DNA of 64,000 nt. Origin: Chloroflexus sp. Y-396-1 (lineage in GTDB: Bacteria > Chloroflexota > Chloroflexia > Chloroflexales > Chloroflexaceae). The stretch spans positions 2,512,881-2,576,880 of the forward strand of contig NZ_KI911784.1 of NCBI RefSeq assembly GCF_000516515.1, read 5' to 3'. The position numbers were made by a program, and so were the translations under genes. Of this stretch, positions 1 through 64,000 are shown one piece after another; the stretch's first letter is position 1; each line of letters begins with the position of its first letter. A model generated the notes under the pieces. The model did no database searches. It was not told the DNA's origin and was given only the letters and a program-made list of their open reading frames with translations.

Positions 1-529
1 TCTCGGTCAATGTGTGTCTGCTGATGACATCAAACCCCTGCGCGGTATACCAAACGCGCAATGGTGACACACTTTGATGCAATGTGAAGGTTATGAGGGA
101 GATACCTCTTTGGAAAAGGGCACCAACAGTACTCCAAGCAATAAGCAGCTCTCTATCGAACCTGAAAGACGACTCGTCTGTAGCGTGTTGCATCTTTTCT
201 AATTCCCAAAGAGCCTTTTCAAAAATACGAATCGCTTCACTACCGTTTCTTACTGAAAGTGCAGTTGCGCTTCGCTGAAAGGAAAGTATCGTTGATGAAC
301 TCCGCCCCGAAATCCCAACGAGATCCAATTCAAGAAGCTGCCGAAGTTGCTTCCGCCTGACAATTCTCTTAACATCATGCGCAACATTATCCTGCTCATC
401 AAGCAGGATTTCTCCCGTTCGATACAAAGCGCGCTGAAAACCTGATAGAAAGATCGCAAGGTAGGATATTGGTATCCGCCCCCAAAGAACTGATTCGCCT
501 TCTAGTGACACCTGTAGAAACAGCTCCAT
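1..529 (-). CDS. Partial protein of unknown function, runs off the left edge
   Basis: The minus strand is open from an ATG at 529 to the window edge (about 176 codons), so the C-terminus is missing. AAAGGA lies 7 bases before the ATG, which supports this start. The frame stays open upstream to a TGA near 650, so a longer N-terminus starting at GTG or TTG is possible. The translation looks protein-like (starts MELFLQVSLEGESVLWGRIP) with mixed hydrophobic and charged helices, but I recognise no family or motif. It lies downstream of the ribosomal protein operon terminator on the same strand, so it is probably transcribed separately. Confidence 0.5.
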   Translation of the reverse strand, partial: MELFLQVSLEGESVLWGRIPISYLAIFLSGFQRALYRTGEILLDEQDNVAHDVKRIVRRKQLRQLLELDLVGISGRSSSTILSFQRSATALSVRNGSEAIRIFEKALWELEKMQHATDESSFRFDRELLIAWSTVGALFQRGISLITFTLHQSVSPLRVWYTAQGFDVISRHTLTE

Positions 530-865
530 AACAGATTCCTTTCCAGAGACGGCTTCACTGCTAATGGCAGCAATCACTATAAGTATGTGACAAGAACTAC
601 AATAATGAAAAGTGCCGTGTAGCAATGGAAACAGGTATACCGACCTTCAGCCGGTCACAACAGGATGGTAGATACAGTGTGAACCGGTAATTAAATGCTA
701 CCGTCTATGCACCCTTAACCAAAGCGAACGGTATTGGGCGCTAACTGAATAAAGACGGATTCCTGCTTAGACATCATATCATACATTAAATCAGCAATCA
801 GAAGATTAGGGCATCATTTCCTACAAAAACAGTTGAACGATTACTATGAGATCAAGGACAACCCA
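530..865. other. Intergenic stretch
   Basis: The 336 bases between the left-edge gene and the rplL terminator contain no convincing ORF with a ribosome binding site and no strong repeat. They presumably carry the promoter of the left-edge gene, but I see no clear -35/-10 pair. Confidence 0.4.
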
Positions 866-909
866 ACAAAAACAGAGTGCGGCGAGGTTTTTCCAACCGT
901 CTGCCGCAC
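866..909 (-). terminator. Terminator of the rplJ-rplL operon
   Basis: On the minus strand, just after rplL, GTGCGGC pairs with GCCGCAC (arms 877-883 and 903-909). A smaller inner GGTT/AACC stem lies inside the loop. A T-rich stretch (TCTGTTTTTGTTG) follows. This is the layout of an intrinsic terminator. Confidence 0.6.
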
Positions 910-939
910 CCTGTGCAAAGCTGGATTGCGAGGGCAGGA

Positions 940-1338
940 TTACTTAATCTCAACCACTGCACCGACTTCGGTCAGCTTCGCCTTGGCTGCCTCGGCCTCT
1001 TCCTTGCTCACGCCTTCGCGAACCGGCTTGGGCGCACCCTCAACCAGGTCTTTCGCCTCCTTCAGACCAAGGTTGGTCAGCTCACGCACCACCTTAATAA
1101 CCTGAATCTTGTTAGGACCGGCCTCTTTGAGGATAACGTCGAATTCAGTCTTCTCTTCGACCGGAGCCGCAGCCGCAGCACCATCACCGGCCGCAGCAAC
1201 CGGCATTGCGGCACCCATTGCCATCACAGGAGCAGCAGCGGTAACCCCCCACTTCTCCTCCATCTTCTTCTTCAGCTCAACCAGCTCGAGGACGTTAAGG
1301 CCCTCAATCATCTCAATAATTGAATCAATCTTGGACAT
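940..1338 (-). CDS. rplL: Ribosomal protein L7/L12
   Basis: This is the stalk protein of the large ribosomal subunit, which binds through L10 and recruits translation factors including the EF-Tu encoded in the same cluster. The 132-residue product has the usual plan: an N-terminal dimerisation helix region (starting [14 protein letters not shown]), an Ala/Gly/Pro-rich hinge at about 34-58, and a C-terminal domain with the conserved [20 protein letters not shown] stretch. I chose the ATG at 1338 over the in-frame GTG at 1347 because AGAAGGAG lies 10 bases before the ATG but almost touches the GTG. It is the last gene of the operon. Confidence 0.97.
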
Positions 1339-1388
1339 GGTAGTCACACTCCTTCTGAGAACTAAATACTTGACCGCGCAGATAACGA

Positions 1389-1937
1389 TTATGCCGTTTC
1401 ACCTTGCGGCTGTAACTGATCGATCCGAGCCTGCAATACGTAGAGAACGTTTGAAATCGCGGCGTTGAGAACACCAACCACGCCTGCGACCGGTGCAACG
1501 ATACCACCTACTACCTGCGCAAGTGCCTGCTCACGTGAAGGCAACTTGGTCACCTGCTCAAGGGCATCAGCCGGCAACAATGTGCTACCGAGCAAAGCAC
1601 CACGCACGGTAAAGCTCTTATTCCCCGACTTTAGATAATCGAGGAGCGCTTTTGCAACCTTCGAGACATCGTCATACCCGAAGGTGACTGCCGTTGGGCC
1701 AGACAGTAGTGGGTCGATTGCCTCACGTCCGGTATGATTGGCGGCAATTTTCAATAGGGTATTTTTTGCTACTACAACCTCGCCGCCGTGCTCACGCAGT
1801 TTGCGGCGCAATTCGGTCATATCGGCAACGCTCATACCCTTTCCGTCGCCACGATAGTCGGCAACCACAACCAACTGGGCGCGGCGCAGCTTTTCGGTCA
1901 GCGTACTAACCGTCTCAATTTTACGCTGCGTTGGCAT
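1389..1937 (-). CDS. rplJ: Ribosomal protein L10
   Basis: L10 anchors the L7/L12 stalk dimers to 23S rRNA and normally represses its own operon by binding the mRNA leader. The product is 182 residues, typical for the family, with the conserved early VVVADYRG stretch and central KNTLLKIA. The ATG at 1937 has a strong AGGAGG 8 bases upstream; an in-frame GTG at 1946 overlaps that site and is less likely. A 51-base gap separates it from rplL. The leader upstream holds a hairpin with a U-tract (1965-1999). Confidence 0.96.
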
Positions 1938-1964
1938 GCATTTCACCTCCTCTCAAAGTAGATT

Positions 1965-1999
1965 AAAAACGGTCGCCTGTCTCCTGAGACAGGCGACCG
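1965..1999 (-). promoter_or_regulatory. Attenuator hairpin in the L10 leader
   Basis: Between rplA and rplJ the minus strand forms a perfect 14-bp stem (arms 1970-1983 and 1986-1999, minimal loop) followed by TTTTT (1969-1965). This is the shape of an intrinsic terminator about 30 bases before the rplJ start. In other bacteria the L10 leader controls the rplJ-rplL to rplKA ratio by autoregulation and attenuation; that this hairpin does so here is inferred from its position. Confidence 0.65.
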
Positions 2000-2143
2000 A
2001 GAACGGCGCAGCTTATCTGCGCACAACTGACAGAGCGAGCAGATTGCTCACAACTATCGTATCTCAGACGCCACCTCGGTCGGCGGCCCAAAGGCCATTA
2101 CGAGCACAGCTCACCGACTGTCTCAGGCAGCTAATGAACGATG

Positions 2144-2857
2144 TCAGACCTTTAAGTTCTGGGCAGCAACCGGATCAACCGGTATTCCAGGCCCCATAGT
2201 ACTTGTCAGAGTCACACTCCGAATATAGGTACCTTTCGCACCACTTGGCTTTGCCGCTTTCACCGCGTCCATGAGCGCCACAAAATTTTCGCTCAACTGC
2301 TGCGGTGTAAAGCTAACCTTACCGATAGCAACGTGCAGGATACCGGTCTTATCATTACGAATCTCGACCCGGCCTCCCTTCACCTCGCGAATGGTACGCG
2401 CCAGATCGGCGGCTGGAACGATGGTCCCACTCTTCGGGTTAGGCATCAAACCACGCGGGCCGAGCTTCCGACCGATGCGACCGACCTTACCCATCATATC
2501 TGGGGTTGCAATGGCCACATCGAAATCGAAGAAATTTTCGCGGTCGATACGGGCAATCAAATCATCGCTACCGGCATAATCTGCACCGGCATCGAGCGCG
2601 ATTTGAGCGGCTTCGCCCTGAGCAAAGACCAGCACGCGCACCGTCTTACCGGTACCATGCGGTAATGCAACCGTGGTACGAATATTCTGATCGGCGTGAC
2701 GTGGATCGATACCAAGCCGCAGATGCGCTTCAACCGTCGCATCAAATTTTGTATACGACGTTTCTTTAACCAATGCGAGCGCATCTAGCGGTGAATAGAG
2801 GCGAGTTCGGTCAACCTTCGCCAGCGCGGCGAGATACTTTTTTCCGTGCTTTGGCAT
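2144..2857 (-). CDS. rplA: Ribosomal protein L1
   Basis: L1 forms the mobile L1 stalk that moves the E-site tRNA, and commonly represses the L11-L1 mRNA. The 237-residue product starts [17 protein letters not shown] and contains the family segments [20 protein letters not shown] and [16 protein letters not shown]. The ATG at 2857 is preceded by GGAG 8 bases upstream; an upstream in-frame extension of 19 codons has no comparable site and no homology I recognise. It follows rplK after 61 bases. Confidence 0.97.
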
Positions 2858-2918
2858 AGCAGCTACTCCGGGTGGTGATGGCGGATTAAGTAAATCCTCC
2901 CACCAACTAATCATTTAA

Positions 2919-3344
2919 TCATTCAACAATCTTAATGCCCATACTCCGTGCTGTACCGGCGATAATCCGCTCAGCAGCCTCAATATCATTCGCGTTCATA
3001 TCGGGCATTTTCTGCTGAGCGATCTGGCGCAATTGGGCACGTGTAATCGTACCAACCGTCGTGCGCTTCGGCGTACTGGCGCCCTTTTGAATACCAGCCG
3101 CTTTGCGCAAAAGATCAGCCGCCGGTGGTGTAAGCAGACGGGCAACGAAGGAGCGGTCACTATAAATCGAAATCTCGACCGGAACGATACTCCCGGCCTG
3201 CGCGGCCGATTTTTCGTTATACTCCTTCACGAAGGCCATGATATTGATGCCGTACTGACCGAGCGCCGGGCCAACAGGTGGCGCTGGGGTAGCCTTACCG
3301 GCCGGCAATTGCAGTTTTACCACTGCGACAAGTTTCTTAGCCAC
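2919..3344 (-). CDS. rplK: Ribosomal protein L11
   Basis: L11 sits at the GTPase-associated centre of the 50S subunit. I place the start at the GTG at 3344 (AAGGAG 7-8 bases upstream), giving 141 residues, the normal length. The frame extends further upstream but that part is not L11-like. Conserved features are [20 protein letters not shown] near the N-terminus and the C-terminal segment from GTITRAQL to RSMGIKIVE. It is followed by rplA and preceded by nusG on the same strand. Confidence 0.96.
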
Positions 3345-3429
3345 GACACAACTCCTTGAATGGCGGGAAAGCGGCCATTGCACTCTCCCTCCCTCGCACA
3401 ACCGGCGAGGTAGCGGATCTACGACACAA

Positions 3430-3999
3430 TTATTCTACCAATCGAGTTACCTGTAAGAAATCAAGTTCAACCGGCGCTTCACGGCCAAAGAAAGAGACGA
3501 GGACACGTACTCGACCTCTCTCGTGGTCGATAGCATCGACAATACCCTCGAAATCGGTAAAGGGACCGTCGATAATCTTGACCGCCTGTCCTTTTTGATA
3601 GCTTACGCGCACCTTAGGAGTTTCGCCCTCCATCTGACGAAGTATCGCTTTCACCTCTTCTTCATCAAGAGGGGTAGGTTTATTGCCATGCCCGACGAAG
3701 CTGGTCACGCCAGGTGTATTGCGTACCACGTACCACGAATCATCAGTAAGACGCATCTGTACCAGGACATAGCCGGGATAGATCTTCTTGTTGACCGTGC
3801 GGCGCTGACCATTTTTGATCTCAATTTCCTCTTCGGTTGGCACGATCACGCGAAAAATCTGGTCTTGCATCTCCATCGAAGCAATCCGATGCTCCAGATT
3901 TTTCTTGACCTTATTTTCGTAACCTGAGTAGGTATGGATCACATACCAGCGCCGATCATCGGCCTCTTTCTCTTTTTCCTTTTCCTTTTCCTCAGACAT
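3430..3999 (-). CDS. nusG: Transcription termination/antitermination factor NusG
   Basis: NusG binds RNA polymerase and links transcription to translation and to Rho. The 189-residue product has an NGN domain (from [20 protein letters not shown] to about 125) and a C-terminal KOW domain ([18 protein letters not shown]). The first 12 residues are an unusual run of alternating Glu/Lys after MSEE, encoded by a purine-rich repeat. The position between secE and rplK is the standard bacterial order. Confidence 0.97.
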
Positions 4000-4021
4000 G
4001 GCAGTCCTCGTTCGCGAATAG

Positions 4022-4249
4022 CTATTGGACGAGGCTCACGAGACTCGTGTAAAGGAAGGTGAAAATTGTATCGCCAATGAAGAGCAACAACCCGATAACA
4101 AGCGATACTGCAACCACGAGTACCGTAAGGCGAATTGTCTCTTCGCGGCTTGGCCAAACAACTTGCCGTAACTCGCTGCGCGTTTCGCGAAACGTGCGCA
4201 CGAGAATGTTTTCTTGAACGTCACGCTCTGTATCTTTGGCCACGGCCAT
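4022..4249 (-). CDS. secE: Preprotein translocase subunit SecE
   Basis: SecE is the small clamp subunit of the SecYEG protein-conducting channel. The 75-residue product has the conserved amphipathic segment FRETRSELRQVVWPSREET followed by one membrane segment (about residues 41-62). It is the short, single-span form usual outside gammaproteobacteria. It sits between tuf and nusG with a 22-base gap to nusG. No rpmG gene is visible next to it. Confidence 0.96.
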   Translation of the reverse strand: MAVAKDTERDVQENILVRTFRETRSELRQVVWPSREETIRLTVLVVAVSLVIGLLLFIGDTIFTFLYTSLVSLVQ

Positions 4250-4269
4250 TTTATACCCTTCACTTTGAA

Positions 4270-4299
4270 GCTGTCGGCGACAGCAGCGCCGCCGACAGC
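4270..4299 (-). promoter_or_regulatory. Hairpin between tuf and secE
   Basis: GCTGTCGGC (4270-4278) can pair with GCCGACAGC (4291-4299), a 9-bp stem with a 12-base loop. No T-run follows on the minus strand, so it looks more like a processing or pausing hairpin, or a weak terminator that lets tuf be expressed above secE-nusG. Confidence 0.35.
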
Positions 4300-4321
4300 T
4301 TAGCGAATCCGGCCTCGGGAA

Positions 4322-5527
4322 TTAATCCAGGATCTTGGTTACGACACCGGCACCGACGGTGCGACCACCCTCGCGGATGGCGAAGCGCAACCCCTCTTCA
4401 ATCGCCACCGGCACGATCAGGTCGATGGTCATCACCACGTTGTCCCCGGGCATCACCATCTCCATCCCGGCCGGTAAGCTGATCGCCCCCGTCACGTCGG
4501 TCGTCCGAATGTAGAACTGCGGCCGGTACCCCGAAAAGAACGGCGTGTGCCGTCCGCCCTCTTCCTTCTTCAACACGTAGACCTGCGCCTCAAACTTCTT
4601 GTGCGGCTTGATGCTCCCCGGCGCGCACAACACCTGCCCGCGCTCGACCTCGTTGCGCTCAATCCCGCGCAGCAGACAGCCGACGTTGTCGCCGGCAATC
4701 CCTTCATCGAGCGTCTTCTGGAACATCTCCACCCCGGTCACCACCGTGCGGCGAGGCGCTTCGTTGGTCATACCCACAATCTCGACCGTATCGCCGACCT
4801 TCACCTTCCCGCGCTCGATCCGCCCGGTCACCACCGTCCCGCGCCCCTTGATCCCGAACACGTCTTCGATCGGCATCAAGAACGGCTGGTCAATCGCCCG
4901 CTGCGGCGTGGGGATGTACTCATCCACCGCCTTCATCAGCTCCAGGATACAGGCGTACTCCGGCGCGTTGATGTCCTGGCTTGGGCTTTCCAGCGCATTG
5001 CGGGCGCTCCCGCGGACAATCGGGATCTCATCGCCCGGAAAGCCGTACTTGCTGAGCAGTTCGCGCAACTCCAGCTCGACCAGCTCCAGCAGCTCGGGGT
5101 CGTCCATCATATCGACCTTGTTGAGGAACACGACGATGGCCGGCACCTGGACCTGGCGGGCGAGCAGGATGTGCTCACGGGTCTGCGGCATCGGGCCATC
5201 GGGGGCACTCACCACCAAAATCGCGCCGTCCATCTGTGCTGCGCCGGTAATCATATTCTTGATGTAGTCGGCGTGGCCGGGACAGTCCACGTGCGCGTAG
5301 TGACGTTTCTCGGTCTGATACTCCACGTGACGAATGGCAATCGTAATGCCACGGGCGCGCTCTTCCGGTGCGTTGTCGATCTGGTCGTAGGCCATAAACT
5401 GGGCTGCGCCCTTGAGTGACAGCACCTTGGTGATGGCAGCGGTCAACGTCGTCTTGCCGTGGTCTACGTGCCCGATGGTGCCGACATTGACGTGCGGTTT
5501 GGTCCGCTCAAATTTTTGTTTGGCCAT
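4322..5527 (-). CDS. tuf: Translation elongation factor EF-Tu
   Basis: This GTPase delivers aminoacyl-tRNA to the ribosomal A site. The 401-residue product has the G1 loop GHVDHGKT (19-26), switch II region DCPGH (about 81-85), NKVD (about 136-139), and the C-terminal beta domains ending [11 protein letters not shown]. Codon use is clearly biased towards GC-ending codons compared with neighbours, as expected for a very highly expressed gene. It is placed just after three tRNA genes, the same kind of arrangement as thrU-tyrU-glyT-thrT-tufB in E. coli, here without the tRNA-Gly. Confidence 0.98.
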
Positions 5528-5637
5528 GGATTTCCTGCTCCTTAAGACAAGGCGCGAAAATATGCCGCTCGTGCCAGTGCAGTTGGCACGAGCAACTAGG
5601 CAAGGTTCGCGCTTACCCTGCCATTACTGTCGGCTGG

Positions 5638-5710
5638 AGCCTACGACGGGACTTGAACCCGTGACCTCGTCTTTACCAAAGACGTGCTCTACCGACTGAG
5701 CTACGTAGGC
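5638..5710 (-). tRNA. tRNA-Thr (anticodon GGU)
   Basis: On the minus strand the 7-bp acceptor stem GCCTACG/CGTAGGC, a D-arm, an anticodon loop TTGGTAA and a T-arm with GGTTCAAGTCC are all visible. The 3' CCA is not fully encoded. It lies 111 bases before tuf. Confidence 0.95.
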
Positions 5711-5755
5711 ATTATTAATGAGTAGAGCGATAAGCGAAATTACTCTACTCAGTTG

Positions 5756-5841
5756 TGGTGGGCCGGGCAGGATTCGAACCTGCGAAGGCGTAAGCCAGCG
5801 ATTTTACAGACCGCCCCGTTTGGCCACTTCGGTACCGACCC
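5756..5841 (-). tRNA. tRNA-Tyr (anticodon GUA)
   Basis: The minus strand shows the acceptor stem GGGTCGG/CCGGCCC, anticodon loop CTGTAAA, a long class II variable arm and the T-arm GGTTCGAATCC, with CCA encoded at the 3' end. The long variable arm is normal for bacterial tRNA-Tyr. Confidence 0.95.
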
Positions 5842-5855
5842 ATAGTTAGCGATGG

Positions 5856-5928
5856 AGCCGACGCAGGGACTTGAACCCTGAACCGGCGGTTTACAAAACC
5901 GCTGCTCTGCCAATTGAGCTACGTCGGC
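5856..5928 (-). tRNA. tRNA-Thr (anticodon UGU)
   Basis: The minus strand has the acceptor stem GCCGACG/CGTCGGC, anticodon loop TTTGTAA and T-arm GGTTCAAGTCC. It is the first gene of the tRNA-tuf transcript and lies about 30 bases downstream of the expected transcription start. Confidence 0.95.
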
Positions 5929-5966
5929 GCACACCGACGGCGTTGAGCCATCGCTCAGCGAAGTGG

Positions 5967-5995
5967 ATTCTAACACAATCTGGCGTTTTATGCAA
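5967..5995 (-). promoter_or_regulatory. Sigma70-type promoter of the tRNA-tuf operon
   Basis: The minus strand reads TTGCAT (5995-5990), a 17-base spacer, then TAGAAT (5972-5967). Each hexamer is one or two bases from consensus and the spacing is optimal. It lies 38 bases upstream of the first tRNA. Confidence 0.7.
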
Positions 5996-6213
5996 ATGGG
6001 TAGGCACTGAATAGGGTTTTCGGAGTTTTCAGCTTCAGGTCACCTTCGATGACCGAACGATATACCAGCGGAGAAACACCGATGAACATCAGGCATCCGC
6101 TACCAATGACTTCCGACTCACGCTGTCATCTGGGGATGTGGGCCTCTAGTTACAGGTGCGGTGGGCGGCTAAAATCCATCAGGGAGTGCATCAGCGCCCT
6201 ATGACCTCCGGGT

Positions 6214-6251
6214 CCTCCCTATGCCCACCCCGCTTATGGGGCATAGGGAGG
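6214..6251. repeat. 13-bp inverted repeat
   Basis: CCTCCCTATGCCC (6214-6226) is the exact reverse complement of 6239-6251, separated by 12 bases. No T-run follows on either strand, so it is not an obvious terminator. It lies in the gap between the tRNA-tuf promoter and the next plus-strand gene. Confidence 0.6.
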
Positions 6252-6260
6252 GGAACAATC

Positions 6261-6350
6261 ATAATCGGCGTGTTCTTCCACGCAGGGTAGGATGCGGGCC
6301 AGTGGTCCGAGCACCAGGATACACGGTTTTCGTGAACAGGATTGGTAGAA
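6261..6350. repeat. Dispersed intergenic repeat, copy 1
   Basis: The segment from ATAATCGGCG through the core ATACACGGTTTTCG to CAGGATTGGTA matches, with scattered differences, a second segment at about 59976-60080. The best-conserved core is about 40 bases. Neither copy is in a gene. Confidence 0.6.
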
Positions 6351-6430
6351 CCCTGACTCCTGATAGTTGCTGTTCGCTAGGAGATGCGCTATGATGAATG
6401 ATACCATCTTGTAGCGCGGAGCGTGAACTC

Positions 6431-6760
6431 ATGCAATGGTTGCGACGATTATTCGGCGGTCATTCAGAGCCGCCAGTGATGCTTTTCCACGTGCGCTGTA
6501 ACCGGTGTGGTGCCGTAGTACAAACCCGGATTAACCTCTACAACGATCTATCGGTCGAATATGATGATCGTGAAGAGATCGCCGGTTACTGGATTCGTAA
6601 AGAGATGATGGATGATCGTTGTTTTCGCCTAATGACGGCAGAATTGCACTTTGACCGCCAACGTCGATTGATCAGTCAGGAAGTGATTGGCGGTCAGATG
6701 ATTACGGCTGAGGAATATGCCGCAGCACGTCAGGCTCCGAACGAGCGTGCAAGCAATTAG
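6431..6760 (+). CDS. Small conserved-looking protein of unknown function
   Basis: The product is 109 residues from the ATG at 6431, which has GGAG 9 bases upstream; an ATG at 6398 would add 11 residues without a site. It begins MQWLRRLFGG, has a CNRCG pair of cysteines near residue 24 and a hydrophilic, acidic middle (YDDREEIAGYWIRKEMMDD). The composition is that of a real soluble protein. I do not recognise the family; the two cysteines alone would not make a complete zinc site. It stands alone between the tRNA operon and a convergent cupin gene. Confidence 0.7.
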   Translation: MQWLRRLFGGHSEPPVMLFHVRCNRCGAVVQTRINLYNDLSVEYDDREEIAGYWIRKEMMDDRCFRLMTAELHFDRQRRLISQEVIGGQMITAEEYAAARQAPNERASN

Positions 6761-6772
6761 CAGCCGATAAGT

Positions 6773-7108
6773 TCAGGCTTCGGCTTGCCGCTGAATAAAG
6801 TCGGTACGTACCGGGTGGAAGAGATCGAAAAAGATTGAGTCTTCCTCCATGATCGCCTCGTGTTCAACTCCACCAGGAATGTGAACAATCTCCATAGGGC
6901 CAAGTTCGCGCCATTCGTCACCGACGCGAAAGCGCAGACGACCGCTGATGACAAGTGTCATCTGCTCGTGAGGATGACTGTGAGCCGGTGCGGTCGCCCC
7001 TTTGGGAGCTTCGACCCGCACTGCCATCAGTTCGTTGCCGGTAAACGGGCGGAGTTTCAGCGAGCCGATAAGAAAGCTCTTGATGTTAGCGGTTTGTACT
7101 GCGTGCAT
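6773..7108 (-). CDS. Cupin-domain protein
   Basis: A single-domain cupin of 111 residues. The first cupin motif is visible as AHSHPHEQMTLVISGRLRF (two His, Glu, and the later His of the second motif in PGGVEHE), which would bind a divalent metal. Many such proteins bind sugars, aromatic acids or other small ligands; no substrate can be assigned. It converges with the gene ending at 6760 (12-base gap) and is divergent from pgi. Confidence 0.85.
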   Translation of the reverse strand: MHAVQTANIKSFLIGSLKLRPFTGNELMAVRVEAPKGATAPAHSHPHEQMTLVISGRLRFRVGDEWRELGPMEIVHIPGGVEHEAIMEEDSIFFDLFHPVRTDFIQRQAEA

Positions 7109-7515
7109 ACATATTCCTTTACCTCAAGCTGATCCGTTTTCGTTCATCATCTGCATCTTATCGTTTTCTGGTGTGAAACGCAAATGATCGCCGTAGTGTG
7201 GGCATTATACTCGTGCGCCTGCTCTGAACTACGACGAGCGCGGGAGATCCTCGGCGACTGAATCGGCGCTCGTTGAAATCATCGTTGTTGATCAGGTTCT
7301 CACTTTTCCCTCGCTAAAGACAGGTAACGTAGAACGTTTCACCATGTTCGATTATGCATGACAATAAGCGTCATATACCCCCTCAACACCTTATGCCTCT
7401 GTTCGCCATCACTGACGACAGGTATGGTATCCTGAGCGTGATAGGGCGAGGCAGTTACTAGAAAAGTTAGACTCTAAACAGATTGAGTGAAGGCCGATCA
7501 TAACGTAAGGAGTTC
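7109..7515. other. Divergent intergenic region upstream of pgi
   Basis: About 400 bases between the cupin gene and pgi. It should hold both promoters. The only clear element I see is AAGGAG directly before pgi. No small gene, repeat or riboswitch-like fold stood out. Confidence 0.4.
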
Positions 7516-8925
7516 ATGATGCGCCACGAAGATGCGAGCTGGCGAGAAAGCCAACGGATTCGGCTTGACGTGAATAATGTGTTTGGAACGCACGGTCTGA
7601 CGTTGGCGGAACTGGAAGCAGAGGCGCCACGGGCAGCCGCAGCAATTGCAGCAATCCAACAACGGCAGGCCGATCTCGGTTGGCCGTTGTTACCCGATCA
7701 GGATGTGACACCATTCGAGCAGTTTGCTGCCGCACATCGCGATCGGATCGACACGTTTGTGGTATTGGGAATCGGTGGCTCGGCGCTGGGCAACATTGCA
7801 GTACAGACGGCGATCAACGGCCCATTTTACAACTTGTTGCCACGTGAACAGCGAGGTTGGCCACGTCTCCTAGTGCTCGATAATTCTGACCCTGAGCTGA
7901 ATGCAGGGGCGCTACGGATTCTCGATTTGCACCGAACGATGTTTAATGTGATCAGCAAAAGTGGTACCACTGCCGAAACAATGGCGTCATTTCTTTACTT
8001 CCGGCAAGCACTGGCTGAAGCGGTCGGGGAAGCGCACCTTGGCGATCACATTGTGCTGACGACCGATCCGAGTAGTGGGTTTTTGCGCCAGATCGGGCTA
8101 CGTGAGGGATGGACGATGTTTGATCTGCCGCCAAAGGTAGGTGGGCGGTTCTCGGTGTTGACTTCAGTGGGGTTGTTGTCGGCAGCAATGACGGGGGTGA
8201 ATATCCGTGAGTTGTTAGCCGGTGCCGCATACGGTCGCGAACGGGCAGCCAATCCTGATCCATTGACGAACCCGGCAGCACTGGGTGCTCTGATCAATTA
8301 TCTCTGCTTCCGTAAAGGTAAGCCGATTGTGGTAATGATGCCTTACGCCAATCGGCTGCGTGATGTAGCCGATTGGTTTGCACAACTGTGGGCCGAGAGT
8401 TTGGGGAAGGCGATTGATCGTAACGGCCAACCGGCACGGGTCGGGCAGACGCCGGTCAAGGCGCTCGGTGCGACCGACCAGCATTCGCAAGTGCAGCTCT
8501 ATATGGAAGGGCCGTATGATAAGCTGATCAACTTTATCGCAGTCGAACGTTACGCAGAAACAGCCCCTATCCCAACAGCCTATCCTGATCTGGAAGGTGT
8601 GAGTTACCTTAGCGGGCACACTATGGCGGAGCTGATCCAGGCAGAACAACAGGCCACGGCCATTGCACTTAGCGAAGCCGGACAACCGAATATCACGCAT
8701 ATCTTCCCGGAGATTAATGCCTTTACGCTTGGTCAGTTCTTTATGCTGATGGAAATGCAGACAGCGATTGCCGGTGAATTGTTCAACATTAATGCCTTTG
8801 ATCAACCTGGAGTCGAAGCCGGCAAGATCAACACTTACGCCCTGCTCGGTCGGCGCGGGTTTGAGGAGCGGCGGGCGGCGATTGCGGCTCGTGCGCAAGC
8901 TCTCGATGCGCGCTGGGTGGTATGA
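7516..8925 (+). CDS. pgi: Glucose-6-phosphate isomerase
   Basis: Interconverts glucose 6-phosphate and fructose 6-phosphate in glycolysis and gluconeogenesis. The 469-residue product is of the shorter bacterial type. It shows the sugar-phosphate binding segment VLGIGGSALGN, the family signature GGRFSVLTSVGLLSA, the HSQVQLYMEGP segment and the C-terminal signature FDQPGVEAGK with the conserved Lys. Two consecutive ATG codons follow AAGGAG; the second (7519) has the better spacing, so the true protein may be one residue shorter. It appears to be monocistronic. Confidence 0.97.
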   Translation: MMRHEDASWRESQRIRLDVNNVFGTHGLTLAELEAEAPRAAAAIAAIQQRQADLGWPLLPDQDVTPFEQFAAAHRDRIDTFVVLGIGGSALGNIAVQTAINGPFYNLLPREQRGWPRLLVLDNSDPELNAGALRILDLHRTMFNVISKSGTTAETMASFLYFRQALAEAVGEAHLGDHIVLTTDPSSGFLRQIGLREGWTMFDLPPKVGGRFSVLTSVGLLSAAMTGVNIRELLAGAAYGRERAANPDPLTNPAALGALINYLCFRKGKPIVVMMPYANRLRDVADWFAQLWAESLGKAIDRNGQPARVGQTPVKALGATDQHSQVQLYMEGPYDKLINFIAVERYAETAPIPTAYPDLEGVSYLSGHTMAELIQAEQQATAIALSEAGQPNITHIFPEINAFTLGQFFMLMEMQTAIAGELFNINAFDQPGVEAGKINTYALLGRRGFEERRAAIAARAQALDARWVV

Positions 8926-8954
8926 GAGGTGTGGGGGTTGGTAACGTCTGTAGT

Positions 8955-9031
8955 GCTCATGCTGCGGAGCGTGCCTGGCACTTCTCAATCTTTTCCCAGT
9001 CCCCTTCCTCTCTCACATAGAGAGGAAGGGG
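8955..9031. repeat. Hairpin and partial copy of the GC-rich intergenic repeat
   Basis: A perfect 13-bp stem with a 5-base loop (9001-9013 / 9019-9031) lies after pgi, preceded by GCTGCGGAGCGTGCCTGGC. Both parts resemble pieces of the larger elements at 14065-14388 and 19530-20037. It may double as the pgi terminator, although no T-run follows. Confidence 0.55.
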
Positions 9032-9173
9032 CGTTTGAGGTGCGTTGGGAGCCAGCGCCCCACTCCATTTCTCGAAAGAGCGCTGAAAAGTCTGGCATTG
9101 TCGTAACAAGACTGGCAAGAATCGACCGGGGGATTCGCCGTTTAACGCCCGCCATGCAAGAAGGATTGATGCG

Positions 9174-9560
9174 ATGGCAAGATTCTTTCCGGCGCCCCTG
9201 TGGGTGTCATCCGCAGTCTGTGTTGTGATCGGGTTTATCGGTGGCAGTGCGTTCTGGTGGGCATCACGAGGGTGGAGTATCTTTATTGCTGCATTCCTAT
9301 GGGCACTGATCGGGACAACCGGCACAGTGATCGGGCGTAGCGTCAGTGAACGACTTCGCTACGGTGATTGGCGGCATGCCAGTCGGTTGGTACCGCCCCA
9401 AACTATAACACCGATGGGGGGCTTTCTGATAACAGCCCTCTTGACCGGTGCGCCATTGGCCATCTCACAGATCTTGCTGCTCGGTGGGATAATAGGGCTA
9501 TTAACTGTTTTGTTCTGGATCGGTATACCGCTCACCTCACCATTTCGAGAACGACGATGA
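9174..9560 (+). CDS. Small integral membrane protein
   Basis: The 128-residue product has about four hydrophobic segments (roughly residues 9-28, 34-52, 80-98 and 99-118) joined by a basic loop around 55-70. I recognise no family. Its stop overlaps the start of the nucleotidyltransferase gene (ATGA at 9557-9560), so the two are translationally coupled and possibly work together, for example in cell-envelope sugar metabolism; that link is inference from the overlap only. Confidence 0.7.
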   Translation: MARFFPAPLWVSSAVCVVIGFIGGSAFWWASRGWSIFIAAFLWALIGTTGTVIGRSVSERLRYGDWRHASRLVPPQTITPMGGFLITALLTGAPLAISQILLLGGIIGLLTVLFWIGIPLTSPFRERR

Positions 9561-10051
9561 ACATCTATGAGTTGACCGAACTGGTAGCATTGCGTGCAAG
9601 TTGGCGAGTGGCTGGGCTGAAGGTCGTGTTGACTAACGGTGTCTTTGATCTTATCCACGTCGGTCACGTACAGTATCTGACAGCGGCACGTGCGCTTGGC
9701 GACCGATTGATTGTGGCTATCAACAGTGATGAATCGACTCGGCAATTGAAAGGGCCTTTGCGACCAATTGTACCGGCGACAGAGCGGGCGACTATCGTGG
9801 CGGCGCTGCGTTGCGTTGATGCAGTTACCGTCTTCCACGAGCGCACGGCAGAGACGGTGGTAGCGGCATTGGCGCCTGATCTGTATGTGAAAGGTGGTGA
9901 CTACGGGCAAGGCACGACATTCGATGAGACACGACTACCGGAAGCAAGAGTCGTGCAAGCGTTGGGTGGTGAAGTGCGGATTCTGCCCTTTCGTGAGGGG
10001 CACGCGACGACACGTTTAATCGAACGGATTGTCGAGCGTTACCGCGAGTAA
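9557..10051 (+). CDS. rfaE2: RfaE domain II-type nucleotidyltransferase
   Basis: A 164-residue cytidylyltransferase-fold enzyme. The segment TNGVFDLIHVGHVQYL holds the HxGH nucleotide-binding motif (34-37), and VKGGDY and a C-terminal TTRLIERI segment fit D-beta-D-heptose 1-phosphate adenylyltransferase (the C-terminal half of E. coli HldE). It would attach ADP to a heptose phosphate or act on a related sugar alcohol phosphate. The start is the ATG that overlaps the upstream stop by four bases; a longer in-frame reading has no homology. Substrate not certain. Confidence 0.85.
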   Translation: MNIYELTELVALRASWRVAGLKVVLTNGVFDLIHVGHVQYLTAARALGDRLIVAINSDESTRQLKGPLRPIVPATERATIVAALRCVDAVTVFHERTAETVVAALAPDLYVKGGDYGQGTTFDETRLPEARVVQALGGEVRILPFREGHATTRLIERIVERYRE

Positions 10052-10688
10052 TCTGCACACGGATGCGCAACGGTACTGCACCTACGTTTCGTCAGACCGC
10101 AAGGTCACGCTGATAGTTTTAGGTGGCCTTTTGCATTGCAATACGATACGGTACGATTAGGGCGAGCTACGTCAGCTTATCACGCCAGGTATTTGCGGTG
10201 ACAGGTGTATCTTAGCTCGATTTAGCGACTTACGTCTGGAGGGTTTAGAGCTTATCCGAATAACCCAGCGGCACAAAAGGCGAGCACGCTACAGGCGACG
10301 TGGAGGAAGCAAGATACTGTTCAGCTTCCTCTCACAGCGTATCAGCAGACGGCGAAACCGATTCACCAACACTGACTGCTCTCCGCTACCTAGCGCCGCG
10401 CACGTTTGCCCACTTCCCGTGCAATCTCCTTTGCTTCCTCGCCGCGATTGCGACTATGCACCGTGAGACTACATTCGCGCACGGTCATACAAACCTCATT
10501 ATCATCATTACCGTTACCTAGGCACACGCCCCGTGGTTGCTCCTCCGTCGGCGTTGATCGCGCCACAACGATATGCTCGATGGTCGCACGCGACAGTTTC
10601 AGCTTCCTGTCACTCAACCACTTTTTTGTTTACACCATCGAATGATGAAATTACGTTATTATCAGATACCATCGCAATAAACTGAAAA
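10052..10688. other. Long intergenic region
   Basis: About 640 bases with no strong gene. One short minus-strand ORF (10390-10617) is listed separately as doubtful. I see no recognisable RNA gene, terminator or repeat unit here. Confidence 0.4.
10390..10617 (-). CDS. Doubtful small ORF
   Basis: A 75-codon reading frame starting at GTG. The N-terminus KLKLSRATIEHIVV resembles leader segments of some short peptide-natural-product precursors. Two Cys residues, a Gly/Asn-rich middle and a basic, helical C-terminus follow. The ribosome binding site is weak and no modification enzymes lie beside it. It may be chance. Confidence 0.2.
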   Translation of the reverse strand: MSDRKLKLSRATIEHIVVARSTPTEEQPRGVCLGNGNDDNEVCMTVRECSLTVHSRNRGEEAKEIAREVGKRARR

Positions 10689-11501
10689 TCACGGAAGTTG
10701 CGCTAGACTTGTCCGAATTGCATCATGATATGAACGAAATGTCATCAAATTGTTATGATCGCCCCCAACAATCGGGTAAAAGGCCAGCGGCGCCGTGACT
10801 TCCCGTGCCAGCCGTTCACCATCAGCATAGGGTACTACGCTGTCATTCGTTCCATGAATGATCACTACTGGACAACGTACCTGATCAATCCACTCGTGTG
10901 AACGCAACGGATACTTCAATAAAAACGGGGGCACCCACGGAAACCGCCGTCGTGCAATCGCCTCAACACTGTAAAACGGACTCTCAAGGATCAGTAAGCG
11001 TGGCTGATACGTTGCGGCCAAACGGGTTGCCAGGCCACTCCCCAATGACCGCCCATAGAGCACAATCTGCGCTTCAGTGTAGTGAGATAGTACCCATTTA
11101 TAAGTAGCAGCCGCATCAGCGTGTAATTGCGCTTCACTAGTGATAGTGCCGGTACTCTGACCATACCCACGATAGTCCACCATCACGAGATCGTATCCAT
11201 ACGGTACTAAATCATGTGCCACCTCTCCCCAGCTTCGAAGCGTACCACCGTTCCCATGAAAGTACAGGATCACCCCCTGCGCACTCGCTTGCCGAAACCA
11301 TAACGCATGCAGTACTGCGCCATCAACTGGAATAAACACCTCCTCGACCGGCACACCAAATTCATAGCGCGTACCAGGCGGATCATGTTCGGGAAAAAAG
11401 ATGAGACGTTCTTGTAACAGATAGATTAAGCTACACACCCCAACATACCCGATCACCATAAGTCCTAGGAAACGTAAGATTGTTTCTCCCATCTGTGACA
11501 T
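10689..11501 (-). CDS. Membrane-anchored alpha/beta hydrolase
   Basis: A 270-residue serine hydrolase of the Bem46/YfhR-like type. An N-terminal hydrophobic segment (about 8-28) anchors it. The oxyanion motif is YFHGNGGT, the nucleophile elbow is GRSLGS, the acid is likely in HGTNDSVVPY, and the His is in GGDHNNL. Substrate unknown; relatives include esterases and peptidases. It stands alone on the minus strand. AGGAAAGG precedes the ATG at 11501 closely, and a second ATG at 11492 is also possible. Confidence 0.88.
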   Translation of the reverse strand: MSQMGETILRFLGLMVIGYVGVCSLIYLLQERLIFFPEHDPPGTRYEFGVPVEEVFIPVDGAVLHALWFRQASAQGVILYFHGNGGTLRSWGEVAHDLVPYGYDLVMVDYRGYGQSTGTITSEAQLHADAAATYKWVLSHYTEAQIVLYGRSLGSGLATRLAATYQPRLLILESPFYSVEAIARRRFPWVPPFLLKYPLRSHEWIDQVRCPVVIIHGTNDSVVPYADGERLAREVTAPLAFYPIVGGDHNNLMTFRSYHDAIRTSLAQLP

Positions 11502-11570
11502 TATCCTTTCCTAACTCAGGATTACATATTTCCCCACCGCGGTCGCAGCGCGTTCTACCCCCACCCATTT

Positions 11571-11752
11571 CTCTGTGTACTCTGTGCGCTCCGTGGTTTA
11601 TTTTTACCACAGAGGGCACAGAGAGCTCTGCATCGAATCCCCTCTCTGTGTTCTCTGTGTCCTCCGTGGTTTATTTTTACCACAGAGGGCACAGAGAGCT
11701 CTGCATCGAATCCCCTCTCCGTGTACTCTGTGCGCTCCGTGGTTCATTTTTA
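11571..11752. repeat. 73-bp tandem repeat rich in CTCTGTG/CCACAGAG
   Basis: Two and a half units with a 73-base period (starts at about 11571, 11644 and 11717). Each unit contains CTCCGTGGT and ACCACAGAG arms that can form a hairpin around TTATTTTT. It lies upstream of the hydrolase gene and contains no convincing gene. Confidence 0.8.
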
Positions 11753-11901
11753 TTGAAAAAGAAATGTTTTTGTGATAAGGCTCACAATTTCTTCTCGTTT
11801 GTGTCTTAAATCACAAATTTCGCAGCACGCAATTAGATGCTCTATCCAGACAAATTTGTACTTTTTTGCCCAGGATTTCTGTGCAGTTATCGGGCAAAAT
11901 A

Positions 11902-11910
11902 TGGTATGAT
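11902..11910 (+). promoter_or_regulatory. Extended -10 promoter of the AP2-like gene
   Basis: TGGTATGAT matches the extended -10 form (TGnTATAAT with one change). No good -35 is visible, which is usual for extended -10 promoters. The start codon lies 80 bases downstream, with AAAAGGAG before it. Confidence 0.45.
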
Positions 11911-11989
11911 AGAAATCGGAGGCTTCAACCTTCGATACAGTCACTAAATAGTACAAGTTGTTCGAGGTTTTCAAAAGGAGCAATCAGCA

Positions 11990-12661
11990 ATGCCTCGCCG
12001 ATACGCTGTTCGACCGGCTAGTTTGCCGACCCTTGAAACAACAACTGATACCGCACAACCGCTGACACCGCATCCTGAACAACCGTCAACACCGACCGAA
12101 GACGATCCGTTGGCCGTGCTGCGTTACGAACCGTTGCCCGATCTCGACCCTGAGCAGGCTCGTCAGTTGCTGACCAGTCCCTCGACTCTGGCTACCAACG
12201 ACGTTAAGAAGTTGCCAGCTCGTCTTCGTCCCAAGACGACGAAGCACAAAGGGATTACCCGCATCGATCATCCGGCCAAGCGTACCTTTGGCTATTTCGT
12301 GCGCGTAACCTGGAACAAGCAGCGCCGGAGCAAGTTCTTTTCCGATTCGGTATACGGCGACCGATTGGCAGCATTGGCCGCTGCCATCGAATGGCGTAAC
12401 GCGACTGAACGTGAACTTGGTAAACCGCGTACTGAGCGACAGGTGATCGGTGTTGCTCGCACCAGTACCGGTATCGTTGGTGTGCGTCGCACTATCAAAG
12501 ATGGCCGTGAGGTTTACGAGGCGACCTGGCGTGATGGCAACCGCATCCGCCGTACTTCCTACTCAATCGCCAAGCACGGTGAACGACGTGCTCTGGCGTT
12601 AGCCCGTCGTGCACGCGAAAAGTACGAGCGTCAGCGCCAACGTACTCCGGCTGCTGATTAA
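11990..12661 (+). CDS. Protein with two AP2/ERF-like DNA-binding domains
   Basis: The 223-residue product has a Pro/Thr-rich N-terminus (1-75), then two basic AP2-like modules. The first (about 85-145) runs from KGITRIDHP through GYFVRVTWNKQRRSKFF to AAIEWRNATERELGKP; the second (about 155-215) runs from GIVGVRRT through YEATWRDGNRIRRTSY to ALARRAREKYERQ. Each fits three strands followed by a helix, with the Arg/Trp pattern of AP2 domains. It has no endonuclease domain, unlike many bacterial AP2 proteins. It likely binds DNA, but the target is unknown. It is monocistronic with its own promoter and terminator. Confidence 0.8.
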   Translation: MPRRYAVRPASLPTLETTTDTAQPLTPHPEQPSTPTEDDPLAVLRYEPLPDLDPEQARQLLTSPSTLATNDVKKLPARLRPKTTKHKGITRIDHPAKRTFGYFVRVTWNKQRRSKFFSDSVYGDRLAALAAAIEWRNATERELGKPRTERQVIGVARTSTGIVGVRRTIKDGREVYEATWRDGNRIRRTSYSIAKHGERRALALARRAREKYERQRQRTPAAD

Positions 12662-12692
12662 TTTCCGGCCTGCGTTTGTTGATTGCGTCCTT

Positions 12693-12728
12693 CCCCTGTT
12701 TCCCTCATGGGACAGGGGTTTTTCTTTT
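12693..12728 (+). terminator. Intrinsic terminator of the AP2-like gene
   Basis: CCCCTGT-TT-CCC pairs with GGGACAGGGG around a TCAT loop, followed directly by TTTTTCTTTT. It lies 32 bases after the stop codon. Confidence 0.85.
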
Positions 12729-12885
12729 CCGCTCCCACTGCGTGCAACCGTGCCAGGATATATCCTTTCAACCCAGTGCAGTTACAACACCGGTTATCAG
12801 AATGCAACCAATTTATTAGGTCAAAAGTGTCGGAATCATCACATAATAATGAACAGAATGACAAGCACAGCCGGAGGAGCAGACC

Positions 12886-13518
12886 GTGCAGACCGATTAC
12901 GAGGCCACCACAAGTTTTCATGGTACAGGTGAAGTTAGCCAGATAGACGTGGGACGTCGCATTCGCACCCTCCGCGAACAACGCCGACTATCAATCCGTG
13001 CCCTTGCCGAAGCCAGTGGTTTGGCAGTCAATACGCTCAGTCTGATTGAAAATGGTCGCACCTCTCCTAGCGTCAGTACGCTACAACGACTGGCCATGGC
13101 GTTACAAGTGCCAATCAGCACCTTCTTTACGCCAGATGTCCCCAAAAAACGAATCGTCTTTACTCCGGCAGGTCAGGCTGCTACTAGTCCGTTTCCCCAC
13201 GGCACTCTCTCCGATCTGGCGCCTGGTCTCATCAACCGCACGCTCGAACCGCTGCTGATTACGCTTGAGCCTGGTGCCGGTAGTGGGACGGAGTCAATAA
13301 TTCACACTGGCCAGGAATTTGTCTTTGGTCTGAGCGGTCAGATTATGTATACCGTCGCTGACCAAACTTTTACTATTGGTCCTGGTGATAGTTTGCTATT
13401 TGAAGCCGTCTTACCCCATCGCTGGCACAATCCCGGTTATACACTAGCCCAGGCCCTCCTGGTCTTGTGTCCACTCGAATTACCCCGCAGCGTATGGGAA
13501 CGTCATGGTCGCTTTTAG
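12886..13518 (+). CDS. XRE-family regulator with C-terminal cupin domain
   Basis: The 210-residue product has an N-terminal helix-turn-helix (about 22-76, including RIRTLREQRRLSIRALAEAS and NTLSLIENGRTSPSVSTLQR) and a C-terminal cupin (about 125-200, with a GQEFVFGLSGQI segment). This two-domain plan is typical of ligand-responsive repressors such as those controlling amine, amino acid or stress genes. It starts at GTG with GGAGGAG upstream. It is followed 16 bases later by a small gene on the same strand that it may regulate or act with. Ligand unknown. Confidence 0.88.
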   Translation: MQTDYEATTSFHGTGEVSQIDVGRRIRTLREQRRLSIRALAEASGLAVNTLSLIENGRTSPSVSTLQRLAMALQVPISTFFTPDVPKKRIVFTPAGQAATSPFPHGTLSDLAPGLINRTLEPLLITLEPGAGSGTESIIHTGQEFVFGLSGQIMYTVADQTFTIGPGDSLLFEAVLPHRWHNPGYTLAQALLVLCPLELPRSVWERHGRF

Positions 13519-13534
13519 CGTAAGGAGCACAGCA

Positions 13535-13927
13535 ATGCAGATCCGCACATTGCAACTGAGTGAAGATGGTGCCAGTCGTATTGACGAAGAAATTATCCTT
13601 ACCCGACAGGGGCCTGGTCAGATCACGCTCAACGATCAACCCGTGCTGGCCGTCCGGTCGCTCGATCGCTGTACACTGGCATTCGAACTGTTGGGGGAGA
13701 CCCGCTATCTCGCGTCTAACGAGTACTGGTTTGCGATGACCGGAAAGCGCACTGTCGATGCCCTGCAGGCAGGATGTTTACTTGGTCACCTTGATAGCCT
13801 GGCGATTGCCGCTCATCACGTCCTGACAGCCTTTGCCGACCAATCCGACCTTTCACCAGAGGCACAGGCCGCCCTTGCACGTATCCGTACTGTGTTGAAC
13901 GAATTGGCAACTGCCAGTAAAGTCTAA
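13535..13927 (+). CDS. Small protein of unknown function downstream of the XRE-cupin gene
   Basis: A 130-residue soluble protein from the ATG at 13535 (TAAGGAG 9 bases upstream). The N-terminal half looks beta-rich (MQIRTLQLSEDGASRIDEE to LGETRYLASNEYWF) and the C-terminal half helical. I recognise no family. It is probably cotranscribed with the regulator (16-base gap). Confidence 0.65.
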   Translation: MQIRTLQLSEDGASRIDEEIILTRQGPGQITLNDQPVLAVRSLDRCTLAFELLGETRYLASNEYWFAMTGKRTVDALQAGCLLGHLDSLAIAAHHVLTAFADQSDLSPEAQAALARIRTVLNELATASKV

Positions 13928-14064
13928 CATCGAATACGTTTCGGAACCTCGCTCCGTCAACGAGCGCGAAGATCATATCGTGGCCAGCCCGTGCTGGTGA
14001 GAGGGTGTCTGTCGCTTCCGTTTCCAACGGTTGACAATCTACCTGATAATCACCGGGATGTGCA

Positions 14065-14388
14065 GTGTGCTCAGAGCTTGCTCAAAAACTCGGATTTCTT
14101 ATTGGGCACGTACCGTGCCTGTGCGGCCATTGCGTGAGGGGTTTCCATCGTTCTTTCTCTCCCGCCCCCACGTTCCCCCTTCCTCTCCCCCATGGGGAGA
14201 GGAAGGGGGGCAGGGGGAAGGTGAGGGCCGCTAGGCGTGCTCTGCAGCACCGGCGCTGCAACCGATGCAAACCGTCTCTATCGTGTCGAGGAGATGCCTG
14301 CTGCGTTGCCCACCACTGGTCCCCGCACCATTCTGAAGATGCCATGACCGAGCCTCATCAACAGCCCAGGTTGTTAATGAGGCGCTGC
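14065..14388. mobile_element. MITE-like element, single-unit copy
   Basis: This segment matches the reverse complement of 19530-20037 over almost its full length, minus one internal duplication. It runs from GCTCAGAGCTTGCTCAAAAACTC to a degenerate inverted end near 14365-14388 (CCCAGGTTGTTAATGAGGCG). Inside are a strong hairpin (CTTCCTCTCCCCCATGGGGAGAGGAAG), GGTGAGGGCCGC and CTGCAGCACCGGCGCTGCAACC. It encodes no transposase. A further forward end sequence, GCGCCTGATCAAAACCCTGAG, lies at about 14420-14442. Confidence 0.6.
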
Positions 14389-14442
14389 GTTGCTCACCAC
14401 TTCAGCCGATGCCCCTGCTGAGCGCCTGATCAAAACCCTGAG

Positions 14443-14615
14443 TTTCTGATCGCGTTCTCAGTCTGTTACGCGGCGGTGAAGTTGTTGTTTGTTGTACTTA
14501 ACAAGCTAGCAGGGGGCCAATACTAGTGGCTTCCCCTTCTTCACCCCTAAAGAGACATTCCAGGGCTTTGCGACGTTCCAAATCGTGCCGATCTTCGCCA
14601 CGCACCGAGATGCGT
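14443..14615. other. Intergenic stretch
   Basis: I see no gene or clear regulatory signal here; it separates the repeat element from the end of the DUF2085-type gene. Confidence 0.3.
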
Positions 14616-15428
14616 TTACGGCACCAGCGGTGGCGGTAAGAGACCCTGCACCTCTAACTCAATCTTCCAGCGCGCCAGTAACGCCAGCAGCAGCAGAGCC
14701 ACCAGAAATCCGGCACTTCCCGGTAGTAACAATTGCTGCGGACGACGGATTCGACCATTCAGACCGGCTATCGCACTGATCGGTAGCGCAATGGCAAAGC
14801 TCATCACACCGGTCATCCCGACGACACTTATCAATACCAGCGGCCATGCCAGGATTTCCTGATCGGCAGCAATTGCTAGTACTACCACACTTACCGCACC
14901 TATTACCAACCCCAAATCACGCCACCCTGTGATTGGTGCTTGTTCCCTATCAATCAGATCAGGAGCTAGCAACGTATGATTGGCAACCAACAGCAACCCA
15001 GCAGCCATCGCAACCCCAAATCCTAATCCGGTAAGCAGACGCAAATCATTACGTGGTGGGTAGAGCGCCTGGAACCCTAGCTCGGCAACCGTTGAATTGA
15101 GACCATCGATCCCCATGATCACAACGAAACCTACCAGCGTTAGACCTATCGGTAACGGTGGCAAACGGCCCGCTCGCCATCGACCACGTCCAGCGATGAC
15201 CCCTAGCGTGGTCATGAAGCCGAGATAGATGCCGCTATCACGGGCACAAAGCGGAAACTGCACGCCACCCACGATCAGGTTATGACTCTGTGCGCAGATA
15301 CCATGTACAGCAAAGAAGAGTCGTCGCTCTAGATTCAATTCATTTGCCAGTGTTGGTAAATAGATCAACACTAATGCTGTAACGACGGCAATACTTGCCA
15401 GCCTTCGGTACATCCGTACCCGATCCAT
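14616..15428 (-). CDS. DUF2085-type integral membrane protein
   Basis: A roughly 270-residue protein with about seven hydrophobic segments. It contains CAQSHNLIVGGVQFPLCARD followed by SGIYLGF, the cysteine/arginine-bearing loop I associate with DUF2085 membrane proteins. Function unknown in the family. The ATG at 15428 has AGGA 9 bases upstream; a GTG at 15449 would add 7 residues and lies 4 bases after the upstream stop. It appears to be in one operon with the phosphodiesterase gene before it. Confidence 0.75.
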   Translation of the reverse strand: MDRVRMYRRLASIAVVTALVLIYLPTLANELNLERRLFFAVHGICAQSHNLIVGGVQFPLCARDSGIYLGFMTTLGVIAGRGRWRAGRLPPLPIGLTLVGFVVIMGIDGLNSTVAELGFQALYPPRNDLRLLTGLGFGVAMAAGLLLVANHTLLAPDLIDREQAPITGWRDLGLVIGAVSVVVLAIAADQEILAWPLVLISVVGMTGVMSFAIALPISAIAGLNGRIRRPQQLLLPGSAGFLVALLLLALLARWKIELEVQGLLPPPLVP

Positions 15429-15453
15429 AGTGACTAATCCTACCTTCACCTCT

Positions 15454-15939
15454 TCACTTGTGCTCGTCCAACCGAATAATCACTGCGCTCGCCTGACCCT
15501 GCTGCACCGTTAGACGCGCCACCGACAGACCTGCACCACGTGGTGCACCGGCAGTTCCCGGATTAAGGAAGAGTACCGAATTGTGCACTTCACACAATGG
15601 CTGATGGCTATGACCAAATATATACACCCGAGGATGGCGCCCGTCATCTGTCTTTGGCAACGATTGCACAAGTAAGCGGGGCTGACCACCAATATGGGTC
15701 ACAAAGATCAATACCCCTTCGCGTTCAATCCAGCGCTGAGCTGGATAGGTTCGAGCCAACGCTGTTCCCCGGTCTGTATTTCCGTGAATCGCAAGTACCG
15801 GCGCAATCGTTTCTAACTGTCTCAGGACAGCTTCGCTCCCAATGTCTCCCGCATGCACAATCAACGCTACTCCGGCCAGTGCGTGCAGTGCTGCTGGCGC
15901 CAGACGGTCGTGCGTATCAGAAACGACCCCTATCTCCAC
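15454..15939 (-). CDS. YfcE/MJ0936-type metallophosphoesterase
   Basis: The 161-residue product has the short calcineurin-like fold motifs in order: SDTHDR (7-12), HAGDIGS, HGNTDRG and GHSHQP. These bind two metal ions. Family members cleave phosphodiesters or phosphomonoesters of unknown natural substrates. Its stop is 3 bases from the end of the following phosphatase gene's region (15943), and all lie on the minus strand, so it is probably part of the operon that begins at 19416. Confidence 0.9.
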   Translation of the reverse strand: MEIGVVSDTHDRLAPAALHALAGVALIVHAGDIGSEAVLRQLETIAPVLAIHGNTDRGTALARTYPAQRWIEREGVLIFVTHIGGQPRLLVQSLPKTDDGRHPRVYIFGHSHQPLCEVHNSVLFLNPGTAGAPRGAGLSVARLTVQQGQASAVIIRLDEHK

Positions 15940-15942
15940 CTT

Positions 15943-16368
15943 TCACCTCGCTAACAATGCTTGCGTCAGCGCTGTAACTTCACGCTCAATCAGATCAAAG
16001 GCCAGATCGGCTGCCAAAACATTGACATCAGGTATCTGCCAGTATGTAATCCGATCGACCCACGCAGGAAATCGTTGTTGCATCAATGGTCGGTGTTCGG
16101 GTTCATTGAGAGCAATCACATAGGTCGCCCGTTCGAGATCGACCTCCTGCAACATCAGCGGTGCACGTATCGCACTCGGTATTGCTAGGCCACGCTGTTG
16201 CAGGCGCTCCAGAACTGGCGGCCAGATTGGCCCCTGATTGTACGGTGAAAGTGCCAGACCTCTCGATGTGGCGTACCAGTCTCTAACCTGAAGTGCGTTG
16301 AATAGTAACTCAGCGTAACGGCTGCGATAATAGTTCCCGGTGCAGACGAAGAGCACAGTGTGACTCAC
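15943..16368 (-). CDS. Low-molecular-weight protein-tyrosine-phosphatase-like protein
   Basis: A 141-residue protein of the arsenate reductase/LMW-PTP fold. The phosphate-binding loop is CTGNYYRS (Cys9, Arg15), matching C-x5-R. The C-terminal acid is probably in the IPDV segment near residue 105 instead of the usual DP pair. It starts at a GTG that overlaps the stop of the upstream gene (16365-16368); an upstream in-frame ATG lies inside that gene. It may dephosphorylate a protein or a small molecule. Confidence 0.82.
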   Translation of the reverse strand: MSHTVLFVCTGNYYRSRYAELLFNALQVRDWYATSRGLALSPYNQGPIWPPVLERLQQRGLAIPSAIRAPLMLQEVDLERATYVIALNEPEHRPLMQQRFPAWVDRITYWQIPDVNVLAADLAFDLIEREVTALTQALLAR

Positions 16369-17465
16369 TGCATAGCCTCCAGCGTATATTGCAAATACGG
16401 ATTTGTACACGGTGGGCCGTTCGTCGCATACAACACCCCTGCTGTCAGATCGATAATGATCGACGCCACTGTTTCATAACGCTCTTCAGGTGGATCGGCT
16501 GGATCAATGTGAAAACAGATTGAGTACGGATAGTTTACGTGGTCGCGCAGCGCCGACTGCACCTGTGCCAACGACTGCGGACGAACGGCGAGTAGTTCAC
16601 GCAGACGCGCCTCACGCCAGTTGGAATGTGGATACCGCTCAATCTGTCGTTCAACAATTCCCAGAGCTGCCGGATCGGTAAAGTGATTGGCGTGAACGAG
16701 ACAACCTCCGGAGCAACTGCTGATCGCCAACGCAGCAGGTGCAGCTTCGACGTTGATCACCTGATCAGGAGTCTGCGCCAACAGAAAATTAGCCGAACCG
16801 GCTCGCTCTTCGCTCGCGATCACCGCCTGTGCTGCCCGTAATGTCCGTGCACTTAAAATCTCGTAGCAGCGCACGTGAAATGGCCGTCGCAAACGAGACC
16901 AGTCATCGTCGGTACTGCTCAGGCCATTGATCAACAATGCTAAGCCGGCAGAGTTGAAACCTATCTTTCCGCCGAAGATACCGGCTTCGGTGAACACTAA
17001 CCTGCGATGACCATCAGGCTCAACCGTGCGCAGAATCGCTCCCCGCACTCCACAGATCCAGTCCCAATTTTCGCCAAGGAGCAGATGACCATCACTCGTT
17101 TCTGAAGGCAACAGCGCAAACGCGGTACAACCATCAGGTTTCGTGATGCTCTTATCATACTCGCGGAAGAATTGGTAGAACAACTCATAACGAACATTCA
17201 GAGCCGCGATTGCTGCGAAATCAACCCCTGCCCCTTCAGCAATGCCGCGCATACCAGCAGCATAGTTTGGGTTCTGGTCAGCAATGACTCTGGCATAGCG
17301 TAATGCCCGTTGCCAGACCTCTTGAAGGGGTAAGCGTAGCTCACGTTCAAACCTATCGGCGTACAGACGCAAATTGGCGGCAATCGCATCACGTAGTGCG
17401 CGTCCATGCCGCCAACCCTGCTCGAATGTGTCACCCGTCAGCTCAATCATCGGCAAGCCGTTCAC
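16365..17465 (-). CDS. Acyl-CoA:6-APA acyltransferase-like (peptidase family C45) protein
   Basis: A 366-residue Ntn-hydrolase family protein. The expected nucleophile region is DGCTAFALLP (Cys113) followed by LGENWDW, the pattern of the isopenicillin N acyltransferase/C45 family in which autocleavage frees the Cys. It would hydrolyse or transfer acyl groups on an amide. It starts at GTG after GAGGAGG and overlaps the preceding GNAT gene by 4 bases and the following phosphatase gene by 4 bases, so the three are tightly coupled. Substrate unknown; nothing here suggests beta-lactam synthesis. Confidence 0.85.
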   Translation of the reverse strand: MNGLPMIELTGDTFEQGWRHGRALRDAIAANLRLYADRFERELRLPLQEVWQRALRYARVIADQNPNYAAGMRGIAEGAGVDFAAIAALNVRYELFYQFFREYDKSITKPDGCTAFALLPSETSDGHLLLGENWDWICGVRGAILRTVEPDGHRRLVFTEAGIFGGKIGFNSAGLALLINGLSSTDDDWSRLRRPFHVRCYEILSARTLRAAQAVIASEERAGSANFLLAQTPDQVINVEAAPAALAISSCSGGCLVHANHFTDPAALGIVERQIERYPHSNWREARLRELLAVRPQSLAQVQSALRDHVNYPYSICFHIDPADPPEERYETVASIIIDLTAGVLYATNGPPCTNPYLQYTLEAMQ

Positions 17466-18433
17466 GTCACCTCCTCATTCTGTTCGTGCCGGTGCATGAC
17501 AATCCACGTCGGCCCGCGTTGAAAACCTAACCGCTGGTTAATATGCCACATTGGTAGATTCGTACTATCGTTATCTGTCCGAATCCCGCTTATTCCCGTT
17601 GCCTTTCCGCAGGCAATGGTCGCCAACTTCAGGGCCAGGGCGATCCCACGGCCACGGTAATCACGTCGGACGGCGGTAAAGCCGACTTCGACATCCGAAT
17701 CATTATCAATCGTTTTCAGCGTACTGATGCCAACAATGTCTCCATCGTGCAACGCCGCAAAACTACCTTCCCACAATATACCATGTTCAGGCTGATAGAA
17801 CTTGCGCCACTGTTCGTATGTTGGAATTGTGATCGGAAAACTTGTCGGCAGATCTCTGGTTGTTTGCCGTTCAAATTCGTATAATTGCTGCCAGAAATGC
17901 TCACCGGTTTCCGCCAGCCGGGCAAAGCTGATAATGTTGATCCCCTGAACCGTCACTCGTTCAATTGCGCCATGAAATGGCTCTGGGTTGAATGAAGCTA
18001 GATCGAGCCGTGATGACCAGACACGTCGGTTTTCGTAAAACTGACGATGACCGGCAAACGTTAATCCGGTGTGCCAGTCTTCACGCACGTTGAGCCAGAT
18101 ATGGTGCGGCTGCAATGGTTGCCATGCGTGCTGAAGCTGATTCCAGAGCGCATTTCCCAGACCACACCGATGATACGCAGGGTGAACACAAAGCTGGATT
18201 GTCAGATGGCGCGGATCGGCACACCAGGTTGGCTGGTAATATTCGGCATATCCGGCAGCCTTCCCATCAAGTTCGCCAACGAAGCGGTAGAGCGGGAGCT
18301 GCGGATTATGTAGCTCATCACGTATTCGCCACTCGACCGCAGATAGCGGAGCATCTGGTGCCAATGCGCTGTAGACTTCTGCCATCACCTGATAATCACT
18401 CTCACCATACTGAAACGGTCGCACAACGATCAT
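17462..18433 (-). CDS. Double-domain GNAT acetyltransferase (paralogue 2)
   Basis: A 323-residue protein with two GNAT folds. The first (about 1-155) has acetyl-CoA binding signals around VHPAYHRCGLGNALW; the second (about 160-318) around VRRDYRGRGIALALK. It transfers an acetyl or acyl group from CoA to an amine, target unknown. It is clearly similar to the gene just upstream (shared layout including RLDL and a C-terminal INxxLGF stretch), so the pair arose by duplication. It overlaps both neighbours by 4 bases. Confidence 0.88.
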   Translation of the reverse strand: MIVVRPFQYGESDYQVMAEVYSALAPDAPLSAVEWRIRDELHNPQLPLYRFVGELDGKAAGYAEYYQPTWCADPRHLTIQLCVHPAYHRCGLGNALWNQLQHAWQPLQPHHIWLNVREDWHTGLTFAGHRQFYENRRVWSSRLDLASFNPEPFHGAIERVTVQGINIISFARLAETGEHFWQQLYEFERQTTRDLPTSFPITIPTYEQWRKFYQPEHGILWEGSFAALHDGDIVGISTLKTIDNDSDVEVGFTAVRRDYRGRGIALALKLATIACGKATGISGIRTDNDSTNLPMWHINQRLGFQRGPTWIVMHRHEQNEEVT

Positions 18434-19416
18434 ACGATACTCACATCCTTCACAAACTCAATCCAGGCTGGTTGCTTCACAAATCCCAGTGCTTCATTGA
18501 TCCGTAACATTGCTTGATTCGTAGTCGCATTGTAGGTACGCACTTCACGATACCCCAACGCTTTGGCAAAAGACAGCGCGTGAACCTTCAGCGCCATCGC
18601 TAAACCACGTTTGCGGTACATCCGGCGCGTTGCCGTCAAACCGGTCATTAATACATATGGATCGGCGCTTTTCCAGAACTGACTCACTGCTGCGATCTCT
18701 TCACCATGAAGGGCCAGAAAATACCCCTCCGGATATAGGGTTGGATTCTCAAACACCGACCGTTCCCAACTCGTAAAATCACTTGGCGTAAATGGCTCTG
18801 ACTGCGGTACGTCAGCACGCATCTCCATCATTGCCGTATACAAACGCTGACGCGCATCTGGAAACCGGGCCAATAACTCGTCTAAGTTGCAAATGGTGAA
18901 GCCTTGATCAACAACCCGATGAATCGCTTCGACAAACAACATTGGGTCGAACAAACGTAAATCAAGTCGTGACTCCCAGGTGCGCATCTCCTCCCGAAAT
19001 CCACGTCGGCTGAGAAAGGTAAGGCTGCGGGGGTAGTCTTCACGACAGTTGGCACGAACCTGCTCCACCTGATACCGCTGCTGTAGATCGGCCATTAAGA
19101 AGTCGTAACAATATTTACCAATCCCTCGTCCCTGCCACTCTGGATGCACTGCAATACTGATAAAAAACTTGCGTGGATGGTACATCCACTGCGGTTGGAA
19201 ATATTCGGCTGCCCCAATAATCGTATCACCTGCCTCTACCAGCCAGCGCCTCTGCACACAATGGGCCGGTCGGGTTGCATCCCAATGCTGTATCTCTTCT
19301 ACAGTGTCATGATCATCGGGAAATACCGCACGAGCAATCGCGACCAGTGCCGTATAATCCTCAAGTGAATGGTCAAATGGGCGTAATCGAACCTCTTGAT
19401 CGACGTTGATCGTCAT
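18430..19416 (-). CDS. Double-domain GNAT acetyltransferase (paralogue 1)
   Basis: A 328-residue protein with two GNAT folds. Acetyl-CoA binding segments are VHPEWQGRGIGKYCYD (first half) and TATRRMYRKRGLAMALKVHA (second half), ending NEALGFVKQPAWIEF. It is the first gene of a minus-strand series with 4-base overlaps: GNAT, GNAT, C45-type enzyme, phosphatase, then the phosphoesterase. Substrate unknown. The MITE-like element begins about 110 bases upstream of its start. Confidence 0.88.
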   Translation of the reverse strand: MTINVDQEVRLRPFDHSLEDYTALVAIARAVFPDDHDTVEEIQHWDATRPAHCVQRRWLVEAGDTIIGAAEYFQPQWMYHPRKFFISIAVHPEWQGRGIGKYCYDFLMADLQQRYQVEQVRANCREDYPRSLTFLSRRGFREEMRTWESRLDLRLFDPMLFVEAIHRVVDQGFTICNLDELLARFPDARQRLYTAMMEMRADVPQSEPFTPSDFTSWERSVFENPTLYPEGYFLALHGEEIAAVSQFWKSADPYVLMTGLTATRRMYRKRGLAMALKVHALSFAKALGYREVRTYNATTNQAMLRINEALGFVKQPAWIEFVKDVSIV

Positions 19417-19529
19417 AGTATCTCCTCACGCAAAGCCATGGTCTGATCGGATTGTATTTTTCTCGCTTCACCATTCCATCAGCCTATTGGCCTAATTCTC
19501 GTCAATACTTGTATGACAATCAATCATTG

Positions 19530-20037
19530 CGCCTGAGAGCCTGATCAAAAACCTGAGCTTCTGGTGAGGCTCGACCGTGGCGCATCTCCATCATGGTTAG
19601 GGAAACGGTAGCGGGCAACGCAGTCGTCTCCTCGATGCGACAGCAACCGGTTTACACCGGTTACAGCGTCGGTGCTGCGGAGCACGCCTGGCGGCCCTCA
19701 CCTTCCCCTGCCCCCCTTCCTCTCCCCGTGGGGGAGAGGAAGGGGGAACTTGGGGCGGGAGAGAAAGAATGCTGGAAACCCCTCACGAAATGGTCGCACA
19801 GATACGGTACGTGCCCAAGATTGCGACAGCAACCGGTTTACACCGGTTACAGCGTCGGTGCTGCGGAGCACGCCTGGCGGCCCTCACCTTCCCCCTGCCC
19901 CCTTCTTCTCCTCCACGGGGAGAGGAAGGGAGAACGTTGGGGCGGGAGAGAAAGAATGCTGGAAACCCCTCACGAAATGGTCGCACAGATATGGTACGTG
20001 CCCAATGAGAAATATGGGTTTTTGATCAGGCTCTGAG
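19530..20037. mobile_element. MITE-like element with internal tandem duplication
   Basis: The ends are inverted repeats of about 21 bases: CTGAGAGCCTGATCAAAAACC at the left and GGTTTTTGATCAGGCTCTGAG at the right, one mismatch. Inside, a 186-base unit is repeated in tandem (starts 19637 and 19823). Each unit holds ACCGGTTTACACCGGTTACAGCG, CTGCGGAGCACGCCTGGCGGCCCTCACC, a GGGAGAGGAAG hairpin and CCTCACGAAATGGTCGCACAG. There is no transposase gene. The element is the inverse of the copy at 14065-14388. Confidence 0.65.
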
Positions 20038-20251
20038 ATCATGCTGAAACATAGCTCTTACCCGGAACGCTGGCCTCTGGCCCGCGTGCTAACATTGGGG
20101 GAGCACGGCTGGTACCCTCATGTTTCCCTGGCCCACCCTCGCCCAACGTGGGAAGGGAAAGAAGGGGGATAACGTCGAAAAGGGATTTTTCAGAAACACT
20201 CTAATATATATCATCTGTCAGGGTTTGACCAAACATTTGAAGGAAAGTCCT

Positions 20252-20935
20252 ATGCCAATCCAGGCCCTCATTTTTGATTTCGATGGTCTCATGGTCGATA
20301 CTGAAACACCGGCTCTGCAAAGCTGGCAAGAGATCTATGCCGAATACGGTGAAACCCTCAGCGTCGATGACTGGGCAGTCACTCTCGGCGCCAACAGAGG
20401 TTTCGATGCGCACGCTCATCTTGTGGCGCTCCTCCGTAAGCGTGATCCACGGCTGGCTGAAGAGGTGGCAGCAGCTAGAGACAACATTCTGGCCCGCAGA
20501 CAAATGCGTAAAGACGTATTAAGTGCGCGCCAATCACTGCTGCCCGGTGTTGCTGAATTGTTAGCTGAAGCACGTGCCAGTGGATTACCATGCGCTGTCG
20601 CCAGCAGTAGCAGCCGACAATGGGTTGAGGGTTGGTTGCAGCGGCTCAATGTACGGTCAGCGTTTGCCGTAGTAGTGACGGCTGACGATGTGATAGCAAC
20701 CAAACCCGCACCTGACCTTTTTCTGACCGCTGCTCAGCGTCTTAACCTGCCGCCATCTGCATGCCTGGTCCTCGAAGACTCGCCTAACGGTATCCGAGCG
20801 GCCCGTGCTGCTGGTTGTCCAGTTGTTGCCATTCCAGGGGCGATTTCCAGCCAGGTTCCACTACCGCCGGCCGATCTCACCCTACCCAGTCTCGATTGTA
20901 TCAATCTGGCTCAATTACGATCAATGTTTGGTTGA
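20252..20935 (+). CDS. HAD-family phosphatase/phosphoglucomutase-like protein
   Basis: A 227-residue HAD hydrolase with the cap type of beta-phosphoglucomutase and sugar phosphatases. Motif I is DFDGLMVDTE (nucleophile Asp9, acid Asp11), motif II is ASSSS, motif III ATKPAPDLF and motif IV LEDSPNGI. It removes or moves a phosphate on a small sugar phosphate. The start is the ATG at 20252 with AAGGAAAG upstream; the frame extends 44 codons upstream into repeat sequence. It stands alone. Confidence 0.9.
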   Translation: MPIQALIFDFDGLMVDTETPALQSWQEIYAEYGETLSVDDWAVTLGANRGFDAHAHLVALLRKRDPRLAEEVAAARDNILARRQMRKDVLSARQSLLPGVAELLAEARASGLPCAVASSSSRQWVEGWLQRLNVRSAFAVVVTADDVIATKPAPDLFLTAAQRLNLPPSACLVLEDSPNGIRAARAAGCPVVAIPGAISSQVPLPPADLTLPSLDCINLAQLRSMFG

Positions 20936-20949
20936 TTTGGTTAAAGGTC

Positions 20950-21179
20950 AATACGGCGCCCCTGGGTGCGCGGGCCTGCGACCCACCAATACGGCGCCCC
21001 TGGGTGCGCGGGCCTGCGGCCCGCCAATACGGCGCCCCTGGGTGCGCGGGCCTGCGACCCGCCAATACGGCGCCCCTGGGTGCGCAGGCCTGCGACCCGC
21101 CAATACGGCGCGCCCTGGGTGCGCGGGCCTGCGACCCGCCAATGCGGCGCTTCCTGGGTGCGCGGGCCTGCGACCCGCG
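20950..21179. repeat. 38-bp tandem repeat, six units
   Basis: Six head-to-tail copies of a 38-39 base unit (AATACGGCGCCCCTGGGTGC then GCGGGCCTGCGACCCGCC) with a few substitutions. Each unit can fold on itself through GCGGGCCTGCGACCCGC. Units have no distinct spacers, so it is a minisatellite and not a CRISPR array. It lies 14 bases after the HAD gene stop. Confidence 0.9.
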
Positions 21180-21182
21180 TAT

Positions 21183-21213
21183 ATAAACAAAGGGCGGTAT
21201 CTTGGGACCGCCC
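21183..21213 (-). terminator. Terminator of the act-cox operon
   Basis: On the minus strand GGGCGGT (21213-21207 side) pairs with ACCGCCC (21198-21192 side) around a 7-8 base loop, then TTTGTTTAT follows. It is about 80 bases beyond the last cox gene. Confidence 0.7.
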
Positions 21214-21295
21214 CTCGTGTAACATATCTCCTTAACCGGCGCAATGCCTGTCTGACCGAATGCGCCGCCCGTCCTTCAAGAAACCAAAGACACTC

Positions 21296-21661
21296 TTACG
21301 GCAATGGTCCGGCTTGCGGCGGCCAGCCACGGGCAACATAATCGCCCATTGTAATGACGAACAAGATAATAAGCCAGACAAATGCACCCACCGCATACAC
21401 CTGCGTGATCCGAGAACTGACCTTTACGTGCATAAAATAAATCACAATCAACGCAGTTTTCGCGACGGCAATACTCATCGCAATTGTGACTGCTAACCAA
21501 CCTGGCATAGAAATCAGATTCTTCTCAACCCACCAGGCAGCGACGGTAAGGACCATGAGGACCATCAGCGCTGCGAAGACCCGATAATAGGTACCTCGCG
21601 AGATATGGGCATGCCCAGCGCTGTGGTGATGAGTAGTATGATGTGCGTGTTTCTCACCCAT
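21296..21661 (-). CDS. coxD: Cytochrome c oxidase subunit IV-like (CoxD)
   Basis: A 121-residue protein with a His-rich cytoplasmic N-terminus (HAHHTTHHHSAGHAH) and three membrane segments, as in the small subunit IV of prokaryotic caa3 oxidases. It likely helps stability and assembly of the oxidase. It is the last gene of the operon, 9 bases after coxC. Confidence 0.82.
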   Translation of the reverse strand: MGEKHAHHTTHHHSAGHAHISRGTYYRVFAALMVLMVLTVAAWWVEKNLISMPGWLAVTIAMSIAVAKTALIVIYFMHVKVSSRITQVYAVGAFVWLIILFVITMGDYVARGWPPQAGPLP

Positions 21662-21670
21662 CGCAACCTC

Positions 21671-22450
21671 CTAAACCAGGTAAAACAGTGGGAAGAGGAA
21701 GACCCAAATGATGTCGATCAAGTGCCAGTAGAGGCCGCCAATCTCTACCGGTGTGTAGTACGTCGGCGAGAACGTATTCCGTAGCGCCATCACCGTGATC
21801 GTACTCATCACCCCCAGACCAATAATCATGTGAATGGCGTGCAGACCGGTCGCGCAAAAGTAGAGGAAGAAGAAGAGCTGATGTCCAGACTGCATCAGAC
21901 CAGTCTTGGCTGCTCCATGTCCATGACCACTGCTCGTTGCCCCATGCTCGCTCGGAAACATGAAGTTTCGGCCCGGCACCAAACACTCGTGACTCTCATG
22001 CAAATCACTGCCGGTAATCCAACTGATTGGATCCTTAGCACCAGCGCAGTGGGCAAACTTCTCGCTATACTCGTAACCCTTAATGAGCAAGAAGGTTAGA
22101 CCCAGTATCATGGTCAACACGAGCATAGTCAGCAAACGCCGCTTGTTTCCCTCCTCGGCTGCATTTACTGCTAGTGCCACCGTCAGCGAGCTTACCAGCA
22201 GCACAACCGTATTCACCGCTGCAAGCGGCGTATTCAGCATTGCTGCCGATTCTTCCCATGCTTCAGGGAAGGCCCAACGGTAGACGATGTAGGCCATGAA
22301 GATACCACCGAACAACATGATTTCGGTGACGAGAAAGGCCCACATGCCTAGCGTGGCTGCTTCTTTCTGCTGCTCTGGTGTCTCGAACTGATGTTGCAGT
22401 TCGGGACCGTGAACATGCACATGTGCCTCTTCGTGAGTAATCGTTGCCAA
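21671..22450 (-). CDS. coxC: Cytochrome c oxidase subunit III
   Basis: A 259-residue membrane protein with five main membrane segments. Family features are MWAFLVTEIMLFGGIF, NTVVLLVSSLTVALAV, FLLIKGYEYSEKF, the LHAIHMIIGLG helix and the C-terminal YWHLIDIIWVFLFPLFYL. A hydrophilic, His/Gly-rich insertion between helices 3 and 4 (about 135-180) is longer than usual. It follows coxA in the operon. Confidence 0.94.
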   Translation of the reverse strand: MATITHEEAHVHVHGPELQHQFETPEQQKEAATLGMWAFLVTEIMLFGGIFMAYIVYRWAFPEAWEESAAMLNTPLAAVNTVVLLVSSLTVALAVNAAEEGNKRRLLTMLVLTMILGLTFLLIKGYEYSEKFAHCAGAKDPISWITGSDLHESHECLVPGRNFMFPSEHGATSSGHGHGAAKTGLMQSGHQLFFFLYFCATGLHAIHMIIGLGVMSTITVMALRNTFSPTYYTPVEIGGLYWHLIDIIWVFLFPLFYLV

Positions 22451-22544
22451 CGCTCTCTCCTCTGCCTTAACCTGTCAATGCCACTGCCGACGACTGTTCA
22501 TCACTTCTGAACCTAACAGCAACCCTGACAATCACGAACCTGCT

Positions 22545-24203
22545 CTAAAGCGGCGAACCCGGTCGCCATGATGCTGCATCACGCTCAGCCGCTTCAGGCG
22601 GGTACGCATACGCCTCTTCGGTTACAATGGGTGTCTTGTCAAAGTTGTGGGTGGGTGGCGGCGATGATGTCTTCCACTCAAGTCCGGTTGCACCCCACGG
22701 ATTATCACCGGCAATACGCCCCTTCCACAATGAGATACCCAGGTAAATCAGCGGCACGATGAACCCAATCGCCAGAATACTCGCCCCAGCAGTGCTCATA
22801 ACGTGCAGAACCTGGAACTCTGGCGGATAGACATGATAGCGCCGCGGCATTCCCAGATAACCGAGAATAAACTGCGGGAAGAAGGTCATATTGAAGCCAA
22901 CAAAAATGATCAAGGCTGCAATACTACCCCACGTCTCGTTGTACATCCGTCCGGTCATCTTCGGCCACCAGAAGTGGATGCCACCCAGGTAAGCCATAAT
23001 CGTACCACCTACCATCACATAGTGGAAGTGCGCTACCACGAAGTACGTATCGGTCACATGCAGGTCAACCGCAGTTACCCCAAGGAAAATGCCGGTCAGA
23101 CCACCGATTACAAACAATCCGATGAAGCCAAGCGCATAAAGCATCGGCGTGCGATAGCTGATCGAACCCTTGTACAGCGTCGCCGTCCAGTTAAAGACTT
23201 TAATCGCCGAAGGAATAGCAACCAGCATCGTGATAAACGAGAAGATCAGCCCCGCGTACACCGACTGGCTACTGACGAACATATGGTGCCCCCACACGAG
23301 GAAGCCCAGGATTGCGATAGCAATACTCGAAAAGGCAATGAATTCGTAGCCAAAGATCCGCTTGCGCGAGAAGGTGCTGATCAACTCGCTAATGACACCC
23401 ATTGCCGGCAAGATCATAATGTAAACTGCCGGATGCGAGTAAAACCAGAACAGGTGTTGGAAGAGCAGCGGATCACCACCGAGGGCCGGATCGTAGATAC
23501 CAACTCCCCACAAGCGCTCAACGATGACCAGCAATAGGGCAATCCCCAACACTGGTGTAGCCAGAATCTGAATGATGCTGGTTGCGTAGTTTGCCCAAAT
23601 GAAGAGTGGCAACCGGAACCAAGTCAACCCTGGCGCCCGCATCTTGTGGATGGTGACGATAAAGTTGAGTCCGGTCAGAATAGAGGAGAAACCCATAATA
23701 AATGCACCGGTTATCGTCATCACCACATTCGAGTTAGAGTACGTTGAACTGAAGGGAGTATAGAAGGTCCAACCGGTGTCTACCCCGCCAAACACAGCAG
23801 CGATCAGGGCAAAAATACCACCGATCATGTAGAGATACCAGCTTAGCAAGTTCAGCCGTGGGAAAGCCAGATCACGAGCGCCGATCATCAACGGCACCAG
23901 AAAGTTCCCCAGTACGGCCGGGATCGACGGGATCAGGAAGAAAAAGACCATGATCACGCCGTGCAACGTAAACGCCCGGTTGTAGACATCGGATGACATC
24001 AGATCGCCCTGCGGCGTAATCAACTCGACCCGCACTAGTGTTGCGGCTAGGCCACCGAGCAGGAAGAAGAAGTTGATCGCCAACAGGTAGAGAATCGCGA
24101 TCCGTTTGTGATCAACGGTCAACAACCACGACTTGAGCCACTCGATAAAAGTGCGTGAGTTATCGCGAATGTAGCTACTCTGTGGAAGTGAAAGCGTAGC
24201 CAT
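22545..24203 (-). CDS. coxA: Cytochrome c oxidase subunit I
   Basis: The catalytic haem-copper subunit, which reduces oxygen to water and pumps protons. The 552-residue product has about 12 membrane helices. Visible ligands include the [10 protein letters not shown] His pair for CuB, the [19 protein letters not shown] stretch with haem-ligand histidines, and the cross-linking region YSHPAVY. That last motif lacks the Glu of XGHPEV and has the YS pair, the mark of type A2 oxidases. It starts 4 bases after coxB ends. Confidence 0.97.
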
Positions 24204-24207
24204 AGGC

Positions 24208-25200
24208 TTAATTCCCCGTATCTGCTAATGACTTGATATACGCAATCAACTGGTTGAGCTGATCTTCACTGATCTGCCCTTGATACGACGGCATCACCGG
24301 CGCATAGCCGGCAACAATTTTTGCGGTTGGGTTCAGGATCGATTCGCGCAGGTAATTCTCATCGGCGGTCACCGTCGAGCCATCGTTTAGCTTTTGGGTT
24401 GCGCCATACAGACCATTCAAACTTGGCCCTACCCCACCACCTGCCATTGCATGACACCCGGCACAACCGAGGTTGGTGAAGAGCCGGGCGCCAGCCGCAG
24501 CCATTGGATCGCCAGGATTCGCGACCACTGTTGGTCGGCCAGTATCAATTGAACCGTCAGGTAAGATGACCGGCCCAGGTGTTGCCAGCCAACGCTCGTA
24601 ATCGGCCAACGGTAGCGCTACCACACGCCCGATCATCAGCGAGTGCTCGGTACCGCAGTATTCTGCACAGAAGAGATGGTATTCACCGGGCTTCGTCGCT
24701 TGAAACCACATTACCGTATACCGCCCAGGCAGCACGTCTTGCTTCACACGGAATGCCGGTATATAAAAGCTATGGATAACATCTTGCGAAGTCATAATGA
24801 GCTTGACCGGCTGACCAATCGGAACGTGCAGCTCGTTATTCTCGCGCTTCCCATTTGGATGCTGTACATGCCACATCCACTGCTTACCGATGACATAGAC
24901 ATCAAGCGTGCGAGCAGGGGGCGTTCGCATCTGAACGTAGAGAAATGCACCCCAGAAAAAGACCAACATGACCAGAATGAGCGGAATAATGGTCCAAGTC
25001 AGCTCTAATTTTAAGTTGGAATTGACAGGATTGCTTCGATCGGCTTTCTGACTACGATGATAACGGACGATCAGATAGAGAATGACGAACGGTAACACCC
25101 CGGCAAAAATCAGGCTCAGGGCTACCAGAAAGAAGTAGAGTTGGTCAACCTGCGGTGCAAAGGTCGATGCCTGATCAGGAAATAACGGAAAATCGCGCAT
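24208..25200 (-). CDS. coxB: Cytochrome c oxidase subunit II with fused cytochrome c (caa3 type)
   Basis: The 330-residue product has two N-terminal membrane segments (about 18-45 and 68-92), a periplasmic CuA domain with [12 protein letters not shown] (the two Cys, His and Met ligands), and a C-terminal monohaem cytochrome c domain with CAGCH near residue 240. The fused haem makes it a caa3-type oxidase that can take electrons from complex III without a separate soluble cytochrome. It follows the SCO1 gene. Confidence 0.96.
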
Positions 25201-25248
25201 ACGTTCGTCCTGTCCGGGGGCGAATTCCTGCCCCAGTTGCTACTGCCA

Positions 25249-26091
25249 TCAAGCTGGTACCGATTCGCGTGGTGGCGGTTGATGACCGCCAGGTGTCGAG
25301 CGACTCAACGTCACGATGAGCGTAATAATCCCGATAACGGTAAGGACACCAGCAATACGGAGGATAGTCATAATCGCCGGCGTATACTTCCCAGTAACAG
25401 GGTTGTACTGATAACACAGAAGCAGAATTTGATCTATGACGTTACCTACCTTACCAGATGACGCCTCAACAAGACCTAACCGTAAATCGGACACATTAAA
25501 CTCGATCCCAAAGAAGTAGCGAGCAGTTTTTCCTTGCGGCGTCAGCACAACAAAGCCAGCGGCATGGGCATACTGATCAATCGTTTCATCGTAGTAATAT
25601 TTGAACCCAATCGCATCGGCAACCCGCCGAATCTGCTCTTCACTACCGGTTAGGAAATGCCAGCCTTGCTCGGCCCCTGGCCGCGCATAGCGCTGCAAGG
25701 TTAATGTTTTGACATTCGCTGCCATCATCGGCGTTTCAAGTGGATCAATACTGATATTGACCACCTGAAAATCCTGCCCGGCAGTTAGAGTCACTTGTTG
25801 CAGAGCCGCCAACACACCTTCACGCACAAACGAACAGAGCATTGGGCACTCGTAATAGCTCATCACGAGCACTACCGGCTGGCCAGCGGTAAAGAATTGC
25901 CCCAGGCGAACTTCAACACCCCGCTCGTCAATAAAACGGGCATCGAGCGGAACCTGTTCACCCATCCGCTGCTCGAAGGCGACACCCTCAGCCGGATTCG
26001 GCTTACCGCCCTGGGCTAACGCGACCGCAGGCATCCACAACAGAACAGCAAACCAAGCAACGAACGTTATCCAATACCGGCGTTTCATCAC
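25249..26091 (-). CDS. SCO1/SenC copper chaperone
   Basis: Delivers copper to the CuA site of subunit II. The 280-residue product has an N-terminal signal (about 1-26), a thioredoxin-like domain with the copper-binding CPMLC pair, and a conserved His further on (DQYAHAAGFVVLTPQG). Unusually it also has a C-terminal membrane segment (about 245-268). It is placed directly upstream of coxB, the expected partner. Confidence 0.92.
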   Translation of the reverse strand: MMKRRYWITFVAWFAVLLWMPAVALAQGGKPNPAEGVAFEQRMGEQVPLDARFIDERGVEVRLGQFFTAGQPVVLVMSYYECPMLCSFVREGVLAALQQVTLTAGQDFQVVNISIDPLETPMMAANVKTLTLQRYARPGAEQGWHFLTGSEEQIRRVADAIGFKYYYDETIDQYAHAAGFVVLTPQGKTARYFFGIEFNVSDLRLGLVEASSGKVGNVIDQILLLCYQYNPVTGKYTPAIMTILRIAGVLTVIGIITLIVTLSRSTPGGHQPPPRESVPA

Positions 26092-26122
26092 ACCATCTCA
26101 CGATCTAGGAGGATGACATTCA

Positions 26123-26527
26123 TCACTTCACCGCATCAAAACCGTGCTCAAGCAGCAATTCCATTGCACGCTCAATCGGAATATGAGCACGACCGGCTCG
26201 TTCGTTGACCCAGCCATAGCTTTCGAGACGTTCCGTGGCTTCCGCGATAATCCGATCACCTTCGACCCGTGGATTTTGTTCGAGGCGTGGCGCTGGCGGT
26301 AATTGCAATTGTGTCACCTCACTATCTGAAAGTGTGTTACTCGTATCGGTGACTGAACCAGCAGCTACTGCCAGGACTCCTGCCATCAGCACGAAGGCAA
26401 GAAGCAACACCCCGGCTACCATCACCACACCCCAGATAATCGGTTGCGACCGCGCATCGCTAACCTCGTGATTCAACGCCAGACTCTCGGCAGAAGGTCC
26501 TTCACTGTGAACGTGAGCATGACTCAT
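26123..26527 (-). CDS. Small single-span protein of the ACIII/caa3 operon
   Basis: A 134-residue protein with a His-containing N-terminus, one membrane segment (about 31-56), and a periplasmic tail with PPAPRLEQNPRVEG and ERLESYGWVNERAGRAHIP. Similar tails occur in small proteins of SCO/oxidase clusters and in the ActG/ActD-like parts of alternative complex III operons. The exact subunit name is uncertain. It is between actA and SCO1. Confidence 0.7.
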   Translation of the reverse strand: MSHAHVHSEGPSAESLALNHEVSDARSQPIIWGVVMVAGVLLLAFVLMAGVLAVAAGSVTDTSNTLSDSEVTQLQLPPAPRLEQNPRVEGDRIIAEATERLESYGWVNERAGRAHIPIERAMELLLEHGFDAVK

Positions 26528-26540
26528 AGTAACGTCTCCT

Positions 26541-27203
26541 CTAGCGATGGCACACGAAGCAGTTTGTTAAGCGGCCATCGGTGGGAATCTGGTACTCAAT
26601 GACCAATTGCTGCCGTTCGGCCAACGAGAGCGAATTGACATCCCACTCCATATTGAAAACCTCTTCGCGTGGACGAATATGGTCTTCGGGAGCACGATGA
26701 CAACCGAGACACCATCCCATATACAGTGGTTGGGCTTTGGCCGCTAACTGTTGCTGATCGATCCGACCGTGGCACGAACTACAACCAATTCCCTTAGCTA
26801 CATGGATCGAATGGTTAAAATAGACAAAATCAGGTAGGTCGTAAATGCGATTCCAAACTACCGGCTCGCCAGTCTGATAGCTGGTACGAACCACCTCTAG
26901 CAATGGGCTATTTGTCCAGACCTGGGAATGGCAGGACATACAGGTTTCAGTTGCCGGAAAGCCTGCGTGAGCAGCTTTCTCGACTGTAGCGTGACAATAC
27001 CGACAGTCGATCTTCAACTCGCTGACGTGATGCTTATGGCTAAATGGAACCGGCTGTGCTTTGGCCACCCCTACATCAGTATACCATGGCGAGAGGTAGA
27101 AACCGACCATCGCCGCAATCGTCCCTACTATCAGCATTACAAGGCCAAAGAGACTGGCCAGGAAGATCGCATTTGCATTACGCGGAAAGATTTGGGCAGA
27201 CAT
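26541..27203 (-). CDS. actA: Alternative complex III pentahaem cytochrome c (ActA)
   Basis: The 220-residue product has one N-terminal membrane anchor (about 12-36) and five haem-binding motifs: CRYCH, CMSCH, CSSCH, CLGCH and CFVCH. This is the count and layout of ActA, which carries electrons from the iron-sulfur subunit ActB towards the acceptor cytochrome. It sits between the monohaem subunit and the small membrane protein. Confidence 0.93.
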   Translation of the reverse strand: MSAQIFPRNANAIFLASLFGLVMLIVGTIAAMVGFYLSPWYTDVGVAKAQPVPFSHKHHVSELKIDCRYCHATVEKAAHAGFPATETCMSCHSQVWTNSPLLEVVRTSYQTGEPVVWNRIYDLPDFVYFNHSIHVAKGIGCSSCHGRIDQQQLAAKAQPLYMGWCLGCHRAPEDHIRPREEVFNMEWDVNSLSLAERQQLVIEYQIPTDGRLTNCFVCHR

Positions 27204-27227
27204 ACGTCGCGTCTCTCACTCTCTAGC

Positions 27228-27833
27228 CTAGCGACCGGCTTTAACTTGTTCCAGCTCAGCCTCACTTAACAAAGCGACATCGGTATTTTGACTCAGTTGC
27301 AGGGCACGAACATACGCCGCAATGGCCCAGCGATCTTCAGGCGGAATACGGGCTGCATAACTGTACATTCTGCCAATACCGTTGGTGATCACATCAAAGA
27401 AGTAGCCGATGGGAACTGTGCGCAAGCGATCTTGATGTAAACTTGGCACCGTCATTGGTCCGCGATAGGCAATCACACCTTGACCATCACCAACTAACCC
27501 ATGACACGGAGCGCAGAAAGCGTTGTAGCGCGACTGTCCATGGGCAAGCAGGGCGGCATCAAGTTTGATCTCCGGCGGCAGTTGCTCGGCCAGTTCACCC
27601 TCAACCCGGCCAGTCATTAATGGCGAGTTGGGATTATAACTGTTTAACGGCACCGTATTAGCAGGCGGCGGTTGCATTGCGCGCCCATCTGGAAAGAAAT
27701 TACTCACATCATTCGGCTTATATTTAGGCTGGTCATACATGTCAACGTGACAGGCAACCAGCACCAGGCAGAGCGGCAACCAGGCCAACCGCACCACCCG
27801 AGCCAGAATTGATTGACGAATAGAATACTTCAT
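27228..27833 (-). CDS. actE: Alternative complex III monohaem cytochrome c (ActE)
   Basis: A 201-residue lipoprotein-like cytochrome. The N-terminal hydrophobic segment ends in LVACHVD, a lipobox, so the mature protein would be anchored through Cys28. One haem motif CAPCH lies near residue 108, with a later Met ligand candidate in the GPMTVPSLHQD or YSYAARIPPEDRWAIAAY region. It follows actB after a 50-base gap. Confidence 0.9.
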   Translation of the reverse strand: MKYSIRQSILARVVRLAWLPLCLVLVACHVDMYDQPKYKPNDVSNFFPDGRAMQPPPANTVPLNSYNPNSPLMTGRVEGELAEQLPPEIKLDAALLAHGQSRYNAFCAPCHGLVGDGQGVIAYRGPMTVPSLHQDRLRTVPIGYFFDVITNGIGRMYSYAARIPPEDRWAIAAYVRALQLSQNTDVALLSEAELEQVKAGR

Positions 27834-27883
27834 ACGCCAATGCTCATTTCTAGCATCAGCCAGTTTTACTGGCCGATCTGCTC

Positions 27884-30800
27884 TTACCCTGCACTGTGCC
27901 CACCATCAAGCCCTTCACCGGGGTTGCGCACCCGTGCTAGGTAGCTTGTACGCGGCTTGAGATTCAACTCATCGAACACGGTGTAGTTGTGCGGCTGCTT
28001 CTTAATCTTAGCCACTCGGCTATCAGGATCATTGATATTGCCAAAGATAATCGCCTCGGTTGGACAAACTTGCTGGCACGCAGTGACTACCTCACCATCG
28101 CGAATGGGCCGATTACCTTCGACTTTTGCCTTGATCCGTGCTGCACTGATCCGCTGTACGCAGTAGCTGCACTTTTCCATCACACCACGATTACGCACCG
28201 TCACTTCCGGGTTGCGCATCAGCTTCAGACTCTCGCTGGTCAGGTCGCTGTACTGCAAGAAGTTAAACCGGCGCACCTTAAATGGACAGTTGTTCGAGCA
28301 ATACTTCGTTCCAACACAGCGGTTGTAGACCATGTTGTTGATACCTTCGGCATCGTGAACAGTAGCCGCAACCGGACAGACCAACTCACAGGGCGCCTGT
28401 TCACAATGTGCGCAGGTCATTGGCATTAAGTATGCTTCGGGGTTGTCGAGATCCTCTCCGGCGTAGTAGCGATCAATGCGGATCCAGTGCATCTCACGCC
28501 CACGAGCAACCTCCTCTTTGCCAACAATGGGAATGTTATTTTCGGCCTGGCAAGCAATGACACAGGCATTACAGCCGATACACGCTGACAGGTCAATCAC
28601 CATACCCCACTGATGGCCGGTGCTGTAGTCGTAACCAGGTAAGGACCCCGGCAGCAATGACTGATACTTCGGCTTCCGCTCAGGTGAACCGTACTTCTCG
28701 GCATAGACCTCTTTAGCGATATACTTAGGGTCTTCTTTGAAGCGCGCAAATTCACCGGCGCGCACCACATCACGCCCTTCGAGCGTCCAGTGATCCTGGG
28801 TGCTTACCAGCAGATAACGTTCGTTGGTTGCAGCTACACCGACTCCGGAAACCAGCCATGGTGCTGTACTTGGGCGCAAACGATAGGTATTAAAACCGGC
28901 GCCTTCTGCCACGCGACCACCCTGCTGCCGACCATAGCCGAGGGTCACCGTGATGGTATCTTCCGCATGACCGGGTACAATCCAGATTGGTAGTCGTAAT
29001 GTGCCAACCGGTGTGGTGACATCGATCATGCGGCCATTCTCACCGGTCAGCCGTTCCAGCGCCTGCTCACGAGCCCGGCCAGGAGCAGACAGGCTATTCG
29101 GATCGAAAGGTAAATTGAGCAAGCGAATTGCGGTACGTGGACTGACCAGCGCCGCATTATCCCACGTCAGTTTCGTCATTGGACGTGGCAACTCTTGCAA
29201 CCAACCGTTATTCGCGAAGCGACCATCCCAAATCGCCGGATCGGGGCGGAAGATCAACTCCAGACCGGCTGATGGCGCCGGTGCTTCAAGCCGCAAGCCA
29301 TTGACGAGCGACACCTGAACCGGCGTGAAGCGCGAACCTTCGACAATACCTGAGCTAAGTGCGCGCTTGAAGAAGTCGTCGAATGCAGCATCTTCGAGAC
29401 CGGTTTGCTGCTGCCAGTACGCACGCACAATATCGTAATCGGTTACGCCGATATTGCCGTTCAGGGCAGCCACGAGTTCATGTGCCGACCGCGAGCTGTA
29501 TAGAGGGCGGATCAGCGGCTGCATAATCGTTGCTGTGCCATCATAGGCACGCGCATCTGACCACGATTCAAGAGGATGGGTTAGCGGGATAAACCATGTT
29601 GCCAGAGCTGCCGTCTCATCTTCATAAGGGTTGAGCACAACAGTCTGTTTTGCTTGCCGCATGGCCTCGGCAAAACCGAGATCGGCTGGAGCAGTAAAGA
29701 CGGGATTACTATCGATAATGACCAGGAGCTCGACATTGCCAGCCCGCAAATCGTTCACCAGGGTCACCAGGTCCTGAGGATCAGATGGTTGCGCAACCGG
29801 CTCAGTATATTCGACCGTTGTCCCAACAGCGCCGAGCTGAAGATTGATTGCATGGGCAATAGCATGCACAACTGGCGGTTGCGCTTCACCGACAATAACG
29901 ACCGCCCGTGAGCCGGCTCGCCGCAAATCCTCTGCGACAGCCGACACCCACTGCTGCTGCTTCTCGTTCAGACCGGTTGCCGGTGCAACCGCAGCGACCC
30001 CCAACTGATTTGCCACTGCCGCCGCTAATTGCCCGATCATACCAGCCGAGACCGCCAGTCGATGATCAGCAATTGCACCGGTTGGTGAGAACACCGGCTC
30101 GGCCACATACAAGCGGCTCATCGTGTCGGTCTCGGCGCGAACCCGTCGCCGCTGCATCAAATCACGGGCATAGCGTACCCGACCAGGCCCTTCACTGACA
30201 AAATCAGCATCGAGTGCCAGCACGACATCAGCCTGCGTAAAATCGTAGCGAGGTTCATACGGCGCCCCAAACGCCAGCTTTGTACCGGCATACGTATTGC
30301 TGCGTCCTACCGGATCATACTGAACCCAACGCGCTGCTGGAAACGTCGTCAGCAGTTCGTTCAACTGCGCCCGCAGCGTTGGTGACGTGATCGTTGGCGT
30401 CAGCACCCGCAACCCCTGACCCTGCAAAGCACGTTGCACCTGCAAGGTTTCGGTAATTGCCGTCAGAAATGTCTCCCACGTGCTCAGCAAACCGCTACGC
30501 CGTACTATTTCAGGGCGATCAGGATCGTAGAGGGCCAGTAATTCGGCCTGGGCGAACACATCGGTTGCGCCCAAACTGGCCGGATGAACCGGATTCCCTT
30601 CGATCTTGGTTGGACGCCCCTCGTGACTCTTCACCGTAACCCCAAGCGCAAACCCATCGAGGGTCACGGCTGTAGCGTAGTAGTTAGGAATACCCGGAAT
30701 CTGATCACGCGGTGCACGGGCAAAGGGTGCAACCTGCTCTTGTGGTTGTTTAATCGCGAAGGTGCAGCCAGAAAGACCGGCAAGCGCCAGCGATGCTCCC

Positions 30801-31006
30801 ATCAGCTTGAGGAACGAACGACGTGACACCGGATCGCCTAACTCACTCGCACCCTGGGGAAATTCACGGGCGAGCAGTTCGCGGAAGGCCGGCGTATCGA
30901 CCAGTTGATCGAGTGAACGCCAGAATTGCTTGCCGTGCGCTTGCTGTAGCTGGGCGCGGACAGCCTCGATCTCAGGCGTGGCAGGGTGAAGATTCATCTC
31001 ACTCAT
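27884..31006 (-). CDS. actB: Alternative complex III iron-sulfur subunit (ActB)
   Basis: A 1040-residue fusion of a molybdopterin-oxidoreductase-like domain and a ferredoxin-like iron-sulfur domain. Near the N-terminus is a twin-arginine-like RRSFLKLMG motif (about 63-71). The C-terminal third has four cysteine clusters beginning CIGCNACVIACQ, CAHCEQAPCELVCP, CVGTKYCSNNCP and CSYCVQRI, as in the NrfC/PsrB family. In the known complex ActB has no molybdenum cofactor and passes quinol electrons to ActA. Here it is the first gene of the operon. Confidence 0.94.
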   Translation of the reverse strand: MSEMNLHPATPEIEAVRAQLQQAHGKQFWRSLDQLVDTPAFRELLAREFPQGASELGDPVSRRSFLKLMGASLALAGLSGCTFAIKQPQEQVAPFARAPRDQIPGIPNYYATAVTLDGFALGVTVKSHEGRPTKIEGNPVHPASLGATDVFAQAELLALYDPDRPEIVRRSGLLSTWETFLTAITETLQVQRALQGQGLRVLTPTITSPTLRAQLNELLTTFPAARWVQYDPVGRSNTYAGTKLAFGAPYEPRYDFTQADVVLALDADFVSEGPGRVRYARDLMQRRRVRAETDTMSRLYVAEPVFSPTGAIADHRLAVSAGMIGQLAAAVANQLGVAAVAPATGLNEKQQQWVSAVAEDLRRAGSRAVVIVGEAQPPVVHAIAHAINLQLGAVGTTVEYTEPVAQPSDPQDLVTLVNDLRAGNVELLVIIDSNPVFTAPADLGFAEAMRQAKQTVVLNPYEDETAALATWFIPLTHPLESWSDARAYDGTATIMQPLIRPLYSSRSAHELVAALNGNIGVTDYDIVRAYWQQQTGLEDAAFDDFFKRALSSGIVEGSRFTPVQVSLVNGLRLEAPAPSAGLELIFRPDPAIWDGRFANNGWLQELPRPMTKLTWDNAALVSPRTAIRLLNLPFDPNSLSAPGRAREQALERLTGENGRMIDVTTPVGTLRLPIWIVPGHAEDTITVTLGYGRQQGGRVAEGAGFNTYRLRPSTAPWLVSGVGVAATNERYLLVSTQDHWTLEGRDVVRAGEFARFKEDPKYIAKEVYAEKYGSPERKPKYQSLLPGSLPGYDYSTGHQWGMVIDLSACIGCNACVIACQAENNIPIVGKEEVARGREMHWIRIDRYYAGEDLDNPEAYLMPMTCAHCEQAPCELVCPVAATVHDAEGINNMVYNRCVGTKYCSNNCPFKVRRFNFLQYSDLTSESLKLMRNPEVTVRNRGVMEKCSYCVQRISAARIKAKVEGNRPIRDGEVVTACQQVCPTEAIIFGNINDPDSRVAKIKKQPHNYTVFDELNLKPRTSYLARVRNPGEGLDGGHSAG

Positions 31007-31085
31007 TGGTGTGGCCAGACTAGATACGTAGCGGTTCCAATCCCGCCCTCAAACTTGTGAATTCGGGCACATTCAATCACTTGTG

Positions 31086-31094
31086 ATTATAGCA
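31086..31094 (-). promoter_or_regulatory. Extended -10 promoter of the act-cox operon
   Basis: The minus strand reads TGCTATAAT, an exact extended -10 (TGnTATAAT), 80 bases upstream of the actB start. A TTGTCA lies 23 bases further up, too far for a normal -35. Confidence 0.6.
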
Positions 31095-31318
31095 GAAAGC
31101 TAGCCCATCAATGCTGACAAGCTGATACTTGTCGTGTCTAGGTTTGGTAGCTACCAGGAATAGAGCAGCTTACAGTTTCCCAAACCAGACGTGATCCTAA
31201 CAGGTGGATATTATTATTGCGAGCTGACTACCGAATTTACCGCCAGTTTCGGCGAGATCTTTGTGCCGACTTGTACAATTATAGTAGCATACCTAGCAGA
31301 AAACGCGCAACATGAACA

Positions 31319-31362
31319 AGCCCTGTGCAAGCCATCTCACAATCTATTGGCTGCACAGGGCT
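31319..31362. terminator. Inverted repeat after glcF, likely terminator
   Basis: AGCCCTGTGCA (31319-31329) pairs exactly with 31352-31362, with an inner AGCCA/TGGCT extension. The downstream minus-strand sequence has only scattered T residues, so termination is inferred mainly from position 25 bases after the glcF stop. The rest of 31095-31318 shows no gene. Confidence 0.5.
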
Positions 31363-31386
31363 GTAAGAAGTTACTTGCCAGAATTG

Positions 31387-32787
31387 TCAGGAAGTGGCTG
31401 CAAATACTCGATAGGACTCATCGAGCAATTCGATAATATATCGCACCTGAACATTCTTTCCGCGGCGGCGCAGTTCTCCCGCTAATTGCAATGCACAGCC
31501 AGGGTTTGCCGTGGCGATAATCTCAGCACCGGTGGTAAGGGCATTATCGATCTTGCGTGCCCCGAGACTCATCGCCATATCGGGCTGAGTGATGTTGTAG
31601 ATACCGGCACTCCCACAGCACAGTGCGGATTCGGGCATTTCTTTCAGGGTAAGGCCCGGGATAGCAGTTAACAATACCCGTGGCTGAGCACTGATGCGCT
31701 GGGCATGTACCAGATGGCACGGCTCCTGATACGTAACCGTAATGTTCAATCGGCCTAATTCACTGCGATTGAAGTCAATACCGGCGAGAAATTCGTGGAC
31801 GTCTTTCACCTTGGCGCTAAACCGCTCGGCGCGTTCACGCCATTCCGGGTCGTCGTGCAGAAGGTGACTGTATTCTTTCAGCGTGCTGCCACAACCGGCA
31901 GCATTAACAATGATTGCATCAACCCCTAAACCCTCAAACGCTGCAATATTACGTCGCGCCAGATCGCGGCCACCGTCGAGATCACCGCCGTGAGTGTGCA
32001 ACGCGCCACAGCAACCCTGGTCAGGCGGTAGAATAACCTCACAGCCATTCTTGCGCAAGACGCGGATCGTTGCTTCGTGAACGTGAGCGAAAGCGGTACT
32101 CATAATACAACCGGTCAGCAGAGCGACACTGTAGCGACGTTCACCCTCTGCCGGGAAAATCTGACCGCGTGGCACGCTATAGTGATCGCTGATTGGCGGC
32201 AACATCGCTTCGGTATCGGCCAGACCGAGGAGCTTGAGCAGACCACTCTTGCGAGCAAGCCATTGGATGCCACTACGCTGATAGAGCCGCATCATTGTTG
32301 AGAAGAGCCGGAATACCTCCATCCGCTTGAACAGCACTCCGAAGACAGCTCCACGCAGGGCACGTTGCCAGAGCGGACGGGGAGGTAACTTCGGTTCGGG
32401 TGTGCCTGGTATGGCCGGTGGCCCGGCTTTACCGGCGCGTGCCTGCTCGATCTGGGCCCGGCTGGCCTCAAGGATGGCGCCATATTGCACCCCCGAAGGA
32501 CATACAGCCTCACACGCACGACAATTCAGACACAGGCTCATCTGCTCTTGAAAAACTTCGCTGGCAAGGCTGATGCGCCCTTCGTCAACCGCTTTCATCA
32601 AATAGATCCGCCCGCGCGGCGAAGCCATTTCTAATCCGGTTTCACGGTAGGTCGGACACGACGAGAGACATAATCCACAGTGCACACAAGTATTAATAAT
32701 GTCAGAGCTTGGTTTATCTTTGATGCTAAAACCGATCAACGGGATGGTCGGCTGAGTTGACGATGACGATGCCTGAGTAACAGTCAC
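31387..32787 (-). CDS. glcF: Glycolate oxidase iron-sulfur subunit
   Basis: The 466-residue product has two 4Fe-4S clusters near the N-terminus (CVHCGLCLSSCP and CLNCRACEAVCP) and two cysteine-rich CCG-type domains, seen as DQGCCGALHTHGG and ALCCGSAGIYN. It accepts electrons from the FAD subunits and passes them to the quinone pool or respiratory chain. It is the last gene of the glc operon, 20 bases after the fusion gene. A single GlcF is present for two sets of FAD subunits. Confidence 0.94.
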   Translation of the reverse strand: MTVTQASSSSTQPTIPLIGFSIKDKPSSDIINTCVHCGLCLSSCPTYRETGLEMASPRGRIYLMKAVDEGRISLASEVFQEQMSLCLNCRACEAVCPSGVQYGAILEASRAQIEQARAGKAGPPAIPGTPEPKLPPRPLWQRALRGAVFGVLFKRMEVFRLFSTMMRLYQRSGIQWLARKSGLLKLLGLADTEAMLPPISDHYSVPRGQIFPAEGERRYSVALLTGCIMSTAFAHVHEATIRVLRKNGCEVILPPDQGCCGALHTHGGDLDGGRDLARRNIAAFEGLGVDAIIVNAAGCGSTLKEYSHLLHDDPEWRERAERFSAKVKDVHEFLAGIDFNRSELGRLNITVTYQEPCHLVHAQRISAQPRVLLTAIPGLTLKEMPESALCCGSAGIYNITQPDMAMSLGARKIDNALTTGAEIIATANPGCALQLAGELRRRGKNVQVRYIIELLDESYRVFAATS

Positions 32788-32807
32788 GGGTCGTTCTCCT
32801 CTTTCGC

Positions 32808-35441
32808 TTATGGACGATTATCGGCAAACCAAAATGCTTCTGGGTTCATCTGGTTGTGTGGATCAATAGCAACTTTGATTGCCCGCATCTGGTCGCGGGC
32901 AGCCGGTAAGTGTCCCCACCTTTCCGCATGTGGTATGAAGGCTGGCGGTGCAGTTAACAAGTGAGTATGCGGAAATGCAGCGGCAAGATCCCTATGGAAT
33001 GCGGCAATCTGCTGGAGATCACCGGTAGCCTGGATGTAGATGATCCCATTGAGCGCGTGAGCCGTAACCGCTACTGTCACCTGCCGATGATGAGCATACG
33101 CTGTGATGGCCTGTACCGTTGCTGCGCAGCGCGCGGGCCAAACACCGACTCGCAGCAGCACCTGTTCTCTCATCGGTGCATAACGAGCTACGGTCTGATG
33201 CCAGAAGTTCGTCTCGTCGGTATCGCGAACAGTGGTCACCGATGCAGCATAACGCTGAGCCATGATGGTTGCTTGATGGATATGGCGCTCGACTGCCGCC
33301 GGATGGCCTTCGGTACGCATTGCGACAACGATAGCATGATGATCGGCCAGATATTCAACTGCTGTTGGTAGCAGGCGACTGGTAGCCAGATCATCGATGA
33401 ACGCCCAAGCCGAGGCCGAATCGGGGAATTGTCCGAGCAGCGTCGCACTCGCCGGTGGTTGAGGGAAGACTTTCAGCGCTACTGCGGTGATGACCCCAAG
33501 TGTACCAGCGCTCCCAACGTACAATTTCACCAGATCGTAGCCGGTCACATTCTTCACAACCTGCGCCCCTAACCGAACCTGGATGCCGTCAGGCTCAATA
33601 ACATCGAGTGCCAGCACCCAATCGCGCCAGGAACCATACCCTAACCGACGGGGGCCATCAACTGCCATCGCGACCAGCCCGCCCAGACTCTGGTGTGGGT
33701 CGGCCAGATCAAGGGGGAGCATCTGACGATGCGGGGCAAGGATTGCCTGTAGTTCGGCCAGAGTGGTACCGGCGGCCACCTTAATCGTCAGATCGTCTGG
33801 TTCGTAAACCAATATTCCCCGCCAGTGCATTGTCGAAACAGTTACCGCTTGCGACGAGCGTGCCACAGTACCACCCGTCGCGACAACCGGTATCCCCGCG
33901 TGATGACAGGCATTGATCACCTCTGCGGCGGCAGCGGGTGTTTCTGGCGCTACGAACGAACCGGGAATAGGTAGATTCTGGATTATTGTCGGATCACGCT
34001 GTTGCAGACGCGCCGCACGAGCCGCTGCCAGCGCAGCCGGGGTTGTGTCAGGCGGAAATATCTTAGCCGGGTTAAAGCAACCGGTTGGATTAAAGACCTG
34101 ATGGATTGTGGCGTGCAATTGCAGTTCGGCAGGCGAGAAGAAACGTGGCAAATACTCACATTTCTCCAGGCCGATGCCGTGTTCGCCACTTACTACCCCA
34201 CCCTGGGCGATACTTAGTTCTAGCACACCGGCCGCAATCGCATGCGCCCGTTGGCGTTGATCCGGATCGCGTGGATCGTAGAGCACCAGCGGATGCAAAT
34301 TGCCATCGCCGGCATGGAACACATTACACACTTCCATCCCATATTCAGCCCGCAATCGTTCAACGTGCTCCATCATGACCGGCAATCTGGTGCGGGGCAC
34401 AACCGTATCGACCAGGTAATAGGCAGGCGCAAGGCGGCCAATAGCCCCCGCAACCGACTTCCTTGCTGTCCACACCCGCGCCTGCGTTGCCGGATCGCGT
34501 GCCGGACGTACATCAAATGCACCGTGCTGATGACAGATGGCGATGATCTGATCGAGTTGATCGTCAAGGCCATCTTGCACACCATCAACTTCGATAATCA
34601 ATGCGGTAGTACCGGTCGTTTCTGGCAAACCTAGACTGTAAGCGCTGTTTACTGCTCGAATGGCATTGTGATCCATCACTTCGAGCGAGGTAGGTAACGA
34701 ACCGGCGGCGATCACCGCACTAACGGCTGCGGCAGCCGCAACCACTGACGGAAAGAGCGCCAGTACCACTCTCACCGCTTCGGGGAGGGGGGTCAACCGC
34801 ACAATCGCAGCGGTTACCACACCGAGGGTTCCTTCACTTCCGGCCAGCAAGCCGGTCAGATCATAACCAACCGGATCAAGAACGCCATCACCGGTCCAGT
34901 AGCGATGTCCGGTATGATCGACAACCTCAACCGCCAGGACGTGATTACTCGTTACCCCATACTTGAGGCAATGCGGGCCACCAGCGTTGGTCGCGATATT
35001 CCCGCCAATCGTGCTAGCACGCTGCGAAGAGGGATCGGGTGCAAACTGATACCCCAGCGGTGCAAGATAGGTATTAAGGTCGGCATTCACAACCCCAGGC
35101 TGTACGATGGCCAGCCGCGAGCGCACATCAACCGTTAAAATCTTATCCATCCGAGCCGTACTGATCAGCATACCCCCACAGAGTGGTACAGCCCCACCAG
35201 CAATACCGGTACCGGCGCCACGCGCTACGATTGCCAGGCCAGCGCGGGCAGCTAGTCGTACTGCGGTAGCCACCTGTTCGGCAGTAGTTGGCACAACCAC
35301 AATTGCAGGTGGATGGGCAACCAGCATGCTACCGTCGGAATCGTAGGTCAGTAACGCTTCCGGTTCGGTTACTACGGCCTCCGCCCCAAGCGCAGCTCGT
35401 AGTTCGGCGATCAGTTCGGCAGACGCAGCAACTGATGTCAC
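32808..35441 (-). CDS. GlcD-GlcE fusion protein (two FAD-binding subunits in one chain)
   Basis: An 877-residue protein. Residues about 1-475 match GlcD: an FAD_binding_4 domain (RGAGTGIAGGAVPL and GGNIATNAGGPHCLKYGVT) and a C-terminal domain with HAGDGNLHPL and SGEHGIGLEK. Residues about 490-877 match GlcE: a second FAD_binding_4 domain (LGGLVAMAVDGPRRLGYGSW and VVKNVTGYDLVKLYVGS). It would oxidise glycolate or another 2-hydroxyacid. The upstream glcD and glcE encode the same two parts as separate proteins, so this looks like a duplication followed by fusion. Confidence 0.92.
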   Translation of the reverse strand: MTSVAASAELIAELRAALGAEAVVTEPEALLTYDSDGSMLVAHPPAIVVVPTTAEQVATAVRLAARAGLAIVARGAGTGIAGGAVPLCGGMLISTARMDKILTVDVRSRLAIVQPGVVNADLNTYLAPLGYQFAPDPSSQRASTIGGNIATNAGGPHCLKYGVTSNHVLAVEVVDHTGHRYWTGDGVLDPVGYDLTGLLAGSEGTLGVVTAAIVRLTPLPEAVRVVLALFPSVVAAAAAVSAVIAAGSLPTSLEVMDHNAIRAVNSAYSLGLPETTGTTALIIEVDGVQDGLDDQLDQIIAICHQHGAFDVRPARDPATQARVWTARKSVAGAIGRLAPAYYLVDTVVPRTRLPVMMEHVERLRAEYGMEVCNVFHAGDGNLHPLVLYDPRDPDQRQRAHAIAAGVLELSIAQGGVVSGEHGIGLEKCEYLPRFFSPAELQLHATIHQVFNPTGCFNPAKIFPPDTTPAALAAARAARLQQRDPTIIQNLPIPGSFVAPETPAAAAEVINACHHAGIPVVATGGTVARSSQAVTVSTMHWRGILVYEPDDLTIKVAAGTTLAELQAILAPHRQMLPLDLADPHQSLGGLVAMAVDGPRRLGYGSWRDWVLALDVIEPDGIQVRLGAQVVKNVTGYDLVKLYVGSAGTLGVITAVALKVFPQPPASATLLGQFPDSASAWAFIDDLATSRLLPTAVEYLADHHAIVVAMRTEGHPAAVERHIHQATIMAQRYAASVTTVRDTDETNFWHQTVARYAPMREQVLLRVGVWPARCAATVQAITAYAHHRQVTVAVTAHALNGIIYIQATGDLQQIAAFHRDLAAAFPHTHLLTAPPAFIPHAERWGHLPAARDQMRAIKVAIDPHNQMNPEAFWFADNRP

Positions 35442-35462
35442 GTTGCAAAACTCCTCTGGCGT

Positions 35463-36752
35463 TTATACGACAAAACGTCCGGGATTCAGCAGATTTTCGG
35501 GATCGAATTCTTGCTTAATCCGCTGCATCACCTCGAGATTAGCGATCTGAGTCCCAAACGCTGGCATCTCGGCCACAAGCGAGGTTGGGGTGGCGAGCAG
35601 TACTGTTTGCGGTGCAACCTGCAATACGGCAGCGTGCCATTCGTGCAACTGTGAAACTGAACCGCGCACTCGCAGGTAAGCAATACCGTTTATGGCACGG
35701 GCAACTGCTTGCAACGATACCGCAGCGCGCTGCGCCACATCCCGCGCCGCAGCTAGTACCCTACTCAGCGCGGCAGGAAGACAGGTGATACGCACAACCA
35801 GCTCATCGGCCGCAACCGATGCCGTCTGTGGTAGATTGTTAATAGATTCCCATAGCCGAACGTGAGCTTCACCGCGCAATGCTTCAGCCTGTACCCCAAC
35901 CTGCGCAGCAAACGTAGTGACATCACGGACGTGGCGCTCAACCGCAGCCGACAAGCCCTCGCTACGCACAGCTAGCGCAAACGGCCCCCCGGCCAGATCG
36001 ATCGCTTCAAGATATTCCACTGCAACCGGGGTGAGTTGACTAGATGCGATAGCATTCACTAACTTCCACAACGGTTCTGACGTTGCGGCCCGACAGAGAA
36101 TACTGGCAGCGGAACGTGGTTGCGGTATCAGCTTGAAATTGGCCGAGGCAATGATTGCCAGCGTCCCGAAACTGCCAAGATAGAGCTTCATCATATCAAA
36201 GCCGCTTACATTCTTTACCACCATTCCGCCAGCTTTCGAGATTCGTCCGGTCGCTTCCACCACCCGAATCCCAATCAGCAGATCGCGAGCCGAACCATAT
36301 CCCAAGCGCCGGGGACCGTCCATTGCGGTTGCCAGCAAGCCACCGATCGTTGCCCGATCGGGCAACGGCGCGTCAAGCGGCAACATCTGGCCATTTGCTG
36401 CTAATGCAGCACTGAGCGCACCCAGCGTCATACCGGCTTCAACCGAAATGGTAAGATCATCGGGTGTATAGTCAAGAATACGGTTCAGGCGACCGGTTAA
36501 GACGACGGCGAAAGGACGTGATGGTGGACGACCCCACGTCTGCTGTGTGCCACCACCCCAGGGAACAATCGCAACGTGTTCGGCAGCCAGCCTTGCAACC
36601 GCCTGCGCCAGTTCCTCAAGCGAGCCAGGTGCAACACTCAACAACGGCCGTTGACCATAGATATGGTATTCGGTAGGATGCTCGACAACGTATTGTTCAC
36701 CGACTAGCGATTCCAGATCGGCACGTAACGATGCATGATTCATCTGCTTCAA
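35463..36752 (-). CDS. glcE: Glycolate oxidase FAD-binding subunit GlcE
   Basis: The 429-residue product has an FAD_binding_4 domain with VPWGGGTQQTWG, IGGLLATAMDGPRRLGYGSA and VVKNVSGFDMMKLYLGSFG, and a C-terminal FAD-oxidase-like end FDPENLLNPGRFVV. It pairs with GlcD and GlcF. Its ATG overlaps the glcD stop by 4 bases, indicating translational coupling. Confidence 0.93.
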   Translation of the reverse strand: MKQMNHASLRADLESLVGEQYVVEHPTEYHIYGQRPLLSVAPGSLEELAQAVARLAAEHVAIVPWGGGTQQTWGRPPSRPFAVVLTGRLNRILDYTPDDLTISVEAGMTLGALSAALAANGQMLPLDAPLPDRATIGGLLATAMDGPRRLGYGSARDLLIGIRVVEATGRISKAGGMVVKNVSGFDMMKLYLGSFGTLAIIASANFKLIPQPRSAASILCRAATSEPLWKLVNAIASSQLTPVAVEYLEAIDLAGGPFALAVRSEGLSAAVERHVRDVTTFAAQVGVQAEALRGEAHVRLWESINNLPQTASVAADELVVRITCLPAALSRVLAAARDVAQRAAVSLQAVARAINGIAYLRVRGSVSQLHEWHAAVLQVAPQTVLLATPTSLVAEMPAFGTQIANLEVMQRIKQEFDPENLLNPGRFVV

Positions 36753-38197
36753 CTTGACTTCAAAGCACTCCAGGCCACACCCGAACGGCGCAGGGCTGCC
36801 AGTTCACCGCAGCCACGCCCCTTTGGAAAGACTTTACCGGGATTAAACAGATCGTGCGGGTCAAAACTCTGATGGAGACCGGCCATTGCTGCCAGATCGT
36901 CAGTAGAGAAGAGCAGCGTCATATAATCCTGTTTTTCAACCCCAATCCCGTGTTCACCGCTAATGACCCCACCAAAATCGATACTTACCTTCATCACACT
37001 GGTTGCTGCTTCGAGCGCACGCTGATTTTGCGAGCGATCGCGCCGATCAAAGAGAATGATCGGATGGAGGTTGCCATCGCCAGCGTGAAAAACATTGGCT
37101 ATCGGCAAACGAAACTCACGAGAAATGCGCCCAACCTCGTCCATTGTCTGCGGTAATTTGGTGCGTGGTACCACCGTATCAACCAGATAGTACGTTGGCG
37201 CCAGCCGTCCCATCGCGCCAAAGGCATTCTTGCGGGCTGCCCAGACCTGATTCTGCTCGGCCAACGTGCGGGCCGGGCGAACATCAATCGCTCCATTCCG
37301 CCAGCAGATAGCGGTAATATCATTCAACAACTCATCAAGACCATCTTCCACGCCATCAACTTCGATCAGCAGCGCGGCGCCGGCAGCTTCGGGGAGACCC
37401 AGCTTATACATGTCGTTCACCGCCTTGATTGCCAGCCGATCCATGATCTCGAGCGCGGCGGGCAACAAGCCAGTAGCAATCACCTGTGATACTGTTGTTG
37501 AAGCACCGGCAATATCGGGAAAGAGCGCCAGCACGACCCGTACTGCTTCGGGGAGCCGGGTCAAGCGCAACCAGGCGGCGGTAACGAAACCAATCGTTCC
37601 TTCAGAACCGGTAATTACACCGGTAAGGTCGTACCCCGCTGCATACGCACTACCATCACCAGTCCAGATGATTGAACCATCGGGTAACACAACTTGCACT
37701 GCCAGCACATGGCTAGCCGTGATACCATATTTCAGACAGTGTGGGCCCCCGGAATTATTAGCGATATTCCCACCAATAGTACAGGCTTTTTGAGAGGATG
37801 GATCAGGGGCAAACTGATACCCAAACGGTTTCAGATACTGTGATAACTCCCAGTTAATCACCCCAGGTTGACACAGAACACGTCCATTCGCAGTATCAAC
37901 CTGTAAAATCTTATCCATGCGGGCTGTGGAGATAACAATACCACCCTGCATCGGTGTTGCGCCACCAGAAAGCCCGGTGCCGGCGCCGCGCGGGACAATC
38001 GGCATACCGGCACGTGCAGCCAGTCGTACAATTGCCGCCACCTGCTCAGCACTCGTTGGCAACGTCACAACGTGCGGCTCGTGAGTATCCATCACACAAC
38101 CATCGGCATCGTAGGTCAACAGTGCATCAGGATTTGTCACGACGCCGCGTGGGCCAAGAATGCGCTCCAGCTCTGCGATCAGTTCAGCACGGTTCAT
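36749..38197 (-). CDS. glcD: Glycolate oxidase FAD-linked subunit GlcD
   Basis: The catalytic FAD subunit, which oxidises glycolate to glyoxylate (relatives use D-lactate). The 482-residue product has RGAGTGLSGGATPM, GGNIANNSGGPHCLKYGIT, FHAGDGNLHPIIL and SGEHGIGVEK. Its C-terminus FNPGKVFPKGRG is typical. TAGGAG lies before the ATG at 38197. It is the first gene of glcD-glcE-(glcDE)-glcF. In a phototroph fixing CO2, glycolate handling and lactate oxidation are both plausible roles. Confidence 0.93.
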   Translation of the reverse strand: MNRAELIAELERILGPRGVVTNPDALLTYDADGCVMDTHEPHVVTLPTSAEQVAAIVRLAARAGMPIVPRGAGTGLSGGATPMQGGIVISTARMDKILQVDTANGRVLCQPGVINWELSQYLKPFGYQFAPDPSSQKACTIGGNIANNSGGPHCLKYGITASHVLAVQVVLPDGSIIWTGDGSAYAAGYDLTGVITGSEGTIGFVTAAWLRLTRLPEAVRVVLALFPDIAGASTTVSQVIATGLLPAALEIMDRLAIKAVNDMYKLGLPEAAGAALLIEVDGVEDGLDELLNDITAICWRNGAIDVRPARTLAEQNQVWAARKNAFGAMGRLAPTYYLVDTVVPRTKLPQTMDEVGRISREFRLPIANVFHAGDGNLHPIILFDRRDRSQNQRALEAATSVMKVSIDFGGVISGEHGIGVEKQDYMTLLFSTDDLAAMAGLHQSFDPHDLFNPGKVFPKGRGCGELAALRRSGVAWSALKSS

Positions 38198-38276
38198 TCC
38201 GCACTCCTACGGCCATTGAGGCCGTTTGTGTAGGGTTTCGATAGGAAATTCTTTTAGAAGTGGCTGCTATGTGTGT

Positions 38277-38285
38277 AGTATACCA
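38277..38285 (-). promoter_or_regulatory. Extended -10 promoter of the glc operon
   Basis: The minus strand reads TGGTATACT, one or two changes from the extended -10 consensus, 80 bases before glcD. Confidence 0.45.
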
Positions 38286-38724
38286 TAAATCGTTGACCTA
38301 CACAGAGACGAAATGTACCTGCCGTAGTGTGATTTGTATGGAGAAGGGTGATGGCGAGACGAGAACGGCGGTTGGCGTGACGGCGATGGTACCCCCGGTG
38401 ACAACGGTCGGTATGACCACGATGGCGGCCCCGGTGATAGTCACGGGCCGGATCATCCCCCGGCCCGTGATCATTGCCGGTCGTCCGGCCCCTGCCAGCC
38501 GCCCCCCGACCCATTGGCATCGCCCATCGCCAAGCTCACCGCTAGTACTAATTGTCTAGACTACCGTCACACCTCATCACCCCGCTGTTATCAGCGCCAA
38601 ACTTCATGGGTGAAGCATATTTTGTCCTGATACTCTGTCCTTCTTTCCGAAACCCCATGCTGCGGCTTATCAGGAAGGGGATCATCGTAGGGCAGTATGA
38701 GAGCTGCCCATTGACCTCACCGGA
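38286..38724. other. Intergenic region with a GC-rich hairpin
   Basis: About 440 bases between glcD and the glycoside hydrolase gene. CACGGGCCGG at about 38443-38452 pairs with CCGGCCCGTG at about 38460-38469. Reading frames on both strands here are low complexity and I do not call a gene. Confidence 0.45.
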
Positions 38725-40080
38725 TTACGGTGCAACAAAGCGACCCTGCCACGTCTTAATCAGTGCAATCGTATCTTGAGCACGCAGATACGATAGGCGC
38801 GGGCTCCAATCTGGGTTGAGGATAGCGAATGAAGCCTGTTCGTGATTAGGATTACCCTGTTCACCCCAGAGCACGGCGAAATTGATGTTCCAGAGGAACA
38901 TATTTCCGACGAACGGATAGTTATCGTAGACGCGCAACATCGCCGAGCGGATATACTCTGCTTGCTGCTCCGGTGTGACGTAGTTCCCAAACTCGTAGCC
39001 CGGTGTGTTATTTGGAGTTGCCCAGCCGTACTCGGTAATCCAGATCTCCTTATCACCCATACCGTATTGCTCCATCCACTTCCGAACATTTTCTACATGG
39101 CGGAAGTAATGGGTTTCGTGGTCGTTCCAGCAGCGATCAGGAGCCGGCTTACAACCGGGAATATAGCTCGGATTATCAGGCCAGAGGGTATCAGGCGGAT
39201 TAGCCGCACCACCTGGATGCACTGCCTGGATATCGAAGTAGTTACGGACTTCACCGTTGTTGTAGGTGTACATCAGGCGATAGAACTCTTGATCGGAAAG
39301 CGCAATGGACGGATTGGTCACCCCACTCGACGACGAAGCTGCTGCCAGCACCAAAGCATCCGGATTCAGCGACTTAATGCGCGTGTAGGCAGCCTTCAGA
39401 ATTTCGACATAATGCCCGACATCCTCTGGCACAATCTCGCCACCATTTTCTACCGCCAGATTCGGCTCATTCCAAATTTCGTAGGCGTGAATTTTATTGC
39501 CATAACGACGAACCATCTGCTCAAGGAAGTTCGCCAAGGTTTCGGGATCATCGGGGAGGCCATTGGTTGCGTTATAGGCGGTAGGTGAGCGCACCACATT
39601 GACCAGCAACTTAATGCCAAACCGGTCAACCGCCTCTACGATCCGATCCAACTCATCCCAACCATAGATACCCTTGACCGGGTCTTCAATATCCATCCAC
39701 ACCACCTGTTGGCGGAACCAGTCAAAGCCGGCATTCTTCGTCAGTTGCAGTACGCGATCGCGATCGGTGTAGTAGAGATGACCAACGATACCGAACTCCA
39801 GGTAATCGGGGTTAATTGGCACTGGGGTTGGCGCAACTGGGGTTGCTGTTGGCTCAACCGGTGCTGCGGTTGGCGCAGTTGGCGCAGTTGGCGCTACAGT
39901 CGGCACAGCGGTAGGCGGTGTTGAAGTATCAGGAGTTGCGACAATCGCTGCTGTTGGCACATTGCTGACGGGCGGATTAGCTGCTCCGCCGCCACAGGCT
40001 GCTAGAAACGCAGCCACGATCATCAGGCCAAGGACAAGAGCTGGCCAGCGTCGAATACGCTTTATCGAAATACGATACAT
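38725..40080 (-). CDS. Lipoprotein with glycoside hydrolase-like TIM barrel
   Basis: A 451-residue exported protein: signal with lipobox AFLAACGGG (Cys29), a Pro/Thr/Ala-rich linker (about 35-90), then a TIM-barrel domain. The proposed acid/base Glu is in EIWNEPN and the nucleophile Glu in WITEYGWA, the pattern of clan A glycoside hydrolases such as GH39/GH5-like enzymes. It probably acts on an extracellular or cell-envelope polysaccharide. It is paralogous to the next gene upstream; substrate unknown. Confidence 0.85.
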   Translation of the reverse strand: MYRISIKRIRRWPALVLGLMIVAAFLAACGGGAANPPVSNVPTAAIVATPDTSTPPTAVPTVAPTAPTAPTAAPVEPTATPVAPTPVPINPDYLEFGIVGHLYYTDRDRVLQLTKNAGFDWFRQQVVWMDIEDPVKGIYGWDELDRIVEAVDRFGIKLLVNVVRSPTAYNATNGLPDDPETLANFLEQMVRRYGNKIHAYEIWNEPNLAVENGGEIVPEDVGHYVEILKAAYTRIKSLNPDALVLAAASSSSGVTNPSIALSDQEFYRLMYTYNNGEVRNYFDIQAVHPGGAANPPDTLWPDNPSYIPGCKPAPDRCWNDHETHYFRHVENVRKWMEQYGMGDKEIWITEYGWATPNNTPGYEFGNYVTPEQQAEYIRSAMLRVYDNYPFVGNMFLWNINFAVLWGEQGNPNHEQASFAILNPDWSPRLSYLRAQDTIALIKTWQGRFVAP

Positions 40081-40149
40081 AAGTGCTTCCCTCTCAGTTC
40101 AAAGATGGATAGAACGATCGATAGTGATCGTACTACCCGTTTACTTACA

Positions 40150-41952
40150 CTAATCCTTCGGCATCGCCTGAATGGCAAACCAGGCCGGACGCGGACTCCA
40201 ATCACCGTTGATTACGCCAAACGATGCCTGTTCATGGAGTTCATTCCCTTGGGCTCGCCATGGAACGGCAAAGTTTAGATTCCAGAGGAACATTGCGCCT
40301 ACCCATGGTGCATATTCACGTCGACCAATTTGGAATGCGCGGACAATCCACTCGGCTTGTTGCTCAAACGAGATTGAATTCCCGTACTCATAACCTGGTG
40401 TATTGTTGCGCGTTGCCCAACCGAACTCGGTAATCCAGATCGGTTTACCAGCCAAGCCGTTTTCTACCAGTATATTGCGAATATCTTCGACGCGACGGAA
40501 GTAGAACTCGCGGCTGGTGCGCCATTGGGGGCCAGGACCGGGGCGATCAGGCCAGAGCGTATCAGGCGGATTGTAATGACCTCCCGGATGAACACCGATA
40601 GCGTCAACATTCGCCCGGAACTTTGGATTTGAAGCCATCGAGCGCATATACGAGGTGTCACTCAATGCAATATTTGGATTATTGGTCTCAGTGCTGGTTG
40701 GCGCACCACTGACCACAATTGCCATTGGGTCATTGGCTTTAATCGCCTTATAAGCCACTTCGAGCAGATCGACATAGTAGCTGGCATCAGCCACTCGTCC
40801 ACCAACTCCACCATCGCGCGCACAGTCACCACCATTTTCGCACGCCCGATTCTGTTCGTTCCAGATTTGGTAGGCTTTCACGCGCCCTTTATAACGTTTT
40901 GCCATCTCACCCATAAAGTAGGCGAAATCTTTAAAGTTCTCGCGCCGTGGCATCCCATTGCTCCCATTCGCCGTGGCCCAGGAGGGCGAAGCGACGACAC
41001 TCAGTAGCAGATTCACGCCCTGGCGATGGGCATCGGCCACGATATCATCTAGTTCTGCCCAGTAAATTGCGCCCGAACGGTCATGGAGATCCATCCAGCG
41101 CACCTGCTGCCGAATCCAGTAAACCCCGGCGTCACGGCTCATTTGCAACACTCGGTTCCGATCCTGCCAGGCGGTACCCTGACCGTACAGGTGGGCATTA
41201 AACCCGTAGATAAATGGCCGCGGCAACGACTGATCGGGTGGACGGTAGTTAAAAGCGGGATTGTTGCGATGCCTAAGATCTCGGTACTCATTGCCCAACA
41301 AACCGAGCAAAATGCGATAACGCCGATCCGGCTCATCTGGATGCCACTCCATCCGTTGACGCTCAAAATACTGCACCCAGTAGACCTCACCGGTCGCCTG
41401 ATTGCGCTCCTGGAACTGCTCGGAGAGCGGGTAGCCGAACACTTCCAGACCACCATTGTTCAGCCAGAAGGTACGGAAGGGCGCCGGGCTATCGCGTAAG
41501 GTATGCCCAGTCTCAGCAAACCATGTACCGTCACCCGGATTAGCGACCCGTTGAAACGGCGGCTCGTTCTCACGCCCTTCAACCAACCGCCGACCGAGCA
41601 AACGGCCCAGGATATAGAAGCGATTATTTTGAATCCCGAAATTTTCGGGATGCTCTTCCAGTATTGCCCGCTCGAAATATTGGACGCGGTAGAACTTACC
41701 TGGCTCGGTAAAGCTTTCTTCGATAAACGGTTCTGAGATCGGATAACCAAGGACAAAAAGGGCATTCGGTGTATTCTTCCAGGTCTCTAAAAACCAGTTG
41801 ACTGCACTGTGGCCAGTTTCAGGAAAGTAGCGCGCCTGGTAGGGTGGATACGTATCGGGTACGCCCATTTGAGCGGCACCAGATCGTGGCCAGATCAGCA
41901 GTGACGCTACTAGCACAAATAGGCCTAATACAGCAAAGATCCGTTGTTTCAT
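40150..41952 (-). CDS. Exported two-part glycoside hydrolase-like protein
   Basis: A 600-residue protein with an N-terminal signal (about 1-26), then a module of two similar segments beginning YFPETGHSAVNWFLE and WFAETGHTLRD, each followed by a GYP(I/L)SE motif (about 30-215), and a C-terminal TIM barrel (about 245-600) similar to that of the downstream gene. The putative catalytic Glu residues are in IWNEQN and WITEFGWA. The repeat module may bind glycan or cell wall. The two genes are 69 bases apart and probably cotranscribed. Confidence 0.83.
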   Translation of the reverse strand: MKQRIFAVLGLFVLVASLLIWPRSGAAQMGVPDTYPPYQARYFPETGHSAVNWFLETWKNTPNALFVLGYPISEPFIEESFTEPGKFYRVQYFERAILEEHPENFGIQNNRFYILGRLLGRRLVEGRENEPPFQRVANPGDGTWFAETGHTLRDSPAPFRTFWLNNGGLEVFGYPLSEQFQERNQATGEVYWVQYFERQRMEWHPDEPDRRYRILLGLLGNEYRDLRHRNNPAFNYRPPDQSLPRPFIYGFNAHLYGQGTAWQDRNRVLQMSRDAGVYWIRQQVRWMDLHDRSGAIYWAELDDIVADAHRQGVNLLLSVVASPSWATANGSNGMPRRENFKDFAYFMGEMAKRYKGRVKAYQIWNEQNRACENGGDCARDGGVGGRVADASYYVDLLEVAYKAIKANDPMAIVVSGAPTSTETNNPNIALSDTSYMRSMASNPKFRANVDAIGVHPGGHYNPPDTLWPDRPGPGPQWRTSREFYFRRVEDIRNILVENGLAGKPIWITEFGWATRNNTPGYEYGNSISFEQQAEWIVRAFQIGRREYAPWVGAMFLWNLNFAVPWRAQGNELHEQASFGVINGDWSPRPAWFAIQAMPKD

Positions 41953-42228
41953 GCAAAAACTCCCTTTGTGGCACTGATCGCAATCATAGCATTTACCTGT
42001 CTAACTGCTATGGTAGCGAAACTTACATAGCAGGTGGCTGAGGAAAAGCTGATATTTCGCTCAGGAGAAGATCGGCCAACTGATAGCAGGTAATCGAGCG
42101 GATTATACTCTTCGCCAGTGATGAGCGTCAAGTTGTGACCAAAGAGCGTGACTATATCGGTAACGTAGTTTGTCAACAACCGATTTTCAATTTATAGACT
42201 CAGCACGAAGACTCATAAGTGTACGTTA

Positions 42229-42664
42229 AGAGCCTATCCAAATGATCACCCCTCTCCCGCAGCGCGGGAGAGGGGTTGGGGGTGAGGGCCGCCCGCAGCG
42301 CCTGGCGGCCCTCACCTTCCCCCCAGCCCCCTTCCGCTCCCACGCTGCGGGAGAGGAAGGGGGGGAAGCACCCTCCCTTTCCCACCAGCCTCCTTCCGCT
42401 CCCACTAGGGGAGAGATTAGCGTAGCAGCGGCGACTCTGTGCCTGTGTCTTTCAACGATACCGAGGCCACCAACCAGATCACCCCTCTCCCGCACTGCGG
42501 GAGAGGGGTTGGGGGTGAGGGCCGCCCGCAGCGCCTGGCGCTGCACGCTCAGCAGCGGGAACGTGCAGTGGATGGAGGGACAAAACATTGGCCCCTCAAC
42601 ACAACGGTTGCCTAGGCACAGTACGTTCCCGATAAGAAATCTGGGTTTTTAGTCAGGCTTTAAG
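42229..42664. mobile_element. Composite GC-rich repeat element
   Basis: Two CCCCTCTCCCGC-xx-GCGGGAGAGGGG hairpins (about 42245-42272 and 42481-42507) flank a segment that resembles the units at 59147-59900 (CGGCGACTCTGTGCCTGTGTCTTTC, then ATACCGAGGCCACCAACCAG). The right edge (ACGTTCCCGATAAGAAATCTGGGTTTTTAGTCAGGCTTT) matches the ends of the MITE-like elements at 14065 and 20037. It holds no gene. Confidence 0.55.
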
Positions 42665-43101
42665 ATGAACAACCCGCATTGGCTATCAGGAAGATGCCGT
42701 GCCCATCGTAGAGGGGCGGTTCGCGAACCGTCTCTCCACCATTGGCGGATATGGGTGTGACGCCTCGAATCTATTGTGCGTTGCGTCGTCATGTTGGACA
42801 TTGACTGTCGCAATTGGTGATCCCCGCTCGGCCATCGGCGCATCCCGATACCTCTGCGGTTCGTACCAGCACGGAACAACCTTCGCTGCCTTTATTTCCC
42901 GCGCTGTTGCGGATAGGTTCTAAGCCGGACACATGTGCCCCTGATGCCGATGACGACCTCGTACTTCCAAACGTTCCCAGACTGCGTGCGACGGAGATCG
43001 TTGTGATCGCATGGATGACAAATCGTCACGTTCTTCCATCTATTTCCGGTGAAGCGGCGATTAAAAAGAAGACGTTGAAAAATTCTGATAAATTGATCGT
43101 G
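42665..43101. other. Intergenic region upstream of the CRISPR type III operon
   Basis: About 440 bases. A palindrome AGAGGGGCGGTTCGCGAACCGTCTCT lies at 42710-42735. I looked for direct repeats with spacers and found none, so there is no CRISPR array here. Short frames in this stretch have no convincing start signals. Confidence 0.5.
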
Positions 43102-43110
43102 TGGTATAAT
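43102..43110 (+). promoter_or_regulatory. Extended -10 promoter of the type III operon
   Basis: TGGTATAAT is an exact extended -10 sequence in an AT-rich stretch (43061-43110). It would give a leader of about 135 bases before the cmr1 ATG. No -35 at the proper distance. Confidence 0.6.
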
Positions 43111-43253
43111 TTGCTGTCACAGTATCTTGAGTTCACTATCTTAATACCTCCCGATCCGAGAATTTTTCTGATAAACCAAAAGGTTTGAATGGTGGAATCA
43201 GTACAATTTCCTGGCATACTGCTATTGATGTAAAACAACATTGGACAACAGCA

Positions 43254-44306
43254 ATGGATGTGCAGATCACAACCCTGACCCCCTTCTGGACCGGCGGTGT
43301 GGAGGGAACGACCGACCGGCTGCACGAAAGCGGATTGATCGGCAGCATGCGTTGGTGGTATGAAGCGATTGTGCGTGGGTTGGGCGGTGAGGCATGCGAT
43401 CCGAGTCAGAGCAAGTGCACCTTCGATGCTGAAAAGTATCAGAAATCATCAGCCAGCACTCCATCGCAACGTCTGCGCGATGCTGGACTGTGCGATGCAT
43501 GCCAGGTCTTTGGCGCAACCGGCTGGCGGCGACGGTTTCGTCTGACGATCATTAATGATCAGACGCAACCTATCTGGAAGGATGCACAACCACTCAACAT
43601 CCGCCCCCCTGATCGCAAGCGAGGCTGGTTTTTGCCGCCAGGGCGTATGGGCACGTTCACGTTACGACTGACTGGCGATCCAGAGGCAGTACAGCGGATT
43701 GCGGCGCTGCTCCTATTTTTGGAACAGTGGGGAAGCCTAGGCGCTAAACCACAGCTTGGGTACGGTGCATTTCGTATAGATAATCGTGAAGATGTGCTTG
43801 CCGTGGCAAAGCAGGCGAACTGGAATACGATTTCAGTATCACAGAGCGCGAGTGCCGACCCTGATCTGCGGCAATTCCTGTTCTTCCGGTTCGATTTCAC
43901 TCCTGGACAGCCGGGCTGGTGGACCAACGTTCCAGGGATAAGCCGCGTTAGTATTCAGGTGCAACCATTGGTACAGCGCTACAACATCGTACCGGTAACG
44001 CCAGCTTTGAAAAACGCATGGCGGTTTGGTCAAAAATGGAATCGTGCTGATGAGCAAACGATATTCGGCGCTGCACTTCCCAATCGTCAACGAGGACGAA
44101 TAGGAGCAACATGGGCATACCTCGACCCCGGTAATAACCGGTGGCACGTTCACGGCTGGGCGTGGTTACCTGCACAATCGCAAACAGCGGATATGCTGAC
44201 GCAGACGTTAGGTAACGCAACAACCTGGAATCAGACGTTGAATGTACAGGGTACACTGACCCAACAACGTCCGCGAACAACTCAGGATGTGCGGCAACTG
44301 CTATAG
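43254..44306 (+). CDS. cmr1: Type III CRISPR RAMP protein Cmr1
   Basis: A 350-residue Cas7-group RAMP protein of the type III effector. It has the Cmr1 opening (TTLTPFWTGG), ESGLIGSMRWWYEAIVRGLGG, then DP, paired cysteines (CDACQVFGATGWRRRF) and a Gly-rich loop LGAKPQLGYGAF. The frame extends upstream to a TTG at 43185 but the RAMP fold begins at the ATG at 43254. In Cmr complexes it caps the crRNA 3' end. It is the first gene after the promoter and is followed 11 bases later by the ATPase gene. Confidence 0.88.
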   Translation: MDVQITTLTPFWTGGVEGTTDRLHESGLIGSMRWWYEAIVRGLGGEACDPSQSKCTFDAEKYQKSSASTPSQRLRDAGLCDACQVFGATGWRRRFRLTIINDQTQPIWKDAQPLNIRPPDRKRGWFLPPGRMGTFTLRLTGDPEAVQRIAALLLFLEQWGSLGAKPQLGYGAFRIDNREDVLAVAKQANWNTISVSQSASADPDLRQFLFFRFDFTPGQPGWWTNVPGISRVSIQVQPLVQRYNIVPVTPALKNAWRFGQKWNRADEQTIFGAALPNRQRGRIGATWAYLDPGNNRWHVHGWAWLPAQSQTADMLTQTLGNATTWNQTLNVQGTLTQQRPRTTQDVRQLL

Positions 44307-44317
44307 GGGGCACTGCA

Positions 44318-45607
44318 ATGCTTCAATCTCTGACCATCCACCGCTTTCGTGGTATTCGCGAGGGCGTGATCCAAAATCTACGGGCATTCAACGTCTTGAT
44401 CGGTCCGAACAATAGCGGCAAGTCCGCGCTGCTGGAACTGCTCTACCTGGGCGGATTGAGCAGACGAACCTGCCAGCTCATCACCGAAACCATTGAGCCT
44501 CCCGTTCACGCGGCGACAACCCTCGTCGCAAGAGATTTTTTGGCGCATTCGCCCACCAAACGGCTACGTCAACGCCATGGCTATGCGGTGCGTGAGACGA
44601 ATTCCTTCGTGATCGATCTAGACAAAGAAAAGGCTTTGGATCTGGAGCTTCCCGATCTTCCGGCAACACACCCGTTGCACCGATTCCGTCTGGCCGCTGA
44701 AGCACCAGACCGGTTTCGCAAAACCGACATGCAACACGCAGTCCTGTTTTCGCTCAGTCAGCCGAACCAGGCGCCGCCGGAGTTCATCCCAACGCTCCTC
44801 GACACCCATCGTCCAGAGCACCCCTCGCAGCGCTGGCATTACGTGTGGGATCAACGCTGGGTGTATCGCTGGAACGATACTCAACCCCTGGATCGACTGG
44901 CAATATGGGCAGAGGCTGGCGACGGTGCGGCAGCACATGTGCTCTTCTTTGATTTTCACACCGCCCATGCCCACTTTGAAGGCGCCTTTGCGCAACGCTG
45001 CTATCGCACGGTGAACAAGTGGGAAGAGCGCATCGCGCAGAGCATGGCGCGGGTATTTCCGGATATGGCCGGAGTACGAGTGAATGTGAAGCCAACCCCG
45101 ACCGGCAAGACCTGGGGCGGGTACCTGGAACTTCCCAACCGCACCCTGCCGATTGAGATCGATCAGTTCGGCGATGGCGCCCGTCATGCGTTCAAGGTGC
45201 TGGCTGCCCTCATCGCCCTAGTTGACCGCGCCGAACAGCACGAGTCGGGATTGTTCTTGTGGGAAGATCCGGAGTTGTTTATGCACCCTGCTACCCTGGG
45301 TCGGTTGCTCGATGAAGTTGCCCGACTGGTGGCAGGAAAGCCTGTGCAGGTTTTCTTGTCTACCCAAAGCCTGGAAGTCATCGCCCATCTTACCCGCATG
45401 CTCCAGCACGACATCTTACCGCCCGAACAAACGCTGGCATTTCGCCTGAGTCTGCGCGATGGGGTATTGAAGTCATCATGGTTCAATCGCAACAATCTGA
45501 CTTCCTGGCTTGAATCAGGTCGCGATCCGCGTGTTCTTGAAGACATTGATGCGCCGCTTCAGTTTCAACTGCGGGAGGAAGTTCATGAAGATTCAAGTCT
45601 TTGCTGA
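44318..45607 (+). CDS. AAA/SMC-like ATPase inserted in the type III operon
   Basis: A 429-residue ABC/OLD-like ATPase. Visible are an N-terminal IHRFRGIREG start, Walker A GPNNSGKS (29-36), a signature-like QFGDGARHAF (about 281-290), Walker B GLFLWEDPE (about 310-318) and an STQSLEVI switch (about 346). It has no TOPRIM domain of its own; that is supplied by the next gene, which it overlaps by 23 bases. AAA ATPase plus TOPRIM pairs act as defence or stress nucleases (OLD family, PARIS, some retron systems). Membership in any one of these is not established here. Confidence 0.85.
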   Translation: MLQSLTIHRFRGIREGVIQNLRAFNVLIGPNNSGKSALLELLYLGGLSRRTCQLITETIEPPVHAATTLVARDFLAHSPTKRLRQRHGYAVRETNSFVIDLDKEKALDLELPDLPATHPLHRFRLAAEAPDRFRKTDMQHAVLFSLSQPNQAPPEFIPTLLDTHRPEHPSQRWHYVWDQRWVYRWNDTQPLDRLAIWAEAGDGAAAHVLFFDFHTAHAHFEGAFAQRCYRTVNKWEERIAQSMARVFPDMAGVRVNVKPTPTGKTWGGYLELPNRTLPIEIDQFGDGARHAFKVLAALIALVDRAEQHESGLFLWEDPELFMHPATLGRLLDEVARLVAGKPVQVFLSTQSLEVIAHLTRMLQHDILPPEQTLAFRLSLRDGVLKSSWFNRNNLTSWLESGRDPRVLEDIDAPLQFQLREEVHEDSSLC

Positions 45608-46295
45608 GGGTAAAACTGAAGAGAAGGTGATTGAAAAGTTAAAGCAATTTTTCCCTGGTCGTACCTTTGAGACCATCGATTGCAAGGGAAAGAACAACAT
45701 TAACAGTAGAATTGACGATGAACTCGGCCCAGATATAGGACAACAGCCGGTTCGAGCGCTCATTCTGCGTGATAAGGATCCAAACGAGACTACTAAGCAA
45801 GTTGTTCAGAGCGTTAACAATGGATTGGGAGGACTCTTGAATCAACGTGGTATTAATACCTCGCTACAATTCCAGCGTGTTGCAGGAGTTTGGAATGCCT
45901 TTGTCTGGAATGCGGCAAGTCTAGACTTCCGTTTAGCCATTCACATTGCATCTCGCCGCTCGCTTCCCGGTCTTACGAAATATACTATCGACGATCTGGT
46001 GTTACAATTGGCACTTGATCAAAATGTAGCCGCTCATCTTGCGCAAAGGCAGAAGGTGAATGTAAACGGACAGGTTATTATTCAAAAAGTGACGCAAGAA
46101 ATACCGACGCTGCTGCAACAGAACGGTTTTCCGCCTCTGTCAGAAGCCAAAGATTATGTTCGCCTGTACGCAGCTGTGATTCGGATGCATACGTCGCCGC
46201 CGGTGTTCGCCGAGAAAGTGCTGGCGAGCGCGAATAATCATCTCTTGCAACAGAACTTTGCGTCGATTATTGCAGCAATAAGGGCGATTCTATGA
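45585..46295 (+). CDS. TOPRIM-like nuclease partner of the ATPase
   Basis: A 236-residue protein with the marks of a stand-alone TOPRIM fold (DUF4276/DUF4435-like): FAEGKTEEK at the N-terminus with the catalytic Glu8, and LILRDKDPNE with an Asp63-x-Asp65 pair. The remainder is helical with no other recognised domain. I start it at the ATG at 45585 (GGGAGGA upstream), within the ATPase gene. Its stop overlaps the next RAMP gene (ATGA at 46292-46295). Nuclease activity is inferred from the motifs. Confidence 0.72.
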   Translation: MKIQVFAEGKTEEKVIEKLKQFFPGRTFETIDCKGKNNINSRIDDELGPDIGQQPVRALILRDKDPNETTKQVVQSVNNGLGGLLNQRGINTSLQFQRVAGVWNAFVWNAASLDFRLAIHIASRRSLPGLTKYTIDDLVLQLALDQNVAAHLAQRQKVNVNGQVIIQKVTQEIPTLLQQNGFPPLSEAKDYVRLYAAVIRMHTSPPVFAEKVLASANNHLLQQNFASIIAAIRAIL

Positions 46296-47287
46296 GTTAC
46301 GAATTCCATGCCCGCTTCCCTTTTGCCCTTCAGGACGGTACCGTGCAGGCATTTGCGCTGCAATGGCTTGCCGGCGAGACGCAGGAGCTGCCGAAGCGCT
46401 GGGGTGATCTGCGCTTGCTGCGTGACCCGACTGCACGGCTGGCAGTGCTGGCGCAGGCAATGATCACGCCCCAACTCGAACGTGCCCGCAGTGGCACCCG
46501 CACACAGGCTGGCGGTTACCGCCTGTGGGTCGAACGGGACGCTGCAACATTCCTTGCCCGCCAACGCACTACGATGCAGCAACTCGGTCTGGAACCAACG
46601 CTGCCTGACCTGGCAACCCTCCCACCTGGAGCGTGGGCGCTGCGTCTGACCTTCACCCTGAGCAAGCCATATCTGAGCAGAGACGACCGTCTTTTTCACC
46701 TTCTAGAAAATCCGGTGAAGAAGGAGTGGGTTTTTGATGTTCCCTACGTTGCGCCGTCGGGATGGAAAGGTGCCCTGCGCGCTGCGCTGCGTCAGATGCG
46801 CGGGTATACCACGTTGGAACAGGAAGCGAACGACTCGCAGATGGTGCGGCTGTTCGGCAACGTCAGGGGGGAAGAAGAGGCATTTCGCGCCGGGTCGGTG
46901 CAGTTCTTTCCCACCTTCTTCGACCGTCTCGGTTTAGAGGTGATCAACCCGCATGACCGGGAAAAGGGGGTTGGTGCACGCGGGCCGATCTTGCTGGAAT
47001 GCGTACCCGCTGGCGCGCAGGGTACGTTGATGCTGCTCTACGTACCGACTGGCATAGCGGTCGATATGCAGCAGAGTGCCGCGGACCTCGTGGTCGTTGC
47101 GCAGGGCATTCAGGCGATGCTGAGCACCTATGGCTTTGGCGCGAAAACGAGCAGCGGCTTCGGCATAGCCGCAGATGATCTGGTGGATGGCGAGATACGC
47201 ATCGCTATGCAGACGCTTTCTCTGAAGGGTAAACGGCTGAGTAATCTGGCAGCGGAGGTAGAACACTGGCTGAAGACCGCGCTGTAA
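46292..47287 (+). CDS. Type III CRISPR RAMP protein, Cmr6-like
   Basis: A 331-residue RAMP protein. It has a fold motif YVAPSGWKGALRAAL, a VRLFGN segment, FFPTFFDRLGLEVINPHDR and the C-terminal Gly-rich loop STYGFGAKTSSGFG. The last resembles Cmr6; assignment to Cmr6 versus another Cas7-group subunit is uncertain. It is coupled to the TOPRIM gene by a 4-base overlap. Confidence 0.8.
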   Translation: MSYEFHARFPFALQDGTVQAFALQWLAGETQELPKRWGDLRLLRDPTARLAVLAQAMITPQLERARSGTRTQAGGYRLWVERDAATFLARQRTTMQQLGLEPTLPDLATLPPGAWALRLTFTLSKPYLSRDDRLFHLLENPVKKEWVFDVPYVAPSGWKGALRAALRQMRGYTTLEQEANDSQMVRLFGNVRGEEEAFRAGSVQFFPTFFDRLGLEVINPHDREKGVGARGPILLECVPAGAQGTLMLLYVPTGIAVDMQQSAADLVVVAQGIQAMLSTYGFGAKTSSGFGIAADDLVDGEIRIAMQTLSLKGKRLSNLAAEVEHWLKTAL

Positions 47288-47418
47288 TGCTGCCGCCGTC
47301 CGAGCCGATGGTAGCACGTCGTGCCAAGCGTGAAGACGAACCGGCGCGGTGCGTGGAGGTGCAGCGCACATCGGATATCTTCGTTTACGCCCCTGAAGGG
47401 TTTCGTCTTCTGATGTAG
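47287..47418 (+). CDS. Possible 43-residue small protein
   Basis: The stop of the RAMP gene overlaps an ATG in TAATG, opening a 43-codon frame (starts MLPPSEPMVARRAKRED, ends FVYAPEGFRLLM). It is very basic and acidic in its first half. There is no separate ribosome binding site, so it would rely on coupling. It fills most of the otherwise unexplained 180-base gap before cas10. It may be chance. Confidence 0.3.
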   Translation: MLPPSEPMVARRAKREDEPARCVEVQRTSDIFVYAPEGFRLLM

Positions 47419-47467
47419 GAACGCGAGTTTGTGAGTGAAAACGTGCTGGCAGGAGGGAAGGTGCTTT

Positions 47468-50293
47468 ATGAGCGTTGTTAACAGTCAATTGCAGACGTTA
47501 GCTCAGCATCGAGCAGAAATTTTACTCGCTGAAGCAATTGGATGGCTCCATGATTATCGGAAGTGTTCTGATGAACATCTAAAGGTACAGGCGGCAAATC
47601 TGACGGGTCAGCAAGCCCTACCTCGCAATAGACTTGGGCAACAGTATCCTACTTTGAACAACGAACAAATCCAACTTTTAGGATGCTTTCGTCGGGTTGC
47701 TGACTTGCTAAGTACCTGGAACAATGATGTCTTAGGACAATATCTCCAGCGCTGTCACAATACCGCACATTTTGATAAACAGAAACCCGTTGGTGGCGAA
47801 CAACACTATCCAGACATGAAACTCAGCACTCCTTTTGGGTTTGAGAAAGGTATACCGAACAATCTGACCAGTCAACTATGGGGATTACCGTGGAATAACT
47901 TAACATCATATTCTAGCCACCAATTATATTCTATCCACCAAACTTTGCGAAAGGCTATCGGTCTCCTATTTTCACAGACGGTCGCGGATACACGTCGTCC
48001 AATTAATGAAGTGGACTTGTGGGGATGGGGCTTACTCGTGGGTGCGTTGTACAAGTCAGCGCTTGCAGGCGCGTTGCTTATCGGTCAAACATCGCAGCCG
48101 CCGGATTTGCGCTGGAGATTGTTAGGAGTGCAGGTGAATGGTCTGGAATACTTTCTGAACGTCTCCAGGATTCCCGATTTGTTAGCGCGTCAGGAACTTC
48201 TTTCCCAGGCATTGGATCAAGTGCGTGAGCTACTGGAAGTAACATATCCATTAGGAAGCGAAGTATATCGTGATGAGAATGGAGCTATTTTTGTTGTTCC
48301 TGATTTACTTAACCTTTTAGACATAGAAGATAATAACGGTACATCACTCAAAGATCTGATATTAAGGGCTTTTGCCGGGAATAACAACTCACAGTCGTCG
48401 GTTAATGGTGAAGTTGTTCCTCAACTCACCCTTGAAAAGCAAGCATGGTGGGGGCAGGATCCCAACTGGCCCAATTCTTCAGATGATGAAATTCCTGAAA
48501 TCGCTGCTTTTCTTGGCGTTCCGGCGTCTCACTCTGTGAATATCAGCGAAATTAAATCGGCATGGAACAAAAAGTATGCCGAAGTCTGTACTGTCTGCGG
48601 TCTGCGTCCGCAGGGATCCGACCCCAAGGCACAGGAGCGTAAGGTTTGTGATGTATGCGAACAGCGGCGTGCCAATCGGTCAAAGACCTGGGCAGATAAG
48701 CAACTCGATAGAACTATATGGACCGATGAGGTAGCAGATATAAATGCTCGTCTGGCTTTGATTACGGGCACGTTCGATCTGGCGCATTGGCTTGATGGTA
48801 GCCTGTTGCAGTCGCTTCTGTTAATTGCACCCCACGATCCTCAGAATACGAATTGTCAATCAGTCACACCCAAAACTCCGTCGTTTAGTCGTCTTCGCCG
48901 TATTTGGGAAACAACACGGTCATTTTGGCAAGAAGTTCAGAAAGAACTTTTAAGCCAGCTTGTCGATGATCGCCGAAGGCTGCGGATTTACCTCGATCAA
49001 CCGGCAAATCTAGCAGGTTTCCATGTGTACGACCTTATGTTGGGGACGACCGATCTGAGCGTTGTCTGGATTCCGCCTCAGTCAAATGTTAATGGCTATC
49101 TTCTAAGTGCTGATAACTTAGGAACAATCGCCCGAAGGCTTGGAGCAGAACAAGCTGTTTATAATCATCCTGCTACTGCGGCAATTTTCGTTGAAGATTA
49201 TATCAATGACAATTTCGTAAAGCAAGGTAGAGCTCCTTCGTTATATAATCCTGAAAACAATGGTAACAGGGCTAATCTACTTAACGGCTTTCAAATCAGG
49301 CAAATTCAATATCAGCAAAATAAATATGCCACAATTATCCCCCTCCTCGCCGAACCACGGGTCTTCATGGCGCTTGTACCGGCGGATAAGGCCCTGGAGA
49401 TCATCCGCCAAATCAAGACGAAGTACGAACGCGAGATGGGCAAGGTACGGAATCGCCTGCCGCTGCATCTGGGCGTGGTATTTGCGCCACGCCCCACCCC
49501 GCTGCGCGCCGTGCTCGACGCCGGGCGGGCGATGCTGGAGCGCCAGACGGTAGCTGGCGTTTGGGAAGTATTGTGCTGTGCGCGGAAAATGGTCAGTCAA
49601 GGCGATTCGCTGCCCCAGCGCTTCCAGCCTGACCAGGCGGGTCAATTCGCTGAGTGGTACGAAGTAACCTTGCAGCGGGATGACCAGCGCCTGACCTGGC
49701 ATATTCCAGCTTTAATGGGCGACGGTCAGACCGAAGACCTCTGGTACCCTTACGTCTTTCTAGATGATCCAACTGAACCGACGACGCGCAAACGGTATTT
49801 CAAGAGTCGCAATCCGTGGAAGGGTTGCGATGGCTGGCTGGTTCACGCCGCTGAGTTGCAGGTCGGTGATCGGGTATGGTTCACACCCGCGACGTTCGAC
49901 TTCGAGTTCCTTGATACAACCACTCGCCGCTTCGAGATCCACTATGATACCAATGGACGGCGGACGAACCGACGCACCCGACCGTTTTACCTCGACGATC
50001 TGGAGCGGTTCGATAGGCTCTGGGAAGTGTTCCTGCGTCTGAGCACCACTCAGCGCCATCAAGTGGTGCGCACGATTGAGGCGACTCGTGAGGAATGGTT
50101 TGCACGGGATTGTAATGGCACCTCGGTCACCGATCCGGTGTTCAAGCAATTTGTGCATGACACGCTGGCTGGCGCCGAATGGGATTGGAAGGCGTTGCCG
50201 CAGCACATCCGTGATCAGTTTGTCGCTGCTGGTGTGCGTGGTGAACTGGCCGATCTGCTCGAACTGCGCATGGAGATTCTCAAGGAGGAATGA
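47468..50293 (+). CDS. cas10: Type III large subunit Cas10, Csx11/III-C-like, without visible GGDD
   Basis: A 941-residue large subunit. The N-terminus has an HD-type motif AIGWLHDYRK (His28-Asp29), a possible DNase domain. A zinc-binding CTVCG...CDVCEQRR lies near residues 375-400. The palm region that normally holds GGDD reads LAEPRVFMALVPADKALEI (about 625-643), so the cyclase signature is absent. Absence of GGDD plus size above 900 residues fits Csx11, the III-C Cas10. The ATG at 47468 has GGAGGGAAGG upstream. It would organise the crRNA complex with the RAMP subunits here. Confidence 0.85.
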   Translation: MSVVNSQLQTLAQHRAEILLAEAIGWLHDYRKCSDEHLKVQAANLTGQQALPRNRLGQQYPTLNNEQIQLLGCFRRVADLLSTWNNDVLGQYLQRCHNTAHFDKQKPVGGEQHYPDMKLSTPFGFEKGIPNNLTSQLWGLPWNNLTSYSSHQLYSIHQTLRKAIGLLFSQTVADTRRPINEVDLWGWGLLVGALYKSALAGALLIGQTSQPPDLRWRLLGVQVNGLEYFLNVSRIPDLLARQELLSQALDQVRELLEVTYPLGSEVYRDENGAIFVVPDLLNLLDIEDNNGTSLKDLILRAFAGNNNSQSSVNGEVVPQLTLEKQAWWGQDPNWPNSSDDEIPEIAAFLGVPASHSVNISEIKSAWNKKYAEVCTVCGLRPQGSDPKAQERKVCDVCEQRRANRSKTWADKQLDRTIWTDEVADINARLALITGTFDLAHWLDGSLLQSLLLIAPHDPQNTNCQSVTPKTPSFSRLRRIWETTRSFWQEVQKELLSQLVDDRRRLRIYLDQPANLAGFHVYDLMLGTTDLSVVWIPPQSNVNGYLLSADNLGTIARRLGAEQAVYNHPATAAIFVEDYINDNFVKQGRAPSLYNPENNGNRANLLNGFQIRQIQYQQNKYATIIPLLAEPRVFMALVPADKALEIIRQIKTKYEREMGKVRNRLPLHLGVVFAPRPTPLRAVLDAGRAMLERQTVAGVWEVLCCARKMVSQGDSLPQRFQPDQAGQFAEWYEVTLQRDDQRLTWHIPALMGDGQTEDLWYPYVFLDDPTEPTTRKRYFKSRNPWKGCDGWLVHAAELQVGDRVWFTPATFDFEFLDTTTRRFEIHYDTNGRRTNRRTRPFYLDDLERFDRLWEVFLRLSTTQRHQVVRTIEATREEWFARDCNGTSVTDPVFKQFVHDTLAGAEWDWKALPQHIRDQFVAAGVRGELADLLELRMEILKEE

Positions 50294-50297
50294 GGTT

Positions 50298-51290
50298 ATG
50301 GCAATCTACAAGCGACGACGTTATCTCTTCATGACACTTGATCCGGTGCATATCGGTACCGGCGGCTACCGTCTGGGGCGCGTGGACAACAGCATCGTGC
50401 GCGAGCCGGGCACACGGGTGCCGAAAATCCCTGGCACAAGTCTCCACGGCGCAGCCCGTTCTTACGCTGCCCAACTGTATGGAACGCCCGAAGCTGCCGG
50501 TCAAACGCACGACGAAATAGAAAATCCCGATAAGAATCCAGTGTGTTATACCTTTGGCTACATCAAGAAAAGCAATAACGGACAAGACGTCAAAGCCTAC
50601 TCCGGCGTGGTCAACGTCTTCGACGCGCACATTGTGCTCTTCCCAGTACATTCACTGGTAGGACCGGTATGGGTCGGCACGGTCGAGCGGTTGCGTGAGG
50701 CGGGTTTTGAGGTGAGCGACGTGCCCAGAGAATGGGCGAAGGATAAAGTGCTGTTGACGTTTGAGCGCACAGACCCGCTTAATCTGGGATGGTTGATGCT
50801 CAACAGTGGCGGGCAGGTCACCGTGAATGCGCCGACTAACTGTCAGATCGATCGCTGGAACGCGATTAAGAACAAGATCGCATTGGTACATGAGTCCATC
50901 TTCAGCCATATCGTCAACAGCAACCTCGAAGTGCGCACCTCGGTGAGTATCAACCCCGAAACCGGCGCTGCCGAGGATAAGGCGCTCTTCACCTATGAAG
51001 CCATCCCCCGCGCCACGTTTCTAACCGCTGAAGTGGTGCTGGATGACTATCGAGCGAAATTCGAACCAGTTCCGCCAAATAAAAACTCTCTACCCAGTAA
51101 TGCCGGCTGGCAATCGCCCCTCGACGTACTCGATGCCGGTCTGCGCTTGATCGAGTGGCTGGGCGTTGGCGGTATGGGCACACGCGGCTTTGGTCGGATC
51201 GCCATTGTCGGTCAACCGCAGGAAGAGGATTATGGTCAGCAGGCCAATGCTGCGCAGTCACCATGTGGTGAAGGAGCGACAACACCGTAA
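50298..51290 (+). CDS. cmr4: Type III CRISPR RAMP backbone protein Cmr4
   Basis: A 330-residue Cas7-group protein that would form the repeated backbone of the complex and cut target RNA. It has HIGTGGYRLGRVDNSIVRE with a conserved Asp (Asp30) in the position of the Cmr4 catalytic loop, VPKIPGTSLHGAARSY as the RAMP fold motif, and the C-terminal loop GVGGMGTRGFGRI. It starts at the ATG at 50298 after AAGGAGG, four bases after the cas10 stop. A longer in-frame reading inside cas10 is not used. Confidence 0.85.
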   Translation: MAIYKRRRYLFMTLDPVHIGTGGYRLGRVDNSIVREPGTRVPKIPGTSLHGAARSYAAQLYGTPEAAGQTHDEIENPDKNPVCYTFGYIKKSNNGQDVKAYSGVVNVFDAHIVLFPVHSLVGPVWVGTVERLREAGFEVSDVPREWAKDKVLLTFERTDPLNLGWLMLNSGGQVTVNAPTNCQIDRWNAIKNKIALVHESIFSHIVNSNLEVRTSVSINPETGAAEDKALFTYEAIPRATFLTAEVVLDDYRAKFEPVPPNKNSLPSNAGWQSPLDVLDAGLRLIEWLGVGGMGTRGFGRIAIVGQPQEEDYGQQANAAQSPCGEGATTP

Positions 51291-51304
51291 AGCGAGGAGC
51301 AACC

Positions 51305-51724
51305 ATGACCAACACGACTTCGATCAATCTTGACTACCTGGCTGCAAAATATGCACAGACTATCATCCAGCAGACGCAGAACAAGAAGGCTTCTGACGTC
51401 GAAAACACCATGACCAAAGCTTTGGGCGTGCTTCAGGAAGACGGGGTCTATGCCTGCTTTCTCTACTTGCTTGCCAGAGAGAAGGAGAACGGTGCTGTTG
51501 TCGTTGATGAAATGCTCAATCTGTTAAGTAGTCTACCGTTCGGTTGGCAGAAGCCAACAAATAATAGTAACGAGATACTCCGCTTCATCAATGAACAGGT
51601 AACAAAAGACCTGGAGCGTCTGTTGTTGGCGCGTGAGGTGCTGGAACAGATGCTGATCTACGCACGCTATGGTGCAAAAGCGCGTGACAAGGGCGGAAGC
51701 GAGGCGTCAGGAGCATCGTCATGA
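51305..51724 (+). CDS. cmr5: Type III small subunit Cmr5
   Basis: A 139-residue, mostly helical protein of the Cas11 group. It begins MTNTTSINLDYLAAKYAQTI and has the helical core typical of Cmr5 (Tyr-Ala-rich helix 1, LQEDGVYACFLYLLAREKE, and a long C-terminal helix EVLEQMLIYARYGAKA). It fills the inner filament of the complex. It lies 14 bases after cmr4 and overlaps the following RAMP gene by 4 bases. Confidence 0.82.
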   Translation: MTNTTSINLDYLAAKYAQTIIQQTQNKKASDVENTMTKALGVLQEDGVYACFLYLLAREKENGAVVVDEMLNLLSSLPFGWQKPTNNSNEILRFINEQVTKDLERLLLAREVLEQMLIYARYGAKARDKGGSEASGASS

Positions 51725-52587
51725 ACTGGATCGGGTATCGCGTTGTTTTTCGTTTGCGCTCACCGTTGCACATCGGCTGGCGCAAGGTTGGCAATGTGCA
51801 GGTCACTCGCCACTATCTCACCGGTCGATCCTTTTGGGGTGCGCTGACCGCACGCCTAGCGCGTGATACAGCGGGGCAAACAGCAACCAGCTCAAACGAT
51901 TATCAAGCAATCGGTGAGCAGGTAAATGAGATGCTGGCCTTCACCTATTTCTACCCGGCGTTGCAATCGGGCTGTAACTATCAGGTGGTCTGGCCGTGGG
52001 ATGATGAACGCACCTTTCGCCGACGTTTCCTGAGCAGTTATCAATCTACTGCGCTGGTCTACCCAGCGCATTCAGCCGCTGAAGGGTCGCTGCACGAGAT
52101 TGAGTTTCTCTCGCCTCACACGCTTGATACTGCCGATCCGGTTTACCTGGTCGGGTATGTGTTTGCGCACAAGGATTGTTCGCTGCAATTGTGCAACGCA
52201 CTAAAACGTCTGCAATTCGGCGGCGAACGCGGCTATGGTTGGGGTAAGACAGAATTGGTGCGTCTTGAGAAGGCCAACAACGATGTTTTCGGTTACGCTG
52301 TTGATTGCAGCGGTTGTCGCCCTGTCATAACTGTTCCGAAAGGTGAACGTTTGCTTGCCCACACGAAACCGGATCAGGCAATGATCGCAGGCGAGGTCGA
52401 GCCGCTGGTCGGGCGCGAGTGGCATACGAACAACGGTGCAGGGCAGAGCTTGTCATTTACAGGTATTATGTATGTGCCAGGGAGCAGGGTTCTATCAGAG
52501 AAACAGCGTTTTATCGTGGGCAACTTTGGAATCTGGCAGGTGCATACCAAATCATCATGCAGGGCTGGTTTCCCAACCCGCCCCTAG
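51721..52587 (+). CDS. Type III CRISPR RAMP protein, Cas5/Cmr3-like role
   Basis: A 288-residue RAMP protein. It opens with RVVFRLRSPLHIGWRKVGN and the motif YLTGRSFWGALTARL, and has a Gly-rich loop FGGERGYGWGKTEL. I think it fills the Cas5-group (Cmr3-like) slot, since Cmr1, Cmr4, Cmr5 and Cmr6-like are already present, but the match is not strong. The last nine codons (GCAGGGCTGGTTTCCCAACC onward) come from the first unit of the tandem array, so the natural C-terminus may have been altered by that array. Confidence 0.75.
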   Translation: MNWIGYRVVFRLRSPLHIGWRKVGNVQVTRHYLTGRSFWGALTARLARDTAGQTATSSNDYQAIGEQVNEMLAFTYFYPALQSGCNYQVVWPWDDERTFRRRFLSSYQSTALVYPAHSAAEGSLHEIEFLSPHTLDTADPVYLVGYVFAHKDCSLQLCNALKRLQFGGERGYGWGKTELVRLEKANNDVFGYAVDCSGCRPVITVPKGERLLAHTKPDQAMIAGEVEPLVGREWHTNNGAGQSLSFTGIMYVPGSRVLSEKQRFIVGNFGIWQVHTKSSCRAGFPTRP

Positions 52588-52892
52588 CAGCAAATAATGT
52601 CCTTTTCATACTTCATCCCAACCAACAACACTAGGGACGGGTTGGAAACCCGCCCCTAGCAGCAAATAATGTCCTTTTCATACTTCATCCCAACCAACAA
52701 CACTAGGGACGGGTTGGAAACCCGCCCCTACCAGCAAATAATGTCCTTTTCATACTTCATCCCAACCAACAACACTAGGGACGGGTTGGAAACCCGCCCC
52801 TACCAGCAAATAATGTCCTTTTCATACTTCATCCCAACCAACAACACTAGGGACGGGTTGGAAACCCGCCCCTACCAGCAAATAATGTCCTT
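52564..52892. repeat. 72-bp tandem repeat array
   Basis: Four exact or near-exact 72-base units (starts 52585, 52657, 52729, 52801) plus a partial head and tail. Each unit includes TAGGGACGGGTTGGAAACCCGCCCCTA, an imperfect palindrome, and the constant stretch AAATAATGTCCTTTTCATAC. Since the whole unit repeats, there are no unique spacers and this is not a CRISPR array. It fills the space between the convergent stops of the last RAMP gene and the HD-GYP gene. Confidence 0.95.
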
Positions 52893-54366
52893 AACTCAAC
52901 TCAACCAGTATCTGTGAGCGGGCAGGCTGTCGTAATCGTGGTGCCTGCTCCCATAAACGTTCGCGTTGCATTAAGCGAACAAACACATCAACCACCTGGG
53001 CATCCCAGTGAGTACCGCGACCTTCTTGAAGAATTTGCAGGGCCTGTTCGGGCGACAATGCCGGACGGTACGCCCGATCAGCGGTCAGTGCTTCAAAGGC
53101 ATCGGCTACGGCAAGAATACGGGCGCCGAGTGGAATATCGTCGCCGCGCAAGCCATACGGATAACCAGTGCCATCAATACGCTCATGGTGCGTGGCAATA
53201 ATTGGTAGAATGTCGCGTAAACCGCGGATCTGCTCAAGGATGCGAATTCCGATCTCTGGATGGGCCCGCATTTGAGCAGCCTCTTGTACTGAGAGTGGCC
53301 CTGGTTTGAGCAGCACATCATCGGGTATACCTATCTTGCCGATGTCGTGCAACAAACCTGCATAATGAATACGTTCAATCTCGTCGGCGCTCAACCCCAA
53401 CTCTTGGGCCAACCGTACTGCGTAGCGCGTCACCTGGCGAGAATGACCGTAGGTATACGCATCACGAGCCTCGATAGCACCGGCGAGTGCGGCAATCATC
53501 TGCTCGTATTGGTCTTTAAGGGCGCGATACAGACGAGCGTTGTCGAGCGCAGAGGCGATCTGTGAGGCAAAAACTTCAATTAAATGGCGGTCAGTGGCAT
53601 CGAACGGTGGTTGCTCATTTCTAAGCGCGAGATCGAGCAGACCAATCGCCCGATCACGACTCCTCAATATCACTTCGATCCAGTGATCAGGAGAGACTGA
53701 GGGGCGATCTATTAATTGACGATGGGCTACGCGCAGTGCCTCTTCACTCGTTTCTGCTAGCGTGAGCCGCAGCCCAGGATCAGGCCCGGTAAGCGCAACC
53801 AGTGTCTCACCATCAGAATCGATGAGTGATAAACCAATATGGCTCGGGGTAAAACGACGACCGATAAACTCGATCAAACGAGCAGTCTGTTCTGCAATGT
53901 CGAGCGACGTTGCAATCGCCTGACTGAATTGATACATCAAGACTAAATCCGAAAGGCGTTCTTTTTCGCGTCGGACACGCTGCAACTCGATTGCAGTGCG
54001 AATTGTTTTCTGCAACTGCTCGGCATCTATCGGTTTAGCAATGTAATCCAGGGCACCGAGCTTTAGTGCTTCACGGGCGGTTTCCACCGTCGCATGCGCA
54101 GTCATTACGATCGCATCAGTGTGTAGGTAGTAGGTACGTAGATGCTTCACCAACTCAATGCCATCAATATGAGGCATTTGTAGATCAGTTAGCACCAGAT
54201 CAAACGATTGTTCGCGCAGTATCTCAATAGCCGAAAGACCATGGTCGGTAACGGCTACATCGTAATCACGACGGAGGAGCAGACGACAAAACTCACGGAT
54301 ATTTATTTCGTCGTCCACAATAAGGATTCGGGGGCGGGGTGATGAAGCATTTACGTAATCCGCCAT
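52891..54366 (-). CDS. Response regulator with GAF and HD-GYP domains
   Basis: A 491-residue protein: receiver domain (13-125, phosphoacceptor Asp61 in LVLTDLQMP), GAF domain (about 150-300) and HD-GYP domain (about 310-470). The HD-GYP motifs HDIGKIGIPD, HHERIDGTGYPYGLRGDDIP are complete, so it probably hydrolyses cyclic di-GMP on phosphorylation. Its stop codon falls at the end of the tandem array (52891-52893). Confidence 0.94.
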   Translation of the reverse strand: MADYVNASSPRPRILIVDDEINIREFCRLLLRRDYDVAVTDHGLSAIEILREQSFDLVLTDLQMPHIDGIELVKHLRTYYLHTDAIVMTAHATVETAREALKLGALDYIAKPIDAEQLQKTIRTAIELQRVRREKERLSDLVLMYQFSQAIATSLDIAEQTARLIEFIGRRFTPSHIGLSLIDSDGETLVALTGPDPGLRLTLAETSEEALRVAHRQLIDRPSVSPDHWIEVILRSRDRAIGLLDLALRNEQPPFDATDRHLIEVFASQIASALDNARLYRALKDQYEQMIAALAGAIEARDAYTYGHSRQVTRYAVRLAQELGLSADEIERIHYAGLLHDIGKIGIPDDVLLKPGPLSVQEAAQMRAHPEIGIRILEQIRGLRDILPIIATHHERIDGTGYPYGLRGDDIPLGARILAVADAFEALTADRAYRPALSPEQALQILQEGRGTHWDAQVVDVFVRLMQRERLWEQAPRLRQPARSQILVELS

Positions 54367-54556
54367 AGTGAGGATCTCCTCAGACTTCCATGTCCAGGTG
54401 AGGCAGGTGACCGGATATTCTAGGAACAGTGTAGTCGAGAAAGATTGCAGTCACTCTACAGTGGTCGTGCGTCTGATGACAAAATTGACATCGGGTGCTA
54501 GATCATCTAGGCGGACAATGCCTGTATCACTAATAGTATAAACAACGTCTACATGC

Positions 54557-54937
54557 TTACGATCCACTCTGGGAACGGCGGGCAAAATAGTTTGCTAATC
54601 GTCGTTCAAGCTCATCGAAGTCAAATGGCTTGGTTAAATATTCATTAACACCAGCCCGAAATGCGTTTCGTTCAGTATCAGGAGTCCCAAAGGCAGTGAC
54701 CATAATGACATATACTTGAGATTGATTTTGGCGAAGCGTGCGCACTAATTCAATTCCACCCATGCGAGCCATATTCATGTCGGTAATGATGACATCGCAA
54801 TCGTGTACTGCCAGCTTTTCCAGTGCATCAACGCCATCTTCAGCTTCGATAACGTTGTAGCCACTATTGTGTAGGAGAAATCGGTAGAGACGGCGCGTTG
54901 CAGAATCATCTTCGACAACCATTATTGTGGGTGGCAC
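54557..54937 (-). CDS. Stand-alone response regulator receiver protein
   Basis: A 126-residue CheY-like receiver with the acidic pair Asp10-Asp11, phosphoacceptor Asp53 (IITDMNMAR), the Thr in VTAFGTP and Lys in LTKPFDF. It has no output domain, so it acts by protein contact. Placed after ldh and before the HD-GYP gene on the same strand. Confidence 0.92.
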   Translation of the reverse strand: MPPTIMVVEDDSATRRLYRFLLHNSGYNVIEAEDGVDALEKLAVHDCDVIITDMNMARMGGIELVRTLRQNQSQVYVIMVTAFGTPDTERNAFRAGVNEYLTKPFDFDELERRLANYFARRSQSGS

Positions 54938-54972
54938 AGCGTTTTCTCCTCAATGGTACGAACATTCCCCTA

Positions 54973-55923
54973 CTACTGAACGTGAGCCAGGTTCTCTTTT
55001 AGGATGTTTGCCGAACGCTGAAAAAGGGCCACTTCCTGTTCAGACAAGGGCAAGTTCAGCACCTCTTCAGCCCCATCGCGGCCAACAATAGTGGGTAGGC
55101 TGATAGCAATCCCACTCACTCCATACTGACCGGTCATCAGACTACTGATGGTCATGACGGTGTGTTGATCGCGCAGAACAGCCTCAGCAATTGCCAGCAA
55201 GCCTAATCCGATCGCGTAATAGGTAGCCCGTTTACGCTTGATAATCTCGTAAGCGGCATTGCGCGTCTGTTCAAGAATGGCATCAAGCGCAGCCTGATCA
55301 TAACCCTGTCCATTCGCACCGACAAAATCAACCAGCCTGACACCGGCAATGTTCGCCAGACTCCAGAGTGCCAGCTCGCTATCACCGTGTTCACCGACGA
55401 TGTAGGCATGAACGGAACGTGGATCGACGCCGTAGTGCTGACCAAGGAGATAGCGGAACCGAGCGGTATCGAGGATGGTTCCTGAACCGATCACGCGATG
55501 GGCGGTCGGGCCGGCCAGTTGCGCACCGATGGTTGTTAGAATATCAACCGGATTGGTAGCGACAACGATGACTCCATCATCGTTAACTGCCAGAATGCGG
55601 GGTACGATGTCACGGAAGATAGCTGCGTTGCGGCTCAGCAGATCAAGACGGGTTTCACCAGGTCGTTGATTAGCACCGGCAGCAATCACGATGAGATCAG
55701 CCCCGCTGAGATCGTCGTAACTACCGGCGTAAATTCGCATTGGCCGCACGAAGGGTAAGCCGTGATTAAGATCCATGGCTTCACCTTCAGCGCGGGCATG
55801 ATCTATATCAATCAGCACCAGTTCGTTGGCCAGACTACGCTGCATGAGCGCATACGCAAAGGAGGTACCGACCATACCGGTTCCTACCACGCCAACTTTG
55901 CCGGTGCGTTTCCGTAAACTCAT
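54973..55923 (-). CDS. ldh: L-lactate dehydrogenase
   Basis: A 316-residue NAD-dependent enzyme. The Rossmann motif is VGTGMVGTSFAYA (13-25). The specificity loop reads AGANQRPGETRLDL: Gln86 at the position of LDH Gln102 marks lactate/pyruvate over malate, with Arg92 for substrate. The catalytic EHGDSE His and the GTILDTARFR segment are present. A malate dehydrogenase assignment is less likely because Arg would replace the Gln. Confidence 0.93.
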   Translation of the reverse strand: MSLRKRTGKVGVVGTGMVGTSFAYALMQRSLANELVLIDIDHARAEGEAMDLNHGLPFVRPMRIYAGSYDDLSGADLIVIAAGANQRPGETRLDLLSRNAAIFRDIVPRILAVNDDGVIVVATNPVDILTTIGAQLAGPTAHRVIGSGTILDTARFRYLLGQHYGVDPRSVHAYIVGEHGDSELALWSLANIAGVRLVDFVGANGQGYDQAALDAILEQTRNAAYEIIKRKRATYYAIGLGLLAIAEAVLRDQHTVMTISSLMTGQYGVSGIAISLPTIVGRDGAEEVLNLPLSEQEVALFQRSANILKENLAHVQ

Positions 55924-56097
55924 GGAAAGCCTCCTTAATTCCTTATTGCCCTAATATCATACCATATCGAACCGGAGATTGCGTATGCACAGAAGGAACG
56001 AACGGCTATTGCCAGGGCGCTAAGAGTAGCGTAGCACTAGCCAGCAGGAGAAAGGTTACGAATTTGTTATTTTGGGAATGTCAAAACCGACAACGTA
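55924..56097. other. Short intergenic region
   Basis: 174 bases between ldh and the STAS gene, with no gene or repeat visible; likely holds the ldh promoter. Confidence 0.3.
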
Positions 56098-56424
56098 TTA
56101 ACGATACGCCGCCAGGTCACGCTCTTCGATGGTCGGCATATAGCGTGACATTTCCACCATCTTAAAAATCTTTTGATGGTGAGGAGTTACATTCATGGCA
56201 AAAAGCTGATAACCGGCCTTACGGGCACTCACCACAAACTTGAGGAGCGCCGAAATACCTGCCGAATTGATAAACGAAACCTCACTAAAATCGAGCACGG
56301 TAATCGGTCGCATCTCGCGACATTCCGCTGCAATAGCGGCAGCAGAGATGGCATCAACGCTGGTTGTCAGAATGTGGAGGATAACTACGTCGCCAAATTC
56401 TTCACGTCGAATAATGTCGCTCAT
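56098..56424 (-). CDS. STAS-domain anti-sigma factor antagonist
   Basis: A 108-residue RsbV/SpoIIAA-like protein. DFSEVSFINSAGISALL carries the conserved phosphorylatable Ser54. When unphosphorylated it should bind the kinase encoded upstream. Its start overlaps that gene by 4 bases (ATGA, 56421-56424), so the two are co-made. Confidence 0.93.
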   Translation of the reverse strand: MSDIIRREEFGDVVILHILTTSVDAISAAAIAAECREMRPITVLDFSEVSFINSAGISALLKFVVSARKAGYQLFAMNVTPHHQKIFKMVEMSRYMPTIEERDLAAYR

Positions 56425-56867
56425 TGTTGACGTTCCTTCCGATACAGACGAAGGGTAAGCACCGTTCCTTGCTGGGATGATTCGATTTCGTAATCATCAA
56501 CCAGCGCACTGATCAGATACATCCCAAAGCCACGAAGATAGCCAGCCTCAAGCGTTTCATCATCAATGACACGCCGGGCGACATTGATTCGCTCAATACC
56601 CTCACCCTGGTCGCTAATCCGAATTTCGATCTTTTCACCGTCGATGTCAAACGTTACTTCGACCAACTTGGCGGTATCACCGCGATTACCGTGGTCAATA
56701 GCATTATTGACTGCTTCACTCACGGCCAACTTAAGGTCTTCGACTTGTTCAGGGCTGAAGCCAGCCGCACTTCCCACTTCAGCAGCACTGGCCCGCACTA
56801 CTCGCTCGAAGATCGGAATTGAAGGAATTCGCAGCTCTACTCGTTGCATTCCACTGCCTCTGTACAT
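56421..56867 (-). CDS. RsbW-like anti-sigma serine kinase
   Basis: A 148-residue GHKL ATPase domain protein. The N box EAVNNAIDHG (51-60), G1 ISDQGEGIE and G2 RGFGMYLI are clear. It should phosphorylate the STAS protein and hold a sigma factor or another target. GAGG precedes the ATG at 56867; an alternative ATG lies at 56849. No sigma factor gene is visible nearby. Confidence 0.93.
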   Translation of the reverse strand: MYRGSGMQRVELRIPSIPIFERVVRASAAEVGSAAGFSPEQVEDLKLAVSEAVNNAIDHGNRGDTAKLVEVTFDIDGEKIEIRISDQGEGIERINVARRVIDDETLEAGYLRGFGMYLISALVDDYEIESSQQGTVLTLRLYRKERQQ

Positions 56868-56925
56868 TTTGTTCGCCTCACTTCGCTACTAGTGTACCGA
56901 CAGCGGCGAACCATAGTATTGCCAT

Positions 56926-58488
56926 TCACGACGACATCCGTCGCGTCGGAAGTGGTTGTGGCCGGGTTGATCCGTTCATCGTTGACGCCTGGCGAACTAG
57001 ATGATCGTATCGACGCAGGTAGGCTTTACCCAGTGACGTATTGCCGATTTGCAGATAACAGGCGCCCAGATAGTACAGCGCCTGCGCATGACGCGGATTG
57101 CGGCGTAATACTTTTTCAAACAACGGAATTGCTCGTGTCGGTTCAAGCAATTCTTTGTAGCACAGCCCCAGCATAAACTGTGTTTCCAGATCATCCGGCC
57201 ACTGTTCCAGAACTTGCTGAAACTCACGTGCTGCCAGATCGTAACGACCACGCCGGATGTACATGTAGCCAAGATCAAAACGCAAGGAGTGCGCATCGGG
57301 AGCCAGTTGCACCGCTTTACGCCAGGCCGCCAGCGCCCACGTATCTTGCCCTAACGTATTGTACACAAAACCGAGCAAGTAATGGGCCTGGGCATCAGTC
57401 GGCATGAGTTGCACAGCACGTTCGAAAGCACGAGCGGCCTGGGCATTCATCCCTAGATCGTAGAGCAATTTGCCCATCTGTAAAAAGAGTTGACCGTGGT
57501 GTGGATGCAGACGTGCGCAGGCGAAGAGAATTTCGTAAGCCTGTTTTGGTTTCTTCTGTAAACGCAAGATGGCACTCATCCGCAAACGAGCATCGACATA
57601 ATGGCGATGTTGTGGTGGCACTTGTTCGTATTCTGCGTATGCTTCATCAAAGCGGCGCTGACGGGCCAGCAAATTACCAAGCAGGTAGCGAGCTGCATAC
57701 TCCTGAGGACGCCACTGCAACAATGCGCGGTAAATGCGCTCGGCTTCTTCTTCATAGCCTTGCTGCTTGAGCGCCTGACTCAACCGATAGTACCACTGGG
57801 CAACCTCTTCTTCGCTGCGATTGACCAACGGTTCGTCGGGGAGTGGTTCGGGCGAGACGAACGTTGGTTCGACTCGCAAGGCTTCAGCAAAACAGCGTTG
57901 TGCTAGCTCATAGGCGCCATGACTCTGGTGCATCAACCCCAGGTAATAGCGGGGTTCAGCGGCCTGGGGACGAGCATTGCAGGCACTACTGAAATGAATG
58001 TAGGCACGTCCGGCATCATCAATTCGCTGATAACAACGGCCAAGGGCAAAGTGGGCTTCGTACAGATTGGGGTTGTATTCGAGGGTCTCCTTGAACGCGG
58101 CAATTGCCCGATCAATTTGGCCGAGAGCAGCAAACGCAACACCCAGGTTGTAATGGGCTTCGGCCAGTTGTGGATCGGTCTGCACTGCCTCAAGATATTC
58201 GCGTAACGCCTCTTCCCAGTGGTCTTGAAATGCCAGTGAGTTCCCGATATATAAATAGATTATGGCCCGCTCGCGCTCGAAAATCTGGGCCTGTTCTTCA
58301 CCATCGACATACGCGGCAATTAAAGCGGCCTTGAAATGCTCAATCGCATCAGCATACGCTGCCCGCAGATACGAGCGCATACCCTGACTGAAGGCTGCAC
58401 CGAGCCGTGTTCCGGCCATAAAACGTTCACTGCCGGCAAAGGTGTCAAGGTCGAGGGGCATAAATTGTAATTCATTGGTTGAAGCCAT
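56926..58488 (-). CDS. Tetratricopeptide repeat protein
   Basis: A 520-residue protein made almost entirely of TPR helix pairs (about 12 repeats, for example LAEAHYNLGVAFAALGQIDR and AHYLLGFVYNTLGQDTWAL). No enzymatic domain or signal peptide is seen. I start it at the ATG at 58488 (GAGG 6 bases upstream); an upstream extension has no ribosome binding site. It is a likely scaffold, upstream of the anti-sigma pair on the same strand. Confidence 0.88.
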   Translation of the reverse strand: MASTNELQFMPLDLDTFAGSERFMAGTRLGAAFSQGMRSYLRAAYADAIEHFKAALIAAYVDGEEQAQIFERERAIIYLYIGNSLAFQDHWEEALREYLEAVQTDPQLAEAHYNLGVAFAALGQIDRAIAAFKETLEYNPNLYEAHFALGRCYQRIDDAGRAYIHFSSACNARPQAAEPRYYLGLMHQSHGAYELAQRCFAEALRVEPTFVSPEPLPDEPLVNRSEEEVAQWYYRLSQALKQQGYEEEAERIYRALLQWRPQEYAARYLLGNLLARQRRFDEAYAEYEQVPPQHRHYVDARLRMSAILRLQKKPKQAYEILFACARLHPHHGQLFLQMGKLLYDLGMNAQAARAFERAVQLMPTDAQAHYLLGFVYNTLGQDTWALAAWRKAVQLAPDAHSLRFDLGYMYIRRGRYDLAAREFQQVLEQWPDDLETQFMLGLCYKELLEPTRAIPLFEKVLRRNPRHAQALYYLGACYLQIGNTSLGKAYLRRYDHLVRQASTMNGSTRPQPLPTRRMSS

Positions 58489-58861
58489 AGCGCACCTCGG
58501 CAACCAAATTATGCTGATCTCTACTATAGCATGCTCCTCGCCGCTCGTATATGGTAGAATCGTCATGTAAAAAATTACGACAATATGTAGTTTTATTTAT
58601 CTATGAACGATGAATTAACGATGAATTATAGTAAATGATAGCGACATTGTCGCAATATTGTCTATACGATTCGTAGCAATTGCACATTACGTTCTCGTAA
58701 CTTCCTACCTATTCCACGCGAAATTCAAAGGCTATAGACGGTCAAGGAAACCCCTGTAACTTCCCTTGACGGGGATTCGCAACGGTCTCGGTTTTTGGTC
58801 GAGTTCATTAATGACCAGCTTTCTCACCCTAACAATGATCGCTGAACCGTGTCGCTGATCT
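58489..58861. other. AT-rich intergenic region
   Basis: Between the TPR gene and the GC-rich array. It contains a short direct repeat (ACGATGAATTA twice, near 58607-58630) and GCGACATTGTCGC, a small inverted repeat at about 58660. Strikingly AT-rich compared with its surroundings. No gene called. Confidence 0.45.
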
Positions 58862-58879
58862 GCGAGCGTGGTCGAAAAT

Positions 58880-59968
58880 CTGAGCTTTTGATGGGCCCTC
58901 ACCTTCCCCCCTGCCCCCCTTCCTCTCCCACGCTGCGGGAGAGGAAGGGGGGAGGTACCCCCTCACCTTCCCCCCCCGCCCCCCCTTCCTCTCCCACGCT
59001 GCGGGAGAGGAAGGGGGGAGGTACCCCCTCACCTTCCCCCCCTTCCTCTCCCACGCTGCGGGAGAGGAAGGGGGGAGGTACTCCCGCACCTTCCCCCCAG
59101 CCCCCCTGCCACTCCCACCAGGGGAGCGGAAGAGGAGGAGATGAGCGTCGCAGTGGCGATCCTGCGCCTACGTCTTGCAATAATGCCGATGCCACCAACC
59201 AGCTCACCCCTCTCCCGCAGCGCGGGAGAGGGGCTGGGGGTGAGGGCGGCCCTCACCTTCCCCCCCAGCCCCCCTTCCTCTCCCACGCTGCGGGAGAGGA
59301 AGGGGGGCTCCTCACCTTCCCCCCAGCCCCGTCCGCTCCCGCACGGGAAGCGGAAGAGGGGAGAGGTTCGCGTCGCAGTGGCGATCCTGCGCCTACGTCT
59401 TGCAACAATGCCGAGGCCGCAAATCAGATCGATCACCCCTCTCCCGCAACGCGGGAGAGGGGCTGGGGGTGAGGGCGGCCCTCACCTTCCCCCCCAGCCC
59501 CCCTTCCTCTCCCACGCTGCGGGAGAGGAAGGGGGGAGGTACTCCCGCACCTTCCCCCCAGCCCCCCCTGCCACTCCCACCAGGGGAGCGGAAGAGGAGG
59601 AGATGAGCGCCGCAGTGGCGATCCTGCGCCTACGTCTTGCAATAATGCCGATGCAACCAACCAGCTCACCCCTCTCCCGCACTGCGGGAGAGGGGCCGGG
59701 GGTGAGGGCGGCCCTCACCTTCCCCCCTGCCCCCCCTTCCTCTCCCACGCTGCGGGAGAGGAAGGGGGGAGGTACTCCCGCACCTTCCCCCCAGCCCCGT
59801 CCGCTCCCGCACGGGAAGCGGAAGAGGGGAGAGGTTCGCGTCGCAGTGGCGATCCTGCGCCTACGTCTTGCAACAATGCCGAGGCCGCAAATCAGATCGA
59901 TCACCCCTCTCCCGCAACGCGGGAGAGGGGCAGGGGGTGAGGGCCTCCCGCAACGCGGGAGAGGGGTG
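58880..59968. repeat. Array of GC-rich hairpin repeats
   Basis: About ten perfect or near-perfect hairpins of the form CCTCTCCC(G)-x-(C)GGGAGAGG. Alternating with them are four copies of GTCGCAGTGGCGATCCTGCG-type units starting near 59147, 59372, 59609 and 59840 (periods about 225-237). A larger duplication of about 465 bases (59100-59560 and 59570-60000) is also apparent. Long ORFs across it are low-complexity artefacts. Confidence 0.9.
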
Positions 59969-59975
59969 ACGGGTA

Positions 59976-60080
59976 TAATCGGCGAGCTGGCGGAACGTGG
60001 CATCGTTCGTCCGCGCAGGGAAAGATGTAGACCAGAGGCCCGTGCACCGGGATACACGGTTTTCGCAGACAGGATTGGTA
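59976..60080. repeat. Dispersed intergenic repeat, copy 2
   Basis: Matches the segment at 6261-6350: ATAATCGGCG at the left, CGTCCGCGCAGGGAAAGATG in the middle, and GGATACACGGTTTTCG to CAGGATTGGTATT at the right. It ends exactly where the SpoIIE-type gene's stop begins (60081). Confidence 0.6.
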
Positions 60081-61202
60081 TTAGACACGTTCACGGTAGT
60101 CGTCGAGGGTAAGCCGGATTTGTTGCAACAATTCACGGGCAATACCACGACCAAATTGCGCCTGTGCCAGTGCCTGTACTTGTGGTAGTCGATCACGCCA
60201 GGTATCGACATCGGTTGGTGGATCATCGGCCAGAGCAGTTTCCCAGAAGGTTTGTAGCGCTTCACATCCGATCACATCTGCGATCACACTGCGTATTTCA
60301 GCCACCAGATCAAGTAACCTTCGGCGCAAGATCACGAGCGTCACATCATCGCTCAGAATACCGTTCGTCCAGGAGCGCACTTCCTGAATGAGCGTTGCAG
60401 CCAGCGCACGCGGCTTCCGCTGAGGTTGACTCATGATCAGTTCAACCAGGCGCTCAAAGCCCAAAATTGCGCCATCGGCACGCTCGGCTTCAATTAACCC
60501 ATCGGTATAAAGGAGGAGACTCTCACCCGGTGCAACCACTGCGCTCAATTGAGTATATTCACTCTCGCTATCAACCCCTAGCGGTAATCCACTCACCTCT
60601 AACTCGCATACCGTATCGGTAATTAGGAGGGGAAACGTGTGACCGGCATTCACACAGCGTACCTGACCGGTGTGTGGCTCGAGTTGCAGATAGAGCATCG
60701 TCACCATACCGTGAGGAATCTCACTCAAGACGCCTCGATTGACCGCAGCCATCGCTGTTGCCGGATCCGCATGGTAACGTGCTTCGTGGCGGAAAACGGT
60801 ACGGGCTACTGCCATCCGCAGCGCAGCAGGCAACCCCTTGCCACTGACGTCGCCGATCATAATCCCTTGCCAGCCATGAGCAAGCGGTAAAAAATCGTAC
60901 AGATCGCCACCTAAATCACGCGCTGGTAACGAAATTGCAGTAACTTCCCAGCCAGGCAGGTGTGGAGCCGCTTCCAGAAGCAATCCCTGTTGAATATCCC
61001 GAGCAAGTTGCAGTTCTTGCTCGAGTTCACGTGCCCGCCGCTGCGCTGCCTCGTCAATGACCGGTTCGGCAGGCGGTGGATCAAGCGGAGCACGTGCTTT
61101 CCGCACGGACAGCAGCCTGCGCTGACGATGACTAAGCAGGCTTGACCAAACTCTCCGCCGTATCAGCAATTCAGGTATCAGACGACCGTTACGGACAGGC
61201 AT
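60081..61202 (-). CDS. SpoIIE/RsbU-type PP2C phosphatase
   Basis: A 373-residue protein. After a basic N-terminus and a coiled-coil stretch (about 45-75) comes a PP2C-like domain (about 80-290) with metal ligands in DLGGDLYDF, GDVSGKGLP, LYTDGLIEA and LSDDVTLVIL. It should dephosphorylate a STAS protein such as the one at 56098, completing a partner-switching circuit. A C-terminal helical extension (about 300-373) has no recognised domain. Confidence 0.92.
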   Translation of the reverse strand: MPVRNGRLIPELLIRRRVWSSLLSHRQRRLLSVRKARAPLDPPPAEPVIDEAAQRRARELEQELQLARDIQQGLLLEAAPHLPGWEVTAISLPARDLGGDLYDFLPLAHGWQGIMIGDVSGKGLPAALRMAVARTVFRHEARYHADPATAMAAVNRGVLSEIPHGMVTMLYLQLEPHTGQVRCVNAGHTFPLLITDTVCELEVSGLPLGVDSESEYTQLSAVVAPGESLLLYTDGLIEAERADGAILGFERLVELIMSQPQRKPRALAATLIQEVRSWTNGILSDDVTLVILRRRLLDLVAEIRSVIADVIGCEALQTFWETALADDPPTDVDTWRDRLPQVQALAQAQFGRGIARELLQQIRLTLDDYRERV

Positions 61203-62627
61203 CTAACGATCTCCTTCAAGCCGAGCGATCCAACGCCGACAACTCTCTACCAGCCAGTGGGCAGCAACTCCTTCGAGCAGGTAATCGGGTGGTACCTGCG
61301 CCAACAAGCGTTCTGCGTTGCGATATTCACGAATAGCATCAGTTGTCCGATTGGTTTGACGGTAACATTCGGCCAGATGGAATGCAACCAGTGGATTGTC
61401 ATTGCTGAGATAACGTGCCTTTTCCAGATGTTGAATCGCCAGCGTTGGCTGCTGTTGTCGTTCATAGATCAGCCCTAACAAGAGGTAGGCTTCGGTCAGT
61501 AATGGGTTTAGCTCTAGCGCACGGCGAGCCTCGGCCAATGCCAGATCGAGATCGCCGCGGTTGGCGTGGGCCTGGGCTGCAAGTGACAACACGACCGGCG
61601 CGTACCGACCGGCCAGTGGTACACGTGCGAAGAGGTCTAACGCTGCATCGAGTTGACCACGTTCGATCAGACGGCGACCTTCGTGGACAACCGTTTCATC
61701 GGTAAATAGCGTCACTGGCCTTTCACCCATGCTAGAAGAGCGTGAACGTGATGGATGGGTTCGTGATCGCTTGCGCAGCACCGGTGAGCCAGGTACCGCA
61801 GGCGATGTTGGCGGGTCTTTGCGGTAGAGAAACGCTCCATCGACGGCGATCGGGGTTAGTCGGTCAAAAATATTCCACAGCGTTTCTGAAAAGCCGAGAC
61901 AGAGAATACCGCCCTCGGCCAGCACATCGTAGAAGCGTGCCATCAGCGCACGGCAAGTATCGATGGAAAAGTAGATGGTCACGTTCTGGCAAAAGAGAAT
62001 ATGGGTACCGTAGGCAAGGGCCGGAAAGGGTTCAAGCAAGTTATGCTGCATAAAGGTCACGAGTTGACGTACCCGTTCGTGAACGGCCAGACCATTCTCG
62101 TGGGGTGTAAAGAAACGTACCCGCTGTAAGGGAGACAGATTCGTTAACGTGCGTCCACGATACACCCCACTTTGCGCTTTGGCCAAGGCAGCAGTACTCA
62201 GATCGGTAGCAAGAATCGTGACCGGACGAGGCAGCGGTTCACCGAGTGCCTCTAACACGGTAATGGCGATTGAATACGGCTCTTCGCCGGTAGCACAGCC
62301 AGCACTCCAGATTTTAATCGGCGCCCCTGGTGGCAATTTCGCATGAAGAGCGGGCAGGATGGTCTTGCGCAATGCATCCATATGGGGGCGATTGCGAAAA
62401 AAGATCGTCTCGTGATTCAGCAACAACTCGGCCAGTTGCTGCAACTCGGAACGGTCGGTCGCCAAAACTAAATCGGCTAGGTAACGCGCCGGAGGCCGGC
62501 CACAGGCAGCAGCCCGCCGCTCAACTGCACTACGCAAGGTCAGCAAACGCGCATCGTCGAGCACGACCCCGCAATAGCGTGCCAGCAGATCGCGAAGAGG
62601 GATCAGCATCTCCGATGACAGTGTCAT
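61203..62627 (-). CDS. cheR: CheR-type methyltransferase with C-terminal TPR
   Basis: A 474-residue protein. Residues about 1-275 are a chemoreceptor methyltransferase (WSAGCATGEEPYSIA for S-adenosylmethionine binding, ILATDLS, FCQNVTIYF). The rest has a Pro/Ser-rich linker and TPR repeats (about 335-460). It methylates Glu residues of a receptor. Its ATG overlaps the cheB stop in ATGA (62624-62627); the longer in-frame reading into cheB is not used. Confidence 0.93.
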   Translation of the reverse strand: MTLSSEMLIPLRDLLARYCGVVLDDARLLTLRSAVERRAAACGRPPARYLADLVLATDRSELQQLAELLLNHETIFFRNRPHMDALRKTILPALHAKLPPGAPIKIWSAGCATGEEPYSIAITVLEALGEPLPRPVTILATDLSTAALAKAQSGVYRGRTLTNLSPLQRVRFFTPHENGLAVHERVRQLVTFMQHNLLEPFPALAYGTHILFCQNVTIYFSIDTCRALMARFYDVLAEGGILCLGFSETLWNIFDRLTPIAVDGAFLYRKDPPTSPAVPGSPVLRKRSRTHPSRSRSSSMGERPVTLFTDETVVHEGRRLIERGQLDAALDLFARVPLAGRYAPVVLSLAAQAHANRGDLDLALAEARRALELNPLLTEAYLLLGLIYERQQQPTLAIQHLEKARYLSNDNPLVAFHLAECYRQTNRTTDAIREYRNAERLLAQVPPDYLLEGVAAHWLVESCRRWIARLEGDR

Positions 62628-63709
62628 AACATACTCGCAGGTCTGGCAAACCGCTCGCACAACACCACCAATATCTCTTCAGGCGACAAGACCATCTCGG
62701 CTGCCCCTAGCTCAATGGCTGCACGAGGCATACCAAAAATCGTGCAACTGGCCTCATCCTGGGCAATTGTCAGTCCACCTGCCCGTCGAATGGCACGCAT
62801 GCCAACTGCGCCATCACGTCCCATACCGGTTAACAGCACCCCTACCGCACTGGCGCCGTAGAGTTCAGCCACTGCCATCATCGCAATATCGATAGAAGGG
62901 CGTTGTAACAACAACGGTGACGTACTCAAATGAATCGTGCCATCGGGATTGATCAATAAATCGGATCGATCGGGAGCTAGTACTGCATGGCCGGGGCGTA
63001 ATGGCATCCCCTCAGTAGCCAGCGCGAGCGGAATGGCGCTTGCCCCGGCCAACCATTCGGCCATACCAACACTGAAGCCCTGCGCAATATGTTGCACCAC
63101 AATGACTGCTGCGGCAAACGTTGATGGTAGCCCGGCCAACAACTGGCGAACAACCTTTGGACCACCGGTTGAAGCCCCGATCACGACCACCGGGAATTGC
63201 CCAGGGGCAACCCGTGTTGTACGAACGTGATGAGGGGTATCGTCAGGAGAACCGTATAATGCCGGAGGTGGATGACGCCGCCCGCGTAAATGGGTCACAA
63301 CCTTAATCCGGGCAATCAACTTAACCCGCTTAATGAGCATACGGCGCAAATGATCAAGTTCGTCGGGATTGCTCAGGCTAGGCTTTTCCATCACCTCAAG
63401 TGCACCAGCCGCCAGCGCCTCAAATGATGTTGTAGCGTCCTGACCACTTACGGCTGCCGACAACACCAAAATAGGGGTCGGATGATAAGCCATAATCTGG
63501 CGGGTCGTTTCCACACCGTCCAGTACCGGCATGCGGACGTCGAGCGTGATGACATCGGGGCGCAACTCGGCAGTTAGCGCAATGGCCGTTTTGCCATCTG
63601 CAGCTTCTCCGACGACCCGGATCGACGGGTCACTTTCGAGCATTTGCCGCAGCAAACGGCGCACTAACGCAGAATCATCAACAACTAAGACCCGTAGAGG
63701 GTTGGTCAT
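62624..63709 (-). CDS. cheB: CheB-type methylesterase response regulator
   Basis: A 361-residue protein: receiver domain (5-120, Asp57 in ITLDVRMPVLDG), linker (about 120-165), and methylesterase domain with IGASTGGP (catalytic Ser), VVQHIAQGFS (His) and LTGMGRDGAVG (Asp). It removes methyl groups or deamidates receptors, opposing CheR. It is the gene directly upstream of cheR. Confidence 0.95.
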   Translation of the reverse strand: MTNPLRVLVVDDSALVRRLLRQMLESDPSIRVVGEAADGKTAIALTAELRPDVITLDVRMPVLDGVETTRQIMAYHPTPILVLSAAVSGQDATTSFEALAAGALEVMEKPSLSNPDELDHLRRMLIKRVKLIARIKVVTHLRGRRHPPPALYGSPDDTPHHVRTTRVAPGQFPVVVIGASTGGPKVVRQLLAGLPSTFAAAVIVVQHIAQGFSVGMAEWLAGASAIPLALATEGMPLRPGHAVLAPDRSDLLINPDGTIHLSTSPLLLQRPSIDIAMMAVAELYGASAVGVLLTGMGRDGAVGMRAIRRAGGLTIAQDEASCTIFGMPRAAIELGAAEMVLSPEEILVVLCERFARPASML

Positions 63710-63749
63710 ACATACTACCCACGAATTGCGCCGCCGTTCGGCTCTGCAT

Positions 63750-64000
63750 CTATTCCATCTCTAACACTAAGCGTACCCGATTGGGTAGATTGAGCAGATC
63801 GATGTCTTTGTTGAGATAATCATCAACTCCGGCCTCAAAGGCGGCACGCTTATCATCAGAAGAGGTTAACATAATAATTCGCAGATCGTCTAGGGCCGGA
63901 TTTTCGCGAATTCGACGACATACCTCATAGCCATCGATACCGGGCATCTGCACATCAAGCACCAGCAAATCGGGTGGTTCAGCAGCGATGATGGCAAGCG
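63750..64000 (-). CDS. Partial response regulator receiver domain
   Basis: The frame enters from the right edge and ends at 63750. Visible are LLVLDVQMPGIDGYEV (phosphoacceptor Asp), the IIMLTSSDD Thr/Ser stretch and the conserved Lys in LNKD. The N-terminus and any upstream domain lie outside the window. It precedes cheB on the same strand (40-base gap), so it is probably part of the same chemosensory operon. Confidence 0.9.
   Translation of the reverse strand, partial: LAIIAAEPPDLLVLDVQMPGIDGYEVCRRIRENPALDDLRIIMLTSSDDKRAAFEAGVDDYLNKDIDLLNLPNRVRLVLEME

Follow-up and report, generated by a model that had tools for sequence, protein, structure and literature searches.

An ATPase–TOPRIM gene pair within type III-C CRISPR operons, a candidate effector module

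Introduction

In the PARIS defence system a hexamer of AriA holds AriB, and upon a phage trigger the freed AriB dimer cuts tRNA. Type III CRISPR systems, for their part, employ CARF/SAVED effectors such as Csm6, Csx1 and others. According to PMC12409363, AriA acts as the sensor of the system and keeps AriB sequestered up to the moment at which Ocr or another phage trigger binds. For subtype III-C, passages of PMC12669027 and PMC11229360 state that the cyclase is inactive; the latter, a 2024 survey, presents III-C in those passages as being without a cyclase active site and without a known effector, and as retaining a recognisable HD nuclease in half of its systems.

Here we describe a gene pair of a known kind, the split OLD/PARIS-like ATPase–TOPRIM pair, in a setting, the rare III-C operon, that was not found described in the literature searched. 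Among the open PubMed Central papers listed by our searches, no title or abstract reported a TOPRIM protein or ATPase pair in III-C. The pair may be listed in a supplementary table or in earlier surveys of accessory genes linked to type III or to CRISPR at large (Shah et al.; Shmakov et al.). In PMC10910872 the word 'Toprim' occurs a single time, in the legend of a figure that does not state the system.

An ATPase and a TOPRIM protein encoded inside a type III-C operon

The window, meaning the whole stretch of 64,000 nucleotides that was analysed, carries an operon of eight genes on its + strand, to which all coordinates below refer. Its first gene encodes the RAMP protein Cmr1 (43254–44306; PADLOC Cmr1 4.3e-20, TIGR01894 2.9e-16), in an open reading frame that runs from a TTG at 43185 and for which inspection favours the ATG at 43254 as the likelier start. 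There follow an OLD/AriA-like ATPase of the ABC/AAA type (429 aa, 44318–45607), recognised by Pfam AAA_21 and PADLOC AriA, and a stand-alone OLD-type TOPRIM protein (236 aa, 45585–46295), predicted from its AlphaFold2 model and fold matches to be a two-metal nuclease. Downstream lie the RAMP protein Cmr6 (46292–47287; PADLOC Cmr6 3.8e-72), Cas10c/Csx11 (47468–50293; PADLOC Cas10c 1.6e-254, TIGR02682 1.3e-139 and a motif alignment), the Cas7 protein Cmr4 (50298–51290; TIGR02580 2.1e-28, over cut-off, with a start codon inferred by residue counting), Cmr5 (51305–51724; PADLOC Cmr5 7.1e-47) and Cmr3 (51721–52587; PADLOC Cmr3 1.7e-87). Profile matches show Cmr1, Cmr3, Cmr4, Cmr5 and Cmr6 all to be present, and in alignment Cmr4 keeps the Asp of the Cas7-type RVDNSI segment.

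The initial annotation had placed the pair inside a Cmr operon. The placement itself stands, since the order Cmr1–ATPase–TOPRIM–Cmr6 recurs in 12/12 pair-bearing genomes from Chloroflexota and Cyanobacteria, with one insertion in one genome, but the operon is not a generic Cmr (III-B) one. We assign it to CRISPR-Cas subtype III-C because its Cas10 is, by profile, Cas10c/Csx11 (467 bits against TIGR02682, whose cut-off is 249), an identity that rules out III-B. The same annotation had the second gene starting inside the first and ending within the next cas gene, and both overlaps were found: the ATPase and TOPRIM genes overlap by 23 nt in different frames, the TOPRIM start lying inside the ATPase gene and preceded by GGGAGGAAG, and the TOPRIM stop overlaps the Cmr6 start by 4 nt. 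Throughout these operons the genes of the pair are overlapping or closely spaced, the overlap in the relative L044 being 23 nt as well.

The ATPase exceeds the curated cut-offs of three Pfam families, AAA_21 (8.3e-17), AAA_15 and DUF2813, and matches PADLOC AriA across residues 24–356 (3.1e-31). The Walker A, Walker B and FGDGAR motifs that had been read in it are all present, and their core residues are invariant in 11/11 aligned ATPases (of 12 members, L069 was left out, its ATPase being split into two ORFs). These residues are G29, N31, N32, G34 and K35 in Walker A, GPNNSGKS (residues 29–36, 44402–44425); G285 to R289 in the signature-like FGDGAR (residues 284–289, 45167–45184); and L314, W315, E316, P318 and E319 in Walker B, LFLWEDPE (residues 312–319, 45251–45274). 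The structural model, of moderate confidence (mean pLDDT 73.5, with 4/5 models below 65), resembles Rad50, SMC and PtuA heads at Z 15.8–18.3 among the matches listed, and a sequence profile run against solved structures matched 6p74 over residues 1–44 only.

The likeness to Rad50/SMC heads raises the question of whether the pair might act on nucleic acid within the III-C pathway, in crRNA maturation, trimming, spacer acquisition or the repair of Cas10-HD damage, as Rad50- and RNase M5-related enzymes do. That RNase M5 is a TOPRIM enzyme (PMC6755086) and that cas6 is absent from the window operon would both suit such a role. We nevertheless hold it to be the least probable of the readings considered here, for Cas6 and Cas1 matches elsewhere in the same genome indicate that both are supplied in trans, many III-C operons do without the module, and its closest PADLOC profiles are defence effectors, though the PADLOC library contains nothing else.

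Predicted fold and active site of the TOPRIM protein

As the initial annotation had supposed, the protein encoded at 45585–46295 is predicted to adopt a TOPRIM fold. Its AlphaFold2 model is confident (mean pLDDT 92.2) and matches the OLD TOPRIM, with Z of 9.9–10.4 for the C-terminal regions of OLD proteins and 7.9 for the first unrelated match. The closest solved fold is that of PH0156 (2p62; VIA Z 13.3, rmsd 3.0 over 197 residues, identity 16%), which was also the sole Foldseek match under 0.001, while the sequence profile gave weak matches to solved structures, 2p62 at 0.039 and polymerases judged to be chance. By its order of secondary structure and its residues, the protein has an alternating beta-alpha fold with an invariant Glu after beta1 and a DxD after beta3, found in the motifs E8-G-K-T-E12 and R62-D63-K-D65. 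The fold matches listed do not include AriB, but that absence is uninformative.

Conservation of Glu8, Asp63 and Asp65 among homologues, which had been put forward as a check, is borne out, fully for the first two and largely for the third; neither a missing TOPRIM fold nor unconserved motif residues, which would have told against the original reading, was observed. The catalytic-type Glu8 (45606–45608) is conserved in 12/12 members and, together with E12 (45618–45620), has its presumed counterparts in E400/E404 of the B. pseudomallei OLD nuclease, whose active-site residues are given in PMC6755086. In the DxD motif D63-K-D65 (45771–45779), D63 is found in 12/12 and D65 in 10/12, with E in its place in L039 and L045. 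The candidate metal-B ligands T134-I-D136 (45984–45992; D136 in 12/12, T134 in 10/12) have T506-x-E508 of OLD as their presumed counterpart, and the candidate catalytic lysine K189 (46149–46151; 12/12) has K562. E8, E12, D63, D65, T134, D136 and K189 follow the order of the seven OLD catalytic positions, at spacings of 4, 51, 2, 69, 2 and 53 as against 4, 51, 2, 49, 2 and 54 in the B. pseudomallei protein, so that only one spacing differs by more than a single residue. From this we infer that the residues correspond to the two-metal site and catalytic Lys of OLD.

Because the ATPase exceeds curated Pfam cut-offs and the TOPRIM protein is an ORF with conserved residues in 12 genomes, the pair is more than two chance ORFs, and the original view of a coupled ATPase and TOPRIM protein is sustained by the ATPase profile matches, the confident TOPRIM fold, the conserved active site and the gene overlap. 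Between the window and L044, the TOPRIM gene has a dN/dS of 0.51, the highest among the eight operon genes, which is compatible with an arms race but also with weaker constraint.

In the genomes sampled, the pair is found in III-C operons only

Single-sequence and profile searches agreed in finding the TOPRIM protein in 8/400 Chloroflexota genomes (the searches with the TOPRIM sequence, csx11 and the TOPRIM profile list the same genome handles and are treated as covering one genome set). A csx11 match at E<=0.001 was obtained in 22 genomes, in 19 of them over the curated cut-off, and all eight belong to this group (Fisher 2e-11, uncorrected for relatedness), whereas no TOPRIM match was obtained from the 378 csx11-negative Chloroflexota. 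The other 14 csx11-positive genomes gave no match to the TOPRIM protein, at least two of these (G330, G105) breaking off within Cas10c or shortly ahead of it; III-C systems are thus able to function, or to be maintained, in its absence. The cyanobacterial searches covered 386 and 373 genomes, not exactly one set. When 84,980 species genomes were scanned by pattern, 7 loci emerged, of which 3 were contigs that our set had included before, and all seven lie in III-C operons. Two pattern-based scans of viral contigs confirmed no relative, and a phage or viral origin was rejected on this ground. Two of the 12 loci contain broken genes, the split ATPase of L069 and a Cas10c with stops in L070, both in draft MAGs. 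On a tree of Cas10c (rows of 500 aa or more) the pair is clustered, requiring 3 changes against 9.7 in shuffles, with 0/500 shuffles as low. L054, whose contig stops before the slot and whose genome was negative in the TOPRIM profile search, was labelled as having no pair, and no pair status could be assigned to L050 (G330), which ends inside Cas10c.

These distributions bear on whether the pair is a passenger, an ordinary free-standing ATPase–TOPRIM system that inserted by chance among III-C genes and shares no more than their transcription. Free-standing relatives of the general kind do exist, for example the pair of DUF4276 type at L079, a cyanobacterial locus, and many III-C operons are without the pair. 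A passenger would hardly be expected, however, to occupy the same slot in 12/12 pair-bearing genomes of two phyla, to be overlapping or closely spaced with its neighbours, to give 0/378 matches where csx11 is missing, or to retain well-conserved cas flanks around an exchanged cassette (see below), and we regard this explanation as improbable.

Exchange of an ATPase tail and TOPRIM cassette

Comparison of L045 with L046 and L048 points to an exchange within the pair. DNA identity is mostly 79–95% upstream, with dips to 54–73% in Cmr1 and the variable ATPase linker, falls to 30–47% inside the cassette, and returns to 79–94% in Cmr6 downstream. Projected onto the window, the breakpoints between these relatives delimit a cassette made of ATPase residues 320–429 and the whole TOPRIM protein (45275–46292). 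The aligned sequences indicate that in this one group the ATPase C-terminus and TOPRIM protein were exchanged together as a cassette, with the cas genes on either side well conserved. L045, L046 and L048 are draft assemblies of 140–450 contigs, and a chimeric assembly is a conceivable though unlikely source of the signal; against this, each cassette type is found in genomes assembled as one contig, the first in L039 and the other in the window and L044. The TOPRIM identity between L045 and L048 covers 105 aligned residues only. An exchangeable cassette suggests an evolutionary route by which the weapon is swapped and the guide complex is kept.

Cas10c lacks the cyclase motif in pair-bearing and pairless operons

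A GGDD-like cyclase motif (pattern G[GA][DE][DE]) was absent from the motif alignment in 30/30 Cas10c rows, the window protein having AEPRVF at the aligned site; the count took in rows longer than 300 aa, some of them fragments, and L047 is the Cas10c of L046's genome. No cyclic-oligoadenylate signal is therefore expected from these complexes. Neither the ATPase nor the TOPRIM protein had a Pfam match to a CARF/SAVED domain at E<=0.1, and a CARF-type, cyclic-oligoadenylate-dependent effector was rejected on both counts. The HD dyad is kept in the window (WLHDYRK) and in 6/10 pair-bearing rows with the window included, the HD aspartate being lost in the other 4/10 with a readable N-terminus, as compared with a dyad in 4/15 pairless rows (HD status was readable in 10/12 and 15/18 rows, respectively). 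The dyad being commoner in pair-bearing than in pairless rows, the pair is not a mere substitute for an HD nuclease that has been lost, and we dropped that idea as a general rule.

Taking the sequences and models together, we think it somewhat probable that in one branch of type III-C systems the pair serves as a dedicated effector module, and that it is switched by the Cmr complex bound to its target rather than by cyclic oligoadenylate. In a PARIS-like alternative, the ATPase would stand guard, watching the Cmr complex or a viral protein rather than serving III-C interference, and an anti-CRISPR or other viral inhibitor that disables the complex would release the TOPRIM nuclease, leading to dormancy or death of the infected cell. 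Such guarding fits the same facts as the effector reading, and operon position alone is no proof of contact. The best PADLOC model of the ATPase is AriA in 11/11 members, and AriA is the sequestering sensor described above; cartridge swapping would suit a self-contained sensor–effector; and the HD dyad is often kept in pair-bearing Cas10c. On the other side, the TOPRIM protein is not AriB-like by profile, the Chloroflexota sampled yielded the pair in no operons other than III-C ones, whereas a CRISPR guard might be expected beside further subtypes, and we know of no anti-III-C protein. Guarding appears unlikely to us, with the dedicated effector the reading that we carry forward.

Discussion

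The pair may be the missing weapon of III-C, by virtue of a predicted nuclease activity, a proposed effector role and a putative mode of activation. In the mechanism that we propose, the ATPase would dock on the Cmr complex and, by means of its C-terminal region, keep hold of the TOPRIM nuclease. Binding of a viral transcript by the crRNA-guided complex would change the state of the ATPase, by ATP binding or hydrolysis, and this change would free or stimulate the nuclease, which might then cut DNA or RNA, for example tRNA in the manner of AriB. Direct protein contact would stand in for the cyclic-oligoadenylate/CARF relay that III-C cannot run, and the nuclease with the ATPase tail would form an exchangeable cartridge, for which the ATP-binding half and the cas genes would be the fixed socket. 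Stated in full, the idea is that III-C replaced second-messenger signalling by a directly docked effector: the Cmr complex, once bound to its target, would switch a Rad50-like ATPase, which in turn would set free a nuclease cartridge of the OLD type, one that can be interchanged; we offer this tentatively, at a little short of an even chance.

If true, this would be the first effector for type III-C and a cyclic-oligoadenylate-independent, protein-contact branch of type III immunity, in which a type III complex drives a nuclease by direct contact and RNA-guided immunity is joined with the OLD/PARIS class of ATPase–TOPRIM systems. The pair is in any case a concrete, conserved candidate for III-C protection, with predicted catalytic residues.

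Comparison with known systems

The type III CARF/SAVED effectors share with the pair its proposed role, that of a nuclease effector triggered by a target-bound Cas10 complex, and differ in that the pair has no CARF/SAVED domain by Pfam and its Cas10c no cyclase motif. PH0156 (2p62) resembles the window TOPRIM in fold and is archaeal and described only as hypothetical; the DUF3226 profile was matched at E<=1 by 5/12 TOPRIM members (best 1.6e-5), the window protein reaching 17.8 bits, below the Pfam gathering score of 27. HEC-01B, mad4, DUF3226 and OLD-like_TOPRIM are the nearest TOPRIM profiles, mostly weak. HEC-01 A/B and MADS mad3/mad4 gave ATPase and TOPRIM profile matches with low scores: HEC-01A models were matched by 10–11 of 11 ATPases, HEC-01B by 7/12 TOPRIM members (best 1.1e-7; window 9e-4) and mad4 by 3/12, and the window ATPase matched MAD3 over residues 1–44 only, far below cut-off. 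To our knowledge, HEC-01 and MADS are not type III-C components. The PADLOC model 'ATPase-Toprim_I-B' (PDLC02915) is similar by name, tying an ATPase–TOPRIM protein to a CRISPR subtype, yet it is a 623-position single-protein model named for I-B, and its best stretch is residues 2–42 of the window ATPase, the TOPRIM protein being unmatched.

Closer likenesses are found in the OLD nucleases (classes 1 and 2, GajA), which have the OLD-type TOPRIM with a helical domain, the set E, E, DxD, TxE/D and K, and an ABC ATPase partner. In OLD classes 1–3 the ATPase and TOPRIM are one polypeptide, unlike the two overlapping ORFs described here, and the pair further differs from OLD/GajA in its CRISPR context and in that the window has no helicase gene beside it. 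The analogy to PARIS drawn in the initial annotation survives for one partner and not for the other: AriA (PDLC02980) is the best PADLOC model of the ATPase in 11/11 members at E<=1e-6, whereas none of the 12 TOPRIM members matched AriB (PADLOC) or DUF4435 (Pfam) at E<=1 by sequence profile, and plain PARIS membership was rejected for the TOPRIM protein. What the pair has in common with PARIS, a proposed class 4 OLD system, is the arrangement of separate tandem genes for an ABC ATPase and a TOPRIM protein and the two-metal TOPRIM logic; PARIS is free-standing, whereas the pair described here is housed inside a type III-C operon.

A conserved ATPase-TOPRIM pair within a type III-C operon

The ATPase gene (44318-45607, 429 aa) and the TOPRIM gene (45585-46295, 236 aa) lie on the + strand within an eight-gene operon (43,254-52,587) in the order Cmr1, ATPase, TOPRIM, Cmr6, Cas10c, Cmr4, Cmr5 and Cmr3, in a source genome of 4.89 Mb on a single contig, of which the window covers positions 2,512,881-2,576,880. 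The large subunit is Cas10c/Csx11 (PADLOC 1.6e-254; TIGR02682 467 bits, cut-off 249), and the operon therefore belongs to subtype III-C. Neither Cas6 nor Cas1 was matched within it; their matches sit elsewhere in the genome. The initial annotation had described a coupled AAA ATPase and stand-alone TOPRIM protein inside a CRISPR operon, and every motif it quoted was found at the position it gave. The pair is a conserved operon unit: in all 12 genomes with the pair the ATPase gene directly follows Cmr1, and the ATPase-TOPRIM junction varies among them from a 23-nt overlap, as in the window, to a 2-nt gap. TOPRIM overlaps Cmr6 by 4 nt in the window and by 1-19 nt in 11 of the 12 genomes (counted from the earliest possible start of Cmr6); in Spirulina subsalsa (L071) the two are separated by an insertion of about 1 kb (8845-9797) that holds genes for XisI and Uma2. 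Both reading frames are conserved as proteins, and dN/dS between the window and its near relative L044 is 0.19 (ATPase) and 0.51 (TOPRIM), the latter being the highest among the eight operon genes.

In the same comparison dS was low (0.2-0.6) in seven of eight genes between genomes that belong to different families, the exception being Cas10c (dS 1.3, 61% identity); judged from the dS of the operon genes only, this suggests recent horizontal transfer. Five 72-bp tandem repeats (52561-52920), each containing an inverted repeat by eye, begin within the cmr3 3′ end and extend past it, with no CRISPR-like spacers among them. Clusters of GC-rich repeats with the palindrome-like unit CCTCTCCCGCAGCGCGGGAGAGG occur at 42251-42405 and 58882-59973.

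Linkage of the pair to type III-C

Among 400 Chloroflexota genomes, TOPRIM was found in eight by single-sequence search, and again in eight by profile search, all belonging to the 22 that carry csx11 (Fisher 2e-11, uncorrected for relatedness). When 84,980 species genomes were scanned by pattern, seven loci emerged, every one within a III-C operon: three were contigs already in the set, and the rest came from three cyanobacteria and one Caldilineaceae genome. Profile search of 386 cyanobacterial genomes gave two TOPRIM matches, one in the sole csx11-positive genome (G402) among 373 cyanobacterial genomes and the other (L079) weak, to a DUF4276-type pair that is free-standing and was used as outgroup. 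Of the 30 rows on the Cas10c tree, 12 carry the pair; this distribution requires 3 changes, as compared to 9.7 when shuffled. Counting against the linkage, however, 14 of the 22 csx11-positive Chloroflexota genomes lack a TOPRIM match, G230, G395 and the genome of the window each hold one pair-bearing and one pairless III-C locus, and genes are broken in 2 of the 12 loci (the ATPase of L069, Cas10c of L070). With this linkage on one side and these exceptions on the other, we consider it quite improbable that the pair is a free-standing defense system co-transcribed with the operon; we favor, with moderate confidence, an effector of III-C.

The L079 pair (9536-11229), a non-CRISPR cousin composed of an AAA protein and a DUF4276-type TOPRIM, adjoins two short ORFs that look toxin-antitoxin-like by eye. 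A second III-C operon of the window's own genome (L065, 1,930.8-1,938.3 kb) is pairless, its Cas10c is broken by a frame change, and an MNT-like nucleotidyltransferase and HEPN gene pair sits between Cmr6 and Cas10c. Such genes recur between cmr6 and cas10c (L045, L046, L061, L065, L070 and L071), with and without the TOPRIM pair; Pfam was consulted for both genes of L065 and for one of L071, and the others were assigned by eye.

TOPRIM and ATPase models

The AlphaFold2 model of TOPRIM (eight sequences as input; mean pLDDT 92.2) has a TOPRIM fold, with PH0156 (2p62) as its top VIA-align match (Z 13.3, rmsd 3.0 over 197 residues), followed by four OLD C-terminal-region entries (Z 9.9-10.4, 174-178 residues, rmsd 4.5-4.7); unrelated rows start below these, at Z 7.9. 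The active site of B. pseudomallei OLD is reported as E400, E404, D455, D457, T506, E508 and K562 (PMC6755086). TOPRIM residues E8, E12, D63, D65, T134, D136 and K189 follow the identical order, at spacings of 4, 51, 2, 69, 2 and 53 versus 4, 51, 2, 49, 2 and 54, and from order, spacing and shared fold we infer that the residues correspond. E8, E12, D63, D136 and K189 are conserved in 12/12 members, D65 and T134 in 10/12.

The ATPase model is of moderate quality (mean pLDDT 73.5) and resembles Rad50, SMC and PtuA heads (Z 15.8-18.3 among the matches listed). In all 11 aligned members Walker A, FGDGAR and Walker B keep their core residues, the twelfth (L069) being broken into two ORFs, and the same 11 match AriA of PARIS, the nearest PADLOC profile. 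A PARIS-like guard role for the pair appears unlikely. In a relative, L039 (11589-13382), the ATPase has repeated Thr/Ala/Glu-rich units inserted into a variable linker, and a second AAA_21 ATPase (3090-4202) immediately follows Cmr3 within that III-C operon region.

Joint exchange of TOPRIM and the ATPase tail

Locus L045 and its counterparts L046 and L048 share mostly 79-95% DNA identity in Cmr1 and in the ATPase as far as the Walker B region (with dips to 54-73% in Cmr1 and the variable linker), 30-47% across the remaining ATPase and TOPRIM, and 79-94% in Cmr6. Protein identities are 75-98% (in blocks) for ATPase residues 1-319, 27-46% for residues 320-429, and 85-88% for Cmr6; L045 TOPRIM shares 26% with L046 and 32%, over 105 residues only, with L048. 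L046 and L048 diverge from one another chiefly in the tail of the ATPase and in TOPRIM's first half. The ATPase tail and TOPRIM are exchanged together, and on the simplest reading recombination would have swapped the predicted nuclease along with the ATPase part that holds it. Although based on draft assemblies, this co-exchange is the best sequence evidence for a putative ATPase-TOPRIM contact.

A candidate effector and its known relatives

A GGDD-like motif was absent from all 30 Cas10c rows, and III-C is counted among inactivated-cyclase subtypes (PMC12669027). Among pair-bearing rows in which it could be read, the HD dyad is retained in 6 of 10, including that of the window, versus 4 of 15 pairless rows, and the pair therefore does not simply stand in for an HD nuclease that was lost. 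In Cmr4, the segment bearing the Cas7-type aspartate is retained in 22/22 aligned rows. Other processing roles in the pathway seem very improbable for the pair. As an effector of III-C, the pair would dock onto Cmr, target RNA may act as trigger, ATP would drive switching, and TOPRIM would be an active nuclease.

No description of a conserved ATPase-TOPRIM pair inside III-C was found in the open literature searched, with likely sources partly outside it. Type III-C itself and two-gene ATPase-TOPRIM pairs are already known; as in the III-C pair, ATPase and TOPRIM are encoded by separate genes in PARIS and in the proposed class 4 OLD systems (PMC10568477).
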